Assembly (NCBI GenBank): GCA_956465555.1
Contig: OY101116.1
Coordinates: 2,852,001-2,916,000 of the forward strand
Origin: Nitzschia sp. pyKryTriq1
Taxonomy: Eukaryota; Bacillariophyta; Bacillariophyceae; Bacillariales; Bacillariaceae
Direction: 5' to 3'
DNA length: 64,000 nt
A program made the translations under genes and the position numbers. Each line of letters starts with the position of its first letter. Within the stretch, counting starts at the first letter, position 1. Of this stretch, positions 1-64,000 are shown piece after piece. The notes beneath the pieces are model-generated. The model searched no databases. It saw only the letters and a list, made by a program, of their open reading frames with translations, and was not told the DNA's origin.

Positions 1-78
1 CGCAGCGAGGAGGCGTTTTTTGCATATCCCCCATTTTTTATTTAGCCACAACGAACATACACATAAGTTGTTTTCACA

Positions 79-3000
79 ATGGCGACAACGAACATGATGG
101 TAAAGGAAGACGTGGCCACCGCTACTACCGGGCCCAGTAGTGCAGCAACTGAGAAACCAGTTCCGTCGATAACATTATCGATTGCTCAAGATGATGTGAA
201 GCGTGTATTGGAGGCCAGTGAAGCGATGGCCAAGACTCTGGCTCGCCTCCAGGAAGCCAACGAGGAAATGGATGCTGCTGCTCCGGAGGCTACTTCAGAG
301 GAAGCTGCTGACACGCCGATGGAGACGGAAGAGGGAGACGAAGCACCGAAGAGCGAACCAGCCGACGAAACGCCAGCTCCCGAGGAATCCGTGTCTACCT
401 CAGAAACGCCAGCGGACTCCTCGGCTGCGGAAGAAACCACGCCCACTGCCGCCGCAAAAAAGAACAAGCGCCCACTGCACGAGATGATTTATGAAGCTGC
501 TCAACAGTGTGAACACCCGATGTTGCCTGCTTTCTTGGAGAAAATGAGTGCGTCTGGGTCGTCGCCTCTAGAGCTTCGAGCGGGGATCTTGGTATTTCAT
601 GATCTTCCCATGCCGGAGAAGATCAAGCTCATCTTTGATGTTCTGGGGAAAGAACACCCGAAGGCAGTCGGATCTTCTGGTCCTGCTGGTGAGGAGAATA
701 CCGAGCGGTTATTGTCGAGGGATGGAGCGATGTCCTTGTTTCGATCTGTTATTGTAGCCATCTCGTCGTGTATTCACCAGGACAAGCGGGTACAGATCGA
801 AATGGAGAAAGATACTGTCACTAGTGAACCTCCCACGAAGAAGCGCAAGGTTGATGCGGGTTCTCCGGACTCTGATAAGTCTGCGAAGACACACGACCAC
901 AGCCATGGGGGCGATTCTGTGCCTGCCCTCCAGTCTCCTTCTAGATCGTTTGATTCGTCGCTCGGAACTCTAAGGGAAGAAGATGATTTCGCGACTCACG
1001 GTGTTCGCAAAGAATTCGAAGACATTGCCATGTACGCCACAGACCGTCTAATTCGATACTGCAGCAAGAAAGGCACCATTAGCAAAACAAATGTCGCCGT
1101 GGACTTGCGCGCCTTTGAAGACTGGAGGAAGTTCGAAGGGCCAAAGATTGCGCCGTGGCTGGCACTCCTAGACCTAGCAAGATGGAAGACTCCACAGAGA
1201 CCCGCCGCTCGACCGTCGCAACCACCACCGCCGAAGAAAGAGGCCGAGGTCAAAGAGGAGATCAAATCTCCGGAACCTCCCGTGTTGGTCGAGCAGAAAC
1301 TCAAGTCGCCGGAAGCCAAAGCAGACCCGAAGCCAACACCAGCAAAAGAGACTCCGCAAGCACCGACGCAGCAGTTGCCGACTGCATCCTCTCCGATGTA
1401 CGAGGATGCCAGTGCGAGTCGAACAGTGGTCTCATTTGACTTCACTGGGTCAGTACCAGACTCTGACAAGGAATCTGTCTTTTGCATCAACATCACAGAG
1501 GACAACCTTGCTACGCTGCGAAATTTGGTTCGCAATACGGGCCTTGCCAGTCGACCCGTCCGCGAAATCACAGAAATACTGCTGGGTGCTTCCAAGGAAA
1601 AGGAAGGCCGACAGATCGTACCGATCGAGAGATTCCACACTTGTCTACACCAGCTCCTCGGGTCTGGATCACAGAAAAGGTTATCTCGCATGGATCATGA
1701 TGTCTTTTCGTCCTCCTTTGTGGACTTTTTCAGTTGCTTTGACAGTCGGCAGCCACCACTGGAAGCAGGAGAAGTGAACGCGATGGAACTTGCCGTAGGA
1801 TTCTGTTTCCTAGGTGCAGGAAATAAAAGTGCCAAGCTCGCCGCCGGCTTTGAGATGCTCGAATCTGCCCCGTCAGTGGGTTTGACGACCCAGCAACTGC
1901 AAACATTTCTTCGCTCGTACCTCACCATGCTATGCGGTATATCTCTGTTGACGTCATCATCAGACGGTATTATGAAACCAAAGCTCAACAACGCTCGCCG
2001 CAAGGCCATCCACCACTCTGTCGAAAATGGCTCGAAGTGGACCATGGCGCATTTCCTCAAGACGACCGGGGCCTCCAAAGATGACACTCATTCGTTCGAG
2101 GCCTTTGCGAGCTGGTACACTGCCGGTGGCTTCAACGTCGCCCCATGGTTGGAGCTTTTGGACCTCAAGAAATTGCTAGCTCTGGTTGGCGATGCCAGTG
2201 GGATCGGACCCAAAACTCCGCCGTTGCAACAGCAAGAAGTTCTTCCTCCTTTTCCCGGCCCGAAGACTGCATCCCCAACATTTTCGTCGCCACAGACACC
2301 TCATTTCCCGATGACGCCCTCAGAGGACCCATTCACGCGAGCGACATCGACACCCTCAGAGCAAGTTCTGTTCACGTTTCCGCTGGCCAATCAGCGCTCC
2401 CTCGTCGTTCTCAAGGAGGATGCGGCTTACGTGCGCAAGGTTGTGGACCAGCTTGGACTTTTGTGTGTCGCCCCCGATGAGCTTTGGTCTTCTCTCCATG
2501 GCATTGCTCGAAAGCATCCTCCTGTACCGCCGCATCATGGTGCAAAGGTGTCCAAAGCTCAAGTCACTGGCAAAACGATGCCTGTCAACAAGGCAACCTT
2601 CGTTGCGTGCATGCAAGAGGTGATCCAATCTAAGAGCTCCAGCCGCAAGCGATCATCAAGTGGGGTCTCAAGGTCCGTGTCGGAAGCAAATGATGTTCTT
2701 GTCAATTTCTTCCATAGTTTTGATCTGCTTCAAGTAGACCGTGTTGCGTTGAATGAGCTGATGGGCGGCTTGACACTTCTATGCGGTGGGAAGAAAAGCA
2801 CGAAACTGGCTTTTGCATTTAGCGTTTTCGACCAACGAGCACAACCGAAAGGAAAGAAAAGTAAAAAGGCACAAGAGCCTAACTCTCTGGGCGGAGAAGA
2901 TCTCTTTTTGTTCTTACGATCCTTCTTGATTGTCATGTTTTCATGTTGTCGCCAAAGTTGGGACTTGAGCGACGATGCCGTGAATCGTTATATTGCCGAC

Positions 3001-4203
3001 ACTGCGAACATGATTACCGACGACGTCATGCGATATCAATGGCGAACGCACAAGAAAGATCGTGTGGATTTCGACGAATTTGGTCGATGGTACAACGAAG
3101 GGGGTTTCGAAACTGCACCATGGCTAGAGCTGTTGGACCTGAAGAAATGGGTTCTCATGGACAACGCGCTCGATTCTTTCGACTTGTCGTCTAACTCTCC
3201 TGGTCTCATGATTGACCCAGATTGTCCCCCTGCACCACCTGATGATTCGATGGATCCTTCCTTTTTTGACGACGACGCGGCTGGAATCATGCCGATGGAC
3301 AGCATCGACGAGATGGATCTCCTACTGATGCAGCCATCCCAAGACAAGGAGAACGATGCTGACTTGAATAAGCTGGCAAGTTCCTTATCTTACTCCTCGC
3401 CTGGCGCACAGAAACCCCGGGTCGATTCGAATACGAAGAGCTCAAACTCTTTGAAGTTCCATCTGGTGACCGAAGACGACAATGGAGGTTACGTTGTTTC
3501 TGTCAGTCAGAAGAGAATCCATCACCTACGGCACCTTCTTACTGAAAGTGGTCTGAGTGATCTAGACAGCGAGGACGCGTGCAAGCATATCCTCGGGAAA
3601 TCGCATCGAGAAGACAAGTCTGGTAGATATGTCATGACCAAGGAGGACTTTGACTCTGCCATGCGTGACGTGATCTCGAGTAGGAATCTTAGCATTGAAT
3701 CTCAACGCGCTCTTTCGGCAATATTGAGTGAGATTTTCACCGCATTTGACTACGGTGGTATTGGCCAAGTCAATGCCACCGAAGTGGCCTGTGGTTTCAC
3801 TGTATTCTGCCATGGGAAGAAGAGCGATAAGCTCGAATATGCATTTGAGGTCCTTGATCGTGATCGACGAGGGAAGCTGTCTCAGTCCGATACAGCCAAA
3901 TATCTCCGTTCGTTTTTGACTGTGCTACTCAACGTCGTTTCGACGACTTCGCTCGATTCCGACCAAGACGATGTGATGTCTACCACAAGTGGACTACGTT
4001 GCGAGAGAACCATGTCTACTGTGGCCCGCGCTGTCGAAGCGGGTTCGTCGTGGGCTGCGTCCCAGGCCTTCCGGAGCAGAAGAGGCAACCGGGACACGCT
4101 TTGTTTTGACGAATTTGCCGAATGGTACACGCATGTAGGCTACAGTAATATTCCTTGGCTGGAGCTTCTTGATCTTAACAAATGGGTGATAACGGAACCG
4201 TGA
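79..4203 (+). CDS. EF-hand-like four-repeat protein with a nuclear localisation signal
   Basis: Intronless, 1374 aa, starting at ATG 79 (context CACAATGG). Four diverged units of about 250-330 aa each end in a motif of the form F-x-x-[FW]-x-x-W-[YR]...[AI]PWLxLLDLxx[WKL], at residues about 345-370, 675-700, 1000-1025 and 1345-1370. Units 2-4 also contain a helix-loop-helix stretch of the type GKKSxKLxxAFxVxDxDxxGKL...FLRSFL, which looks like degenerate paired EF-hands; the best loop is DRDRRGKLSQSD near residue 1261. The N-terminal 130 residues are acidic and low complexity (E/A/P/T). PPTKKRKVD near residue 252 is a near-perfect classical monopartite NLS. I infer a nuclear protein, possibly Ca2+-responsive, although most loops lack the full set of calcium ligands. 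I do not recognise a named family. Confidence 0.75.
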   Translation: MATTNMMVKEDVATATTGPSSAATEKPVPSITLSIAQDDVKRVLEASEAMAKTLARLQEANEEMDAAAPEATSEEAADTPMETEEGDEAPKSEPADETPAPEESVSTSETPADSSAAEETTPTAAAKKNKRPLHEMIYEAAQQCEHPMLPAFLEKMSASGSSPLELRAGILVFHDLPMPEKIKLIFDVLGKEHPKAVGSSGPAGEENTERLLSRDGAMSLFRSVIVAISSCIHQDKRVQIEMEKDTVTSEPPTKKRKVDAGSPDSDKSAKTHDHSHGGDSVPALQSPSRSFDSSLGTLREEDDFATHGVRKEFEDIAMYATDRLIRYCSKKGTISKTNVAVDLRAFEDWRKFEGPKIAPWLALLDLARWKTPQRPAARPSQPPPPKKEAEVKEEIKSPEPPVLVEQKLKSPEAKADPKPTPAKETPQAPTQQLPTASSPMYEDASASRTVVSFDFTGSVPDSDKESVFCINITEDNLATLRNLVRNTGLASRPVREITEILLGASKEKEGRQIVPIERFHTCLHQLLGSGSQKRLSRMDHDVFSSSFVDFFSCFDSRQPPLEAGEVNAMELAVGFCFLGAGNKSAKLAAGFEMLESAPSVGLTTQQLQTFLRSYLTMLCGISLLTSSSDGIMKPKLNNARRKAIHHSVENGSKWTMAHFLKTTGASKDDTHSFEAFASWYTAGGFNVAPWLELLDLKKLLALVGDASGIGPKTPPLQQQEVLPPFPGPKTASPTFSSPQTPHFPMTPSEDPFTRATSTPSEQVLFTFPLANQRSLVVLKEDAAYVRKVVDQLGLLCVAPDELWSSLHGIARKHPPVPPHHGAKVSKAQVTGKTMPVNKATFVACMQEVIQSKSSSRKRSSSGVSRSVSEANDVLVNFFHSFDLLQVDRVALNELMGGLTLLCGGKKSTKLAFAFSVFDQRAQPKGKKSKKAQEPNSLGGEDLFLFLRSFLIVMFSCCRQSWDLSDDAVNRYIADTANMITDDVMRYQWRTHKKDRVDFDEFGRWYNEGGFETAPWLELLDLKKWVLMDNALDSFDLSSNSPGLMIDPDCPPAPPDDSMDPSFFDDDAAGIMPMDSIDEMDLLLMQPSQDKENDADLNKLASSLSYSSPGAQKPRVDSNTKSSNSLKFHLVTEDDNGGYVVSVSQKRIHHLRHLLTESGLSDLDSEDACKHILGKSHREDKSGRYVMTKEDFDSAMRDVISSRNLSIESQRALSAILSEIFTAFDYGGIGQVNATEVACGFTVFCHGKKSDKLEYAFEVLDRDRRGKLSQSDTAKYLRSFLTVLLNVVSTTSLDSDQDDVMSTTSGLRCERTMSTVARAVEAGSSWAASQAFRSRRGNRDTLCFDEFAEWYTHVGYSNIPWLELLDLNKWVITEP

Positions 4204-4909
4204 TGTTCCAGATGATACAAATTTGATATTTTCTCTCCCAACCTTCGAGGTTAAACAGCTCCTTCTTGTGCCACTGATATTGCTCTTGCAACCATGCACG
4301 AAGTATGTAAATTAGTTTTTTTCTATGTCTTGGATTCACGTTTGGCTTCCAATCATTCCGCAGAATAAAAATGGGTTGACGTACGCATGCAACTCCGGAT
4401 AGCTCCAGAGTGCTGTCGTAGCGATGCAATAACAGTACAAGTACTGGTGGTACAGTAGAGATGTACCAGGTACTTACATTACCTGCTATTCGTACTTTAT
4501 TAGTAGTCTACCGAGTAGAGGCACTTCATCAAGACGCCCTCCTGCTGAGCTCCTACCGGTACATACCAGAGTGCTGTACTGTAGCTTCCTACAGTACAAA
4601 ATACTCCTACGGGTAGTACCGGTAGGTAATACAGTACGGTAGAGAGCTTTGAAGAGCGCAAAACTGAGCAACGAAACTCGTCGAACCCTATATATTCCTC
4701 CTATAGTGCCAGAAGTTATAAATTATATTGAGGAGGATCAGCGGTGGACTACCAGCGTCAAATATAGTGCCGATAGCCAGGAGCCGCATTGTGATTGCTC
4801 ATCCATACTGTGCAGTAGGCAATATACCAAATCCCCGAGTGATCCATCGCAGAGGCCGAACGAGTGGCCTTTTGTACGATCTTGGTATCATGCAGTCACT
4901 ACGAACGGC
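4204..4909. other. Convergent intergenic region
   Basis: Lies between two 3' ends (genes at 79-4203 + and 4910-6424 -). It contains many short palindromic motifs (GTACCGGTA, CTACTAGTAG-like, GTACAGTAC) and short non-ATG reading frames only. No gene seen. Confidence 0.6.
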
Positions 4910-6424
4910 TTAAATGTACTTTCCGACAAGCTTTGTGGGAAAAGGAGGCAATGTGTCTCCTACATTTTCATCAGTTTCCGAAACCAAATAGACAACTTCC
5001 ATAGACTCAGCCTCTTCTAGATCCTGAATCGATGATTCGTCGTCGTGGGAACCTACGGTTGAATCCAAGCTCGCATTCAATTCTTGATCAGCGAGCTTCT
5101 TATCGGAAAGGTCGTGCGACTTCCCATGATCGTCGCTGGAACCTAATGTTGGATCCTCGCTTGCGCACGCATTCAAGTCGCGATCTTCGAGCTTTTTGGA
5201 AAGATCTTCCACCTGAATGTTGACATCAAACGGTTTGGCTGCGGCTCTTCCCCACCGAGCTTTCGGTGCCTTCGGTTTACTCGTCCGTTGAGTGCAGACC
5301 AGAGACTGGAGTCCCTTGCCCAAGAGTTTCATTCGTTGTGGATTTTCTTTTGATTTGCGTCTCTTCATTTCATTAGGATCGAGTTGTGTTTCGTAGCCTA
5401 CGGAGGCTCCCCTCTCTTGAGCCTCCAATGTATTTCGCAGTTTGTCCCACTTGCGATCGGGGACCGCACCGGGAGGAGCTTCTCGAGTCACAACAGGAGC
5501 CACAACGCCCCTTCCTTTTCGAGATGGCGATTTCGGTGCTGGATCCGAAGAAATCGGCGACGGCTCATCACCATCGTCGAGGAGAACATTTTCCAGCTCG
5601 GGTTCGTCTGCCATAGTCTCCCCGATGATCTGGTTCCAAGTTTCTTGAGTGATAGTCGTAGGGTCGACCTGTTCGATCTTGATAAAGGTGGTGTCCGTGG
5701 CAACAGAACCCCACGTGTGCACGGACCCGTCGTCGGACAAGAGTGACGGCGATCTACCCACGACAGCGCGAATGTCCGAGAAAGTAGATACACGTCTACC
5801 CAGTTCAATGGCGTCGTTTCGAGGAGCACGAGAGAGAGAAAGGAAGCTTTCCCCAGTTCCTTCCTCTGCCATGCGAAGAGCCGATCCCAAAAGGCTCTCA
5901 GCAGTCTCTGCCTCTACCAAACTCCGTTCATCTTCAGAATCACTCTGCAATAGTTCAGGCTCGGCCTCTTGAAAGAGGTTCGATTCGAGCTTTTCTCCAC
6001 GTCGGGTGAAAAACATTCTACCACCTTCTTCTTCTTCCTCCTCCTCCTCTGCTTTCGTTTCTACGTTTGTTTCGAGGCTTGGAGTTACCGGTACCGCTAC
6101 TATAGGCGAATCCGAGGCTTGTTCTAGTTCTGCTGCTGGTGGTTGTGCTTCCGGTGTCACAGCAGTAGTGGTCTTGGTCTGCCGGAACGGAAAAGTGAGC
6201 CTTCGTTTCGGACTAGTAACAGCACTAATAGTAGCAGTAGTATCGGAAGAATCCTTGGAAAGTGGGGGTGTCTCCTCGGGTGGAGGTGATGATAAGGTTT
6301 CTTCGACACTACCTAATACAACGTCACCACAGTCGTTACCAGTTGGGCTATCTGCCGAGGGTGCTGGCGGCGGCGGGCCCAGATTCACTTCGATGTTCTC
6401 GCCGTCTTCGACAATGCTAGCCAT
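4910..6424 (-). CDS. Disordered acidic/Ser-rich protein of unknown function
   Basis: 504 aa, intronless. The reading frame opens further upstream, but ATG at 6424 in the context CCCACCATGG (A at -3) is the natural start, giving MASIVEDGEN. The protein is rich in P, S, E and D with no membrane segment. Recognisable pieces are SPKRRLTFPF near residue 70, a poly-Glu stretch near residue 125, and a basic patch MKRRKSKENPQRMKLLGKG near residue 345. The C-terminus holds two imperfect copies of a unit of about 30 aa (DLSKKLEDRDLNA...DPTLGSSDD, then DLSDKKLADQELNA...DSTVGSHDD). I do not recognise the family. The gene shares an 848-bp upstream region with the divergent gene at 7273, which could act as a bidirectional promoter. 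Confidence 0.65.
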   Translation of the reverse strand: MASIVEDGENIEVNLGPPPPAPSADSPTGNDCGDVVLGSVEETLSSPPPEETPPLSKDSSDTTATISAVTSPKRRLTFPFRQTKTTTAVTPEAQPPAAELEQASDSPIVAVPVTPSLETNVETKAEEEEEEEEGGRMFFTRRGEKLESNLFQEAEPELLQSDSEDERSLVEAETAESLLGSALRMAEEGTGESFLSLSRAPRNDAIELGRRVSTFSDIRAVVGRSPSLLSDDGSVHTWGSVATDTTFIKIEQVDPTTITQETWNQIIGETMADEPELENVLLDDGDEPSPISSDPAPKSPSRKGRGVVAPVVTREAPPGAVPDRKWDKLRNTLEAQERGASVGYETQLDPNEMKRRKSKENPQRMKLLGKGLQSLVCTQRTSKPKAPKARWGRAAAKPFDVNIQVEDLSKKLEDRDLNACASEDPTLGSSDDHGKSHDLSDKKLADQELNASLDSTVGSHDDESSIQDLEEAESMEVVYLVSETDENVGDTLPPFPTKLVGKYI

Positions 6425-7272
6425 GGTGGGAGTGTGGGAGCAAGTGAGGAGTCGAGAGTCGAAGCTAGCTGGCAAGTGGAGTACAACGAGCGAATGCAAA
6501 GAGTGTCAATCAGCAAACCAATGAATGGTGGGAGTGGAAAGAGAAAGGATGGCGATGACCGACTGTTGTTGTCTGTTCACGATGCTCTTCGGGTTTGGAG
6601 AGTGCTCCGGTAATACCGGTAGAGAGAGAAACAAAGAAAGCTTGTCATCAATAGTACTGTAGAAAAGTGCGGTCTCATGAGAGAAAAAAGGTGGAGCGCC
6701 TCAAACTTTCGCCGAGTTTATCGGAGTGGTAGTGTCACATGCCCAAAATACTATGGAGGTGCGACACGCGAGTTCGGAATGAAAGCCATTGAACGGACAT
6801 TGAAACATGTGACATTCCATACAATCAAATTTAGAGAGCTCAAATTTTTCTGTCAAACCTCGTGCTAATAACATGGTTGGCACGAATATGAGTTCGTACA
6901 CTTACGTGGTACTGGTACTGTACGGTATTTACGTACCGGTAGTACTCTTACTGTAGCACGAACGCTTGGGTTTTGAATTGGTCAAGGTGCACGCAAGACG
7001 GATGACTGATTGACGACTACGACTCGTACGATTCAAACAAAGATCTCAACGGAACGCGCGGACAAAAATCGGTGGACCAGCAGTTTTTTCGATCCAACAT
7101 TACCAGTACTCATACCGGTACAGTACGAGTACAACATCCAACAACATCCAACAACCCACAACCCACACATGAAAGCATAAACACAACAAACAATGACACG
7201 ATAATAACAACTAAAACCAACAACAGAACAAACAATATCAACGAAGTTGTTCATAGACAACCAATAAAAATA
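6425..7272. promoter_or_regulatory. Divergent intergenic region (shared promoter candidate)
   Basis: Separates two divergent start codons, at 6424 (-) and 7273 (+). It holds several TACCGGTA/GTACCGGTAC palindromes (near 6612, 6936 and 7114) and an A/C-rich stretch (about 7130-7270) directly before the plus-strand ATG that looks like a 5' UTR. No coding gene seen. Confidence 0.4.
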
Positions 7273-9126
7273 ATGGGTGACGATCCTACCATGTCATTTC
7301 GCTCGTCTCTTTCCATTGACCAAGAGGACAACGATGATAACCCGGGAAATGACTCTGACACCGTTCCGTTGCGATCCAAAATTCTCAGTGTCGTCAAGTC
7401 GTCATCATCACCATCATCTCCTGGCTACACCATCCGACCAGCTCGGCTGTCACAAGAACTAGGCATTAGTGTAACGGACGCTTCGGCAGAGTTATGTGGC
7501 TTGCTAAAGGCTGTGGGAGAGGGATCCACCTTTCGCTTTGAAAAAACAGCAGGTGGAAACGACGGCGGCGGCAGTTTTGTTCATACCATGGTGTTTACGT
7601 TTCCACCCGATTTCGAACGGAGGGCTCTTTCCGCTCAATCAGCAGATGATTGGAAGCAGACGTTACGAAACGGAGTCAAAGTCTCTATCAAGTTTCTGAA
7701 AATATTGACCGCGTTTGGGTTGATCCTTTCCACCATCATCGTGTCCATTGCTGGAATGTTGGCTTTGGTGGCAGCCTTTGTGGCCGTTTCGAGAGGAGGA
7801 GACCGCCGACAGCAACATGCTATTTCTAGACAATTACACGACATTTTCTTGATGATTCGACAATTGTTGTGGTGTTATGCCATGTTTGCACCCGCTGGCG
7901 GCGGTGGGGAAGGGAGCGACCAACAGGATCCGTTCTTTCGAGAAGCGGCGTACGACACGTCATTGGTTTTGGGGATATGTTGCGGCAATCCAATGTCCAT
8001 GTGGTTTTGGTTGCGGGCTAGTCATTTGAGACAGCGAAGGAGACGGATCGCACGAGGCTGGGGACGTATCAATTCATCTTTCTATGACGACTTTGGTGAT
8101 TCTTCTTCCGCAGGGGATTTGGAAGGGGTTCGATTGATTCGACGTGGCGCTTGGGGTCAAGAGGAGACCCTGCCAGTTCCCTCGGCTAGAAATTCTGACG
8201 ATCACAAGGGACTACTTTCGCTGGCTGTGGAATTCCTCTTTGGATCAGAGCAAACGCCCGGTCCTAGGGAAGCGGATCGATGGCGCCTACGCAGTACCGT
8301 CCTTCTCGAAAAGTCACAGCTGTCGGAATCGCCGTCTTCGTCAATCGCCATCCGGGACCTTTGTCCGTACTTGGATTCACCCCCTGCTTCTTTGGATGAC
8401 ACTGCAAAGATTGCGGCTGAGGGGCTGCTAGTAGTAACACATTTCAATGGCATTCCAGCAGCCGATTCTTCTTCCACCAAGGCTAATGGCCCCGAAGGAG
8501 CGCACGAGTCCGATGTCAACCCGGCACAGGCAAGATTTGTCTTTCCTGAGCTGCTAGCCGAGTCTACGGTATCCATGTCGCGATACGACGATCCTGATTT
8601 GATCTACCATGCATCATCATTCTTGGATCATCATCAAAGTCGATGGTCGGGTCTCTTCTATCAACAAGATTCTTCTCCCAACAATGCGACACCGACACCA
8701 TCGACGACGACAACTCGCACGGGTGGACTATCGTCGGCGGGAAATTCCTCCACACCCTCCTTCTTGTACGAGCAACCGATGACATTCACTGCCTTGAACG
8801 CCAAGGATTTCTATCGTTGTCTGTTGGTGGCAATACTCAACGCGGTCGGTGTCATTTGGTTTGCTCAGTCCTTGGTTGTGGGTGGAATACTGGAACAATT
8901 TCTAGCTCCAGGGGTCGTTCAAGGACTGCTATGGGGGCTGATTCCAGTCTTGAGCTTCTATGCCAAACTATTCTTTGCCATTCCCACCATTCGTCTGATA
9001 TACATTTTGATATGGAACGAAGCTTGCCGGACGCGTAATCGTCGGCGATCTCACCTGGCCGCAGTGCTGGCTAGTCTAAAGCAGCAGCCGCACCAAACTC
9101 AAGATCCACTGACTGCAGAGAAATAG
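7273..9126 (+). CDS. At5g03900-like integral membrane protein
   Basis: 617 aa from ATG 7273 (AATAATGGG); the open frame reaches back to 7072 but through low-complexity, UTR-like sequence. An N-terminal winged-helix-like stretch (IRPARLSQELGISVTDAS..., residues about 53-95) is followed by the pattern FPPDFERRAL...DDWKQTLRNGVKVSIKFLKI and a long hydrophobic segment (about 141-172). Two or three more membrane segments lie near residues 512-540 and 547-580. This order (small DNA-binding-like fold, FPxxFR..L, tandem helices, C-terminal hydrophobic block) matches my memory of the plant chloroplast protein At5g03900 and its cyanobacterial relatives, whose function is not established. A plastid transit signal is not obvious here. 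A Ser/Thr/Gly-rich insert lies at about 465-500. Confidence 0.6.
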   Translation: MGDDPTMSFRSSLSIDQEDNDDNPGNDSDTVPLRSKILSVVKSSSSPSSPGYTIRPARLSQELGISVTDASAELCGLLKAVGEGSTFRFEKTAGGNDGGGSFVHTMVFTFPPDFERRALSAQSADDWKQTLRNGVKVSIKFLKILTAFGLILSTIIVSIAGMLALVAAFVAVSRGGDRRQQHAISRQLHDIFLMIRQLLWCYAMFAPAGGGGEGSDQQDPFFREAAYDTSLVLGICCGNPMSMWFWLRASHLRQRRRRIARGWGRINSSFYDDFGDSSSAGDLEGVRLIRRGAWGQEETLPVPSARNSDDHKGLLSLAVEFLFGSEQTPGPREADRWRLRSTVLLEKSQLSESPSSSIAIRDLCPYLDSPPASLDDTAKIAAEGLLVVTHFNGIPAADSSSTKANGPEGAHESDVNPAQARFVFPELLAESTVSMSRYDDPDLIYHASSFLDHHQSRWSGLFYQQDSSPNNATPTPSTTTTRTGGLSSAGNSSTPSFLYEQPMTFTALNAKDFYRCLLVAILNAVGVIWFAQSLVVGGILEQFLAPGVVQGLLWGLIPVLSFYAKLFFAIPTIRLIYILIWNEACRTRNRRRSHLAAVLASLKQQPHQTQDPLTAEK

Positions 9127-10015
9127 TAGTAATAATGAGGTGGTGAGAGAGAGCCAATATTCTACTCTACTACTAGCTAGAAAGTTATGCTAGTAGAGAC
9201 AACGAGCAACGTACTAAAACACCACAAAGTGGCTATAGCAGGACCTCCGGTTGCTCTACTAGCTTGAAGAAAGAATAGGTGTACCACTACCCTTCTCGGT
9301 TGAGCCTTGGGAGTATTCCACTGACACACACTCTCTCTTTCTCTCTCTCTCTCTCCCCTCTGAGATAGTATGTAGTGCTTCTCCTGTTTTCGCAATACCA
9401 ATACGTACATCAAGAAGCATTCGTCGTAATCCATGATCATGACAGCATTGCTTGACACCCTCATCGGATATACGAGTATCCGCCGGCAGATTTGGTGACA
9501 AAGGCGAAGGCATCTCACTCATAAGTAGCGCAAGTGCAATTTTATCGGAGGGAGGTGGCAACAAGATCGATATTTACAACATATTATCCTCGAAATTCCA
9601 TATTCCATAAAATTTTGCATCGTTCCTATCTTTAATTCGACTCCGACACGGAATCTGACCAAATCGGGAATCAGACGAAGCCTGCCTAAATAACGAGCAC
9701 TGTCCACTGTCTGTTCGTCCCAATAAAAAGATGCCGTTCGTCGCCGGCCCAAGCCAGCCGAGAGAGAAAATTCTCGGGCGAAGAAGTACCGGTACGGTGC
9801 AGTTAGTGCGAAGAGAAGCGAGAAAACGCAAAAGGGCCGTTACGTGTATTGCAACGAAGTATTTACGCGGTTTTTGCAACCAACCTCAGAAGCAGCCAAC
9901 TCGAACTGCACAAATCTAAACTCCGAGACCTCTCCTCCAAGCAAGGAATGCAGTTAAACACCATTACCATCGGCGACAACAACAGATCCTTGACTAGAAC
10001 CTTGTTGTCACACTC
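9127..10015. other. Intergenic region with a CT microsatellite
   Basis: No convincing gene. It holds a (CT)n tract at about 9331-9356, a TACCGGTACGGT motif near 9788, and a polypyrimidine/A-rich leader before the ATG at 10016. Confidence 0.6.
9331..9356. repeat. CT microsatellite
   Basis: Tract of CT units with one TTT interruption in the intergenic region before the NAGS gene. Confidence 0.85.
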
Positions 10016-11920
10016 ATGAATCGTGTTTGGTTTGCGGCAATGGCATTGCTGGTCTCGTCCATTCGCTTCGCCAGAGGCTGGACCGCCAATCCTTCTTTTC
10101 GTCGAAAAGCCGTGGCTTCGTTGAAGCCTGCAGTTTCATCGTCCACTCGGCTGCTTTCGTTCAATTCGTTCCGATGGTCCGAAGACGAGTTCAAGCCTCT
10201 TTCGGCGTCGTCTCGTAGTTATAATGCCACATCCATTGATGCCAACGACCAGCGCGATTTGATTTCTTTTGATAAAATTTTGGCTGAATGTCCTCAAACG
10301 GAAAACGGTCATGGTATGACATATCCGGGGCGACTGGATATGAACGAGAAAATGAAGCTAGGACCGAACCAGAACATCCCAGTCCCACCGCTCGACACCG
10401 AGGAAATAGCGAATGTGCTTGGTATCGAGCCGGAGGACGTGGAGGTGGTCTTTAAGAATCAAACGGGGCTGGACGAAAAGCCTCCGGTGCTGTCCGTCTC
10501 GGAGATGTTCAAGAATTCTCATTTTGTTGACATGTTCAGAGGCTCTGCCAATTACATTGCAAATCATCGCAATTCTCTTGTAATTTACCACATTCCTGGT
10601 GATTGGATCGATCATCCGAACCCAAAGATCTTTCGGGACCTTATGAACGATATTTCCTTGACATGGATCCTAGGTCTGAAGATCGTTATCGTGGTCGGCT
10701 GTCGCTATCAGGTAGAGAAACGCCTGGGGGTGGACCGCAAGAAACACATGGGTATGGTTGTGACAGACCCGGAAAGCCTGCGAGTTGTAAAAGAAGAGGC
10801 CGGGTACGTAAGATTTGAGGTCGAGCGACAGCTCGCCAGATCGTTGCAAGGATCCCGAGGATCCAACGGTCTTGATGGCAACGTCGTTTCGGGTAACTTT
10901 TACTCGGCGCAGCCCTTTGGTGTGCTGGATGGAGTTGACTATCAATACAGTGGCTTTGTCAGGCGTTTAGAAACAGAAAAGATCAAGCAATGTCATGGCA
11001 ACAGGGACATTGTTTTGCTAACGACCTTGGGAGTCAGTCCTACCGGCGAGGTCTTTAACGTCAATTCAGAGTACCTGGCGGCTTATGCCGGAGGCGCACT
11101 GGACGCCAGCAAGGTCATTTATTTCTTGGAAGACGATGTTGAGCTTCGTCACAAAGTACATGGCACCAAAATTCCGCATTTGCGAAACACCGATGCCCGC
11201 AAGTTGCTGAACGCCAACAAGATTTCCACCGAGAAAAAGGGCTTCGTCTACGTCGGAGAGAATTTCTCCCTGACCGAAGGGGAACAGAACATGCTGACCA
11301 AGATCGGTTGGTCGATGCATGCGCTCGAAAAGGGTGTAAAGCGAGTTCACATTGTCAATCCTGAGAATGGCGCACTCCTCCAAGAACTTTATACCCGTGA
11401 CGGTGCGGGAACCATGATCTCGGGAGATGTGTATGATGGTATCCATCAAGCCAAGATTACAGATGTCACTGGTATTCACGACCTGATTTCTCCTCTGATC
11501 AAACAAGGTACCTTGATCGACCGGCCAAAGGCTGCCCTCGAAAAAGACATACATCAGTACCATGTGTACACTCGTGATGACTTGATTGTCGCTTGCGGAC
11601 AACTCAAGATGTTCGAGAATGGCTACGCTGAGATTGGCTGTCTGGTGGTTAGCGCTGCCTATCGAGCAAGAGGACGGGGTGATGCCATGCTCGGGTACCT
11701 CGAACGATTATGCGTTCAAAGGGGAGCCTCTGTTGTTTTCGTGCTAAGTACGCAAACCATGGAATGGTTCATTGAGCGCGGTTTTGACGAAGTTCCTGTG
11801 GAAATGCTACCTCCAAGCCGACAAGCTACTTATAACAAGGAACGGGCTAGTAAGATCTATATGAAGAAGATTGATAGTGTCCGTGATCTCGATGCGTCGG
11901 AGCTCTTCTGGAACAAATAG
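10016..11920 (+). CDS. NAGS: N-acetylglutamate synthase (amino-acid kinase fold + GNAT), plastid-directed
   Basis: 634 aa, intronless. Makes N-acetyl-L-glutamate from acetyl-CoA and glutamate, the first step of arginine synthesis. The N-terminus is a signal peptide (hydrophobic MALLVSSIRFARGW) followed by a basic, Ser-rich transit-like stretch, which suggests plastid import. An amino-acid-kinase-like domain spans about residues 165-460 (VIYHIPGDWIDHP..., then IVIVVGCRYQVEKRL, VLLTTLGVSPTGEVFNVN, KVIYFLEDDV). It is followed by a GNAT domain (about 490-615) with EIGCLVVSAAYRARGRGDAM, the R-x-x-G-x-G/A acetyl-CoA loop, near residue 540. This is the bacterial/plant ArgA-type fusion and of typical length once the leader is removed. 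Confidence in the family is high; compartment is inferred. Confidence 0.9.
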   Translation: MNRVWFAAMALLVSSIRFARGWTANPSFRRKAVASLKPAVSSSTRLLSFNSFRWSEDEFKPLSASSRSYNATSIDANDQRDLISFDKILAECPQTENGHGMTYPGRLDMNEKMKLGPNQNIPVPPLDTEEIANVLGIEPEDVEVVFKNQTGLDEKPPVLSVSEMFKNSHFVDMFRGSANYIANHRNSLVIYHIPGDWIDHPNPKIFRDLMNDISLTWILGLKIVIVVGCRYQVEKRLGVDRKKHMGMVVTDPESLRVVKEEAGYVRFEVERQLARSLQGSRGSNGLDGNVVSGNFYSAQPFGVLDGVDYQYSGFVRRLETEKIKQCHGNRDIVLLTTLGVSPTGEVFNVNSEYLAAYAGGALDASKVIYFLEDDVELRHKVHGTKIPHLRNTDARKLLNANKISTEKKGFVYVGENFSLTEGEQNMLTKIGWSMHALEKGVKRVHIVNPENGALLQELYTRDGAGTMISGDVYDGIHQAKITDVTGIHDLISPLIKQGTLIDRPKAALEKDIHQYHVYTRDDLIVACGQLKMFENGYAEIGCLVVSAAYRARGRGDAMLGYLERLCVQRGASVVFVLSTQTMEWFIERGFDEVPVEMLPPSRQATYNKERASKIYMKKIDSVRDLDASELFWNK

Positions 11921-12522
11921 GCAGAACGGAAGATTGTGAAAAGTTCTTGTCCTCTGTTCATAGCAGGAAATGACCTGACCAACGGGACAGTGCACAACCA
12001 ATACATTACATAGAAACATTTTGATATAGTACGTATACAACAGCCCACATTTTGAGTTTCAGTCTGATACAGCAGTGGCAAAGGAAACGTCGAACCCGAG
12101 CTACTACGATCAAAGTCCATCTCAGGTCGAGTTAAAATCGTACTACTAGCTCTTGTCGAGGCCGGGATGAGTAGACTACGGCCGTGGACGAGACAGACAA
12201 CATGCTTGCATTGAAACCAATTCGAGGATCAAACTTTCTGGAAATACAAACTGGAAGGCTGCAGCTAATTGTGAACAACCACCGTGACCACGTCGCCCCA
12301 GCAGAGATCTTCATCGAATGTACCTTGCGTGTAGCACGGCGGGATAGTGTCGTAGGCTGACCTCCAACCTACCGCGTCTCGTACGATCAAGTCAAGGAGA
12401 AAGAAGTCAGAAGATTACAGTGTGTAAACTCTTTATATTAACCCACAAGAAGGAAATCTTTATGCTTAAGCGGCAACCAAGCCATCAGCGTTTTCACTAT
12501 AGTGCTTATAACATCAATGTAT
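11921..12522. other. Convergent intergenic region
   Basis: Between the NAGS 3' end and the 3' end of the minus-strand glyoxalase-like gene. No gene or distinctive repeat seen. Confidence 0.6.
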
Positions 12523-13686
12523 TTAGTCGGAGTCCGACTCAGCCTGCGGCGCGGGGATAGAAAAAGAGATCAAGAGTGAGAACAACGTCCGCATCGTGTA
12601 TGACAGATTGCCCTGTAAACTTTTACTTACTTCTGATACTTCAACATCCTCGTCGTCGTCGTCATCGTCGTCATCATCGTCGTCGTCTCCGCCACCACCT
12701 CCTCCGGTGGGCAAAAGCTCTGGCATACCTGCTCGGCAGAAAGAAAGACATGGTCAGCGTGCGGCCTCATCCCAAATACTCATCATCCCCCACAATGAAA
12801 AATAGGGCTTACCTGGAAATTGAGGTCCATCGGTACCAGCACCTCCACCGTCTTCACCTTCCTCGAATCCAGGGAACTTGATACCCTTGGGATCATCAGC
12901 CGAGAAAGTGATGGTTCCCTCGGGACTCCCAAAAGAGAACTCCAGCATTGGGTCTCCTTCTTGAACTTCAATTCCGCTTACTTTTGACAGAAGATCGTGC
13001 ACTTTGTGGCCGGCTGGAGCCCGCACGATGATGGACTTCAGGTCACCAACTTCAGGGATTGAAGCAGAGGGGTGGTCACACTGTCCCCAGTCAATGTAGA
13101 ACGGAACACATCCACCGATTCGGTGTCCATACATGTACAACATCTCCCACTTCTTTGGCGTACCATCAGGCGAAGCTCCAAACATGGAGATGTGGTCGGG
13201 CTGCCAGCCCAATTCGTTTGGAACGTATTCGTCCTTCATGTGCTCCACCTCACTGGATCGGATGGCATAGTGATAGGGTACAAGCGTACCTTCCTCGAGT
13301 TCCGATGCCAGAGCGGCTCCAATGGGTCCGGAGTTCTTTGGGTCGGGGGCGATGATCTCGATGTAAGCATTGTTGTCGAGCCCGATTCGCGCACTCTTGG
13401 TGCCCAATCCTCGAAGGGAGCCTACAATCGAGGGCTTAATGCCGGTCATGTTCTCGAATTCCTTGATCGCCTCTTGGAAATCGGGGGCAGCAAGAACAAT
13501 GTGATCAAGGACATCGTCTTGGAGGTTTAGGTCGAACTTAGTGGCGCCGGCCTTTTGTTCTTCCTCCTCCTCTTCCTCGTCGGAGGAATCGCTGTCGTCG
13601 TCTTCCTCGCCATCGTCGTCCCAGCTAGCCAGCAGCTGCTTCATGCGGGCATCTTCGGAGTTTTCAGAGGCTTCGTCGTCAGACAT
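12523..13686 (-). CDS. Glyoxalase-like domain protein with acidic tails (paralogue 1)
   Basis: Three exons: 13686-12813, 12728-12631, 12543-12523. Introns are 84 and 87 nt with GTAAGC and GTAAGT donors, both in frame; 330 aa. An acidic N-terminus (MSDDEASENSEDARMKQLL..., E-run to about residue 45) precedes a glyoxalase-like domain (Glyoxalase_3/PF13468 type): LDHIVLAAPDFQEAIKEFEN, TGIKP, GLGTKSARIGL, YIEIIAPDP, then WEMLYMYGHRIGG and LEFSFGSPEGTITFS. The spliced C-terminus is PELLPTG, six Gly, about twelve Asp, and ends ESDSD. The substrate is unknown. Its tandem neighbour upstream (14362-16201) is a clear paralogue with an intron at the same Gly codon after the FPG motif. Acidic ends suggest a protein- or chromatin-binding role, but that is inference. 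Confidence 0.75.
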
Positions 13687-14361
13687 GATCTACGTTTCTA
13701 TTCAGCGACTTAAAATAAGGAGAGCTACTGGACAACTAATACAGTCAGTGCAGGTGAAACAAGCAAAAACTCAAAAAAGTTTTACTTGCTTTCTTGTTGT
13801 GACCCTTAATTTTGGGCGTTCAGAATAAAGATCTCTCGGTGGTGGATGAGCTCGATCTTGTTTACGGAGGTCGCTCGCCTATGATGACCGAGGGTCATTC
13901 CGGTCACGGACCCGGAGGTGGAGTCATCGTACAGAGGTCATTTTTGCGACGTCTGTCGGTCTTGCAGCGACTCACTTTAAATTAATCATGTCTGGTTATT
14001 TATATAATACATTCTAAATGATCGCGGGGCGAGCTCTTTCTCTCAAATTGTCCTCCCCCCCGCGTCATTTGATCATAGTAGGCAGGCTAAGTATTACTCT
14101 GTCGGGATTGATATCCTACGCTAGGCAAGCTCAATACCACTGGAGCTTGAAAACAACAACAACAACAACATTATGAAATGATGGACAACAATCTTCTTGC
14201 GGCAACTATTGTTGAACGAGTAATCAACACAGACGTACTAAAACAAGCTGACCTCGTGCGGTCTTTAAAACTGGGAAAGTGCAGTAATTGCACATATCTC
14301 TCAAAGCATACGAGTGGTACGTGCGAGGATGTCGGGACAAGCTCGATCGTTCTGCGGTGAC
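13687..14361. other. Spacer between glyoxalase-like paralogues
   Basis: Upstream of paralogue 1 and downstream of paralogue 2. It includes an AT-rich stretch near 13980-14020, a short (CAA)n run near 14152-14168, and one 60-codon ATG frame (14178-14360 +) that overlaps nothing and resembles no family I know. No supported gene. Confidence 0.5.
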
Positions 14362-16201
14362 TCATGACTCCTGACTTTCTACTTCATCATCGCTTGCTTT
14401 CGACCAATCTTCTTCGTCCTCCTCCTCCTCCTCCCCCTCCTCATTATCATCATCATTTTCTGCTTCGCCTGCCGCAGCCTCCTCATCTTCCTCTGCTGCT
14501 TCTACTTCGCTTGTTTCGGCCTCCTCGTCTTCTTCTACTGCTTCCACTTCGCTTGCCTCGGCCTCCTCGGATTCTTCCTCGGGTTCGTCAGAGTCGTCGC
14601 CCTCATTGCTAGCAGAATCTTTGTCATTTGCCTCGGTTTCGTCCACAGCATCTGAGTCGTCGTTTACCTCGGTTTCGTCGATAGCCTCTGTTTCATCGTT
14701 CTCATCGTCATCATCTGATCCTTCAGAGGCACTGGACTCTTCGGAATCTTGCCCATCGTCTTCATTGGAATAACTGCCTTCAACATCTGATGCCGGTAAC
14801 ACCTGAGCATTCTTCTCCTCGTACCCTGCGCAAACGATAGATGAAAAATAGAAGTATCAGGAGACAATTACCGCAAAAGATCGCCAAGAGGACTCTCAAC
14901 GCCATGGGCGAATGCCTACCTGGAAATTTGAGTCCTGGTGGATTATCCCCAGAGAAGGTGATCGTCCCCTCTGGACTGCCAAACGAGAATTCGAGACCAA
15001 GTTCTCCATCCACTACGGTGACGTCCTTGATGCCCTTTAGCAGCTCGTGTACTCTAGATCCAGCTGGACATGAGACTGTAAGACCCTTCAACGATCCAAC
15101 TTGAGCAATAGAACCGATTGGATGTTCACACTCTCCCCAATCGACAAAATAAGGAACCACTCCTCCGTGAAAGTGGCCATGCATGAACAGCATCTCCCAT
15201 TTTCTCGGTGCACCATCAGGTCCTGCTCTGAACATAGCAATTCGATCTGGATCATACCCCAGCTCATTTGGAACATAGTCGTCAGCCAGGTCCGAGAGAT
15301 CAGTTTGTCGGATAGCGAAGTGGATTGGTACCAGGGAACCCTCTTCCAATTCCATTAACTGAGCTCCAATAGGGCCTGCTTTCTTTGGATCTGGTGTGAT
15401 GATCTCAATGAAGGCTTGGTTGTCGAGACCAACACGAGCCGTGAGTGTTCCAAGACCTTTCAAAGACCCTCCAGCTGAGGGTTTGATACCTGTCATCGCT
15501 TCAAATTCTTTCATCGCTTCATGGAAATCAGGTGCTGCCAGCACAATATGGTCTAAAGCGTTGTCTTCTAATCCGAGTTCCGTCTTTGTCATTCGTCTCA
15601 CTTCAAATCCTTCGCCTTCAGCGTTATCCTCATCATCGCTTGAAGACGAGCTGCTTGATGAATCTTCATCGCCGTCCTCGTCCCATTGTTGAAGAAGCTC
15701 CTTCATTTTGCGATCATCGGATGTCTCGCTTGCATTTCCGTCATCGTCGTCAACATAATCGATCGGGTCTAGAACCACAGGAGCCGGCGGCTTGATGGCT
15801 TCCGGCTCATTATCTTTACTTGAATCATCCTTTATTTTCTTCTTTTTTTCTTTTTTGTCCTTCTTGGTTTTTTCTTTTGACTTCTTTTTGGACTTCGATG
15901 GCGCATCGTGCTCGGTGCTCTGTTCTTTTGATTTTCCCTTCTTTTCTTTATCCTTGTCCTTGCTGCTCTTTTTCTTTTTCTTCTTATCTTTCTTCTCTGC
16001 TACGTCCTCTCCTCCGCCCTCTCCGGCGTCACCCTTGTCCTTTTCTTTTTTCTTCTTTTTCGTCTTCTTTTTCATCTTTTTCTTGGGTTTGTCGTCGCCA
16101 TCGCCTGCTTCGTCGCCAGCACCACCCGCTCCTTCTTCCTGCCGAACTTTGGCCATCAGAGCCTTCATTTGCTCATCGTCGGAGGATTCGTCATCCGACA
16201 T
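14362..16201 (-). CDS. Glyoxalase-like domain protein with Lys-rich and acidic extensions (paralogue 2)
   Basis: Two exons: 16201-14920 and 14825-14362 (intron 94 nt, GTAGGC donor, in frame); 581 aa. After MSDDESSDDEQMKALMAK there is a Lys/Asp block of about 100 residues (KPKKKMKKKTKKKKKEK and similar) resembling NLS/NoLS tracts. A second acidic segment follows, with the same DDRKMKELLQQWDEDGDED pattern as paralogue 1. The glyoxalase-like core begins with LDHIVLAAPDFHEAMKEFEA and contains YDPDRIAMFRAGPDG, WEMLFMHGHFHGG and LEFSFGSPEGTITFSG. The tail (about 150 aa) is mostly Glu/Asp/Ser with repeats of the types DETEVND and EAETSEVEAAEEDEE. Same domain order and intron site as paralogue 1, so a tandem duplication with expanded charged regions. 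Enzymatic role unknown. Confidence 0.75.
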
Positions 16202-17504
16202 TATTTTGCCTTATTTTTGTATGTACTTGACTTGGCGACGGAGTATTCAACAAGTACTGTAGCACCTAGTTAGCTCTACTCTACTAGTAGAGATTGAGTA
16301 ATGCAGAAAGTTCTGTAGTAAGGGATGCCTCTCGACAGCTAGCTCGCAGGACATCATCATTATGTCTGCTCCAACGGCGCGGCCTAATAAAAAAGAAAGA
16401 AAGGAGAAATCGAAATTTTGGTCATGGGTCAAGGTCGATGACCGCCCGCCTGTGACTCGGCGTTCCACATTTGGCGGCTGTGCTTCCCCCAAAAGCAAGA
16501 TGGATTGGTGGGGTCGGACGTTTACGGACAGTCCGACACGACCGTCACAAAGCCTCATTTTGCAAAACCTCTCTTCTCGAACGATCTCTGTCCATACCGT
16601 ACCGGTACACTTGCGCCTTGCCTGTTGTGACTATGAACCATTGAAAACGGCATGACATGAAACATAAAAATCATAAAACACAGCATCTTCTGACTATTTC
16701 CTTGACTTGAGCACTCCAAATACTACATCTAGAATTGAACATCGAACGAGGTAAGCCCAACGGCCACTGGATCACGGATCTTCATGACATCAAGGGCGGG
16801 GGTGTCAAACTAGTCACACACATCATAGAACATACTGGTACAGATTAAGAAGAATGTCGATTGCGAATTTCAAAAATATCTCAACTAGAATAAACTCACT
16901 CTTTTTACTCTCCATTGTTTTATCACAACTACGGGGAGGAGACGAGGATGAACAGGACAAAAGTGGCAAGAAATCCTACAGGAGAAGAACATGGAATGAA
17001 AGCTTTTCAGCAGCTTCTATGTTGTCTCTCCGCATTGGTTTATCAACAACAATATTGGTGGCTGGTCCTCTCTTCCTGGTGAAAGTTTTGCAGTAACAGT
17101 AGTAGTAGTAGTAGTAGTGGTAGAAGCTATAAACTTTATTACTACTATTGAAGGGCCAAACCCCCAAGGCGCGTGACGACAGAACAATATGGCATGAGTA
17201 TGTAGTGTATCTCTACTAGAGAGTACGTTCAGTATGGAAATAGACTCCAGACTTCTATTGTGAACACCTTTCATCACTTGCAGAAGCAATCGAGGTAAAA
17301 AGCGATGCTCCAATTTTTGACCAGCTCGACCACATTTTCGATTGCGGATTGGCGGACGATTTTGCTTTTTCACAAAAAAAACAGCCACGATGGCAATGAA
17401 ACTCATTATTCTACCCACTTCCCTGAATGCCTCTTGACACTTCACACTCTGCTCATACAAGCGCTTGTTCATAGCTACCGGTGCCAGCCCGCGAAACTCC
17501 GAAA
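16202..17504. other. Long intergenic region with a doubtful 80-codon ORF
   Basis: Mostly non-coding. An ATG frame at 16854-17096 (+, 80 codons) encodes two hydrophobic stretches flanking a charged centre, but it has no recognised relative and no splice partner, so I do not call it a gene. A (GTA)n run lies at about 17098-17118. TACCGGTA-type motifs occur near 16601 and 17475. Confidence 0.45.
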
Positions 17505-19266
17505 ATGAATGGGAAATCGGTGCAATGGCAAGGCTTATTTCGCGCCATCTTCTTTGTGCCGGCTCTGCTGCAATGCGTTCCTGCTTCACGAGAAAGTGAG
17601 GATATGCTGCTAGACAACTCTCGATCCTCGTTTTCTCGCAATTTGGCATCTTCGACGTCTCAAATGACAAATCCGTCAGATCCAAGAGTGAAGCGTTCCA
17701 ACTTCCCGCAAATCGGGAATGATCCTCATATTTGCCTTGCGTTCTTGAGCTGTTGCGATCGGACAGATCTGCTCAATCATACCATGGCAGCGGTGATTCG
17801 GCACATGGAAGAAGACGAGCCTTCCTTTCTGCGCTATGAGATTGCTTGGGTTGACAATGGCAGTCAAGCGGACATGACGCAACAGATTGTGAACGCCTAC
17901 CAAATTGAACACGCTTTGAGGTTGCCACAGAATATGGGCTTGGCATATGGAATGAATCTATTGATCTTCAATCTCTGCAAGGCTCCATATATTCTGCTTC
18001 TAGAAGAAGATTGGTTGTACTTGGATGAAGTGGTTGCGCCACAGACTCCCGAAAGGAAACGCGTGATAGCGACCTCTCTAGCACTTTTGGAAGCCACGGC
18101 GAAGGACAACATTACTGCTTATGATGAACGCAAGGTGATGGGCGTCTTTTTACGGCACGAATCGTATGAGAGCTTCCTACCATTTCCTTACATGGATAAC
18201 TGGGAGAAACTGAAATCCGTCAATATCGTCCACCAAGTGGAATCCATTCAGCACAAAGAAGAGGGGACCTGCGAAGGAAGTGCTAGTATTACTACAACAA
18301 GTTCTTCGGCTAGTTCCAATGACTTCACCACAGACATTGACTATCGAATCTTTTGTGGAGATGTTTCATTTCAGACAGATGCTATATGGTGAGAACTCGG
18401 GTCGCTCAATCATTATGAAGGTTGAGGTCTCGTTGCTTAGCTCATCCTCTCTTTCTTCTTCAGGGGATCATACACCAATGGTGCTGGGCTCTATCGTAGA
18501 AGTGATCTAATGGTTATCGGCAGAATGTTTGGAGAACCAGGGGATGCGTTTCATGATCGATATGTAGAGAGCAATTACGCGTATCGTGCAGCGATGAAGT
18601 ATTGCCATAGCGCCCTCCGATTGACCGACGATCGATCCTGTGACAGTATCTTTGATCCCCAATGCACGGGCGCATTCCATCATATTGGAGGTGGTCGAGG
18701 AACGAGGCCCATGAGTGCGAGAGGAACGACCTGTGACGACTTGGCGTGGAATTTTTTTGGAACGCCCATGTACGAGAAATATCGCAAATTTGTTGAAAGG
18801 AAAAGTGGCCGGTCCGTTGAACCATGCAGTAAACAAGAACTGGAGGAACTTCGGCAGCGTAATTTTCGGGATCGAGGTGCGTCAAGAATGGATCGTCTAG
18901 TGGTCAGCCCTCCCGGGACTAGCTAGTACACTAAAATGATCCCTTTCTCACTTGTTTTTCGACTTTTGCGTTTTGGAGGCAGATGCTGATGAGTACCGAA
19001 AGAAGGTCAAGGCAGACAACGAAGATATCTTTCAGCAAGAAAAGGCGGAGCGAGAACAGCTGAAGATGCAGGCCGATCTCGTAGAGAGGACGCTCGCTGA
19101 GAATCCTGATAAACTGAGAGCAGAAGTTCATTTTATGGCGGACAAATCTGACGAGGAGATTCGGCAAATGATTCAGCGCCTAAGGAAATTGGCGGACTCT
19201 CCTCATCCTTTGGAAGGCTACTGGGATTCCCATGGGAGAGTGATGAAGGGAAAAGGCAACGGGTGA
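17505..19266 (+). CDS. GT-A type glycosyltransferase-like type II membrane protein
   Basis: Three exons: 17505-18388, 18464-18876, 18983-19266 (introns 75 and 106 nt, in frame); 526 aa. ATG 17505 (GAAAATGAATGG) is the first in frame. An N-terminal hydrophobic anchor (LFRAIFFVPALLQCVPA, residues about 9-27) suggests ER/Golgi type II topology. The core has ICLAFLSCCDRTDLLNHTM, EIAWVDNGSQADM, RLPQNMGLAYGMNLL and YILLLEEDWLYLDE. These match the nucleotide-sugar-binding beginning and acidic (DxD-like, here EED) centre of GT2-like enzymes. Splicing exon 1 to exon 2 restores WGSYTNGAGLYRRSDLM. Exon 3 adds a charged coiled-coil-like tail (DEYRKKVKADNEDIFQQEK...). Donor and acceptor sugars unknown. 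The exon 3 acceptor (GGCAG/ATG) is the weakest part of the model, but it is the only nearby one that keeps the frame. Confidence 0.65.
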
Positions 19267-20608
19267 GATGGAAAAAGAAGTGCAGGAGTAGAGCCGAGCG
19301 GAAGTGGAGGGGGTGGAGGGTCCGATGTCGAAGTCAAAGTCAATGAGGTCTCTACGAATGTTGGCACACTTTCAGAGGACTTGCTAATAGGCTTGCTAGC
19401 TTAGCTGACGAAGCATGAGCACTGGTCTCTTGTTCACTGTGGCCAAGATGATGCATAACACCGGTAGGCTCCAGAAGTTCCTCCCAATCTCCACCTAGGT
19501 GACGCAGTGGTTGTTTGGGCGTACATGTAGTGGTGTGGAATGGAATGGAATGGCTTCTTCAAAGTTAGGGTACTGTAGACCACGACTAGTATCTTTACTC
19601 CAGAAAGAAGAAATTGTGGTGTAGTCTAAAGTCGGTATAAAATACAGTATGTTGCTGGTGTCCCTTTTTTAACTTTTGGAAGATGCATGTGTACACACGA
19701 CCAGTGATGATTCATGTTTTTGAGCTTTAACTGCCTACGTACTTGAAATATGGATCTATTGTACTGTCAAGGTGTGTGGACACCGATGACCCGGATCGTC
19801 CCATCTTCTTCTAGATTAGCTGATTGATTCACCGTCTCTCTCCATCGGTAGTCTCCACTCGTAGAGAGAGAGAAGAGTATTGTCTGTAGTGCTGTCGACC
19901 CAAAGATCTTCGTACCGGTACCACTTGAAAAGAGAAAACGATGATGCATGCATTTAGCATGTGCATCACTTCGAGATTTCGGAAGATGGACTCCAAAAGA
20001 AGATTTCTTTTTAGTAGATCTACTCGAGCTAGCTATGTACTAACTCTCTCTACTACTACTGCTGTACTACTTCTACCGGTACTACTACTACCGGTACTAC
20101 AACTACTACTGCTGGGGTACCGGCACAGTACGACTACCAGTAGTACTGATACAAATACTGTGCAGTACGAAGTATTTACCGGTACAGTACTCGTACCGGT
20201 ATGTATGTACGTAGTAGAGAGCGAAGAGAGCGTCATCCCCCGATTCTTCTTCTTCTCGTTTGACGCACCAAAATGCTTCGAACAGATTCGGAAGAAAAAC
20301 GAATGTGTGTTTCAGACATGGATATGGACCAATGAAAAAGGTTTCTTGTGTAATTCGGTGTGCTGGCACGGCCGCGTCCCTTCGCAGCATTCTCTGCAAT
20401 GCATGCGATCGAGCGAGGTCCAAACAACCACGCGAGCAGAAACAAACACAATGTGCGTTGACACCACCCACAAACATCGACCCCACTGCCACACAAACAC
20501 CTTGAACAGCCATCACGAAATTCTCACAAAATAAATTTGACGGTGAATGGTGCATCGCTATCGGAATTTGAAACGGATAAATTGGATAGACCTGAACTAC
20601 GTATTACC
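19267..20608. other. Repeat-rich intergenic region
   Basis: Dense in TACCGGTA, CTACTACT and GTACAGTAC motifs, especially 19910-20220, which also generate a spurious 197-codon ORF. GGAAT repeats occur near 19538-19552. No gene supported. Confidence 0.6.
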
Positions 20609-23600
20609 ATGGGAAAGAACCCAGAAGATGACAAAGACAAGAGGGACATCCCTGTAAAGGTTGCAGGCGAAGGAGGCGAGAACAACTTTCTGGATCTTCT
20701 TCGAGCCTCAAATCCTGGAGCCTATCATGGCAACGAAAATGACGACACGTTGCGTGCAGGCAACGGAAGTGGACCGGCGGGGGGCGGCCATAGGCAAACT
20801 CCGAGCAATTTGTCGGACCTGTTTGACCCACCACCACCTCAAGATAACAACAGCTCCCTCAATGGTCAATTTTCTTATCCACCAAGCCCTGTTTCGCCTC
20901 CTTCCTCTGGCAGAATGAATGTTCACCCACCTGCAGGCGCCATGATGCCTCCTAGGCCCCCGCAGCCGAGCAGGCCTGCTGGCATTCACACTCGGAATCG
21001 TTCCGTTTCGTTCGACAAAGATGTTGTGATGCACCACAGACCAGTAAGCGATACTGTTTTACAACAGCCGACAGTGCTGGAAGGTCATGACGAAGGATCC
21101 ACGACGTCTCGTATCAGTGCCGCCACGAGGCCAACTCTGGGTGGCCGCACCATTTCCGTCAACCTCGGTCAACTGGGACGTATGGGCGGCAGACAGCAGT
21201 CCGCTAGAAAGCTCACCATTGATGATATTCTAGGTACTGGAAAGTACGAGTCGGAGGCGGAAACCAGTATTCTAAAGGCGCTGGAGGAACAGCAGTACCA
21301 GAATCATGCTGCGTCTTCGCAGCACCAGCGTTACCAGTCCGAAACATCCACAATTTTGAGTGGTGTGCCCGGGAATTTGGTGCATGATTTCTCAGAAGGA
21401 GATTCTGCGGGGGCAAAAAGTCCCGACGACTCGGCGATCAAGAGAAATCCCTCGAATGACGAGGACGACAGCAACACGCATTCAAGCCGCTCGTCCCAGA
21501 TGAAGCAACAGAGCACACCCCTTATCCACAGGGAGAGAGCGGCGCGAATGCAAAGCAACCACCGGAAGACCATGAGTGTTGAAGACCGACTGGCTGGACT
21601 GACTTTTGCAATGTGGAACATGGAAGACGATGATCAGCCTCATCTAGGAGCTTCTAGTGGGAAGTCGGGAGACCAATTTGGAAAGAATGTTTCCATCATC
21701 GCCAGCCATGAACTCCCCATGCCGCTCAGAAACCGTCTTGACACTGGGAGTTCCAACTTGGGTGGGGGGCTAGCAGCGGTTGAAGAGAGCGAGGAAGGAT
21801 CCTCCGACGACAACAAGGATGATTCCAGTACTGCTAGTGATGACGAAGATCCTAATGTATCTGCCGATGTCGAGTCAAATCGTCAGCCCGGCAGCCGCAA
21901 GCATCGAAAGAAACGAGAACGAAAGAATAAGCACAAACGCTCGAGCATGATAACTGGAGCTGCGGACAAACTCAAGGATGATTTGGATATCTGGAAGACG
22001 TTTTTCAGGCCGCGCCGCGAGCACATGATGTCGTACATGAAACGGATTATTTGCTGGGTGATGGTGCCCTTTATCGGCATCGCCGCGATTCTCTTTTACT
22101 TCGCCGACAATACTCCCACTGGAAAGGCTATTGACGGAGAGCCTGGTGACCGCGCCTCCGCATCCTGGTGGTTGCTGTTTGTGGTGCGACAAGTCGTCAC
22201 AGCCACCTTGGCTTTGGGTCTGCAGGTCTTCGTCATTGATTTTCTGTGCATAGGAACGAAGGGGATGCTGCGCCTGCTGGGGCCTCTTTTGACCTTGTTG
22301 GTGGTGCAGTCCAAAGGCTGGCCCTTTGTCGTATTTTGCTGGTCCGTTCTCGATTTTGGATTGCTATACGGAGACAATGACTTCGTAAAGCATTGGGGTT
22401 ATTGGCAAGACTTGGTTGGTCTCTTCAACGAAGAAAATCCAAGTGGAGGTGTCGTTGGCAGCGACTGGAACAAACGTGTGCTGCTCATTGGAGCTACTGT
22501 GAGCGTATTTGTTGCACTGAAACGGTTTTTGGTTGGTCTCCTTTTGGGGCGTCAAACATTCCGTAAGTTTTCAGAAGAAGAAAACATACATTCCAACTCT
22601 TCGATGATGCTCACGTTTTCATTCCTTTCCCTCTCTTAGATCACTATGGGGAACAGCTGGCAAAGATAATGAACAAAATGGTACTAATTGGTGAGGTGGC
22701 ACAGCTCTCCAAGAGAATATTAAAAAGCCACGCGTCGGTAAAACAAGGAAAGGCCTCTGTTGCTGCGTCGTAAGTCCTTATCCAAGCTCTTTCTCGAAGA
22801 ATCATAACGACTTGGCTTTCCCTCTCATCCCCCCAGCCATATATGTTCACAGGGACCTCGACAAAGAAATTCAGACAATCAAAGGGCTCACTATCTCCTA
22901 CGATGACGACGAAGACGATAATAATAGCGGATCCTTTACCACAGCGAAAACCTTGGGAACCGACAGATTGATCGATACGGGCAAGCGCGATCCACTTACT
23001 GGGAGCTTGGCAGCGTCAGAAAAAGCAAAGCTTATGCAACTGGTTGATCATTGGGAAGAACCCGACCGCCACGCAGCAAAGTTGGTGAGTGCAAGCATAT
23101 AGCCCCATGATAAAAGTCTCCAAGCTCCTACAGCACAACTCATCATCTTACATTGCATCGTTTCACAGACAAGCAACATTTCCATTTCTTCCGTCCTAAA
23201 ATTTCGAAATGCTCTAACATTTATCAGAAATGATTACCCGTTTTCGTACGCCTTCGGATTGGCCGACTCGAGAGAGTCTTGCATCGATTCGTCACAGGAA
23301 GTCTACAATCGGTTGCTGCTGGCATGCTCCTTGGAAGAACGAGTGTTGCAATTCGAGACGCTGGCGTTATGTGCCCTACGAGAAGACGGGACCATCGATC
23401 AGAGAAAAGCAAAAGAGCTTATCAGAGTCTTTCGACCAGACAGGGATGGGTGCCTATCCATCTTGGACTTCGTTAAAAGTACCGACGTGGTGTACAAGGA
23501 GTTTCGCCTTTTGCAGGCTTCTGTCGCAAACTCGTCCCAGATTGACAGGGCATTTGAGAATATCGTCAATATTATTTTCTACACGATCGTTGTCACAATC

Positions 23601-24647
23601 ATCATGTCGCAACTCGGATTGTAAGTGATCATGACCCTACAAAGGTGCTCTTTGAGTAACAAAAACACTCACATTGTCCCTACGTTTCCACCTCGCAGCG
23701 ATCCTTTTGCCCTTTTTCTTTCGCTGAGCAGTATTATCCTGGCTTTCGCATTCATGATTGGCTCGGCTAGTTCGAAGTACTTCGAAGGTCTTCTCTTCAT
23801 CCTAGTTCGCCGTCCCTATGGCATCGGGGATTTGATTCACACCAGCAATGTGGAGTCAAACACACACATCGACGGTTCCACCGGCTGGATGGTCCAACAC
23901 GTAACCTTGTTTGAGACTGTGGTAACTTGGTTACCCACTCAAGAAACTGCTAGTCTGTCTAACGGTTCGTTGGCGAATAGCCGAATTATCAACTGGGCCC
24001 GGAGCCCCAATGCTCGTTTCGTTATCTTCTTCGTCTGTCCCATCGAGACGAAGTACGAAACTCTAGAGCTCTTCAAACGCGCGGTGGAGGAATATATAAA
24101 GGTGAGTTGAAAAACTGCAAGCTGTTATCTCCAGATGGTGAGCCTGATCTTACACGCGCTCATGGTATGGTCCAAGGTTCGTCCACGTGAATGGTTGGCG
24201 TTCAATGCCTTTCGTGTAATCGGGGTCTTTGCCGACCAGGGATACATGAAAATCGAGGTGGTTGTACAGCACCGTGACTCCTGGTACGTACTGTATGGTT
24301 CGAAAATCTTGATCTTGCCGAGAGCCGTTGGGTGGTAATTGCTAACGTATGTCATCCTTCTTCTTATACAAAGGCAAAATATTGGGCAGATTTTGGACAG
24401 CAGAGGCAATTTCATCAGTTTCTGCCATGAAGTGCAAAAGATCCTGGGTATGGAATACCATGCACCACCTCTTCCGGTGGATCTATCTGGTGGTAACTTT
24501 GATAATGAAGGAAGGCTTGCCATAGAAAAGATTCAGGAGATGAAGGATTCGGCGAGCAACCGCGAAGCCGCCGAGAATGACATGGAGGCAAAAACTGATC
24601 TGTTCCGCTCCGCGGCCCAGGAACGTCACAATTTGAAAATTGGGTGA
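20609..24647 (+). CDS. MscS-family mechanosensitive channel with EF-hand (Msy1/2-like)
   Basis: Seven exons: 20609-22562, 22640-22769, 22853-23084, 23169-23620, 23699-24101, 24177-24283, 24374-24647. All junctions are in frame; 1183 aa. Start ATG 20609 (TTACCATGG). Residues 1-470 are a disordered cytosolic region with a Lys/Arg stretch (KHRKKRERKNKHKRSS). Membrane helices lie near 478-500, 520-550, 553-590 and 625-649. An EF-hand loop (FRPDRDGCLSILDF) is near residue 862. The pore region follows (IVNIIFYTIVVTIIMSQLGL, then LSLSSIILAFAFMIG) and the MscS beta-domain signature LVRRPYGIGDLI. Exon 6 supplies VRPREWLAFNAFRV, typical of fungal/protist MscS relatives. A 33-nt intron to an earlier AG (24134) is also in frame, but the 75-nt intron restores the expected KVRPREW junction. 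Expected role: osmotic or stretch-gated ion release, possibly in the ER as for fungal EF-hand MscS proteins, so Ca2+ control is plausible. Confidence 0.85.
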
Positions 24648-25550
24648 AAACGGTGGTACCCTAGCCTCAAGAAGAGGTTTTAGTTACATCTATCATCTTA
24701 GACTGCTCCCCTTAAAGTGGCTCTGGATGAGAGCCATTTACAATAAATTTTTCGTAGACCAAAGTCAGCAGTCCACTCTAGCGGGAGAAGCGTTACCGGT
24801 AGTAGCAACCAGCAACAGCATATCTTCGGAAATCTCTCGAACCAGTGAACCCACAAATTACAACATTTCTGGTTAGAATATTTGGAGTAGTAGTAACACC
24901 GATTCTTGGTCGTTCGGTCTCTCTGCTCTCTGGTGGAAAGCTTCGAAGGTGTTCTACCTGTACCTCATCGCAACGTTATCTACAAGGTTGTACTCGTAGT
25001 CTATTGAGACGACCAGAGAGAGGGATTTAGGGTACAATAGAGGGAGAGTCTGTAGTAGTGATGAAGTACCATTTGGTACTGACTGTCTGTACCGTATGTA
25101 GTAGTCTACCGGTAGAATGAATAGACGCACTATTCGTACTTGACTTTTGTGATGGTCTCTGTGGTTATTTTCTACTGTAAAAAAATTGCATTGCCGCCAT
25201 GCGCGCACGCAGAAGGTTATCGGCGATATCGTCATCGCTGCCGTCTGCATGCAGTCACACCAGCAGCGCGCCGGCCGGCCACCGAGCACGTCCGACGTGG
25301 TTCTCAGGTGCGTGGTGTTACAGTACGATAGCAAGTTGAGGTGATCGTTTTCTTCCTTCAGGCTTCTTGCTTTTCCTCCCTCTTTTCTTTCTTCGTCTTC
25401 TCATCATCCCGCGCAAAATCGTGGAGATTCTCAAGATTCTTCAACACACGCAAAAAACCCGCCAAAACGTCAAACGTCCTGTCAAGAAAACAGAAGCCGT
25501 GCTTGGCACAACACACAACACACAAAAGCAATAGCAACAGTTAATCAAAG
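24648..25550. other. Intergenic region
   Basis: Between the MscS-like gene and a doubtful small gene. Contains TACCGGTA motifs (near 24793 and 25107) and purine/pyrimidine tracts; the last 150 bp look like an A/C-rich 5' leader. No gene seen. Confidence 0.55.
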
Positions 25551-25967
25551 ATGAACTCTCAAGAATATGACCAATCTGGACGTCTCTCCAAGGAGGACGA
25601 GCTAATGATGATCAAACCAGCAAACAACATGAGCTGCGATAAGGCTGCTCCAGAACCTGAGACATCGGTAAGCAAGCTTCCGTCGGAATCGTGTCATTTC
25701 TGCGGAGTTCGAGTTGAGTCGTCCGAGAATCGATTCCGTAAGAGGTACTGGAAACCATCAAACTCCTCTTTTCTGCGAATTTCATATTCATTTCTTCGGT
25801 GCTTGTCATAATGACTTCATCTGTGTCTTCCGGTCCAAAATATTCTCACAACGCTGCTTTTGTTTCTCCAGATTCCGGGACACCTTTCTTCCACCCCCAC
25901 GAAGCACGATTTTATGCACCAGGAAAACATGAAAAAGATCGAAATGCCCAAAGCTTTCCAGTTGTGA
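25551..25967 (+). CDS. Possible small spliced gene, unknown product
   Basis: ATG 25551 follows an A/C-rich leader typical of this genome's 5' UTRs (AATCAAAGATGAAC). The first 39 codons (MNSQEYDQSGRLSKEDELMM...) end at a GTAAGC donor (25668). A strong polypyrimidine acceptor (TTTTGTTTCTCCAG) ends at 25871. Joining these gives a 70-aa protein ending KKIEMPKAFQL, with the stop at 25965-25967. An alternative donor, GTAAGAGG at 25738, would put exon 2 in another frame and extend the product to 26104. The first model's intron (204 nt) is longer than the 75-111 nt usual here. No family recognised. Confidence 0.3.
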
Positions 25968-26104
25968 GAGTAGAGGTGAAAATTTACGCAACCGCCTCAA
26001 GAAAGGAAAGGAGTAGTCGTTGGGTGAAGCTGGCTTGTCCCGCGTCGGCTGGTTTTGGGTACCATAGATTGGGAAAATCGAGAAACTGTTTTAGTCGGGC
26101 TTAG

Positions 26105-27442
26105 CCGCACCTAGTAGAGTTTAGTGGGATGACTGGATCGGTTGAATGGGGGGAGAAAGTTTGACAGAGAGCTTTGGTGCCAAAGTTCAGGCCTCTTTTT
26201 CGACGCTGGGTGAGTCGATTATAGAATTTAGAACATGTCACCTTCAATGTCACGGCAACGTGAATCAAACTGTTTCCGTCGATCACTGAAGTCTTTTGAA
26301 AGCGTAACAATATAACTGAGAAACCTTCCTGTAATTACATCATGTTGTACTTTATTCCCAGTATACTTGTCGCTCTATGGCTGAGGCCGTCCTCGCACAT
26401 TATACTGAATGGGTCAGCTCTTAGTGCCACCTCTTGGAAATGATCTCGTACAGAGAAAGGAGTAGTATTTTCCTGTCTCTTTATGTCTTCACACTTCTGT
26501 GGGGCAGCGACGCGATGGAAATCTAGCTAGGGTCCCTACTAGTGTGTCTTCGTCCCAGGAAATATCATTAGCACCGGTCGTCGTCCGTTGGCAACTATCG
26601 CCAGAGAGAGGAGAGAGAGAGAGAACTCGATATGCCTAAACTCTTGCATGTACATGGTTTCGCTCTCTAGAAATGATAGTAGATGACTTCTCTAAAGCAG
26701 CTCCTACTACTATCACTGGAAGAATCTCGTCCTCGTCGCCCTCTCATAGCTAGTAGAGCTACTACCGCCGAGAGTTCTTCCCGCCCCGTCCTCGTAGTAG
26801 TACCATGTCAGACGCTCCTTTCTACTACCTGGAGCTCTAGCTAGTAGTAGCTCTACTAGTAGTACTGTAGTAGAGAGAGTCGTCTTGTGAGGCACGAGAC
26901 ACGAGACGAGATGAGTGCCATCGTTCTTCATTCTCTCTTGTAGCTGTACCTGTACTGTACCGGTACTGGTTCGTATTGTACTCTCCCATACTGTACCAGG
27001 TACGGTACTCATACCTGTACGGTAACTGGTACCAGGTACAAGCCAATACCAAGGATAACGCCGGTAGCGGAGTTGTCCGTTGTCGTCCGTTTGCGCGCGA
27101 CTTTTTCTGGCTGTCTTCGCAACAACGGCGGGCCGCACGCACGCATGTTCGGCGACACAAAGCGAGGCGCGCTCGAAAATATGGCCGCAGTGCTCGCCAA
27201 TGAATATACAGATCCGAAAACAATCATGAACTGGCTGCTTTGCATCGACGGTTGGGTCCGCGCAGAGCACAGCTCCAGTACGTGTACCGCCGGTACTCGG
27301 ACGCACAGTACAAGTACTTGTACCTGCTGGCTGCTGGTAACTGCAGCAGCCCCCCTCTACAACAACGCTACATCTTTCTTCCACTGTATCCATACTACCG
27401 CGACTCAAATACAAAACACAACATAATAAAACTGCCTTCACC
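26105..27442. other. Repeat-rich intergenic region
   Basis: No supported gene. It carries many CTAGTAG/CTACTACT and GTACCGGTAC/GTACCTGTAC motifs (about 26820-27060), (GA)n near 26605-26622, and a leader rich in ACTACAACA directly before ATG 27443. Long open frames on both strands here arise from the repeats. Confidence 0.55.
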
Positions 27443-28432
27443 ATGAGAGTCCTTCTTGCCGTCGCTTTAGCCTTGGTCTCCGCCGATGCGGCCACTCGTG
27501 TGGCTGTCATTGAGCTTGGAAAGTCTGGAACTGTTCGCCGAACCACTGCGGTAAACGAGCAGACTTCGGCCGATGGTGTAACCTCGTTCTGGTCCTCCCT
27601 TCACGGATACGGGCGCAAGCTGCAGCATGCCGGTATGACTGTCGTCCCGGATCTCTTCAGCCGTCCCGAAAGCGGAGTTGTTATTGGATTGACTGGAGTT
27701 GATCTGGACAACATGCCCAACCTCAACGCCATGATGACCCGAAAGGAAAACGGTGTTGTTGGACACATGGAGGTTCACGGACAACAGTGCAACAAGATGC
27801 TGGGCAGCGTCAAGGGCGTGCAAGAGGTCAAGTCCTCTGGCCTGTCGTCGACCTTCGAGACCCAGGCGGCTCAATTTGGAATCTCTGCCATGAAAACGGA
27901 GGTGACCTCTGAGAACGCCAGTGATCTGGACATGCAGATCGCTGCGATGATCCAAAAGGCTGATGAGGAAGCCAAGAACTCCGGTACCTCCGTGGTCCTG
28001 CACCTTGTTGTGGAAGAAGACGATGGTGCCGCCCGCCGCCGACGCCTCGCTCGTCGTCTTCAAGATGAAGACGGTGAAGGAGAGGGCGAAGGTGAAGGTG
28101 AAGGTGAAGGCCAACAAGAAGATAACCAAGGAGAAAACAATCAAGGAGAGGAACAAGGAGAAAACCAGCAAGACGGAAATGCCGACGGTGATGCTGATGG
28201 CAACGGCCAACAGTACAACGGATATTACGGTTACGGTTACTACAACGCTTATGGCGAGTGGGTTACCCCTTACAAGACCATGTTCCAAATTCAATACTTC
28301 AACGTTGTCTTGTGGACCAGTATTGGTTTGGTTGGTACACTCTTCTTCAGTCTGTATCTCTTTGTCTACATGCCACTTATGGCGGATACTCTGCTATTTG
28401 GAGAATCCGCCAAGGTTGCGCACGATGACTAG
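27443..28432 (+). CDS. ATP6AP2 (prorenin receptor)-like V-ATPase accessory membrane protein
   Basis: 329 aa, intronless, ATG 27443 (TTCACCATGAGA). Type I layout: signal peptide (MRVLLAVALALVSADA), a lumenal domain of about 185 residues, a dibasic block RRRRLARRLQ (residues about 197-206) that could be a furin-like site, and then a low-complexity stretch with GE repeats and N/Q/G. One membrane helix near residues 283-310 begins YFNVVLW, and a short tail ends GESAKVAHDD. The FNxVLW start of the helix, the adjacent proline/methionine turn, and the short tail after a processed lumenal domain recall ATP6AP2, an assembly factor of the vacuolar H+-ATPase. The lumenal domain itself is not clearly recognisable, so the assignment rests mainly on the C-terminal third. 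Confidence 0.5.
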   Translation: MRVLLAVALALVSADAATRVAVIELGKSGTVRRTTAVNEQTSADGVTSFWSSLHGYGRKLQHAGMTVVPDLFSRPESGVVIGLTGVDLDNMPNLNAMMTRKENGVVGHMEVHGQQCNKMLGSVKGVQEVKSSGLSSTFETQAAQFGISAMKTEVTSENASDLDMQIAAMIQKADEEAKNSGTSVVLHLVVEEDDGAARRRRLARRLQDEDGEGEGEGEGEGEGQQEDNQGENNQGEEQGENQQDGNADGDADGNGQQYNGYYGYGYYNAYGEWVTPYKTMFQIQYFNVVLWTSIGLVGTLFFSLYLFVYMPLMADTLLFGESAKVAHDD

Positions 28433-28847
28433 CTCTTACCGGTATAAATCAGTACTTTCTTTACCTACACCCTCTGTCGTCTAGTGGAAGTACTTTTACG
28501 CTAGCTCATCGCATTACAGAACCTCCCCTGCAGACTTGAGAATCCCGGTAGTTCCACGTACCAGGTACCCACAGACTTGCCGAATATGGCGATGATATGG
28601 ATGGTGCGTCGCTCTACAATTTCCCAATATGAATCGAAGTTATAGTTCTACTACAAGTAGCGCAGAAATCCGCAGCTTTGCCAAGAAAGCGACTGTGCAT
28701 TTTTTAGTTCCTGTTTGAAGATTTTAAATGTAACCGAGACCTAAAAACGTTTTAAAGTAACATTTCCCCTCAACTCTGGGCATGTAACGGGATGATATCA
28801 CTATATAGAGTACGACAGAGCTTGGAAGGACAGCCGGGAAACTACTC
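28433..28847. other. Convergent intergenic region
   Basis: Between two 3' ends; contains CACGTACCAGGTACC-type palindromes near 28557. No gene seen. Confidence 0.6.
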
Positions 28848-29745
28848 CTATACAGGTTTTCCAGCCACACTACACAGAGGGGAGAAAGTGAGCCAAAAGT
28901 TGAATGTGAGACATACAGTAGTACTTTGCCACAACGGGAAACTTGTAAAATCTCTTTGATTTCTCGCAACGTTTGCTACATACCTGACAAGATTTATACA
29001 GTACCGATTTCCTCTGCGATCCGGTAAGTTGTGGCCAAGATGGGTACCATCCACCGAGACGGTCTCACCCGAGCTTTTCAGCACTCGCACATTTTCCCAC
29101 ACGACCTATATACGAATTATCGAATTATAATAGAAATAACGTCAGCAATGAGGTGCTTGCAAGAATTCGGAGACGCGAATGTGTCCCACTTTATCGAAAG
29201 TCAGGACTTACCTCTTGGTCACGAAACGATGGCCAGCCATGTACTTCCGATTCCTGAATGAATTCTTCGGGGGAACGCCCGATTGGTGCTACGAAAAGTG
29301 GCTTGCCCGTGACAGAGTCGTAGAAAGTCACAGGTCCCTTTGCATTTAGGACAATGTCTTCAAAGTCAGTTGATCGAAAGTATCCTCCCATCTCCGCAAA
29401 GTGGCGATTGAAGTTCGTGATCTTGTCGGCTAGTTTGTTCGATACACCGTAGAGCAGGTCGCTTTGAACAGGCTGCTCGCTGGTACCATGGGTTTTGGGG
29501 CTCATGATGGATTCATCACCGTACGTGATTTTCCCACCGATTTCGAAAGCATTACTCTTGATGGGCGAGACAAGAGACGCAGCAACAACAGCACCAGCAG
29601 ATTGAAGAAAGTTTCGGCGGGAAGCCTCGTTCGAAAAATTCTTTGTCAACGCGGGATATTGCACTTTTTGTTGCGCTCCTGGCAGGTTAAATGCAAGACC
29701 GGTCGCCGCCAGAGAGAAAGTCAAAGATAAAAGAAGGAGCTTCAT
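28848..29745 (-). CDS. MsrB-like domain protein with plastid and Tat (thylakoid-lumen) signals
   Basis: Three exons: 29745-29212, 29105-28984, 28869-28848 (donors GTAAGT and GTATGT; in frame); 225 aa. N-terminus: signal peptide and diatom plastid motif (LAATGLAF/NLPG), then a second signal with twin arginines and a hydrophobic core (RRNFLQSAGAVVAASLV), i.e. a Tat-type lumen signal ending near SNAF. The mature part has VTFYDSVTGKPLF, HGWPSF, and after splicing VSVDGTHLGHNLPDRRGNRYCIN. HGWPSF, the H-L-G-H motif and RYCIN with its catalytic-position Cys are hallmarks of peptide-methionine-(R)-S-oxide reductase (SelR/MsrB). The zinc-binding CxxC pairs of classical MsrB are absent, and the protein ends soon after the active-site Cys (LVSVAGKPV). 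It may be a specialised lumenal reductase or a non-canonical relative. Confidence 0.7.
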
Positions 29746-30138
29746 CGTAAGTCGTTCTTTCGATCTAAAAGTGGAAAGAGGTCATCTACATGAAATTTGG
29801 TAGAACTCAGTTCGTTGGCATCGACGACTGACATGGTGTGGATCTTCTACTGCTACTTACTACTCGTACCGGTATGAGTGGTCTGGTACAGTACTGTATG
29901 TACTACCGTACGGTACTACTGTAGCTTTCGCCGTTTTCTGTTTGCTGACTGCGCCTGAACGATGTTGGCGATGCGACGGAGTGACTCAGTCGAATCAGTC
30001 AACTTTGATAGGTCAGATCGTCCCCCTTTTATCCCCCTACGTGTACCGGCACGAACCCCTGTTGTTGTATGTATTCGTAACTTCTGCAGGAACCACAGTG
30101 ATGACAGTATACGATTCTGAGCTTTCATTCGTGCTACA
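29746..30138. promoter_or_regulatory. Upstream region of the MsrB-like gene
   Basis: Directly upstream of the minus-strand ATG at 29745. Contains TACCGGTA and GTACAGTACTGTA palindromes (29865-29920). The right part, from about 30070, may already belong to the retroelement remnant. Confidence 0.35.
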
Positions 30139-30310
30139 TTGAATGATGTCGACGTATTCGCTGCTGACATTCGAAATGCATACATTCAAGCACCATCATC
30201 ACGAAAGGATTTTATCGTATGCGGTCCCGAGTTTGGACTTGTATGCAGATTGAAATTCCTCGATGGGTTGCAATTCCCAGGACATGTTGTATTAACAACA
30301 ATCGTATGTA

Positions 30311-30342
<32 letters not shown>

Positions 30343-30591
30343 GACAAACGTGGCTGACCGACCCAGTCACGTTTGAGGGGAGTGTTTTGATGCCATGACC
30401 GTGAGGTCACAACTGGCGATACGGCGGTTGGCGATACAGACGTCTTGTTTCTTGGCGAGCCTGCGTGCATTCTCCCTCCGAGCTTGATAACCCTTATAAT
30501 ATTATTCTTTACCTGACTTTGTCAACGCTTTTACATGTAATGACATTACTATCTGTACGAATTCGTCACCGACGTACGAGGTATTTTAACA
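30139..30591 (+). mobile_element. Degenerate Ty1/copia remnant: RT fragment, polypurine tract and candidate 3' LTR
   Basis: Positions 30139-30243 encode NDVDVFAADIRNAYIQAPSS followed by KDFIVCGPEFG, the start of copia reverse transcriptase (the D-x-x-N-A-Y-[IL] block). The frame then leaves recognisable RT and runs into an AT microsatellite (about 30306-30342). At 30374-30382 there is a polypurine tract (TGAGGGGAG) directly followed by TGTTTTGATGCC... This candidate LTR ends near 30591 in ...TTTTAACA, giving TGTT/AACA ends and about 209 bp. Integrase, most of RT and RNase H are missing, so this is an internally deleted copy. The LTR lies about 290 bp upstream of the next gene. Confidence 0.65.
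30306..30342. repeat. AT microsatellite within the copia remnant
   Basis: (TA)n with a few GTA interruptions, lying between the RT fragment and the polypurine tract at what may be the internal deletion junction. Confidence 0.9.
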
Positions 30592-30880
30592 GCAGTATCA
30601 CGCACTTCAAACTTTTGGGTATCTGTCTGTCTGTCTGCGTCTGTCTGGCTCACGAAACCCAAACCAAAACGTCATCTCGCGGAAAAAATGACTCCAAAAA
30701 AACACATCATCGTCGATCATCGATCTTCGCAAAAAATCGCAATAGTCTACCCAGACTTTGCGAGAAAAGAAGCAATCATCAGCGATTGACCGTGCGTCGG
30801 AAAAGTCACCACAATTCAATCCTTTGGTACGTACCATTACACACTGCTGTTGTCTCTGAAAATCGGTACAGCATCGAAAA

Positions 30881-33008
30881 ATGAGGCTCGGACTTGCTGC
30901 CCTCGTGCTCGGAGGCAATCTCCAAACCGTCGCGGCGTTCACTGCCACAGCCCCGACTATTAGTGTGAAGCCAAGGATCTCTACCAGAAAACATTCCTTG
31001 TTGTCAAGAGCAATGGCAGAAACCCTCGCTGAATCTGACACCAAGACTATGAAAAATGACCTCGATGATGGTGCATCCCCAGTGTTTGGCTCTGGAAAAA
31101 CCATGACAGAAAGGATGTTGAGCAAGGTACCATCGGAAAGTCAAGTTGGCGGCGCTGGTGGCGTGTCGACACTGGATGGTTTCAAGCGAGCCGAAGCCAA
31201 CTGGGAACGAGTCAAAGCCTTTGAACCCTTTGACTACGACCCTAGGCTTTTGCGGGCAGAACAAAATGGCATCCCCGCCCCAAAGCCTTTTGTCACGAGT
31301 GACGGTGCTTTCGGTAACCCGCAATGCTGGGAGAAGCTCAAGAAGTCGATGGGTAAGGAGCTCGATTTTGATGTTGTTGTTTGCGGCGGGACTCTTGGAA
31401 TCTTCTTCGCCACCTACCTGCAGCTTCAGGGACACAGTGTTTGTGTTGTCGAGGCTGGTAAGCTTCGCGGGAGAGAGCAAGAATGGAATATCAGTATGGA
31501 TGAGCTCGAGGAGCTCTTGGAATTGGGAGTATTGAGCCAAGAAGATGTTGATGCCGTCGTGACGACAGAGTTCCCAGAATGTCGGTCTGGTTTCAAGAAC
31601 AAGGAAGTTACACCATTGGAGGGTGGATACTTTGATAATGAAATCGGATACGAGTGTATGACACCTGGTGTGTTGAACCTGGGTGTGGCACCTGCCGAGC
31701 TACTTGCTCGAGTATCGAAACGATTCTTAGCGATTGGAGGAACGATAAAGGAACAAACTCGGTTGGAAGGAGTCTGCGTTTCGGAAGGGATTGGCTCTGC
31801 TATTGACTTAGGCGAGGACAATGAGCCTATCACCTCTCGACTTGTGTTGGACTGCATGGGTAATGCATCACCAATCTCTGCGCAACAACGATATGGAATC
31901 AAACCTGATGGCATTTGCGCCGTTGTTGGCTCTTGTGCTGGTGGCTACGACAAGAAAACCAATACATATGGCGATATTATCTATACAAACACTCCAACTG
32001 TAAAACGAGATGACAAGGGCTCAAATCAGTACTTCTGGGAAGCCTTTCCGGTCGGTATTGGACGCAACGGCATCGAGTCAAGTGATGTAAAGACTACTTA
32101 CATGTTCACATACATGGATGCAGACGCAGACAGAATTTCACTATTCGATCTTATGGAGGACTACTGGGAGCTTCTTCCGACTTACCAACCTTCAATCAGG
32201 AACCCAGAGACGGACCTGGATATCAAACGCATTTTGTTCGCTTACTTTCCTACCTACCGTGACGCTCCCTTGAAACCTGCTTTCAGCAGAGTCCTTGCCG
32301 TTGGTGATGCATCGGGAATTCAAAGTCCCTTGAGTTTTGGTGGTTTTGGAGCCTTAACCCGACACCTCAGTCGTGTCGGTGGAGCAATCTCGGAGGCTCT
32401 AGAGAATGATTGTTTGCACAAGGACGATTTGGGTGAAATCAATGCCTATCAACCAAATTTAAGTGCAGCATGGATGTTTCAGAAGGCCATGAGCATGAAG
32501 ATGGGCACGAACCCGGACCCAGTATTTGTCAATCGTCTTCTTGCAACGAACTTTCAGGTGATGAATGAGATGGGACAGCGCACCATCAAGCCTTTCCTTC
32601 AAGATGTCGTGCGCTTCGATGGGCTGCTCGGTAGTCTGGCACGAAGCTTCGTGGCGGATCCGCTTTTCATGCCTCAAATCGTCGGAACGGTGGGAATTCC
32701 AGAGCTTGTCGAGTGGCTTGGTCATGTGGGAAATGTAAGTACTGCTGTGGAGCTGCTCGCCTTTCGATGAAACGTGGAACGCAGACCTTCGTCATCCCTT
32801 GCATACAATTATCTCATTGGAAATCGCAACACTTCACTTGTCACTGCAGATGGCTACGTATACAGTTCTCGACGCAGTAGTGACACCTGCGATTGGACCA
32901 TTTGTGGATCGTCTGAAGAATCCGCGAGAGAAATTCCGATGGCGACGCCGCATGGATTCTTGGAGATACGGGAGCGGAGCGGACTACACGCTGCCGGATG
33001 AAGAATGA
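30881..33008 (+). CDS. Plastid lycopene-cyclase-family FAD oxidoreductase (At2g32640-like)
   Basis: Two exons: 30881-32734 and 32850-33008 (intron 115 nt, GTAAGT donor, phase 0); 670 aa. Signal peptide and plastid motif (LQTVAAF/TATAP). The FAD-binding start is FDVVVCGGTLGIFFATYLQ (residues about 163-182; GGxxG variant of the dinucleotide loop). It is followed by VCVVEAG and EWNIS, the latter typical of lycopene cyclase relatives. Further motifs are RVLAVGDASGIQSPLSFGGFG (flavin-contact GD and substrate-side loop) and a long helical C-terminus. It resembles the plant 'lycopene beta/epsilon cyclase protein' At2g32640 more than LCYB itself, and is longer than LCYB (about 500 aa). The substrate is uncertain; a carotenoid or other isoprenoid is likely. 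Exon 2 encodes MATYTVLDAVVTPAIGPF... Confidence 0.8.
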
Positions 33009-33128
33009 CGATGATATCGATGCCTAAGAATTGACTATGTTTCCGAGTTTGTGGTATCATAAAAACGTGAGGAATCGATTTGCCTGGTTGCCTTTTTAAC
33101 TGTTAGACAGACAAAGCTAATAGCTACG

Positions 33129-34969
33129 CTATGAATGTTTCGAATTGGATTTGTGAATGTGTTCGGTACCCCAACCGGGACACACTGTTTCCAGTAGCTC
33201 CGTATGGTCGTCAATCCACTTGATAAGAGCAACAACTTGTTTTGTTGTAAGAATTTCGCGGCACTTATCCATTCGATTTTGGAAGAGTTGTGTCTTTTGC
33301 TGGCATAATGAATTGAGTTTCGCCAACAGAGCCAAACATTCCTTGAGATTTCCGCAAAGATCTCTAATCTTTTCACTCTGATCCAATATTTTTCGTCCTT
33401 GTTGTGGCGTAATGTCTAATTCTTTTTGAAGGATGCCTGCGATCGGGTTGTGTTTGGGGCTAATGCTATTTTGTCCCAACGTCCATAGCCCCATTTTAGT
33501 GAAGTTTGTCGGGTTGACCAATCTAAAAAGAGTTCAACGAAGCAAACGGGGGGTTGAGGTCGTGATGGACGAGCAGTATTCTAATGAGATATAGTACAGT
33601 ATCTGGCAACTCACCGTTGTAGTTGTTCCAAATGAAAGCTCAATTCTTGTTGTCGATTCCGCCCATAGTCCGAGTACATTTCCGTGAATTCTTGAACAGC
33701 CCGATTCATTTCTTCAGGAACCGCGTTGTCTTCTAGCAGGCCATGGATTCGTTTTCCCGCGGCTTCCTTTTCTTTATCAAAGCGATATGCCTTGTTGGAA
33801 ACATTCTCCAAGTGCCGCTTGAGCAATTCATTTTCGGCCCGCAGCTCTGCCAACCTTGATTCACAGTCTTGCAGCCGCGGCTTTTTCTTTCGCTTACTAC
33901 TATGCAGTTTGGAATCCTTCGGGTTCCCACTGTTGCTTCCTTCCCCAGTAGAGTCGGCACCATCCATATCGAGGGCACGCTTTTGAGTCACGCTCGCAAT
34001 GGCTTCTTCGGCTGTCTTTCGAAGCTCCTGCAGGGCGGCCGGACCTGTTTGTGTCGGGTCCTCGGCATCCGCCAGTGTTGGTACGGAAGATATGGATGAA
34101 TCTGGCTGTTGTCGAGCCCCTGCTGGTTTCGAAGGGATCATACTGTTGCTAGATGTCAGCGGAGGTGTGGAAAGGGGTGAGGAAGACGCTGGCTTCGAGG
34201 AGGAGGAGGAGGCTAGCTGTGGATCGTTCTTGGCGGCCGCGGCAGTCAACGACTGCAGGACGTTGTTGGGTAACTCAATCCCCAGCCGCGACGCCAGTGT
34301 TGCAAATTGATCGACTAGTTGCTTCGCCCGATCGTTGGATACAGTAGGAGTGGTGACGGACGTATCGATCGACAAGGGCGGTCGTTCCAGCGAGGAAGGC
34401 TTGGAAGCTGCGAAAGAAGAATACTGGGTGGAAGCAGTTTCAGGAAAAGGATAGGCTGTAAGAGGCAACGGCGCCGGGTAAATTGGTACGTGTTTGGGCG
34501 CATGGGCATGGGAAGGCGCTGGTACCGCAAGAGGATCAGACCACGAGTGTGCCACAGCGTTAGCCGAAGTAGGGGCTTCACCAGGCGGGTCGAGTCGGTG
34601 AGTGGAGGGCCGGATAGGAGATGCAGATACACCAAAATCACGAAGCAGATCCTTTTCAGCTATCGTATTCGGATCGCCCGTTCCCACTGGCGCTGGTGGA
34701 TTCTGCTGCCTGCTAGGTTGCGTCGCTTCATTGAAGTGCTGGGACAAAAAGGTGGAGGATCCCGGAGATGAAGGATTCAGCATCATCATTTCATTGTAAA
34801 ACAAACTCTCCAAAAGCGCATGATCAAGTGCTGAAGATACTTCCATTTCTAGGTTGCTGGAGTCCTCCAAAGACTCCTCATTCATGCTACTTGTTCTAAC
34901 CGATAGCGGGGCGTTCGAGTCTGTAGCAGCGTGGTGGAACCCGTTGGAGTAGGACCTTTCTTGCGCCAT
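33129..34969 (-). CDS. Leucine-zipper (bZIP-like) transcription regulator candidate
   Basis: Two exons: 34969-33615 and 33522-33129 (intron 92 nt, in frame); 582 aa. ATG 34969 has context GACCATGGC. Residues 1-330 are low complexity (S/P/T/A). Near residue 340 a basic run (SSKRKKKPRLQDC) is followed by a heptad zipper (ESRLAELRAENELLKRHLENV). The canonical bZIP N-x-x-A-x-x-S/C-R signature is not present, so DNA binding is uncertain. The C-terminus joins across the splice as FHLEQLQRLVNPTNFTKMG and continues with a helical domain (GRKILDQSEKIRDLCGNLKECLALLAKL...) that resembles the region downstream of the zipper in diatom bZIP factors and plant TGA/DOG1-type proteins. I infer a nuclear regulator. 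Confidence 0.55.
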
Positions 34970-35780
34970 GGTCAAATAGTGTGACTTTCCTTCTCTCTTC
35001 TTCCCTCGTTTTTTGTTCGATGGAGTACCAGTACGACTTGTCCAGTACTCGTACCGGTAGTGGCAAATACCATGTACGATGATGTGGGATGGAGGAGGCT
35101 CTACTGTACCTGTACTTTTGTATCATCATCTGTGAAGTCAGCAATTGAACCCGAGCGGACTGATGATTGGCTTTCTCTCTGCGGTTCGTGTCATGGCTTC
35201 AGACGGATACCCCTCTGTGAATACAAAGAGAACTTTCATTTATTTACCTATATAAGATGGGTAAGAATTGAGTGGGGGGTTAACACTCACCAGTAGGCTG
35301 CCAAGCGCGGGCCGTCCTATCAGCGCCTGCCCGACCTTCCATGTTGAACTTTTTAGCTCAAACGAAAAGGGAATCAGGAATTTGGCTGGTGCTGTGTGTG
35401 AAGTTTTTCGACGACCAAATTGAATGATGGGGAATGGGGATGTAGGTTTGAGGTTTTGCTAGATAGTACACGTACGGTACTCGTAGTACATTCTAAGAAA
35501 TCTACCGGTAGTCTAGTTTTGCCCGACACACAATTCCAGTCAACCAGATTGGGAAGATGAGATACAAATAATATTGATATTGCAAACCACCCCTTATTTT
35601 AGGAATAGCGGGCGCTAACTCCACCCGCCACTCTACTAGCTCTACTTGTACAGTGCTATCTACCTAGTAGATATTGGAAGCTATTTCCAGCAGATTTTGC
35701 TATTGCAATAGGTATTCGACTTTATATACCGAATGTTATATTGTGTTTCTTTCAATCAATCGATCAATCAATCTAGTTAG
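34970..35780. other. Intergenic region
   Basis: Upstream of the zipper gene and downstream of the mL49 gene. Contains TACCGGTAG motifs (35053 and 35502), an AT-rich stretch (about 35560-35760), and a CAATCAATCGATCAATCAATC run near 35753-35774. No gene seen. Confidence 0.55.
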
Positions 35781-36467
35781 CTAGAAGCCAAGACTCGCAA
35801 GCCAGTGCTTCACTTCTCGGACTCGGTTTCCCTTTACTTCAATGGTTCCTCCAGTTCGGATCCGAATGGTATCGTCGTTTGGATTGGCTGGAACCGGAAT
35901 ATGCAAAACAGACCGAAGTTCAGAAAGAAAAGCATCCGCATTACCTGATACCTTCTTGATTCTAGTCGTCACCTTGGCACCGTCCTTGCTGAAAAATAAA
36001 TCCGAAAAGCACATGCACGCCGACCAGTTTAGTACGGACGAACGGTAGACGAAACACTTCTTCTAAACAAACATAAGCAAATGAAAAAGTACAACTCACC
36101 GAAACTCAGAATAAACAGGCAGAAATCCAAGGGCATCACTGGGCTTGTTTCGAGTCCGACGAACTTGAAAGGGGTAGCTTGGAACTTCAATCTCTGGGCC
36201 GGGAGGGGCCGACCACCCGTTCGGTAGAATCGTCGGTTCGAAAATAGCAGAATATGTCGGCGGTGGCACTGGCTTCGGTTCCGGTATCCAACCCTCTCGT
36301 TTTGCCACTCGAAATTTCGCAGGATTACGTTTGAAAAGTCGCTTGATTTGAGTCGATGAATGCTTCGACCGTATCCACTGATCAGTACCTGTACAGCACG
36401 TGGCTGCCAGTCTTTCCGATAGAATGCGACCTGTGCTGGAAGTGGCGAGTCGGGAAGCAGAGAACAT
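35781..36467 (-). CDS. MRPL49: Mitochondrial large ribosomal subunit protein mL49 (Img2 family)
   Basis: Two exons: 36467-36100 and 35988-35781 (intron 111 nt, in frame); 191 aa. The N-terminus (MFSASRLATSSTGRILSERLAA) is an Arg/Ser-rich amphipathic mitochondrial presequence. The mature part has YPFQVRRTRNKPSDALGFLP, then after the splice VYSEFRKDGAKVTTRIKKVSG and the C-terminal IRIRTGGTIEVKGNRVREVKHWL. The [RK]TxxxxLPVYxxFxxxGxxxxTxIRK(I/V)xG pattern and the TGxIxVKGxxxxxVxxWL ending are diagnostic of mL49. Length is typical once the leader is removed. Confidence 0.9.
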
Positions 36468-37348
36468 TTTCGAAACAACTTTTTGGCTATGGAGAAAAGG
36501 GAGATGCGGACGGTTCGACTAGAGTGCTGGGATGGTCCAATTCGCTAAACGTTGAGGTGGTGCGACAGTACAGTACCAGTATGCTGTGGGGGGATTGAAA
36601 TGAATAATGTGGATGGTACCTGGTACCGGTACGGTACGACTACCAGGTACCGGTACCAATTTTCAGTGATCGCCGCCGGCGCCTCGCCACCCTCCGCCCT
36701 CTGAAAGAATACGACCCCTTCGACTCAACGTAAAAATTGCCACATTTCTTACTTTTGATAACCACACTTCTCGTACGAAGTAAAGTACGGTACGATAACA
36801 GAAACCAGATCTATTCTTGTTGGCGATGCCGATGTGCTCTACTACCCAGTATTTGTACTATTGCGCAGGCGGCTGGAGAAGTTCAAAGTATGTGAGGCAA
36901 AACAGCAAAGGCCTGCTCTAGTAGAGATAGGACCTGTAAGGATCTCTAGAGTCTACGAGTATTATCTGTGAGTTTGTTAGTTACTCCGGGTAGTACGAGT
37001 ATGTACCAGGTACTCGCAGTTACAGCGTAGAGACATACAGTACTACCTGCTGTTGGACACTCCCCCGATCCTTTTACTCCAGAGGTGTCGCTATACGTTA
37101 CGTACTGTATGCAAACCCTCGTTCCCATAATCCTTGAATTATGGAACACATCAATGATCCATCTCTCTCCATCTACGAGTGACGGAGGCAGCAATTATTG
37201 GTATGGAAGTAGGCGACGAGGCCTGGAAGTAGAACTGCAACGTCCATCCGTCTGTAACTACGACGGAAACATTCCAACAGTGCCAAAGCGAATGATCGCC
37301 TTCACCACAAAAGTGATATTGCTGGATGTAAGTAATGGTAGTGACCTA
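36468..37348. other. Intergenic region
   Basis: Upstream of mL49 and downstream of the hybrid kinase. TACCTGGTACCGGTACGGTACGACTACCAGGTACCGGTACC near 36616-36656 is a particularly dense palindrome cluster. No gene supported. Confidence 0.55.
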
Positions 37349-40243
37349 CTATCTCGAGACGAAATCACGCACACCGAAGTCCGATTCTGATCGTTCCGCC
37401 TGGGCCATCAAATACTCAAATTCCTTTAGCCGAATAGGCTTACCGAGAGAAATATCGAAGCCGAATGGCAACTGAACCATCGATGTTGAGCCCACAACCG
37501 TGGACAAGCCACTGGCACTCAGAAGGACGATATTTCGCTGTCGATTCACTCGATTCTTCTCTTCCCACTCCCGGAATCTCGCAACACACTGCGAACACTG
37601 AAGGATCGGAAGATCTTCGTCCATCAGCACAAGATCCCAATTCCTCATCTTCATCAGGCGTAATACTTCTTCACCACTGTGTACAACCACAATCTTCCAA
37701 CCCCTTTTGGATGCAGTACTCTGAAGAGTGCCTATGTCCGTTTTTCCGTTTTCAATTCCTACCAAACAGAAATGGATAGACGAACCACTCCTCCTTTTCT
37801 TTGTTGTTTTATCGTCCGACGGTTCAGTCGGACTCGGAGCATCTTGTGCGTCATCCTCGAAAGATCCATCATCAGCTAAATCCTCTACCATGTCCACCAT
37901 CAGGGTTCCCTTAGCAGCAATTTCATCTAAAATCCCACCAACGACCTTCAATTCTTCGCTGATTTGAAGATCTACAAGCTGCTTGTAGGTCACTGGCTTT
38001 GGTCTAAAATCATCCATACCGGCTTCAACACCTTTTGCAATATCCTCTTCACCGGCATGGGCTGAGATACCAACAATGTACTGACGGAAGAATGGACGAT
38101 GGTTGGCTTCCCATTCACGATATTGCTGTACGCAATCGAGACCGTCCATGACCGGCATGAGAAAGTCACAAAGGACGACGTCAAAGAGAGAACACTGAAG
38201 TTCCTTTAGCCCTTCCATGCCGTCGACAGCCTGTGTCGTTTCAAAACCAAGCTTTGTCAGCACTCTTGTCAGACTCTTTCGCACGACCATAGAATCTTCG
38301 ATCACCAGAGCCTTTCGTTTCCGCGTCTCGTCATCGTCGAGTGGCACTGCCTCCTTCATCTTCTTAGGATCCGTACGTTGTCTGCGAGCACCGTTTTCCT
38401 CTGTTGAGGTTGAGGTTGAGCTCGAGGTTCCATGCGTTGAGCCAGTATCTATCGTGGCGTCCATTTTTTGTGGCACAAGATCCCCTTCGAGTACTTGGGT
38501 GAATGATTCATGAACCCGGCTCGCAATATCGTGGGAGAGCGTCGGAGTGCTCAAGACTTTCACTCCCGAGCCGCCAAATTGTAGGTCAAGGCTTCGTTCA
38601 GTGAATGCATCTGACACAGAAGTGGGGTATAATCCACCTGAGGCGCAAGTCTCGCTTGAACCAGGCACAACGAGGGGGATCTTGAACCAAAAGATAGAAC
38701 CCGTGACCGGTTTTTCGCTAGGCGAAGCCCCTTTCTCAGAAACTCGTGGGCGAAAACCATATTCTCCACCCAGTGAAGTAATATGAACAGCAACAGAGTA
38801 AAGTCCAAGACCAGGGTCTGGCGTGCTCATCGTAGACACCGCCTCAAAACCCCCATCGGCTCTTGGTTTCATGCAGCTGTTTGTAGCCTGATCTTCCGAT
38901 TGCTCTTCAACTGGTTTGAATAGATGCGGATATTGTTCTACAGGGACGCCGGGTCCCGTGTCCTCGCATTCAAACAGCAGTAGACTTCTTCCGTCTTGAG
39001 AAATGGGAGATATAGATAGTTGGACAGCCCCCGTTTCAGTTTTCGTACACGCATTTGTCAAGAAGTTCACCGCTGCACGAAATACCTTCAATTCGTCTGT
39101 CACGATCGTGTCCGGAGCCTGTGGGTGAACTGTAATGACGAGTGGGACTTTCTTCGGTAGAGGGTTGAGAACCATATAAAGTGTTTTCACCAACTTGGCA
39201 ATTGCTATCGGTGCATTCGCGTTCTTTTTTGGCACTCTGGGTGCTTTTGAATCTTGCACTTTGTTCTTGCGAAAAGATTCGATTGATGTCTGACATATTC
39301 TGCCCATCATATCGGTACAATTGGAAGCTGTGGTGATCATTTCTCGTTGCTGCGGTGTCAACCTTGCCGTGAAGTCTTCATCTTCACAAAGGAGGGATAG
39401 GCTCAGTTGAACACCAGTCAACGGCGTGAGCAAGTCATGCGCCGTATACGCAATCATTCTAGCTGGATTGTTCATCTCATCCATCTTGTTGTTTTTGTGA
39501 TCAACGCAAGATCGAACAGCAAGGGCTGCAAGCTCCATGAGATTCTGCTTTTCTTCGAGCGTGATCCCACCAGGGCGTGCCACTCGATCCAGGACGCACA
39601 GAGTGCCTAACTTGTAGCCCTCGGGTGAAATGAGTGGCGCGCCCGCATAAAAGCGAATATCTGGTGGGCCTGTCACCAGAGGATTCTCTCGAAAGCGGAA
39701 GTCTTTCGTGGCGTCGGGAACTATCAAGAAATCTTCTTTTGCCATGATTGCGTGTGCACAAAAGGCCATCTTTCTAGGAGTCTCCCTCGTATCTCCCAAT
39801 CCCCGATTGGACATGAACCACTGTCTTCCAACATCCACCAGACTGATCAGCGCCATCGGGCATTTAAAGATCCGACTTGCTAGACCAGTGACCCGTTCGA
39901 ATGCCTCTCTACGCTCGCTGTCAAGCAAAAGATAGGATTTCAAGACGAGCAATCTTTGAAGTTCATCGTCCAGCGATTGCGTCTCCGTTGTGGATTCCTC
40001 GTAGTTTTCTAAAACCCAGTCTAGCTTCGGGTCCAATTTCTGAGGTTGGTTTCCGGGGGCTTCTGGATCGCTGGGGGCGGATATGTTCTCGGATTGCCCC
40101 TCGTCGACTTCTGGTGATTTAAAGCTGATGTATTGCCCATCAATGTTCTTTGACCGTGTTAAAGTCATCGACTTCAGGGCTTGCGATAATTCTTCGGGAG
40201 AATCGAAGTCATTCACCGTTCGGTTTTCTCTATCGGCATTCAT
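37349..40243 (-). CDS. Hybrid histidine kinase: GAF, HisKA, HATPase, two receiver domains
   Basis: 964 aa, intronless, from ATG 40243; the frame upstream has no other ATG. There is no membrane segment, so it is probably a soluble sensor. GAF domain about residues 100-250 (RKMAFCAHAIMAKEDFLIV, RFYAGAPLISPEGYKLGTLC). Dimerisation/phosphoacceptor helix with AHDLLTPLTG (His near residue 270). ATPase domain with N-box NFLTNACTKTE (about 394), G1 box EDTGPGVP (about 428) and G2 box PGLGLYSVAVH (about 478). Receiver 1 (about 645-765) starts ALVIEDSMVVRK, has Asp in VVLCDFLMPVMDG and the Lys in RPKPV. Receiver 2 (about 820-955) has DLVLMDEDLP as the phospho-site region and ends with LGKPI. The GAF ligand is unknown; no phytochrome-type Cys is obvious. 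Confidence 0.9.
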   Translation of the reverse strand: MNADRENRTVNDFDSPEELSQALKSMTLTRSKNIDGQYISFKSPEVDEGQSENISAPSDPEAPGNQPQKLDPKLDWVLENYEESTTETQSLDDELQRLLVLKSYLLLDSERREAFERVTGLASRIFKCPMALISLVDVGRQWFMSNRGLGDTRETPRKMAFCAHAIMAKEDFLIVPDATKDFRFRENPLVTGPPDIRFYAGAPLISPEGYKLGTLCVLDRVARPGGITLEEKQNLMELAALAVRSCVDHKNNKMDEMNNPARMIAYTAHDLLTPLTGVQLSLSLLCEDEDFTARLTPQQREMITTASNCTDMMGRICQTSIESFRKNKVQDSKAPRVPKKNANAPIAIAKLVKTLYMVLNPLPKKVPLVITVHPQAPDTIVTDELKVFRAAVNFLTNACTKTETGAVQLSISPISQDGRSLLLFECEDTGPGVPVEQYPHLFKPVEEQSEDQATNSCMKPRADGGFEAVSTMSTPDPGLGLYSVAVHITSLGGEYGFRPRVSEKGASPSEKPVTGSIFWFKIPLVVPGSSETCASGGLYPTSVSDAFTERSLDLQFGGSGVKVLSTPTLSHDIASRVHESFTQVLEGDLVPQKMDATIDTGSTHGTSSSTSTSTEENGARRQRTDPKKMKEAVPLDDDETRKRKALVIEDSMVVRKSLTRVLTKLGFETTQAVDGMEGLKELQCSLFDVVLCDFLMPVMDGLDCVQQYREWEANHRPFFRQYIVGISAHAGEEDIAKGVEAGMDDFRPKPVTYKQLVDLQISEELKVVGGILDEIAAKGTLMVDMVEDLADDGSFEDDAQDAPSPTEPSDDKTTKKRRSGSSIHFCLVGIENGKTDIGTLQSTASKRGWKIVVVHSGEEVLRLMKMRNWDLVLMDEDLPILQCSQCVARFREWEEKNRVNRQRNIVLLSASGLSTVVGSTSMVQLPFGFDISLGKPIRLKEFEYLMAQAERSESDFGVRDFVSR

Positions 40244-41476
40244 TTTAGGTGTATTTCTGCCGGAAGCAAATCTTGATGTCAAGAAGAATATTATATGAGT
40301 TGTGTCGTCGCTAACGGAAGGAACCTTACTCGTAGTCTTGACCTTTGACTACAAGTACTTTTCAGCTTTGCTCCGATTCTGGCCGGAAGGTGCTCTTTGC
40401 TCTCTCGCGCTTGAATACCTTTGACACTACTTGTGGTCGTACCACTAGTAGAAGTGTTAGAAGACGACGAGTACTTTGTTGGTCCGTGACAAAATTCGCA
40501 CGCACCTGTACTGTACCGGTGCAGTGCGCCTTCTGTGTATTACAGTATGAATACCAGCGCATTACCGGGGTATGGATACGTACAGTACCGGTAGAGCGGG
40601 AGCGAGCGGTCGCTGGAACGAGCGGCGAGCGAGGGGCAAGGCACAACAATTATTACCGTACCGGTACTGGTAGGCACAACCCCGCCACACACACAGACGG
40701 TATACAAGTACCAGTCTTTGTGGCGAGGCTCTGTACCTGTACGGTTAAAAACGGTATGCCAAGCTGCAATGAAGAACGGTGTCACGGACGGACGCGGTCT
40801 TACGCGTGTACCGTAGAGAGAATTCCTGTACAATGATAGAGTACTACTACTCTCTAGTCTCTCTCTCTACTAGAGAGAGGCCAATAAGTCCCTCTCTAGC
40901 TACTACGAGTAGTGAGTACGAGTTCGGTGTGGATGTTTCTAACAAGAAAGGACGGGAAAAACATTCTTGTGAGACTCCGTAAAACTCCATTTTATTTCTA
41001 GGCCAGGAGAAATGCCTCCGAACGAGAACTGTTCTTTGTGGGTGCGGAGTTAGCCAGAAGTATCATATTATGATTTTAAAGTACAGTATTCGGACTTTTG
41101 TCCATACAAATGGTTGAACTTGACTTCATTTCCATCGAAAGTCTTGCACCTCTGTCAGCAATATGCGAATTGTTGCGGTGAAATAGTACCATACCAAGGA
41201 AAGCCAACGACACATCAGAAATCAAAAGTCTCGTTTTATAGATCGGTAGCTATCATAATTTCCACCAAGGCAAGGGAATAACATTACCTCTAGCTAGTTC
41301 GAATTATTCAGTGCAAGCTGTGTTGTAATTTGGACCTGTAGCTAGATTACATGGATTATCTATGAGTTCTCGTTCAAGTGCCCAAGAGGACAAAAGCATC
41401 TTCCGATGCACAAACAGTAGTTCAAGAGGGGAGGTTTGAGATTCCTAAAAGAGGGATTCAGGAGTGGCTAAGACGT
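40244..41476. other. Intergenic region
   Basis: No supported gene. TACCGGTAC motifs at about 40515, 40590 and 40660, and CT/GA-rich tracts near 40855-40900. Long frames over 40345-40836 are repeat-driven. Confidence 0.55.
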
Positions 41477-42241
41477 TTAAACAACAGAGATGCCGGTGAT
41501 GGAACCAGACAATCGGATCGTTCCACCTGATCCTCGAAGTTGTGCCACAAGGCTGCTCAAGTCAGAGGCTTCAAGGGTGAATCCAATTTCCGATCCTCCG
41601 ACAGATCCAACGAATGATGGAGCCATCGGCTTGGATCCGAAAGGAGAGTAGGACTTGGAGGTAGTGTACTTTCCTCCGCTGAGGTTGTCGGTGTAAGTGT
41701 TCATGCCGGATCCAGTTCCAGCAACAGTGTTGGTGACGGGAAGCGCGTCAGTGAAGGACTTGATCCCAGCTCCACCCATAGCGGAGGAAGTTCGGGGAAG
41801 AGCATCGAGGTATCCAAACATACCTGCTCCAGTGGGGGCTCCGGAGGATGAGGCGCCGGAGATCGCCTGAAGGTAGTTTCCTCCAGAGGCAGCAGGACCA
41901 GAGGGTGCTGATGACTCGACTTTGGCAGGTGCGGCAGGGGCAGCTGGTGCTGGGGCGTAAGCGGCCGGTGCTTTTCCTGCACCCAAAGCGTCGACGTAAG
42001 AGGCCATACCAGATCCTGCCATGCTTGGAACTGAATTCTTGGGAAGGGCATCAAGGTACGAAGTCATACCAGCGCCAGTCGGAGCGCTGGAGACCGAAAG
42101 GGCAGCAAGGTAAGACGCGCCGTTTGCAACGGATCCACCCTTAGGAGCCACACCTACGGGGTTGAGGGATTCCAAATAACTCAACGAGAAGGCAGGAGCG
42201 ACCAGACTGGCCAATACAGCTGTTGAAAAGGCGATCTTCAT
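41477..42241 (-). CDS. Secreted or plastid SYLDALP-repeat protein
   Basis: 254 aa, intronless. Signal peptide (MKIAFSTAVLASLVAPAFS); AFS/LS could also serve as a plastid-type cleavage site. The rest is built from about seven diverged repeats of a G-rich linker plus a short amphipathic box of the form [SY]-Y-L-x-[AS]-L: SYLESL, SYLAAL, SYLDALP, SYVDAL, NYLQAI, GYLDALP, SFTDALP, TYTDNL. Several boxes are preceded by TGAGM or GSGM. The middle has an Ala/Pro-rich spacer (APAAYAPAPAAPAAPAKV). The C-terminus (EIGFTLEASDLSSLVAQL...ITGISVV) is a separate small motif. Diatoms have proteins with such Y-L-D-x-L repeats, but I know no function. Multivalent short boxes on a flexible chain would suit a scaffold or linker; that is inference. 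Confidence 0.6.
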   Translation of the reverse strand: MKIAFSTAVLASLVAPAFSLSYLESLNPVGVAPKGGSVANGASYLAALSVSSAPTGAGMTSYLDALPKNSVPSMAGSGMASYVDALGAGKAPAAYAPAPAAPAAPAKVESSAPSGPAASGGNYLQAISGASSSGAPTGAGMFGYLDALPRTSSAMGGAGIKSFTDALPVTNTVAGTGSGMNTYTDNLSGGKYTTSKSYSPFGSKPMAPSFVGSVGGSEIGFTLEASDLSSLVAQLRGSGGTIRLSGSITGISVV

Positions 42242-42977
42242 TGTTGAGGTTTAAAAACAAGAACGGGAATCCAAAATAATGCGGTGATGTAGACGTTTAA
42301 CACTGCTGAAGTCTTTGATTTTGCATGGGATAGGCACCGAAAAGAACAAGCAAATTGGCGTGGATTTTTGACTGACGTACCAAAACGACGGAGCCGGCCG
42401 CGCTGCTCTCAGGTCGTTGATGCGTTTCCCCTCGCACAAAAACAGTTGTGTGGCTATGGAAGACGTAGCATGCCCGATGACGTGTGTCATTTTGAGATAT
42501 GATTTGTCGGCAGCAGATGGCGATCTCCGATCTGTAACGGCGGTATTATCGCCCATTCCGGACGAAGGATAGACTCCGACGAAAAGTTCAAGTCGTATGA
42601 GTCAATAATCGCAATAGCTAGCCAGCGAGCTCTTCGTACCACATTACAAGAAAAGTACCGGTACTGGTACTGTAAAACAGTACTGAACAGGTACTACATA
42701 GTACCAATACCGCGTATCCCTTCCTTTGACATCTTACAAAGTAGGAGTACGAGTGCTCTTTCTTCCTCTATTACCTCTATGAGAGTGAGTGCGATAGAGC
42801 TGCTACTTCACTAGTAGTACAATATAGAAACATGAGAGGAGCCGACATTTGAGTGGTTCGTTTTGTACCACGTTTCCTCGACAATGGCACTACGAGTATT
42901 GACCAACGGTACTATAGTTGGCCCCCTGTTTCGCACGGGGTTGATAGTGCTGAACGAATACTTCCATGGATGACCGC
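42242..42977. other. Intergenic region
   Basis: Upstream of the repeat protein and downstream of the GT90 gene. Contains GTACCGGTACTGGTACTGTAAAACAGTACTG near 42655-42685. No gene seen. Confidence 0.55.
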
Positions 42978-44456
42978 CTAAAGCTTTTGAAAGTGAGCGC
43001 GATATCGTCGCAAGATTTCCTCTTGAACGAGACGATCATCTTCCAATGCGTCGGGGTGAAACACAAGATCTTCCATCCACAGAGTTGATCTTTCCGCGAT
43101 TCGCTGCGCATCATCATCGTTGTCGATGATCCATTGCATTTTTTCCTCCACGTCTGTGGCAAATTCATTCAAGGGAATGTAGTGCTATGTAAAATAATGC
43201 GTCCATAAAACGTGAGTCATATATTGCAGGGCTACAGAATCGGGTTTTCAAGTGATTGAACTTACCACCCAAGGTTCCAGGAGTTCCTCCATTGCCCAAG
43301 ATGTATGCTTTGGCGGCGGCATGAGTACCACAGACTGAGACAACAGTGCCCACTTGAGACCAGATGCGACATCATTTCCTTCGATCATAATCAAACCCTT
43401 GTAGTCCATCATGTCACTGAGATCAATCTTTCGGGTAATCAAGGGGACACCATTCAATACATCTGGAAGCCGGCCACGAGTAGATGTTAAGCTGGCATCG
43501 ATGAGAGACGAGTTGGCGTGCTTATAGACTAATTGGCAACGTTTCAGCCGGAGACAATTCTCTTCATCGCTCAAAGTCTTATCATAGCCGTCACGAGAGC
43601 CCGTCAACTGGCCTCGGAAGATAGCCATATCCTTCTTCTTGTCCCACGCTGTATCTTTCTGGTACACTTGATACAACTTGTCGTAATGCCGATGAGACGC
43701 CAGCTTCCAAACGATCGGTTGAAATCGGTCGGTATGGTGCATCGTCATCATAGGCTCACGTGGCGTGGAATAGCACTCCTGCGAGGTGACCTTTTCCAGC
43801 TCTGATGGTTGCGTGTAGGACGATCGAAACTTTTTGACGAAGGGCACATTGATAGCGCCGTACACATGAGAGTCTTTGTTATCTCCAAACTGCATCAGCG
43901 CTGGCGGGGCCTCCCTCTCTTTGTCTTCCCACTGGATGTGATTCCATGCCGTCAAGAAGGAACTCTTAATATCCGTACAGTACATACGCATGTTGCCCCG
44001 GAATTTGACTCGAGCAGCTAGCTGGAGCTCTCTGGTGTCAGTTGCGGTGGATTCGTTAAAGTCCTCATTAGCACAATTCGTGATAATGTCATCGTTCATA
44101 AAAAACACCATATCCGGTGTGATAACACTTTCCGCCTCCACGACAACCGTTTCGTTGATTATAGGGTGACTGCTGGGATATCCATGGACCTTCACAAAGG
44201 GCCATTTGGAGTCTTTCGAGCCGTCGTATTCGTACCGGATCTTGCCATCATCATTAGCAGAGCAGGGAGGGACATACCAGTTCGACATGTACAGTTTTAC
44301 ACGATCTTCTACGGATGGGAAGCGCTTCTCACGAAGTGAAAAGTCGTCTGGACTCTCCGATGCTTCTTCTTGCGTTCGACCGGCATTTTTCGGTAACTGA
44401 TGCAACAAGGTCAACAGCCCAAGTGGTGTCACCACAAGCTTTCGATTCATCATCAT
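42978..44456 (-). CDS. GT90 family O-glycosyltransferase (CAP10/POGLUT-like)
   Basis: Two exons: 44456-43266 and 43184-42978 (intron 81 nt, phase 0); 465 aa. The first of three consecutive ATGs is taken as start (44456). A short hydrophobic N-terminus (KLVVTPLGLLTLLHQL) suggests ER/Golgi entry. Motifs: MAIFRGQLTGSRDG, RCQLVYKHANSSLIDA, MMDYKGLIMIEGNDVASGLK, WALLSQSVVLMPPPKHTSW, AMEELLEPWV joined across the splice to HYIPLNEF, and a C-terminal block with DAQRIAERSTLWMEDLV and RYRAHF. The GRLTGSR-like loop and the KY.I.EGND-ASGLKW...SV.L...P...W.E..L.PW.HY.P pattern define GT90/CAP10 (Glyco_transf_90). Family members transfer xylose or glucose to proteins or glycans; the substrate here is not predictable. 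Confidence 0.85.
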
Positions 44457-45280
44457 GATCAATTATTTTTTCAATCTGTGCTTTGCCTGTTCCAGCAAGC
44501 AGTTTAATCCACTACCGTAGACGACTCACTTACAAGAGCGATGATAGATGTGGATTTGCTTGGTTGTTTCAAAAATAATGTCACGACTCGACTCCTCCTC
44601 CTCTCGCAAAACCTTTCCGACAGTGCACCATTTTGAAGCACCGAAAGAATGCTTTGGTTTCTTTCAATTCAACGGACGGATGCCTGTTTCCTCCTTGTTA
44701 TTATTTGCAACTGGTAAGTAACTGTAGTCTACCAGTGCTGGTACAGTACCAGTACCTGTACAGCACACGTAGAGTACCTGGTACTGTTACGAGTACCGAC
44801 CTGCTGGTATACCTTGCTTGGCTTGGTGGAAGCATATTATGAGCGCGCCTGTCGAGCCCCTCGCGCCACTTTTTTAGTCGAGCGAAGCGAGAGAGAAGCG
44901 CGCGTGATAGCTTGGTGAGAGTGAGAGGTGAGAAGTGAGAGACATCATATCAGTCACGGAGGGGTGGTCACGAATAATCCAAAAGAGACCCGGATATGGT
45001 TGATCACTGACGAACTGAAACTTCGGCTTCAACCCACTTCTGACTTTCGACCTCCGATCTCGTCGTTTCTAGCCGCGAAGATAGCTGTTGCTTGTTGGAA
45101 GCATATCTCTTGTCTCTTGTTACGCTCTCTTTACTCCTACTCTTCCACTCCACAATACACTGCTCTCAAAATTGGAGCAACAGTCAGGGAACCTTGATTC
45201 CTTTCAGAAAGTCTTGAGATCCGTGTTTACACAAGTTTGGTGGCTGTACTTCCGTAGTAAATCATAAGAGGAACTACATA
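44457..45280. promoter_or_regulatory. Divergent intergenic region between GT90 and ispE
   Basis: Shared upstream region of the minus-strand GT90 gene and the plus-strand ispE gene (824 bp). Contains a dense GTACCAGTACCTGTACAGCAC cluster near 44740-44800. No gene supported. Confidence 0.4.
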
Positions 45281-46448
45281 ATGAGGCTTTCTGCACTCCT
45301 TTCCCTCCCCTTACTCTCGGTCGTTCACGGGTTTGCCGGTCCTGCCTTCCCACTATCGACGCGAACGGATGCGACATTCGTCAAAAGCGCCGTTGCCAAC
45401 GTCGAAAGCGAGACTTCTGCTTCTAGCACCGACACCATGGTTCTCTTCAGTCCGTGCAAAATCAATTTGTTCCTTCGTATCATTCGAAAACGAGAAGACG
45501 GATATCATGATTTGGCCAGTCTTTTTCAGGCAGTTGGATTTGGTGATACACTTGAATTGACACCGCTCGAGGAGTCTGCTGACAAGGATGAGTTCACATG
45601 TAACATGCCGGGAGTCCCGATCGATTCGTCCAACTTGGTCCTGCGAGCCTTGCAGTTGATGCGAGATAAGACGGGAGTAAATCAGTATTTTCAAGCCAAT
45701 CTAATCAAGCTATGCCCAGCGCAGGCTGGTCTTGGTGGAGGATCTGCCAATGCCGCCACTGCCATGTGGGGAGCAAACGAGCTCATGGGGAAGCCGGCAT
45801 CTTTAGAACAGGTGAGAAACAATTTGTTACGTTGTGCCAGTGATCATTGCATGCCGAGACACGGCCCTCAACGCAAAATGTCATCGTTGCACTACTGTAC
45901 TTCCCCCATGACGGGAAAAGATGATTGAATGGTCGGGTGATCTAGGCAGTGATATAACTTTCTTCCTAAGTCGAGGCACAGCTTACTGTACTGGGCGGGG
46001 GGAAATTATGACACCGACGGATCCACTTTTGGAGGCCGGTACCAGACTCTGTATTGTCAAACCAGACGTTGGTTTATCCACGCCATCCGTTTTCAAAGCT
46101 TTAGATTATGACGAGCTTAGCACATTGGATCCGGATGAAGTGTTGTTACCAGCCTTTTTGAATGCAGATGGAGTAGAAAATGTATCAGGTGACTACTATA
46201 TCAATGATTTGGAGCCACCTGCCTTTCGCTGCGTCCCCGAACTGGGGAAGCTCAAGGAGGAGCTTCAAAAGGTCAAGGGCTTCAAGCATGTGATGATGTC
46301 AGGAAGTGGTACAAGCATATTTTGCCTTGGAGAAGCAGACGATCTTGAAAAATTTCAGAAGGACTTTGGGGCGAGGGAGGACTTGCAAGTCTTCTTCACG
46401 GAGTTCATCAATCGAGGCGAAGGAGAGTGGTTCCAACGACCAAATTGA
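45281..46448 (+). CDS. ispE: 4-diphosphocytidyl-2-C-methyl-D-erythritol kinase (IspE/CMK), plastid MEP pathway
   Basis: Two exons: 45281-45811 and 45921-46448 (intron 109 nt, GTGAGA donor, phase 0); 352 aa. The N-terminus is a signal peptide followed by HGF/AGPAFPL, a diatom plastid motif. GHMP-kinase features: SPCKINLFLRIIRKREDGYHD (substrate lysine and the DGYH block), the ATP-binding loop GLGGGSANAATA near residue 153, GSDITFFLSRGTAYCTGRGE restored across the splice, and the C-terminal glycine motif MMSGSGTSIFCLG. It phosphorylates CDP-methylerythritol at the 2-OH with ATP in the plastid isoprenoid route, upstream of carotenoid precursors. The exon 2 acceptor is an unusual GGAAAAG/ATG but gives the exact family spacing. 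Confidence 0.92.
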
Positions 46449-46815
46449 ATAGAGTTGCTCCCGCCCAGTGTTTCCACAATGACTATAGAACTATAGTTTT
46501 CGGCATACCAACCCCATTTAGTTGTACCGGTATGGCACAAGACGTTTCGCGACCTCTATCTTTCTTGCATCCAGATAGACTACGGTACGGATGCATGGTA
46601 CTATCGTACACTACATTTGGAGCACACCCGCCGGATTATGAAATGCTAGTTTCACGCCAACCAGCATCGCAGGACGAATGCACCACCGACCACCACCAAT
46701 CACCAATTCTCACCAATCGTGATGTCGCGAAAGGGAAGAAAGAAAAGATCCAACGCCATACCCATCCCATTATTCATCATCCTGCCTTCTTCTTTTTTTA
46801 AAAAGCTGCTGAAAA
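46449..46815. promoter_or_regulatory. Short intergenic region before the RlmN-like gene
   Basis: Between two plus-strand genes. Contains a CACC/ACCAATCACC-rich stretch and a long pyrimidine/T run ending just before ATG 46816. No gene seen. Confidence 0.4.
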
Positions 46816-48185
46816 ATGCTCAGAAGCAATACGCTTGTCATCTTCGCTACTATTGTAGCTTGGAATATTCCTTCCAGTTCTTCGTGGATCTTGTTTAGAT
46901 CTGCCGAGCGGCACTCCTCGGAGGGGTGGACTCCTGCTCCTTATCGTTGCCGAGCAACGACCACAAGGCCAGCACTGGTAGCATCGTCCGAAAATATCTC
47001 AACGATAAAACCTCGATCTGCAATATCCTATACACTGGAGGAATTGGGTGTTGTACTTCGGGGGAAAGGGAGAGCCCAGGCCTGTTTCGACTGCTACAGA
47101 ATGGGCGTCGACCGATCTGGTATTACAGTGGAAAAGAAGGTGACGACGAAATAGAAGAAATAGGCTTGCTGGGAGGTCAAGGCTGGAATCGCGAGCAAAT
47201 CAAAGAAGCAATGTCCGGTCGTATTTCAAATGGACTAGGACACGAGTCCCTGACATTGTTATCCAAAGAATTTGGTTCGATTGAGGAGAATGTGTCTCGA
47301 TTATCCAAGGTTACAACCTGCACCGATGGTACCACCAAGCTGTTGCTTGAGCTGGTTGAAGATGGGTTGGAGGTGGAAACGGTGATCATTCCCTGGGATG
47401 ATCGTGGAAAATCTACACTCTGTATTTCGTCTCAGGTTGGCTGTCGTCAGGCTTGCACGTTCTGCGCGACGGGAAGGATGGGAAAGCTTCGCTCTCTGAC
47501 TGCAGACGAAATTCTGGCTCAGCTCTACTGGGCACACAAGGCCTGCCGAGTGAATGGAATTTTTCCGATTGAGAATATTGTATTCATGGGCCTAGGAGAG
47601 CCTGCTGATAATGTTGAACCAGTGACTCGAGCCGCTCAAAACATGGTGCATCCCAATTTGTTTCAGCTCGCTCCACGTCGCGTCACCATTTCCACCGTCG
47701 CACCGTCACCAGAAGCTTTTGAGCAGCTAGGTCAGTCGGAAGTAGTACTGGCCTGGAGTGTGCATGCTGCTCGAGATGAGTTGCGAAAGGAGCTCGTACC
47801 TACGACAAAGTATCCCATGACTGAATTGAGGGCCGGTTTGATTCGAACGTTACAAGGGAGAAGAAAGAAACTGCGGAACACGATGTTGGAGATAACACTA
47901 TTGGACCAAATAAATGATTCAGAGGACGACGCCCTTGACCTGGTGAATTTTTGCCGCCCCCTTCTGGAAGAGGTCCAAGGTATCAAACTCACGGTGAATT
48001 TGATTCCGTGGAATGATATCGCTGCCCAAAATGGCCCCGCCGCCGGGTATCGGAAACCATCTCTCGAGAGGGTACTGGCTTTTCAAAAGGTATTGATAAG
48101 TCATGGTATCATGTGTTATGTTCGAACAACGCGAGGTGACGAAGAGAATGCCGCATGCGGAATGCTTTCGACCAAGAACCGGTGA
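46816..48185 (+). CDS. rlmN: RlmN/Cfr-type radical-SAM rRNA methyltransferase, reading frame broken near its N-terminus
   Basis: Frame 1 starts at ATG 46816 (AAAAATGC): hydrophobic leader, transit-like region, then [22 protein letters not shown]; it stops at 47152-47154. A second frame, open from before 46926 and lacking an early ATG, carries the whole catalytic domain to 48185. It contains [37 protein letters not shown], the CxxxCxxC cluster in [28 protein letters not shown], and the C-terminal catalytic-type Cys in [11 protein letters not shown]. Joining the frames needs a shift somewhere in the 46926-47154 overlap: an intron of length 2 mod 3, a sequence indel, or real frameshifting. One GT-AG pair (46978-47099, 122 nt) keeps the frame but has a weak donor and would remove the EELG region. 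Family is certain; target is probably organellar 23S rRNA A2503 (inferred from the leader). Confidence 0.8.
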
Positions 48186-48592
48186 GACCAGCGAGTTTAT
48201 TCGTGATACCTGCGAACGCCCTTGGAAGAATGTTGCTTTCACACCTTGATCAGCAGCTTGAGAAAGCAGGGAGGGTCCTCAATCAATCTACAACGGATCC
48301 CATCATGAATGATACCAGCAACTATATCCAGTCTTGTTGCATCATGAAGAGGCGAGGTAGCAGGCTTAGGTTTTTCTAGGAAATCCCCTCCAATTAGTAC
48401 AGTAGGTAAGGTACTACAACGGCGACTCTGCAGAGAAAGTCAGTTGATATTGCATACACCGGAGTGGTCCATGCCTCTATGATATCTTAAAACATCATGG
48501 TGTCGATCAGAGAGACGCAAGCTCTGCATTGAAAACTAGGATAACTCGTTGAACCAATAATGTGGAATGAATGGTGTGAAAGGACTACCGAA
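48186..48592. other. Convergent intergenic region
   Basis: Between the 3' ends of the RlmN-like gene and the seven-helix receptor. No gene or strong repeat seen. Confidence 0.6.
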
Positions 48593-49927
48593 CTATGGAA
48601 CTGCGTTTGGCTGTTCGTCTTCGTTTTCTCCAGTACCTACCACGTTTACATCAACGGGATCGTCAATACATCGTTCAAGTCTATCAGACTCATCTTCACA
48701 GCTCGTTCGCCGGCCTTCGATTTTGTTTCCAGGGAAATAGTGTGCACTGTCCGAAGCATTTGTACTGGATCTCTCTCCCTCTCTACTAGCAGCAGCAGCA
48801 GCTGTCGAATTATTTCTGCTGCTACGACGAATCCACCGAAATATGTTCGCACTCCTTTGAGTACCACTGGTTCTACTAGTCTGCGACAAAGATGGCCGCG
48901 AAAAACCGGCATCTGAGGTCGGCGGCGCCCTGCACCGGATTGTCGCCTGAAAAGCTTCCATAATATCTGGGTTTGTCAGACAAAAGACAGCAGTCACAAT
49001 GCCTTGACAATGAGATATCAACGCCCCAGCCCACTTCACCCAAACACTGAGCTGAACAAAGTTTCCCACCAGGCTTACAACAAGGAATGGAAACCAAATG
49101 GTAAAATATAAAGCGATCATCCGTAGCAGAAATAGGCTCAGATTCCGTCGACGTCCGAGTGGAGGTAGCAGATTTCTTCTCCATATGTCAATCATCACAT
49201 AGAAAAAATAACATATTGGTATGACCAATATGGCTGGTAGAAAGACCAAATAATAGAAAATCGTGCTTGCCTTGTCGACCTCCATGGCGAAACACGCAAA
49301 GCCATTGCCGGCATGGGTTTCGAGAGGTATTGCAGGGATATTGAAGGCGCCAATAAAAGCCCAAAACGTGGCATACACATACACCACCGCTCCATGTATC
49401 CGAACTTGTCGATGAGTTGGTGGTATATAATGCTTCCGTATTCTGGAGAACCGCAGAAGCTTGTGAACTTGGTAGATTACCATTGAATTCATCCAGCCAT
49501 TGGCAGCAAAGGCCCAGCACAAGTAGAAAGCTTGAAAGCCACACATGGCCTCTGAATAATATTCGGACATGGGGGCCGACATTGCACATGTGATTGCGCA
49601 TAAGAAGCTTGCGAGGAAATCTGGAATGACTATGAGTAGCACGTATATGTTGAAAGGGTTGGCTGTGACCTTGGATGATCTTGCCATTGATACAATCAAC
49701 AGGGCACACACCAGCGAGGTACATGCGTTGACCGCAGCAAGGATTGCAAATTGTAGGTGAAGCGTTTGCTCTGACGGCCAAGCTCTTGCAAAGGTGTAAC
49801 GTGTAGAAGTCTCGTTGAGTTGCCAAACGTACAGCGTTGGATCATCAAGTCTCGGTGGCGAGAATAATAATCTTGACGAAGCTGCTAGTAGGTGTTCTCC
49901 AGCAGCCGCGATCTTTTCCGTGGACAT
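48593..49927 (-). CDS. Seven-transmembrane receptor-like protein (GPCR-type)
   Basis: 444 aa from ATG 49927; the frame is open further upstream but without ATG. Seven hydrophobic segments in order: LQFAILAAVNACTSLVCALL; VLLIVIPDFLASFLCAIT; FQAFYLCWAFAANGWMNSM; AVVYVYATFWAFIGAFNI; FYYLVFLPAILVIPICYFF; LRMIALYFTIWFPFLVVSL; and ALISHCQGIVTAVFCLTNP. A Cys at the start of helix 3 (MCGF) and one in the second outer loop (GFACFAM) could form the usual disulphide. NPDIM at the end of helix 7 resembles NPxxY. The C-tail (about 130 aa) is basic, then Ser-rich and acidic, suitable for phosphorylation. Topology fits a class A/cAMP-receptor-like GPCR of protists. No DRY motif is seen after helix 3, so coupling to G proteins is unproven. 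Confidence 0.7.
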   Translation of the reverse strand: MSTEKIAAAGEHLLAASSRLLFSPPRLDDPTLYVWQLNETSTRYTFARAWPSEQTLHLQFAILAAVNACTSLVCALLIVSMARSSKVTANPFNIYVLLIVIPDFLASFLCAITCAMSAPMSEYYSEAMCGFQAFYLCWAFAANGWMNSMVIYQVHKLLRFSRIRKHYIPPTHRQVRIHGAVVYVYATFWAFIGAFNIPAIPLETHAGNGFACFAMEVDKASTIFYYLVFLPAILVIPICYFFYVMIDIWRRNLLPPLGRRRNLSLFLLRMIALYFTIWFPFLVVSLVGNFVQLSVWVKWAGALISHCQGIVTAVFCLTNPDIMEAFQATIRCRAPPTSDAGFSRPSLSQTSRTSGTQRSANIFRWIRRSSRNNSTAAAAASREGERSSTNASDSAHYFPGNKIEGRRTSCEDESDRLERCIDDPVDVNVVGTGENEDEQPNAVP

Positions 49928-50214
49928 GACGCTGGTGGTGATGATGATGTTTACTTGTATAGTGCTAGTACTATGTTCGTCGAGCCACAGGTATTTTGCG
50001 CTGGGATCGATTTCAGTGATATTCAATTTCTGAAAGTCAAAGAGGACAATACCGTTAATGATAATGCAATGGAGTGGATCCAAAGTACGGGAGGTATGCC
50101 CCCAACCGATACTTCGGATGGAAAAAGAGTGGTGGACGGAGTAAGAGTGTGGAGTGAAGCAAAATCAATCTTGCCTTTTTTCTTGTTGTGGTGGTTTGTG
50201 GTCGGTCTTTACCG

Positions 50215-50216
<2 letters not shown>

Positions 50217-50259
<43 letters not shown>

Positions 50260-50268
50260 CTCTCTCTA
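50217..50268. repeat. CT/CTTT microsatellite
   Basis: An uninterrupted TC run for about 30 bp, then TTTC units, then TC again. Lies about 290 bp upstream of the receptor start at 49927 (-). Confidence 0.95.
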
Positions 50269-50327
50269 CAGTACTAGCTAGACTACAAGTAGTAGAGGAG
50301 GAGTCGTCTCCGCCCGGATAGAAAATA

Positions 50328-50382
50328 GAAAGGTCAATTCCCTTGGTTTCTACCCGCCACGTAAAGGAGGGAATTGACCTTT
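50328..50382. repeat. Inverted repeat/hairpin
   Basis: AAAGGTCAATTCCC (about 50329-50342) is the exact complement of GGGAATTGACCTTT (50369-50382). Similarity extends imperfectly outward (GCCCGGATAGAAAATAG... against ...CTACCTCCAGGC). Could be a small MITE or a structured transcript element. Confidence 0.8.
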
Positions 50383-50613
50383 TTCTACCTCCAGGCAGGG
50401 ATGCCATCAGATACAGTACCGGTACAGTATATGCTGCGGTGCCTGTGTATTCCTGTTACGAAGCCTGCCAATCTGTTATTTATATTGTGCACTATCATAC
50501 TTGTACTGGTACCAGCAACCTGCGGTAATTTCGGGATTTCTCCGGCTATCGGCAGAATTGCAGCGAATCGTTGAACCCGAAAATCCTAAGTGTCAATTTA
50601 AATACATAAGCCC

Positions 50614-50766
50614 TTGGAATTCCAAATTCCATTTTGGAATTCCATTTTGGAAATTGGAACTCAAATTTCCATTTTGGAATTCCAAAATGGAAATTGGAAT
50701 TCCAAATTCCATTTTGGAATTCCATTTTGGAAATTGGAATTCCATTTTCCATTTTGGAATTCCAAG
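50614..50766. repeat. Tandem array of nested GGAATTCC palindromes (80-bp period)
   Basis: A unit starting TTGGAATTCCAAATTCCATT at 50614 recurs with the same following sequence at 50694 (period 80 bp), with a partial third start near 50734. Each unit is itself made of alternating direct and inverted copies of CCATTTTGGAATTCC and TGGAAATTGGAATTCC, so the whole block can pair with itself in many registers. Confidence 0.9.
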
Positions 50767-52057
50767 TTTTATTTGCCTAAGGGGGCGAGCGGTTCGCAAC
50801 GAACGCCCCCCGCTGCGCCCTGTACAACTACCGGCACTCGTACAGTACCAGGTACCGGTAGAAGTATTCTCAAGCGCACTGGCGCTTCTTCTCGCGCCGG
50901 CCGCGCATGACAAATAATCGCTTCATACGCTTATCCAAGTTTTTGCCTTTACCACGCGCAACCGCGCATTTTCACGCTAATCCAAGTTCAAAAATCGCTC
51001 TTCCAAGTTATTCTGTCCGTCTGTCACCCAAACGGAACGCACAGAACGCCAAAAATGACCCTCCTTAATTGATTTTTATCAACAACACTCGCGCACCTCA
51101 AGCATACAAGCTGCCCCAATGAAAACAACTCATTTCTCAATGTTCGCCAAATATTCCAGATGTGTTATGTAAACACATGCACCAGACCGTCCAATTTCTC
51201 GCCATTTTTTGTTGTGTCGGTCGCAAAATACCACAACAAGCATCATCTTTCTCGCCGCCTACGACCATTACTCCTGGAGAATCCTGAATGTTCGCTTATC
51301 CATTGGATATGCAAAAGACGCTTCCATCAAAAGCTCCTTCTGCCTCCGTCTGGCCGGCTGTCGAGCCATGTACTGTACAGTGTACCAGGTACCGGAGTAC
51401 AGGGAGTCGTCTACAGTACCTGGTATCTGTAAGGAGTCAGTCGAATGAGTCAGTCAGTAGTCTGTCGCTCGTCTGTCGTCATCCGTCGGCGATTGGTTTT
51501 TCTTATTATTTTTTATTATCGATGAAAGAAATGGCGTGACGTGCTCGTTTGGCCAATGAACTGCCACATTTTTATTCATTCATGAAGATTGATCAAATAC
51601 TGAAGGAGCCAATCATTTCGCGTGATTTCGAGCCGCGTACCAGGTACTGTACCAGCACCCAGCACGTACCTGGTACTGGTACAGTACTCGCGCAGGTCTA
51701 CCCCCCGTAGCTGGTACTGTTCGTACTGTACCGGTAGCACGGGGAGGGCAAGGAAACAACCATCCTGGAAAATCTACCGGTATGAGTACAGTATGTAACA
51801 GATCCATCATCCTTGTGAGGAGAGAAAGGAGCCGTTGTTGGTTGTTGCGCTTCTTTGTCCTTCCAGCTACCGGTACTGTACCGGTAGAGCCGTCGGACGT
51901 TTTCAGTTTGCCTTTCTCTCGTCGAGCAGAGCAGGAGTAGACCACAGTACGAGTACCGGCTACCGGCAGTCTATGATATTACGATCACTTGGTTTGTACA
52001 AGAAGTAGAGTACCTGCACTGTAGTCTGTTGTTGTAGTCTACTAGTATTTTAAAACG

Positions 52058-53806
52058 ATGAAGCTCCTACAAAATCTTTTGCTGTCATGCTTGACGCTGG
52101 GCATGGTGGTGGTATCGGCGCATAGTACTCGTAGTTCGGTTCGAGAGGAATTTGTCGCCAGAATGGACGCCGCCACAACCAAGAGGAAAAGGGATTCTCG
52201 TGTAACGGCAAAGTTGATGGAGTTGGCAACCCCCCTTGATGCTCCTCCTCGTTTCATGGAAGAATACCAAGATTTTGCAATCAACATCACTGAGTATGCT
52301 CTCCGATATATCGGATGCCAGAACGTTCATCAATATTCTGACAATCTGGCCCAGGACGAAGACTCGGAGACTGTTCTGGGGATGAACCGCTTTGTGATTG
52401 TCCGCCTCTGCCCCAAAGACGAATGCTCCAACTACCATCACTATGGGTGCAACACTGGTTTTGGCGACTATCTCATTCGAATGGAAGATTATTTGGAGAC
52501 GATGGCGGCTGATTTTTTCTCGGAGTACCAAGAATATTGTGAGACGTGCTACTACTGCATGAAAAAGTCGTCAGGGCAGCAGCAACAACAACAAGGAGAC
52601 GACGCGGCGGGTGACGATGCGGCGGCAGCAGCAGGGGACGATGCAAACGCAAATGCCAATGCCAATGCTGGAGACGACGCGGCAGGTGATGACGCGGCAG
52701 CAGGAGACGATGCAAATGCCAACAATGGTGGACGTCTGTTGGAACAAACCGACGATTACTATTACAAGGGCGCCGACTTTTACAATGATATGGGCGACGA
52801 TGCAGCTGGAAACAATAATCAAAACGATGACTGCGCAAACTACTACGACGCTTGCAGTGATTTCCGAACCGCCTGCAAGGACTACTCGCAGTATGCCACT
52901 GACATGGAGAGTTACTTCCAGTGCTCGGAATTCCAAGTCGGCGACAATGTCGGCTACCTCGGGCCTCATTGCAGAAGCGACGGAAAAACTATTGGTATTG
53001 GACTCTACAAAGATGAATACTGCAATGAGTACAACTCTGACATGCTCGACCTAGGATCTATGCTGGGCATCGAAGTGAGCGATGAGCACCTCAAGGCCTA
53101 CTACTCGGAGCAATGCATCTCCTGTTTGGCATCGGTAAGTTCGCAGCAATATCATGGCTGAGGCACAGGCACTGTTGTGTATCACATCTAGCATATCTAA
53201 CTTCAATATCATTTCTTCGGTCACTCCTATGTTCGAAGGAGGGTTACGATTTGGATCAAGGCGAAGACGGAGTGGTAACAACCATCTGCGGGGAACTCTA
53301 TGGAATGAGTGCGAAATGCAATAGGTACATGGGAAACGAGGCAGATTATGCGGTAAGTTTATCGTAGACTACCATGATCCTGTGCAGTACAAAGGAAAGA
53401 ATGCGGCAATCCTCTTACACCCCCTCCCCTTCAGTCCTATGTCCAAGAAGAAAACGAGCAAGATGTTTGTACATTCATTTCCAACTTGATCACAAACAGC
53501 TACGACGAGTACGGCCACATCTATTTGGAACACGACCCATGGCAAGTATTCAACGATATTATGGCTACAACTAAATTCCAAAAATACGTCCTTTCGTTTT
53601 CGGTCTTTTTGGTTGCGGGACTACTGGGCTACGCTTGGTACTTGCACCGGAAAATAAGCAGATCCAAGTACGCTTGGCACCCCAAGGGGCGACGTTCTCA
53701 CCGCAACGGTCAACCCAGTATGATGGAACGGATGCATTCCGGAATCATCCAAGGTAGATCGCGAAGTGGAGGCCCTGATCTCCAGGGAGGAGCTGTATTC
53801 GCATAG
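52058..53806 (+). CDS. Cysteine-rich single-pass membrane protein with low-complexity D/A/N region (family member A)
   Basis: Three exons: 52058-53134, 53239-53352, 53435-53806 (introns 104 and 82 nt, all phase 0); 520 aa. Signal peptide (MKLLQNLLLSCLTLGMVVVSA). First Cys domain: RYIGCQNVHQY, FVIVRLCPKDECSNYHHYGCN, GDYLIRMEDYLE, YCETCYYC. Then a low-complexity block of GDDAA and NANANA repeats and an RLL (RXL) site in GGRLLEQ. Second Cys domain: CANYYDACSDF, YLGPHCRSDGKTIGIGLYKDE, EQCISC. Exons 2-3 add GVVTTICGELYGMSAKCNRYM and CTFISNLITNSYDEYG, one membrane helix (VLSFSVFLVAGLLGYAWYL), and a basic tail with HSGIIQGRSRSGG. It shares domain order, Cys spacing and tail motif with the genes at 57775 and 61145. 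Layout recalls diatom cell-wall/silica-vesicle membrane proteins; function not known. Confidence 0.8.
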
Positions 53807-54158
53807 ATCATGATGTTAATGATTCAGTCATTCATCCATTCACCACCACGATCGCTGGCGGCAACCACGGCGACATCATGATCATGCTCACGGACCTTGT
53901 AATACTACTATCATCGTCGAATGATTCAAATTCAATAGCACAGTATTCATTTTCTTACTCACGTACATCGCTAGATTACGGCCAATACACTCTAGGCGTG
54001 TTTCTCGTTCTATAATCATATACTACTATACGGGGACTACACGCTGTACAGTATCAAGAACGAGGGCGACGAAACTTGTTCATTAATAACAGCAGTAGGA
54101 GCGGCACATGGTGTGATAGTAATGTGCTGTGCTGTGCTGTGTGCTGTACTGGTAGTAG
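53807..54158. other. Intergenic region
   Basis: Between family member A and the copia LTR. Contains a GTGCTGTGCTGTGCTGTGTGCTGT run near 54124-54147. No gene seen. Confidence 0.6.
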
Positions 54159-55012
54159 TGTCAACTGACTCTGAAATCAATCTAATACAATATAAAATTG
54201 ATAGAATGAAAAGAGTGAGCTATTTGATATTATTGTTGTTGATTGGAATGTGGTTGAGAAGCTTTTCGGTTGAGAAGCTTTTTGAATTGAGAAGCTTTTT
54301 GTATGTTACGAGTGAGAAGCTTTTGTTCGAGTTGGTTCGAGTGAGTGAAGTGAAGTGAGTCGTGTGAGTCGCGTGTAGAATTCGTTTGACACCTTCCCCT
54401 GATCATCGATTCCAGGGATGATCATAAGCGAGAAAACGAATGTTAGTTGTAGTGTCCCATGAGGCGACGAGAGTGGCGAGTGTGAAGGACCCAGCCGAGA
54501 GGTTTTGTGAGGTCATCGGAGGGATTAATGATACCAGGAATGTACCGCATAACAATGTGTCCAGAGTCTTTCCAATCTTGGATGGCAAAGAATTGAATAA
54601 GAATGTGGCGAGAACGGTCGGTAGGGACGCGAGCATTGATCATTTTGATGGCACTTTGATTATCGCAGTAAATGGGGGTGGGTGTGGTTTGTGGGAAGCC
54701 GAGTTCGGTGAGGATGGAACGGAGGTAACGGGCGTGTTTGGCAGCGCTGACGGCGGCATAAAACTCTGCTTTGGTAGAACTTGTAGCGGTGGTTGATTGA
54801 GTCTTGCACTTATAGGAGACACAGCCACCAGCGAGGGCACTTTTTCGCTGCTTTACGATAGTAGTATAGTGGCTGGGATAGTATACTAGGAGTGAGGATG
54901 TCGTCCTCGTGGGCCCCCCTTCTTGTTGGAACATCATCGCAAGCCCGTCTAGATACTTGTTGACTACTCCTGCTGGTGACAAATGAGTTTTTAAACTACT
55001 AGAACTCAGCAC
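54159..55012 (-). mobile_element. Ty1/copia 3' fragment: truncated RNase H, polypurine tract and LTR
   Basis: On the minus strand 55012-54443 encodes the C-terminal part of copia RNase H: KCKTQSTTATSSTKAEFYAA (catalytic Glu), IYCDNQSAIKMI (catalytic Asp), RSRHI, and the ending NPSDDLTKPL...RRLMGHY. The first RNase H Asp segment and everything 5' (gag, integrase, RT) are missing. After the stop there is AGGGGAAGG (polypurine tract) directly followed by a candidate LTR whose ends are TGTCAA and TTGACA (54391-54159, 233 bp). The LTR holds four copies of a GAGAAGCTTTT unit (54255-54325). This is a 5'-truncated element. Confidence 0.8.
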
Positions 55013-55534
55013 ACCATGTAGTAGTAGTAGTGCTAATGGTCGTCGTCCTCGTCGTAGTAGCTAATAGTAACATTAAGAAGGACTTGTCCTCGTTCGATAG
55101 CTAGTAGTACTAGTAGTAGTACTATTACCAGTACTCTACTACTACTCGTCAAGGTAGGAGTAACTAAATTCGACAGTGCACTTTTTCGCTGCCTTACGAT
55201 ATAGTACTCTAGTAGAGTATCTGTCCCCCCCCCCCCCCCGGACTCCTACCCCAAGAGGTACGGGTACAGTAATATGGCAAGCCCTTGGGTGTATGGGCCT
55301 ATGCGCGTGTGCGCTGATTCTTCCATATTTGAGCAAATACCAGAAGGACAGACGGTGTTTCAGCTCAGTTTTCTCCCGGCTCGCGAGCGGAGCTCTCCAC
55401 TGAGGGGGCTCCTTCTCGCTTCGGTCTGCCCGCCCATCCTCCCTTTGGAAGAAAGATACTATCAGTAGCTCAGTGATACTGTACAGTATTGGCAATGGCG
55501 TCATTTACCACTCGCCGTGCCTCCCGAGACTTTT
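55013..55534. other. Gene-free spacer with poly-C tract
   Basis: Between the copia fragment and the TIR element. Has CTAGTAG-type repeats, a 15-nt C run (55225-55239), and a 25-bp near-repeat of 54837-54861 (GCACTTTTTCGCTGC..TTACGATA) at 55178. No gene supported. Confidence 0.6.
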
Positions 55535-56223
55535 GAGTCTATGTTGGACAGATCGCGCGGTGGGTACCCCCCCGGATGGCCGGCTCGGAAACAATATATT
55601 ATATCCATATTCGAATTTATATATAACGGAGAGGTCTCTTCAGAATAGTTCGTATGTTGAGGCGATATCTTGCCAAATTCTGCACATGCATCGACCGCGT
55701 CGACGATCGACAATGATACAATACAACAAACATAACCTGACGGGGTAAGCTTCAGTATTTCATAGTTGACTTGGTGAAAGAATGTGTATCTTGCGAAAAC
55801 ACTAACCAGTTCGATGTTTGCAGGTACGACTTGAGGATGAGATGCAGAGAGAGCACCGAAAATATGACGCAATTGGTGGGTGGAAACGCATTTGCGACGT
55901 GCCAAAGTGTTTCTGATCGCTCGCATCTGCAAATGAGACGTCTGGAGCCTTTTCAACTTTGACAAACTGCAAATGCCATACAACAGAGGTACGTCGCGTA
56001 CTATAGTGCCATCCCCGTTGTCAAGTACTATGTCTCTCACGCCGCTCGCTCCTTTTGTTCTTGTAGCTTGTTGTTTTCCAGAAGACTCCGGTCGTTCTAG
56101 ACGGGACAGAAGTTCCGTCGGAACAAGGGCCCGTTCTGTCCGGACAAAGGAGACCACATCAAAAGGGAATTGCCACTCCGGATGGTTCTGTTTGAAGTCT
56201 CGGTGGAAGAGATCTACCCATCC
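55501..56223 (-). pseudogene. In-frame downstream ORF of the TIR element (after TAA)
   Basis: This frame continues directly, in the same phase, from the TAA at 56226-56224 that ends the ORF above it. It starts GWVDLFHRDFKQNHPEWQFP and stays open for 240 codons without an ATG in its first part. The last codons run through the left TIR and past the element's edge, so the extreme C-terminus is not meaningful. Either the TAA is a disabling mutation, it is read through, or an intron removes it. No family recognised. Confidence 0.4.
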
Positions 56224-56856
56224 TTAAAAGTCGGTCGGCGCAGAGGAGGAGTCGTCGGGAGATGGGGACACCGTCGCTTGTTTGCTGGATGGTTCTTTAT
56301 TTGGTATTGGCGTCGCATCAGGACATGGCTTCTTGTCGCCAGTAGTCGCCTGTGCATTTCGTTTCCTTTTGAGAAGTTTCTTTGATGATGATTCTTGCTC
56401 GGTGTTGTCGTTCTGGGAATTCGAAGGCTTCTTTGTTGCGAGCGGCTCCCGTTTCAGGTGGCGACGGCTCGGACGATCTGGGTTGTCCCAGATCGCCTGC
56501 CAAAATGCTGTATCGCTCGGGATGTCGGGCGGGGAAGTGGTCCTCGTGAAGTAGTAGAATCGAATGGTCTTGCCTTTGGAACCAACTTGTATCTTGTTGC
56601 GCGCCCGAACGATCTTCACTTTTGTCTCAGGAATAGAGTAGGCATCTTCAACGAAGTCAAGCTTTTTGCCAATAGCTTTAGAAAATATAGACATCGATAG
56701 TTGGTCTTTAGTACCACCAGTACTATTTTCTCGCAGATAGCGGCAGCAATCTTCGTCAACATGCCATTGTCCTTGTATGTCAGCGTCCTGGGCCGCCAAC
56801 AAGAATGCGGCGCACGCGTCGTCTAGCGACCATGCCTTGTTATTGGTCGATTTCAT
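56224..56856 (-). CDS. ORF of unknown function in the TIR element
   Basis: 210 aa from ATG 56856 (MKSTNNKAWSLDDACAAFLL). The N-terminal 120 residues look globular (helical start, then a mixed region with FYYFTRTTSPPDIPSDTAFW). The C-terminal 90 are charged and disordered with a basic KKLLKRKRNAQ tract that could be an NLS. It ends at TAA 56224, immediately followed in frame by another long open stretch. It is the only candidate protein of the element. I do not recognise a transposase or DNA-binding family. Confidence 0.45.
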   Translation of the reverse strand: MKSTNNKAWSLDDACAAFLLAAQDADIQGQWHVDEDCCRYLRENSTGGTKDQLSMSIFSKAIGKKLDFVEDAYSIPETKVKIVRARNKIQVGSKGKTIRFYYFTRTTSPPDIPSDTAFWQAIWDNPDRPSRRHLKREPLATKKPSNSQNDNTEQESSSKKLLKRKRNAQATTGDKKPCPDATPIPNKEPSSKQATVSPSPDDSSSAPTDF

Positions 56857-56869
56857 CACACACAGCAGC

Positions 56870-56944
56870 CAGTGTCTAAACTCCTTTTGCAGGAGTGCTC
56901 CTATGGTTATGATGAAGGAGCACCTCGAATTAGTTTAGACACTG
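56870..56944. repeat. 75-bp hairpin inside the TIR element
   Basis: CAGTGTCTAAACT (56870-56882) pairs exactly with AGTTTAGACACTG (56932-56944). A second, inner pair GTGCTCCT/AGGAGCAC (56895-56902 and 56916-56923) extends the stem. AGC flanks both sides. It may be a nested miniature element or a 5'-UTR structure for the ORF at 56856. Confidence 0.8.
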
Positions 56945-57182
56945 AGCCTTATTGATGAAGTAGTGTTGACAAAGCTACTGAAAGAGAGATGGAGGGAGGT
57001 TTGTTTTGTTCTTCGATGATGGCATCGTCGCGAGCAATGATCATTGTTCGTGAGTGAATCACTAGTGAATGCGCCTGCCAGCTGCCTCAAGAAATTTGGG
57101 CGCGCAGATTTTATATTTATATACGTGTCTGAAGTAAAATCAATGTTGGGTACCCACCGCGCGATCTGTCCAACATAGAGTC

Positions 57183-57774
57183 TGGATCCCGTTGGCCGTA
57201 TGGTAGGCAGGGTGGTACCGGTACTCGTACCGGTAGGTATTTACCCTTGCGTAGGGATAGCATAGAAAGAGTCGAATCAGTCGTTGTTCTCGTCTAATTT
57301 TTTGTTTAAATAAATCTAAATAAATAAGAGAGCGACGTCCGGCTCGCCATTGTGAGAAGAATTGGGCATATGCAGAACCGTTGAACTTGAAGAAATTAGT
57401 ACCAAAGCTACGCTATCCTACGAAGATACATTTCAGCGGCGCCGAAATTATGATTACATAGCAGAGATTCTCTATGACACGAGTTCAATTCCCATAACAG
57501 TATATTCAGTAATGAATACATATAAACCGAATGCGACATGTCCAATGCACGGGCAGTCTCCAGATCGCTCATAGTATTCAATCCCATCGCGCGCCTGCCT
57601 CACTATAAATAGGGGATACTAAGCGATCTCATCGCCAACTTCCACAATTTGAATTGGGGACACCGGCGTGGCGACCGCCGGCATCAAGCCGATAGATCCT
57701 TGAGTTCATAATTTCCTTCGTATCACATCCTCACGGTGGTTCAGAACATTATAAAAGGAATCATCATCATCACC
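57183..57774. promoter_or_regulatory. Upstream region of family member B with TATA-like box
   Basis: CTATAAATAGG at 57603-57613 is a good TATA-box match about 165 bp before ATG 57775. A GTACCGGTACTCGTACCGGTAGG cluster lies near 57214-57237. A 70-codon open frame (57362-57574) has no ATG at its start and no known relative. Confidence 0.4.
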
Positions 57775-59842
57775 ATGAAGCTCTCCATCGGTGCCTTCAC
57801 CCTCTCCATGCTCCTCGGAGCCAGTGCTCATATGGATGACATCCGAGCCAAGCGTCGTTTGACCAAGTCCTTCATGGAAGCCATGAAGGAGCCCACCATC
57901 GCTGCTGCGCGCAAAAAGGGACAGGCCCAGAAGCTTCGCAAGCTCCACGAGAACCTCGCCAAGGCCTCCCGAGACCTGTCGTCCTACAGCAGCTACTACC
58001 AGAACGGTAATGCCAACGCCAACCAGAACGCCAACCAAAACGCCAACAACGGTAACAACTACTACGCACAGTACGGCCAGGAGAACGGTGTTTACACCGG
58101 GTACTACCAGAACGGAGTTTACTACCCTTGGGAAGAAGCTCCTTTCGACATGACCTCGCGTGCTTTCAAGTACTCTGGTTGCGCTGCCATCAAGACCTAC
58201 GATTCGGACCGTGGCTACAGCAACGGAAACCCCATGGTCATGGACACCTACGCTGTCTTCCGTCTGTGCCCCGCCGACAAGTGCAACGACTACTCCATGA
58301 CTGGATGCTCCAAGAACTACGGAGAGTACGCCGTCGAGATGAAGACCTACTTGGCTTACATCCTTGACTACTATGATGACCGCTTCGAAGAGTACTGCGA
58401 CTACTGTGAGCCCTGTGATTGGGAGTACCAAGCCACCGTGAAGACGGACTTGAGCACTTGCTACTCCAACCAAGCTAAATACGCGTACCAGTACTCGATA
58501 GACAGTGGAAACACTGCCCAGTACAGTCAAAACCAGCAACAACAACAAAACTCCAACGGTTGGAGCTGGAGCTGGGGTGGCAACAAGAACAACAACGCCA
58601 ACAGCGCCAGTTCTAGTTCTAGTTCCGGCAACGTAGCCTCCTCCAGCAGCGGCTACAACTACCAGCAGTACTACAGCAAGAACAACGGAAACCGTGAGTT
58701 GGAGAACAACAACCAGTACGACAACCAGGCACAAGGAACCTACGGATACTACGACCCCAATACCGGCGAGTGGGTTGAAACCGAAGATGCTGAGACGGCT
58801 GAATACGGAGAGGGATATGCTAACTACAAGCCCGGACAGACCGAAACCTGTGCTGATGGTTCTACCTGCGACGTCTGTAGCTACAAGATGGAACAGATGT
58901 ACAGTTACTGTGATTCCTATACTTGCGGTGACTACTACACCTTCTGCTCTGATTTGTACGGAGAACAAGATGATGACTTCGACCCCATGGACTACCTCGA
59001 GTGCCAAGGTTACGTCAACGAAATGGGCCAGCAATACTACATTGGTCCTCACTGCGGTTCCGATCACTACACCATTTCCCTTGGAGTCTTCAGTGATGAA
59101 AACTGCCTCAAGTACATGGGAGACGATATTTCTCTTGCCTCTGTTCTCGGTTACACCTACTCCGACCAAGACATCTTCAAGCTTCCCAAGCAGTGCATCT
59201 CGTGCGATGGCTCTGTGACAAGTGATGGAGAGGTGAGTCTTACTTTTGCTCTTCTCCTTTTGTTCTTGCCTTCACCTGTCGCTCACCATTTTGATTCGTC
59301 TTTTTCCTTCACAGTTGCAATATGAAGAATACAACCAGAACCAACAGGGTGTCTACGGAGATTACGTTTCTTCTCCCGAAAGTACCCAGGATGGTGTCGT
59401 CGCTATGTGCCTTGCCCTTTACTCTGGAAGTGCTCAGTGCAACATGAACATGAACAACTTTGAACAAATCTCTCGTTACATGAGCCAATACGAACTTGAC
59501 CAAGAATCCCGTTACTGCGCCTTCATCGAGAACATCATCTTTGGTGCTTACGACGAAAGTGGAGAGATCTTATTGAGGCCTGAACAATTCAACTTCAATG
59601 ACTGGAAGAACCCTCATCAGTACAAGAAGTTGAAGATGCCTGTTAGCCAAGCCGTCGGTCTTGCCTTCAGCATCGTCCTTTGCGTTGCTCTCTTGGCCGT
59701 TGCTGCTGTCACCAACCGTTCGCTCACCCGTGACTCAACTCCCTGGAAGCCTTCGCGTGCCGATATGGCCCTTGCTCGACAAAACTCGGGCATCCTTATG
59801 GGACGTTCCCGCTCTGGACCGGGTGCCGCTCCTCTTATCTAA
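57775..59842 (+). CDS. Cysteine-rich single-pass membrane protein, N/Q/S/Y-rich (family member B)
   Basis: Two exons: 57775-59232 and 59315-59842 (intron 82 nt, phase 0); 661 aa. ATG 57775 has context CACCATGAAG. Signal peptide (MKLSIGAFTLSMLLGASA), then DDIRAKRRL (RXL at residues 27-29) and a helical segment. An N/Y-rich spacer leads to Cys domain 1: AFKYSGCAAIKTYDSDRGYS, VFRLCPADKCNDYSMTGCS, YCDYCEPCDW. A long low-complexity block follows (SQNQQQQQNSNGWSWSWGGN, poly-Ser, Y/Q) with a second RXL in NRELE. Cys domain 2: CDVCSYKMEQMYSYCDSYTC, YIGPHCGSDHYTISLGVFSD, QCISC. Exon 2: ALYSGSAQCNMNMNNFEQIS, RYCAFIENII, PEQFNFNDWKNP, a membrane helix (AFSIVLCVALLAVAAV) and a tail with NSGILMGRSRSGPG. 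Strong codon bias compared with member A suggests high expression. Confidence 0.85.
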
Positions 59843-61144
59843 ATAATTGAATATTCGATGCGTCTGTCGCATCTGTTGGAATATTTTTGATGAGAGAGTG
59901 TCGCTTGGACACTTTGTGAACTTATATATATATGATGATGAACTAGGAAGAAAGTTGTAAATTTCGTACAATACTAATGATAATATAAAACAACATTGCA
60001 TTGTTTTCTCTTTTTCATCGTTTGAACATCTTCTTCGTCTCTCTTTATCTTCTATCATCATGCACGATATGTTGTACCGGTATTGTCTTCTCATACCTTT
60101 TAATAACGGTATCCATCTCGACTGGACCGACCTACTGTACCAGTGCTGTATGTTGTTGCTTGGTGCTCCTGGTTCACACTATCGTCGATTTAAACGAATG
60201 AGGAGATGATCTTTCTTCATCGTCAGAAAGGTACCGGTAGGCGCATCACTTCTACCAGTACTACTACTACTCCGACGTTCTGTACTATCTTTACCAAGAC
60301 ACTAATACTCGAGGGTAAAGTATGTCAACAGCAAGCAAGTATATACGGTACATCATGACTACCCGGAGCGCTTGCCTAATTTTCATTTCCCCTTCCCTAC
60401 TGTATACCCAAATGGTGTGGCATCCCGCAGTGTGCGAGTATGCACTCATATGAGGATGATAATATTATAATTAATGATACTTTACTACTTCCTGTACCCT
60501 CTGTCGCGTCGCAGTCACTGGCATGTCGATGATGATGATTCATCGATGATATCCTCTCAACTAGTACCGTACCGGTACTGTACCGGTAGAGAGTAGAGTG
60601 ACGACATCCTCCTTTGTCCTTCTCACCGACCGCACGATGCTTGCAGTTGAAAAAGTGATTGCCCATAGGCCGACAGGCTCGACCTGGTACTGTATTATTG
60701 ACTACTGATAAGAGCAGTACGTACTTGTACGACACCCAGTACCAGTACTAGTACCGGTACCTGCTGGCAAGCTGTCGTGCTGGCGCTAGCTGTCTGTACC
60801 GGTACCTGTACAGTACCTACAGTACGGTATTCCAAAGGCGTGGCATGATTTGTCTGTGAAAAGAGCTTGTCGCCAAAAACAACACTTTCGGAAATAGCGA
60901 TGTTATTTACTTCATTCTTGTATATCATCAAAACTGATTAGCGTTAAAATAGCGTTTCATATCTGGAATACTTAAAAACCGACTGTTGTGACCGCCTTGG
61001 AAGCGTCCGGTGACCCCTTGCCTTCACATTATTCGACGATCGCCAACTCGAGACTGAGGACCGAAAATTCGAATTACTTGTACCGGAGAGAAAGCGAACA
61101 AGCCAACTTGTCCTCATTGGCAACTATTGTTTCGCCTATCGACC
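59843..61144. other. Intergenic region between family members B and C
   Basis: 1.3 kb without a gene; dense TACCGGTAC clusters at 60565-60595 and 60725-60830, and AT-rich stretches near 59910-60000. No TATA box as clear as that of member B. Confidence 0.55.
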
Positions 61145-63313
61145 ATGAAATTCTCTTTGCTTGCTCTTCCGGCCTTTGTCGCCGGAGCCACGGCAAACTT
61201 GGATGAGATTCGTGCTAAGCGCCGTCTCAACCAGGAGTTCATGCGAGCCATGACCTCCGATCCTCGGATCTCGGAAGTGCAAAAGAAAAAACGCGCCCAG
61301 AAGGTCCGAAAGCTCCACGAAGACCTCATTAAGGCCTCTCGTAAGTTGAGTAGTAGCCAGTATTCTGAGTACCAGCAACAAGCCTACAGCGATCAACAAC
61401 AATACTATCAACAGCAACAACAGTACCAGCAAGATGGTCAATACCAGTACCAACAACAGTACCAGCAAGACGATCAGTACCAGTACCAACAAAATGGCCA
61501 GGGAAACCAATACCAGCAAAATGCCCAGGGAAACCAGTACCAGTACCAGGAAGGCCAAACTTACTCTGATCAGGGTACCTGGAACGGAGAATACTGGGAA
61601 TTTAACGGTGAAATCCCCTTCGATCTATCGTCCCGCGCTTTCAAGTACTCTGGTTGCGCGGCCATCAAGACATACGATTCGGACCGTGCTTACAGTAACG
61701 GAAACCCCATGGTCATGGACACTTACGCCACCTTTCGTCTCTGTCCTGCCGACAAGTGCAACGACTACTCCATGACTGGATGCGGGAAGAACTACGGAGA
61801 GTATGCCATCGAAATGAAGACCTATTTGTCTTATGTCCTCGGATTCTACGACGGACGCTTCCAAGATTACTGCAACTACTGCGAGCCCTGCGATTACGAG
61901 TACGAGGCCTTGGCCAAGACCGCTCTCCAACAGTGTTACGCTGATCTCGAGCAAACGACCTACGCGAATGCTCAGAAACAGCAACAACAGGCCTGGCAGG
62001 AGTACTACAACGCAAATAATGGTGACATGTCTGGCTGGAATGTGAATGGAGATGGAAACTTCCAGAATTATAATAATTACTACAATCAGGCCCATAACTA
62101 TGACGGCTACTACAACATTGGTGGAAGCAATGGTGCTTACGGCTCGGGTGCAAATCAATATGGTGGAAGCTATAAGAACTACAACGGAAACTACCGGAAT
62201 GGCTATGGCAACCGAGATCTCGGCAATGGATACAGTAACTATGGAGGGTACTGGGGATCTGATGGCACTTATCACGAAAGCAACGACGACCAATACACCG
62301 GCATAAAATATTCGAAGTGCTTGGATGGATCTCTCTGCGACGAATGCGAGTACCAAAACGAGCTGGAATACCTCTGGTGTGATGACTATACCTGCGGTGA
62401 CTACTACAAGTACTGTTCTGAATTGTACGGTGGTGAACAGAACGACTTCGATGTTTCCCAGTTCTTGGAGTGTGCGGAATATGTAGACGAATACGACCGA
62501 ACGTACTATATCGGGCCCCACTGTGGATCTGATCATTTCACTATTTCCTTGGGTGTGTTCAGCGATGAGAATTGTGTGGACTACATTGGAGAAGATATGT
62601 CTGTTGCCGCTGTCCTTGGTTCGAACTACAAAGACGCAGACATGTTCGGTCTCCCTAAAGAGTGTATCTCGTGTGACGCAGCGGTAAGTCAGCAGCAGCT
62701 TTGCACCAAATCCAAAGTATCAGTTTTTCTCATTCAGTTTCTCACCGTTTGATTGTTTGATTTTTTGCATTTTTTGCAGGAGGCGTACGAGAACACCGTA
62801 AGCAGTGGCGAAGGACGATACGGTGACTACGTTACTGCACCCGAAACGGACCAAGAGGGAACAGTCGCCGTGTGCCGTGCTCTTTACTCCGGAAGTGCTC
62901 AGTGCAACATGAACATGAATAATTTTGAACAAATCTCTCGATACATGAGTACCTATGAGATTGATCTTGAGAAACGCTACTGTGCTTTCATTGCGAACAT
63001 TATCGACGGTAATTACGACGAGAACGGAGATATCCTTTTGAAGCCTGAGCAATTCAACTTTGCTGACTGGAAAAACCCTCGGCAGTACAAGAAGTTGAGA
63101 ATGCCTGCCGACCAAGCCATCTACCTGTCATTGAGTATCATTGCGTTCATCGCAACTGCCGCGATGGCCGTCTTCGCTCACCGATCGATAAGACGAAGCG
63201 CCAGCCCGTGGCGACCGAAGCGAGGGAGCCCGGAAGAACATATTGCCCGAAAGAATTCAGGTATCGGCTTTGCCCGATCACAAAGTGGACCTGGTAACGC
63301 CCCACTCATCTAA
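61145..63313 (+). CDS. Cysteine-rich single-pass membrane protein, Q/Y- and N/Y/G-rich (family member C)
   Basis: Two exons: 61145-62683 and 62780-63313 (intron 96 nt, phase 0, same position as in member B); 690 aa. Signal peptide (MKFSLLALPAFVAGATA), then DEIRAKRRLNQEF with RXL at residues 26-28. A Q/Y block of about 90 residues follows (repeats of the type YQYQQQYQQD). Cys domain 1 is nearly identical to that of member B (AFKYSGCAAIKTYDSDRAYS; FRLCPADKCNDYSMTGCG; YCNYCEPCDY). The second spacer is N/Y/G-rich rather than Ser-rich and carries RXL in NRDLG. Cys domain 2 has CDECEYQNELEYLWCDDYTC, YIGPHCGSDHFTISLGVFSD and ECISC. Exon 2 shares ALYSGSAQCNMNMNNFEQIS, PEQFNFADWKNP, a membrane helix (YLSLSIIAFIATAAMAVF) and the tail NSGIGFARSQSGPGNAPLI. 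Confidence 0.85.
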
Positions 63314-63516
63314 TGGCGGAAAAGGACAGATATTTATCGTCCTGGGGTTTTGGATTTGGTTACTTGTAAAATTAATAAAAAAAGAGGATGTACTAACAAG
63401 AAAAAAAACTAACGATTGTACTATCATCGTGACACCATGAAGTCAAGTGTAGAGCGACGTGGATCGTCGGAGGCTATGGTACGAATACTGCACTCCTGAG
63501 TACGTTTATGGTTCAT

Positions 63517-64000
63517 CTAGTAAAAATAATCAGCCACAAGTAATCGCTGCTTCCCGTCATCGTCGACCACAAGCAATCGGCCATCGTGGGCGATATCTAT
63601 CATCCTGACTTTTTCTCCAGACCCTCTGATTTCATATTCTGCGCCCAACTCGGACCAAGCTTTCCACGAAGTCATGAATTCTGCTGCATCGAAACCATCA
63701 TCCGCGAGAGAATTTTTTGTCCATTCCTGCAATCGTATCGTCAAATCGACACCCAGATCAAGGGCAGAGAGCTTTTGCCGATCTGGATGATGCACATGAT
63801 ACTCTTGTATGCTCGTCGCAGATCGGGGCACAACACGAAAATCTTTCTTCTCAGAGGGAAGAGCCGATGGATGAGACTTCACATTGATGCCGATCCCTAT
63901 CAGCCAAAAGTCGTCGTCGTCGTTGCCTTCCTGTCCCACCACCCGATGGCTCTCGATCAGAGTACCAGCAATTTTCTTTGCATCCACTAAGACATCATTG
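63517..64000 (-). CDS. Biotin-protein ligase (BirA/HCS), C-terminal part; runs off the window
   Basis: Partial; the frame is open to the window's end and its start lies beyond 64000. It begins NDVLVDAKKIAGTLIES, the family's substrate loop (WPND...KK-[IV]-AG-[IT]-L), continues with WLIGIGINV, and has an insertion with a His-rich stretch. It ends with the small beta-barrel domain: EYEIRGSGEKVRMIDIAHDG, RLLVVDDDGKQRLLVADYFY. The enzyme attaches biotin from biotinyl-AMP to carboxylase carrier proteins. The N-terminal catalytic GRGRxxR loop is outside the window. Confidence 0.85.
   Translation of the reverse strand, partial: NDVLVDAKKIAGTLIESHRVVGQEGNDDDDFWLIGIGINVKSHPSALPSEKKDFRVVPRSATSIQEYHVHHPDRQKLSALDLGVDLTIRLQEWTKNSLADDGFDAAEFMTSWKAWSELGAEYEIRGSGEKVRMIDIAHDGRLLVVDDDGKQRLLVADYFY

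Follow-up and report, generated by a model that had tools for sequence, protein, structure and literature searches.

Three tandem genes of Nitzschia sp. pyKryTriq1, here called A, B and C, encode relatives of silicanin-1, and our sequence comparisons support their place in the published SiMat7-like/silicanin family, which is not a new family. We consider it probable (about 0.7) that they are type I proteins of the silica deposition vesicle membrane with self-assembling linkers and a second proteolytic cut at an internal RXL site. Homology, architecture and motif retention are read from the genes themselves, and the vesicle location and the role in the silica matrix are carried over from silicanin-1 and other biosilica proteins. 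For the wider question of how vesicle membrane proteins give diatom glass its shape, a cluster of paralogues whose conserved heads stand apart from free linkers lets one ask which part forms silica.

Organization of the gene cluster

The genes occupy exactly positions 52058-63313 on the forward strand of the window (the whole 64,000-nucleotide stretch analysed), from the ATG of A at 52058 to the stop codon of C, which ends at 63313. To the base, these are the limits of the three-gene tandem cluster that an earlier note had drawn. Models built from sequence give proteins of 520 (A), 661 (B) and 690 (C) aa, with the following features.

52058..53134, +, gene A exon 1: putative signal peptide, pro-region, Cys blocks 1 and 2; frame also found by the family profile
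52250..52258, +, A degenerate N-terminal RXL place: RFM, residue 65
52283..52558, +, A Cys block 1 (VRLCP, GC, CxxCxxC)
52733..52741, +, A internal RXL: RLL, in the D/A/N spacer
52847..53134, +, A Cys block 2 (GPHCRSD ... CISC)
53239..53352, +, gene A exon 2: first portion of Cys block 3; GT-AG, phase 0, sequence-only model
53435..53806, +, gene A exon 3: remainder of Cys block 3, membrane helix, cytosolic tail, stop
53588..53644, +, A membrane helix, Kyte-Doolittle 1.84 over 19 residues
53645..53803, +, A cytosolic tail, 53 aa, basic, SGIIQGRSRSGGP
57775..59232, +, gene B exon 1
57970..57978, +, B N-terminal RXL: RDL
58147..58416, +, B Cys block 1 (FRLCP)
58693..58701, +, B internal RXL: REL, in the spacer
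58840..59205, +, B Cys block 2 (GPHCGSD, CISC)
59315..59842, +, gene B exon 2: Cys block 3, membrane helix, tail, stop
59654..59710, +, B membrane helix, Kyte-Doolittle 2.83
59711..59839, +, B cytosolic tail, 43 aa, NSGILMGRSRSGPG
61145..62683, +, gene C exon 1
61340..61348, +, C N-terminal RXL: RKL
61622..61891, +, C Cys block 1 (FRLCP)
62213..62221, +, C internal RXL: RDL, in the spacer
62309..62674, +, C Cys block 2 (GPHCGSD, CISC)
62780..63313, +, gene C exon 2: Cys block 3, membrane helix, tail, stop
63119..63175, +, C membrane helix, Kyte-Doolittle 2.25
63176..63310, +, C cytosolic tail, 45 aa, NSGIGFARSQSGPG

In a six-frame scan of pieces no shorter than 25 aa, the family profile, which includes A exon 1, matched frames of A, B and C alone; its hits covered neither the small second exon of A nor that of C. 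The common plan described earlier is confirmed in all three proteins: a signal-peptide-like N-terminus, a V/FRLCP Cys block 1, a spacer with an RXL, the GPHC-[RG]-SD and CISC motifs, and one membrane helix with a tail. The N-termini are hydrophobic (19-residue means of 1.88 in A, 1.11 in B and 1.32 in C) and are followed, as judged by eye, by VSA, ASA or ATA, as expected of putative ER signal peptides. The third Cys region, first taken for a pair, is a block with three conserved cysteines. To call the folded blocks of B and C almost identical proved too strong, their identity being 76/90 (84%) in Cys block 1, 75/122 (61%) in block 2 and 73/94 (78%) in block 3. Block 2 of B carries an extra Cys-rich insert that is common to B, C and a copy on contig 13.

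Kinship with silicanin-1

Comparison with silicanin-1 was made through the genome's own orthologue, L017 (430 aa, 18 Cys, GGQKFAL, a 20-aa tail). Exon by exon, the best match to L017 was A exon 1 (E 1.3e-19); the first frame of B gave E 6.7e-11 and exon 2 of B, taken separately, E 5.6e-4. With L017 as the query, the one-genome E-values were 6.8e-19 (A), 7.7e-7 (B) and 6.2e-6 (C). Identity to L017 is low, at 28-36% in two alignments. The likeness to silicanin that the earlier note had pointed out is borne out, and the failure of the Cys blocks to align with silicanins, which it had named as grounds against the idea, is contradicted by the L017 alignments of A exon 1 and B. Its overall interpretation, a wall-forming or vesicle-membrane family whose spacers are the working surface, is partly supported.

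Across 14 family models, 10 cysteine columns are invariant and 2 more are kept in 13 of the 14; for the family, eight conserved cysteines have been published. We find 17 family loci in the genome, beside 15 SiMat7-like genes in T. pseudonana and 10 in P. tricornutum (PMC5501833), and 8 silicon-transporter loci. In the tree, A, B, C, L021 and L024 form a five-gene clade (support 98/94) within a side that also holds L017 and L031 (support 95/94); path lengths are 2.7-2.8 from A to B or C and 0.48 from B to C. All five clade genes have an intron shortly after CISC (CVDC in L024), which is absent from L017.

Low-complexity composition can inflate scores, and the resemblance might be a chance likeness of Cys/N/Q/Y-rich proteins with no kinship. 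We regard this as scarcely credible: the reciprocal L017 matches cover the folded blocks, they recur for a separate C-terminal exon, cysteine positions are common to the proteins, and the intron position is common within the clade, all of which argue for kinship. Together they already refute the chance explanation.

Like the SiMat7-like family (Brembu et al. 2017), for which four subfamilies have been published, A, B and C combine a signal peptide, an RXL (after the signal peptide in B and C, with RFM at that place in A), conserved cysteines and a C-terminal helix in a multigene setting. A Parmales study delimits the family by BLASTP E<1e-5 to Sin1 and more than 300 aa; A, B and C fall within the broad family at E 6.8e-19 to 6.2e-6 versus L017 and 520-690 aa, and each has the signal peptide and a single C-terminal helix by hydropathy. 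Silicanins in the strict sense (Kotzsch 2017) share all 18 cysteine positions, of which L017's set is retained at 15 in A and 16 each in B and C, and are held to E < 1e-50, a value that refers to Sin1; the best value here (1.3e-19) is for a single exon against the local orthologue. Judged by sequence, A, B and C are not strict silicanins, since GGQKFAL is missing and their tails are longer and basic.

The proteins resemble silicanin-1 (Sin1/SiMat7) of T. pseudonana as type I proteins with a signal peptide, an N-terminal RXL (in B and C), an N/Q-rich luminal region and conserved cysteines. They differ from it in lacking GGQKFAL, in tail length (43-53 versus 20 aa), in overall length (520-690 versus 426 aa), in their longer spacers and the intron after CISC, and, for B and C, in the extra cysteines.

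Spacers and internal RXL sites

The long linkers drift freely and retain little except one short protease-type site. On both sides of the internal RXL and in the stretch before Cys block 1, B and C align no better than shuffled sequences (z 0.1, -0.1 and -0.3). The earlier statement that the spacers differ completely thus holds for these low-complexity parts but not for the wider spacer including the helical end after Cys block 1, where 43/119 residues are identical (z 5.0). Outside Cys block 1, dS for B versus C is at least 1.3 or saturated, and we therefore make no claim of positive selection for the spacers.

An internal RXL is present in 10 of the 14 family models, at two alternative places, where about 1 would be expected. 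Its frequency in otherwise unalignable spacers suggests a second proteolytic cut. An additional RXL lies upstream of Cys block 1 in B (RDL) and C (RKL), and A has only RFM there. Counting against a second cut, no RXL occurs in the N-rich inserts of L043 and L062, two of three family models that are incomplete. In T. pseudonana, Sin1 gives one band of 55 kDa (PMC5525289), so that this protein is not visibly cut mid-protein. The candidate second cut is proposed here from the present sequences; two or late RXL motifs have been recorded in other frustule proteins (PMC9650480). If real, the internal site would predict a head of two chains, which is testable, and could serve in place of GGQKFAL for release.

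Silaffin-1, silacidin, cingulin and frustulin are not known to have a membrane helix. The precursors of these proteins likewise carry RXL-type sites inside, at repeat ends (PMC4557024). Unlike A, B and C, the silaffins, cingulins and silacidins contain no more than a single cysteine each (PMC5525289).

Membrane border and cytosolic tails

An exact GGQKFAL at the luminal/membrane border is not found in A (FQKYVL), B (SQAVGL) or C (DQAIYL), and among the 14 aligned models only L017 has it. At L018, the second GGQKFA match in the genome, none of the listed frames of at least 150 aa is family-like. A cytosolic segment is common to A, B and C, and the tails of B and C share an RSxSxP motif, which we take to be a 14-3-3-like pattern.

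These changes bear on the possibility that A, B and C, as silicanin paralogues, no longer work in the silica vesicle but at the cell surface or plasma membrane, where a Cys-rich head with display linkers would serve in adhesion, girdle glue or sensing. The missing GGQKFAL, the basic tails with their greater length and the extra cysteines of B, C and the contig-13 copy would all suit such a move, and rapid linker change between paralogues also fits surface proteins. We nevertheless consider it unlikely: the RXL sites are retained, a motif for which biosilica-associated proteins were stated in 2017 to be the only known source (PMC5647440), and in two diatoms the expression of family members goes with silicon supply or cell division (PMC5501833).

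The tails also recall the silicalemma-associated proteins (TpSAP1-3), which A, B and C resemble in topology and in having a conserved cytosolic segment. What defines SAPs is a luminal region rich in Ser together with a conserved cytosolic domain of 28 aa that is their own, a TpSAP3 fragment is consistent with a cut at a C-terminally placed RXL, and the word 'cysteine' occurs 0 times in the main text of that paper (PMC5647440). Membership in the SAP family would account for the type I topology, the Ser-run in B and the common segment, but it is very improbable given luminal parts that are Cys-rich and homologous to silicanin; a Ser-rich spacer is peculiar to B among the three, Ser being the commonest residue of the spacer core in B and not in A or C.

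A proposed model for the silica vesicle membrane

Silicanin-1 is a vesicle-membrane protein whose luminal part remains in the silica; produced as a recombinant protein, its luminal domain forms clusters and, with polyamines, promotes the formation of silica (PMC5525289). It is one of the few with a knockout phenotype, its loss lowering silica content and wall strength (PMC6599040). SiMat7-like proteins have a signal peptide, RXL and a membrane helix, and in T. pseudonana ten of them reach their expression peak 2 h after Si is added (PMC5501833).

In the vesicle-membrane reading that we favour, A, B and C would enter the secretory pathway as type I membrane proteins, and B and C would lose an N-terminal pro-region at their RXL. 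The silica deposition vesicle membrane would then hold all three with the Cys-rich three-block head luminal and the short basic tail cytosolic. The drifting N/Q/Y/S/G/D-rich linkers may form a self-assembling, polyamine-compatible surface within the vesicle, and a cut at the linker RXL would leave a two-part head, the membrane-distal part of which could remain in silica. In favour of this reading stand the homology to L017, the common cysteines, the clade with its intron, the silicon-transporter loci and the frequent internal RXL; against it stand the missing GGQKFAL, the longer tails, the RFM of A, the low identity to L017 and structure models of middling quality.

We also put forward, as a doubtful generalization, that silicanin-family proteins are two-cut precursors, in which, in addition to the N-terminal RXL, a single internal RXL would split the luminal head; selection would have kept it in linkers that no longer align, on one side or the other of a conserved cysteine. 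The distal part would go into or stay in silica and the proximal part would remain with the membrane. Within the A/B/C clade, which lacks GGQKFAL, the internal cut would take over from the membrane-proximal one. The new tails, basic and phosphorylatable (RSxSxP in B and C), would then link cytosolic machinery to the vesicle.

Domain searches, structure models and codon identity

When A, B and C were searched against Pfam as six pieces, four returned no family and two only hits at E 0.09-0.18. Over the 14 models, five Pfam families (best E 0.0041) and four NCBIfam families (best E 0.0022) each appeared in one member and are not credible. The family profile had 0 matches to PDB sequences up to E 1, and Foldseek with the L017 model had none at E <= 0.001 among 156 matches. 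A genome-wide GPHC DNA pattern (96 forward, 99 reverse; controls 71, 81) was uninformative.

Predicted structures of L017 (mean pLDDT 61.2, pTM 0.57) and A exon 1 (mean pLDDT 62.3, pTM 0.52) are of middling quality and share the same element order: a pair of long strands, one more strand, a long helix, a poorly predicted spacer, a helix and strands. Their agreement is not independent because both were built on alignments of nearly the same 14 sequences.

Within Cys block 1, B and C use identical codons at 51/72 conserved residues versus 145/280 elsewhere (Fisher P 0.005). As this was one among several looks, we treat possible gene conversion between B and C in this block as a weak lead only.

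Gene models and kinship to silicanin-1

A profile of 14 silicanin-family members, searched against six-frame pieces of at least 25 aa across the window, matched five frames, every one part of one of three tandem genes, A, B and C. The three-gene cluster seen earlier at 52058-63313 stands, with corrections, and its sequence-only models (no transcripts used) contain four introns, all GT-AG and all between codons.

Gene models of the cluster
52058-53134, 53239-53352, 53435-53806, plus strand: gene A, 520 aa, 19 Cys
57775-59232, 59315-59842, plus strand: gene B, 661 aa, 23 Cys
61145-62683, 62780-63313, plus strand: gene C, 690 aa, 22 Cys

To anchor the comparison we used the genome's own silicanin-1 (Sin1). 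GGQKFA is described as the start of a motif perfectly conserved among silicanins (PMC5525289), and its DNA pattern gave two matches over the genome (reversed control, 1). One lies inside L017 (we number family loci elsewhere in the genome with L), a 430-aa frame that contains 18 Cys, carries RAL at residue 45 and has a membrane helix followed by a 20-aa tail. Because length, RXL, cysteine number and tail agree with the published description of the Thalassiosira pseudonana protein, used here in place of its sequence (426 aa, RXL 30 residues past the signal peptide, 18 Cys, 20-aa tail; PMC5525289), L017 is the silicanin-1 orthologue. It lies head-to-head (C1:2023539-2024828, plus) with family member L032 (C1:2021239-2022447, minus) across a gap of about 1.1 kb, possibly a shared promoter region.

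The earlier note had likened the three proteins to silicanins, and this is borne out as kinship by the L017 matches of A and B together with the shared cysteines. Exon 1 of A and L017 match reciprocally (E 1.3e-19 with A as query, 6.8e-19 with L017), the first frame of B (query 57772-59274) finds L017 at E 6.7e-11, and the last exon of B as sole query finds its C-terminal part at E 5.6e-4. Ten cysteine columns are invariant in the 14-model alignment and two more are present in 13 of 14, one of these two gaps being due to the absent first exon of L039; the 18 L017 cysteines recur 15 times in A and 16 times each in B and C. Membrane topology, by hydropathy, is likewise that of the family.

Family size, tree and introns

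Three genome searches combined place the family at no fewer than 17 distinct sites in this genome (40.65 Mb, 20 contigs).

Family places by contig
C1: 2023539, 2021239, 1438100
C2: 1368333, 2904058, 2909772, 2913142, 3371457, 3490312, 4077234, 4080041, 4082203
Other contigs: C3:2504410; C6:1580136; C10:1061095; C11:648551; C13:1315922

Since T. pseudonana has 15 members and P. tricornutum 10 according to Brembu et al. (PMC5501833), the family is already known and its size here unremarkable; A, B and C are a tandem group within it, of modest novelty. Eleven genes, L017 included, are reached from L017 at E 1e-5 or better, a count that fits a diatom (4-13 reported silicanin homologues) rather than a parmalean (0-2; PMC10328945). 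The organism most likely silicifies, because eight silicon-transporter (PF03842) loci were found, seven scoring 873-885 bits and one 451 bits, with the controls near silent (a signal in 1 of 14 genomes, under the cut-off).

In the tree, L017, L031, A, L024, B, C and L021 (the contig-13 copy) fall on one side (support 95/94), with a subclade of A, L024, B, C and L021 (98/94) in which B, C and L021 group closest (100/100). Branching inside the subclade is weak (B+C against L021, 68/68), L024 is a long branch and the input contained one guessed junction residue. The five subclade members have a common intron 3 residues past CISC or CVDC (9 in B), a place crossed in one open frame by L017, L029-L033, L039, L048 and L068; L043 has an apparent break too, farther downstream of its CxxC. 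A second local trio, L033, L048 and L068 (C2:4077234-4082865), forms one clade (100/99); its spacers are short and lack an internal RXL.

An RXL retained in an unalignable spacer

Identity between B and C is 84% in Cys block 1, 61% in block 2 and 78% in block 3, against 36% in the wider spacer. Their low-complexity stretches align no better than shuffles in the three stretches tested, where 324 (before Cys block 1), 218 (before the internal RXL) and 265 (after it) of 500 shuffles reached the observed score, and N-R-[ED]-L is kept in both, flanked by unalignable halves. Within Cys block 1 (B 58147-58416, C 61622-61891) 51 of 72 conserved residues use identical codons, against 145 of 280 elsewhere; this is a weak hint of gene conversion.

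Exactly one RXL lies between the Cys block 1 helix and the GPxC strand in 10 of 14 models, about 1 being expected by per-region shuffling (1.05; first version 0.92; P 9e-12), and in 7 of 11 (expected 0.90, P 1.4e-7) when A, B and C, where the motif was first noticed, are removed, both P values being too small as paralogues are not independent. Thirteen other R-x-residue patterns occurred in 0-3 of the 14 models, none like RXL, some above expectation (RXI 1 vs 0.2, RXR 2 vs 0.6) and some under it (RXN 0 vs 2.5, RXQ 0 vs 2.1). Relative to the column of L017 C211, the site lies upstream in six models (A, B, C, L017, L021 and L024, the last without Cys in that column) and downstream in four (L029, L031, L032 and L039); none of the 14 models has it on both sides, and the short-spacer models L030, L033, L048 and L068 have no internal RXL. 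Three incomplete models were left out of the count: L049 has RRL, and the N-rich inserts of L043 and L062 show no RXL by eye. That the motif occupies two positions, in surroundings that no longer align, speaks against inheritance alone, and the retained site is the lead worth pursuing.

RXL counts as an endoprotease signal of diatom biosilica proteins, inside precursors too (PMC4557024), and one TpSAP3 fragment seems to fit a cut at the C-terminal RXL (PMC5647440). The report of T. pseudonana Sin1 as one 55-kDa band in membranes (PMC5525289) counts against a general internal cut.

Differences from silicanin-1 and possible function

Silicanin-1 has GGQKFAL, whereas A, B and C lack it. Ahead of Cys block 2, B, C and L021 have cysteines in six columns where L017 has none; A has Cys in three of these columns and L024 in two. 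The tails are longer (A 53, B 43, C 45 aa, against 20 in L017) and more basic (net charge +9, +5, +7, against +1); by the same crude measure those of L021 and L024 are 120 and 68 aa, and long tails also occur outside the clade (L033 41, L068 50, L030 61 aa). The tails of A, B and C have SGI--[GA]RS[RQ]SG in common, and RSxSxP, which we take to be a 14-3-3 pattern, fits the tails of B and C but not A or L021.

By analogy with Sin1, A, B and C would sit in the vesicle membrane, where the luminal head may cluster, driven by pH, and synergize with long-chain polyamines, the head staying behind in the silica and the tail being taken off. Relocation of the A/B/C subclade to the plasma membrane is a possible alternative. 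To the vesicle-membrane reading the present analysis would add a cut at the internal RXL and a signalling or tethering role for the tail.

Other features of the window

Open frames antisense to the family genes, including one of 369 aa opposite L017, are probably a codon-usage by-product. The two Glyoxalase_3 frames are apparently tandem paralogues.

12757-13686 and 14783-16201, minus: adjoining ORFs with Glyoxalase_3 (PF13468)
37352-40282, minus: GAF, HisKA, HATPase and response-regulator domains of a hybrid histidine kinase
48593-50083, minus: ORF without a Pfam match up to E 0.001; by eye, with its several hydrophobic segments, it reads like a seven-helix receptor
50614-50765: tandem repeat built on a 40/80-bp unit (the 80-bp unit occurs 1.9 times, with 95% matches)
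54443-55060, minus: ORF in the A-B interval, no Pfam match up to E 0.001; it reads like a copia-type retroelement's RNase H end
57706-59271, minus: open frame opposite B, 521 aa
61625-62719, minus: open frame opposite C, 364 aa
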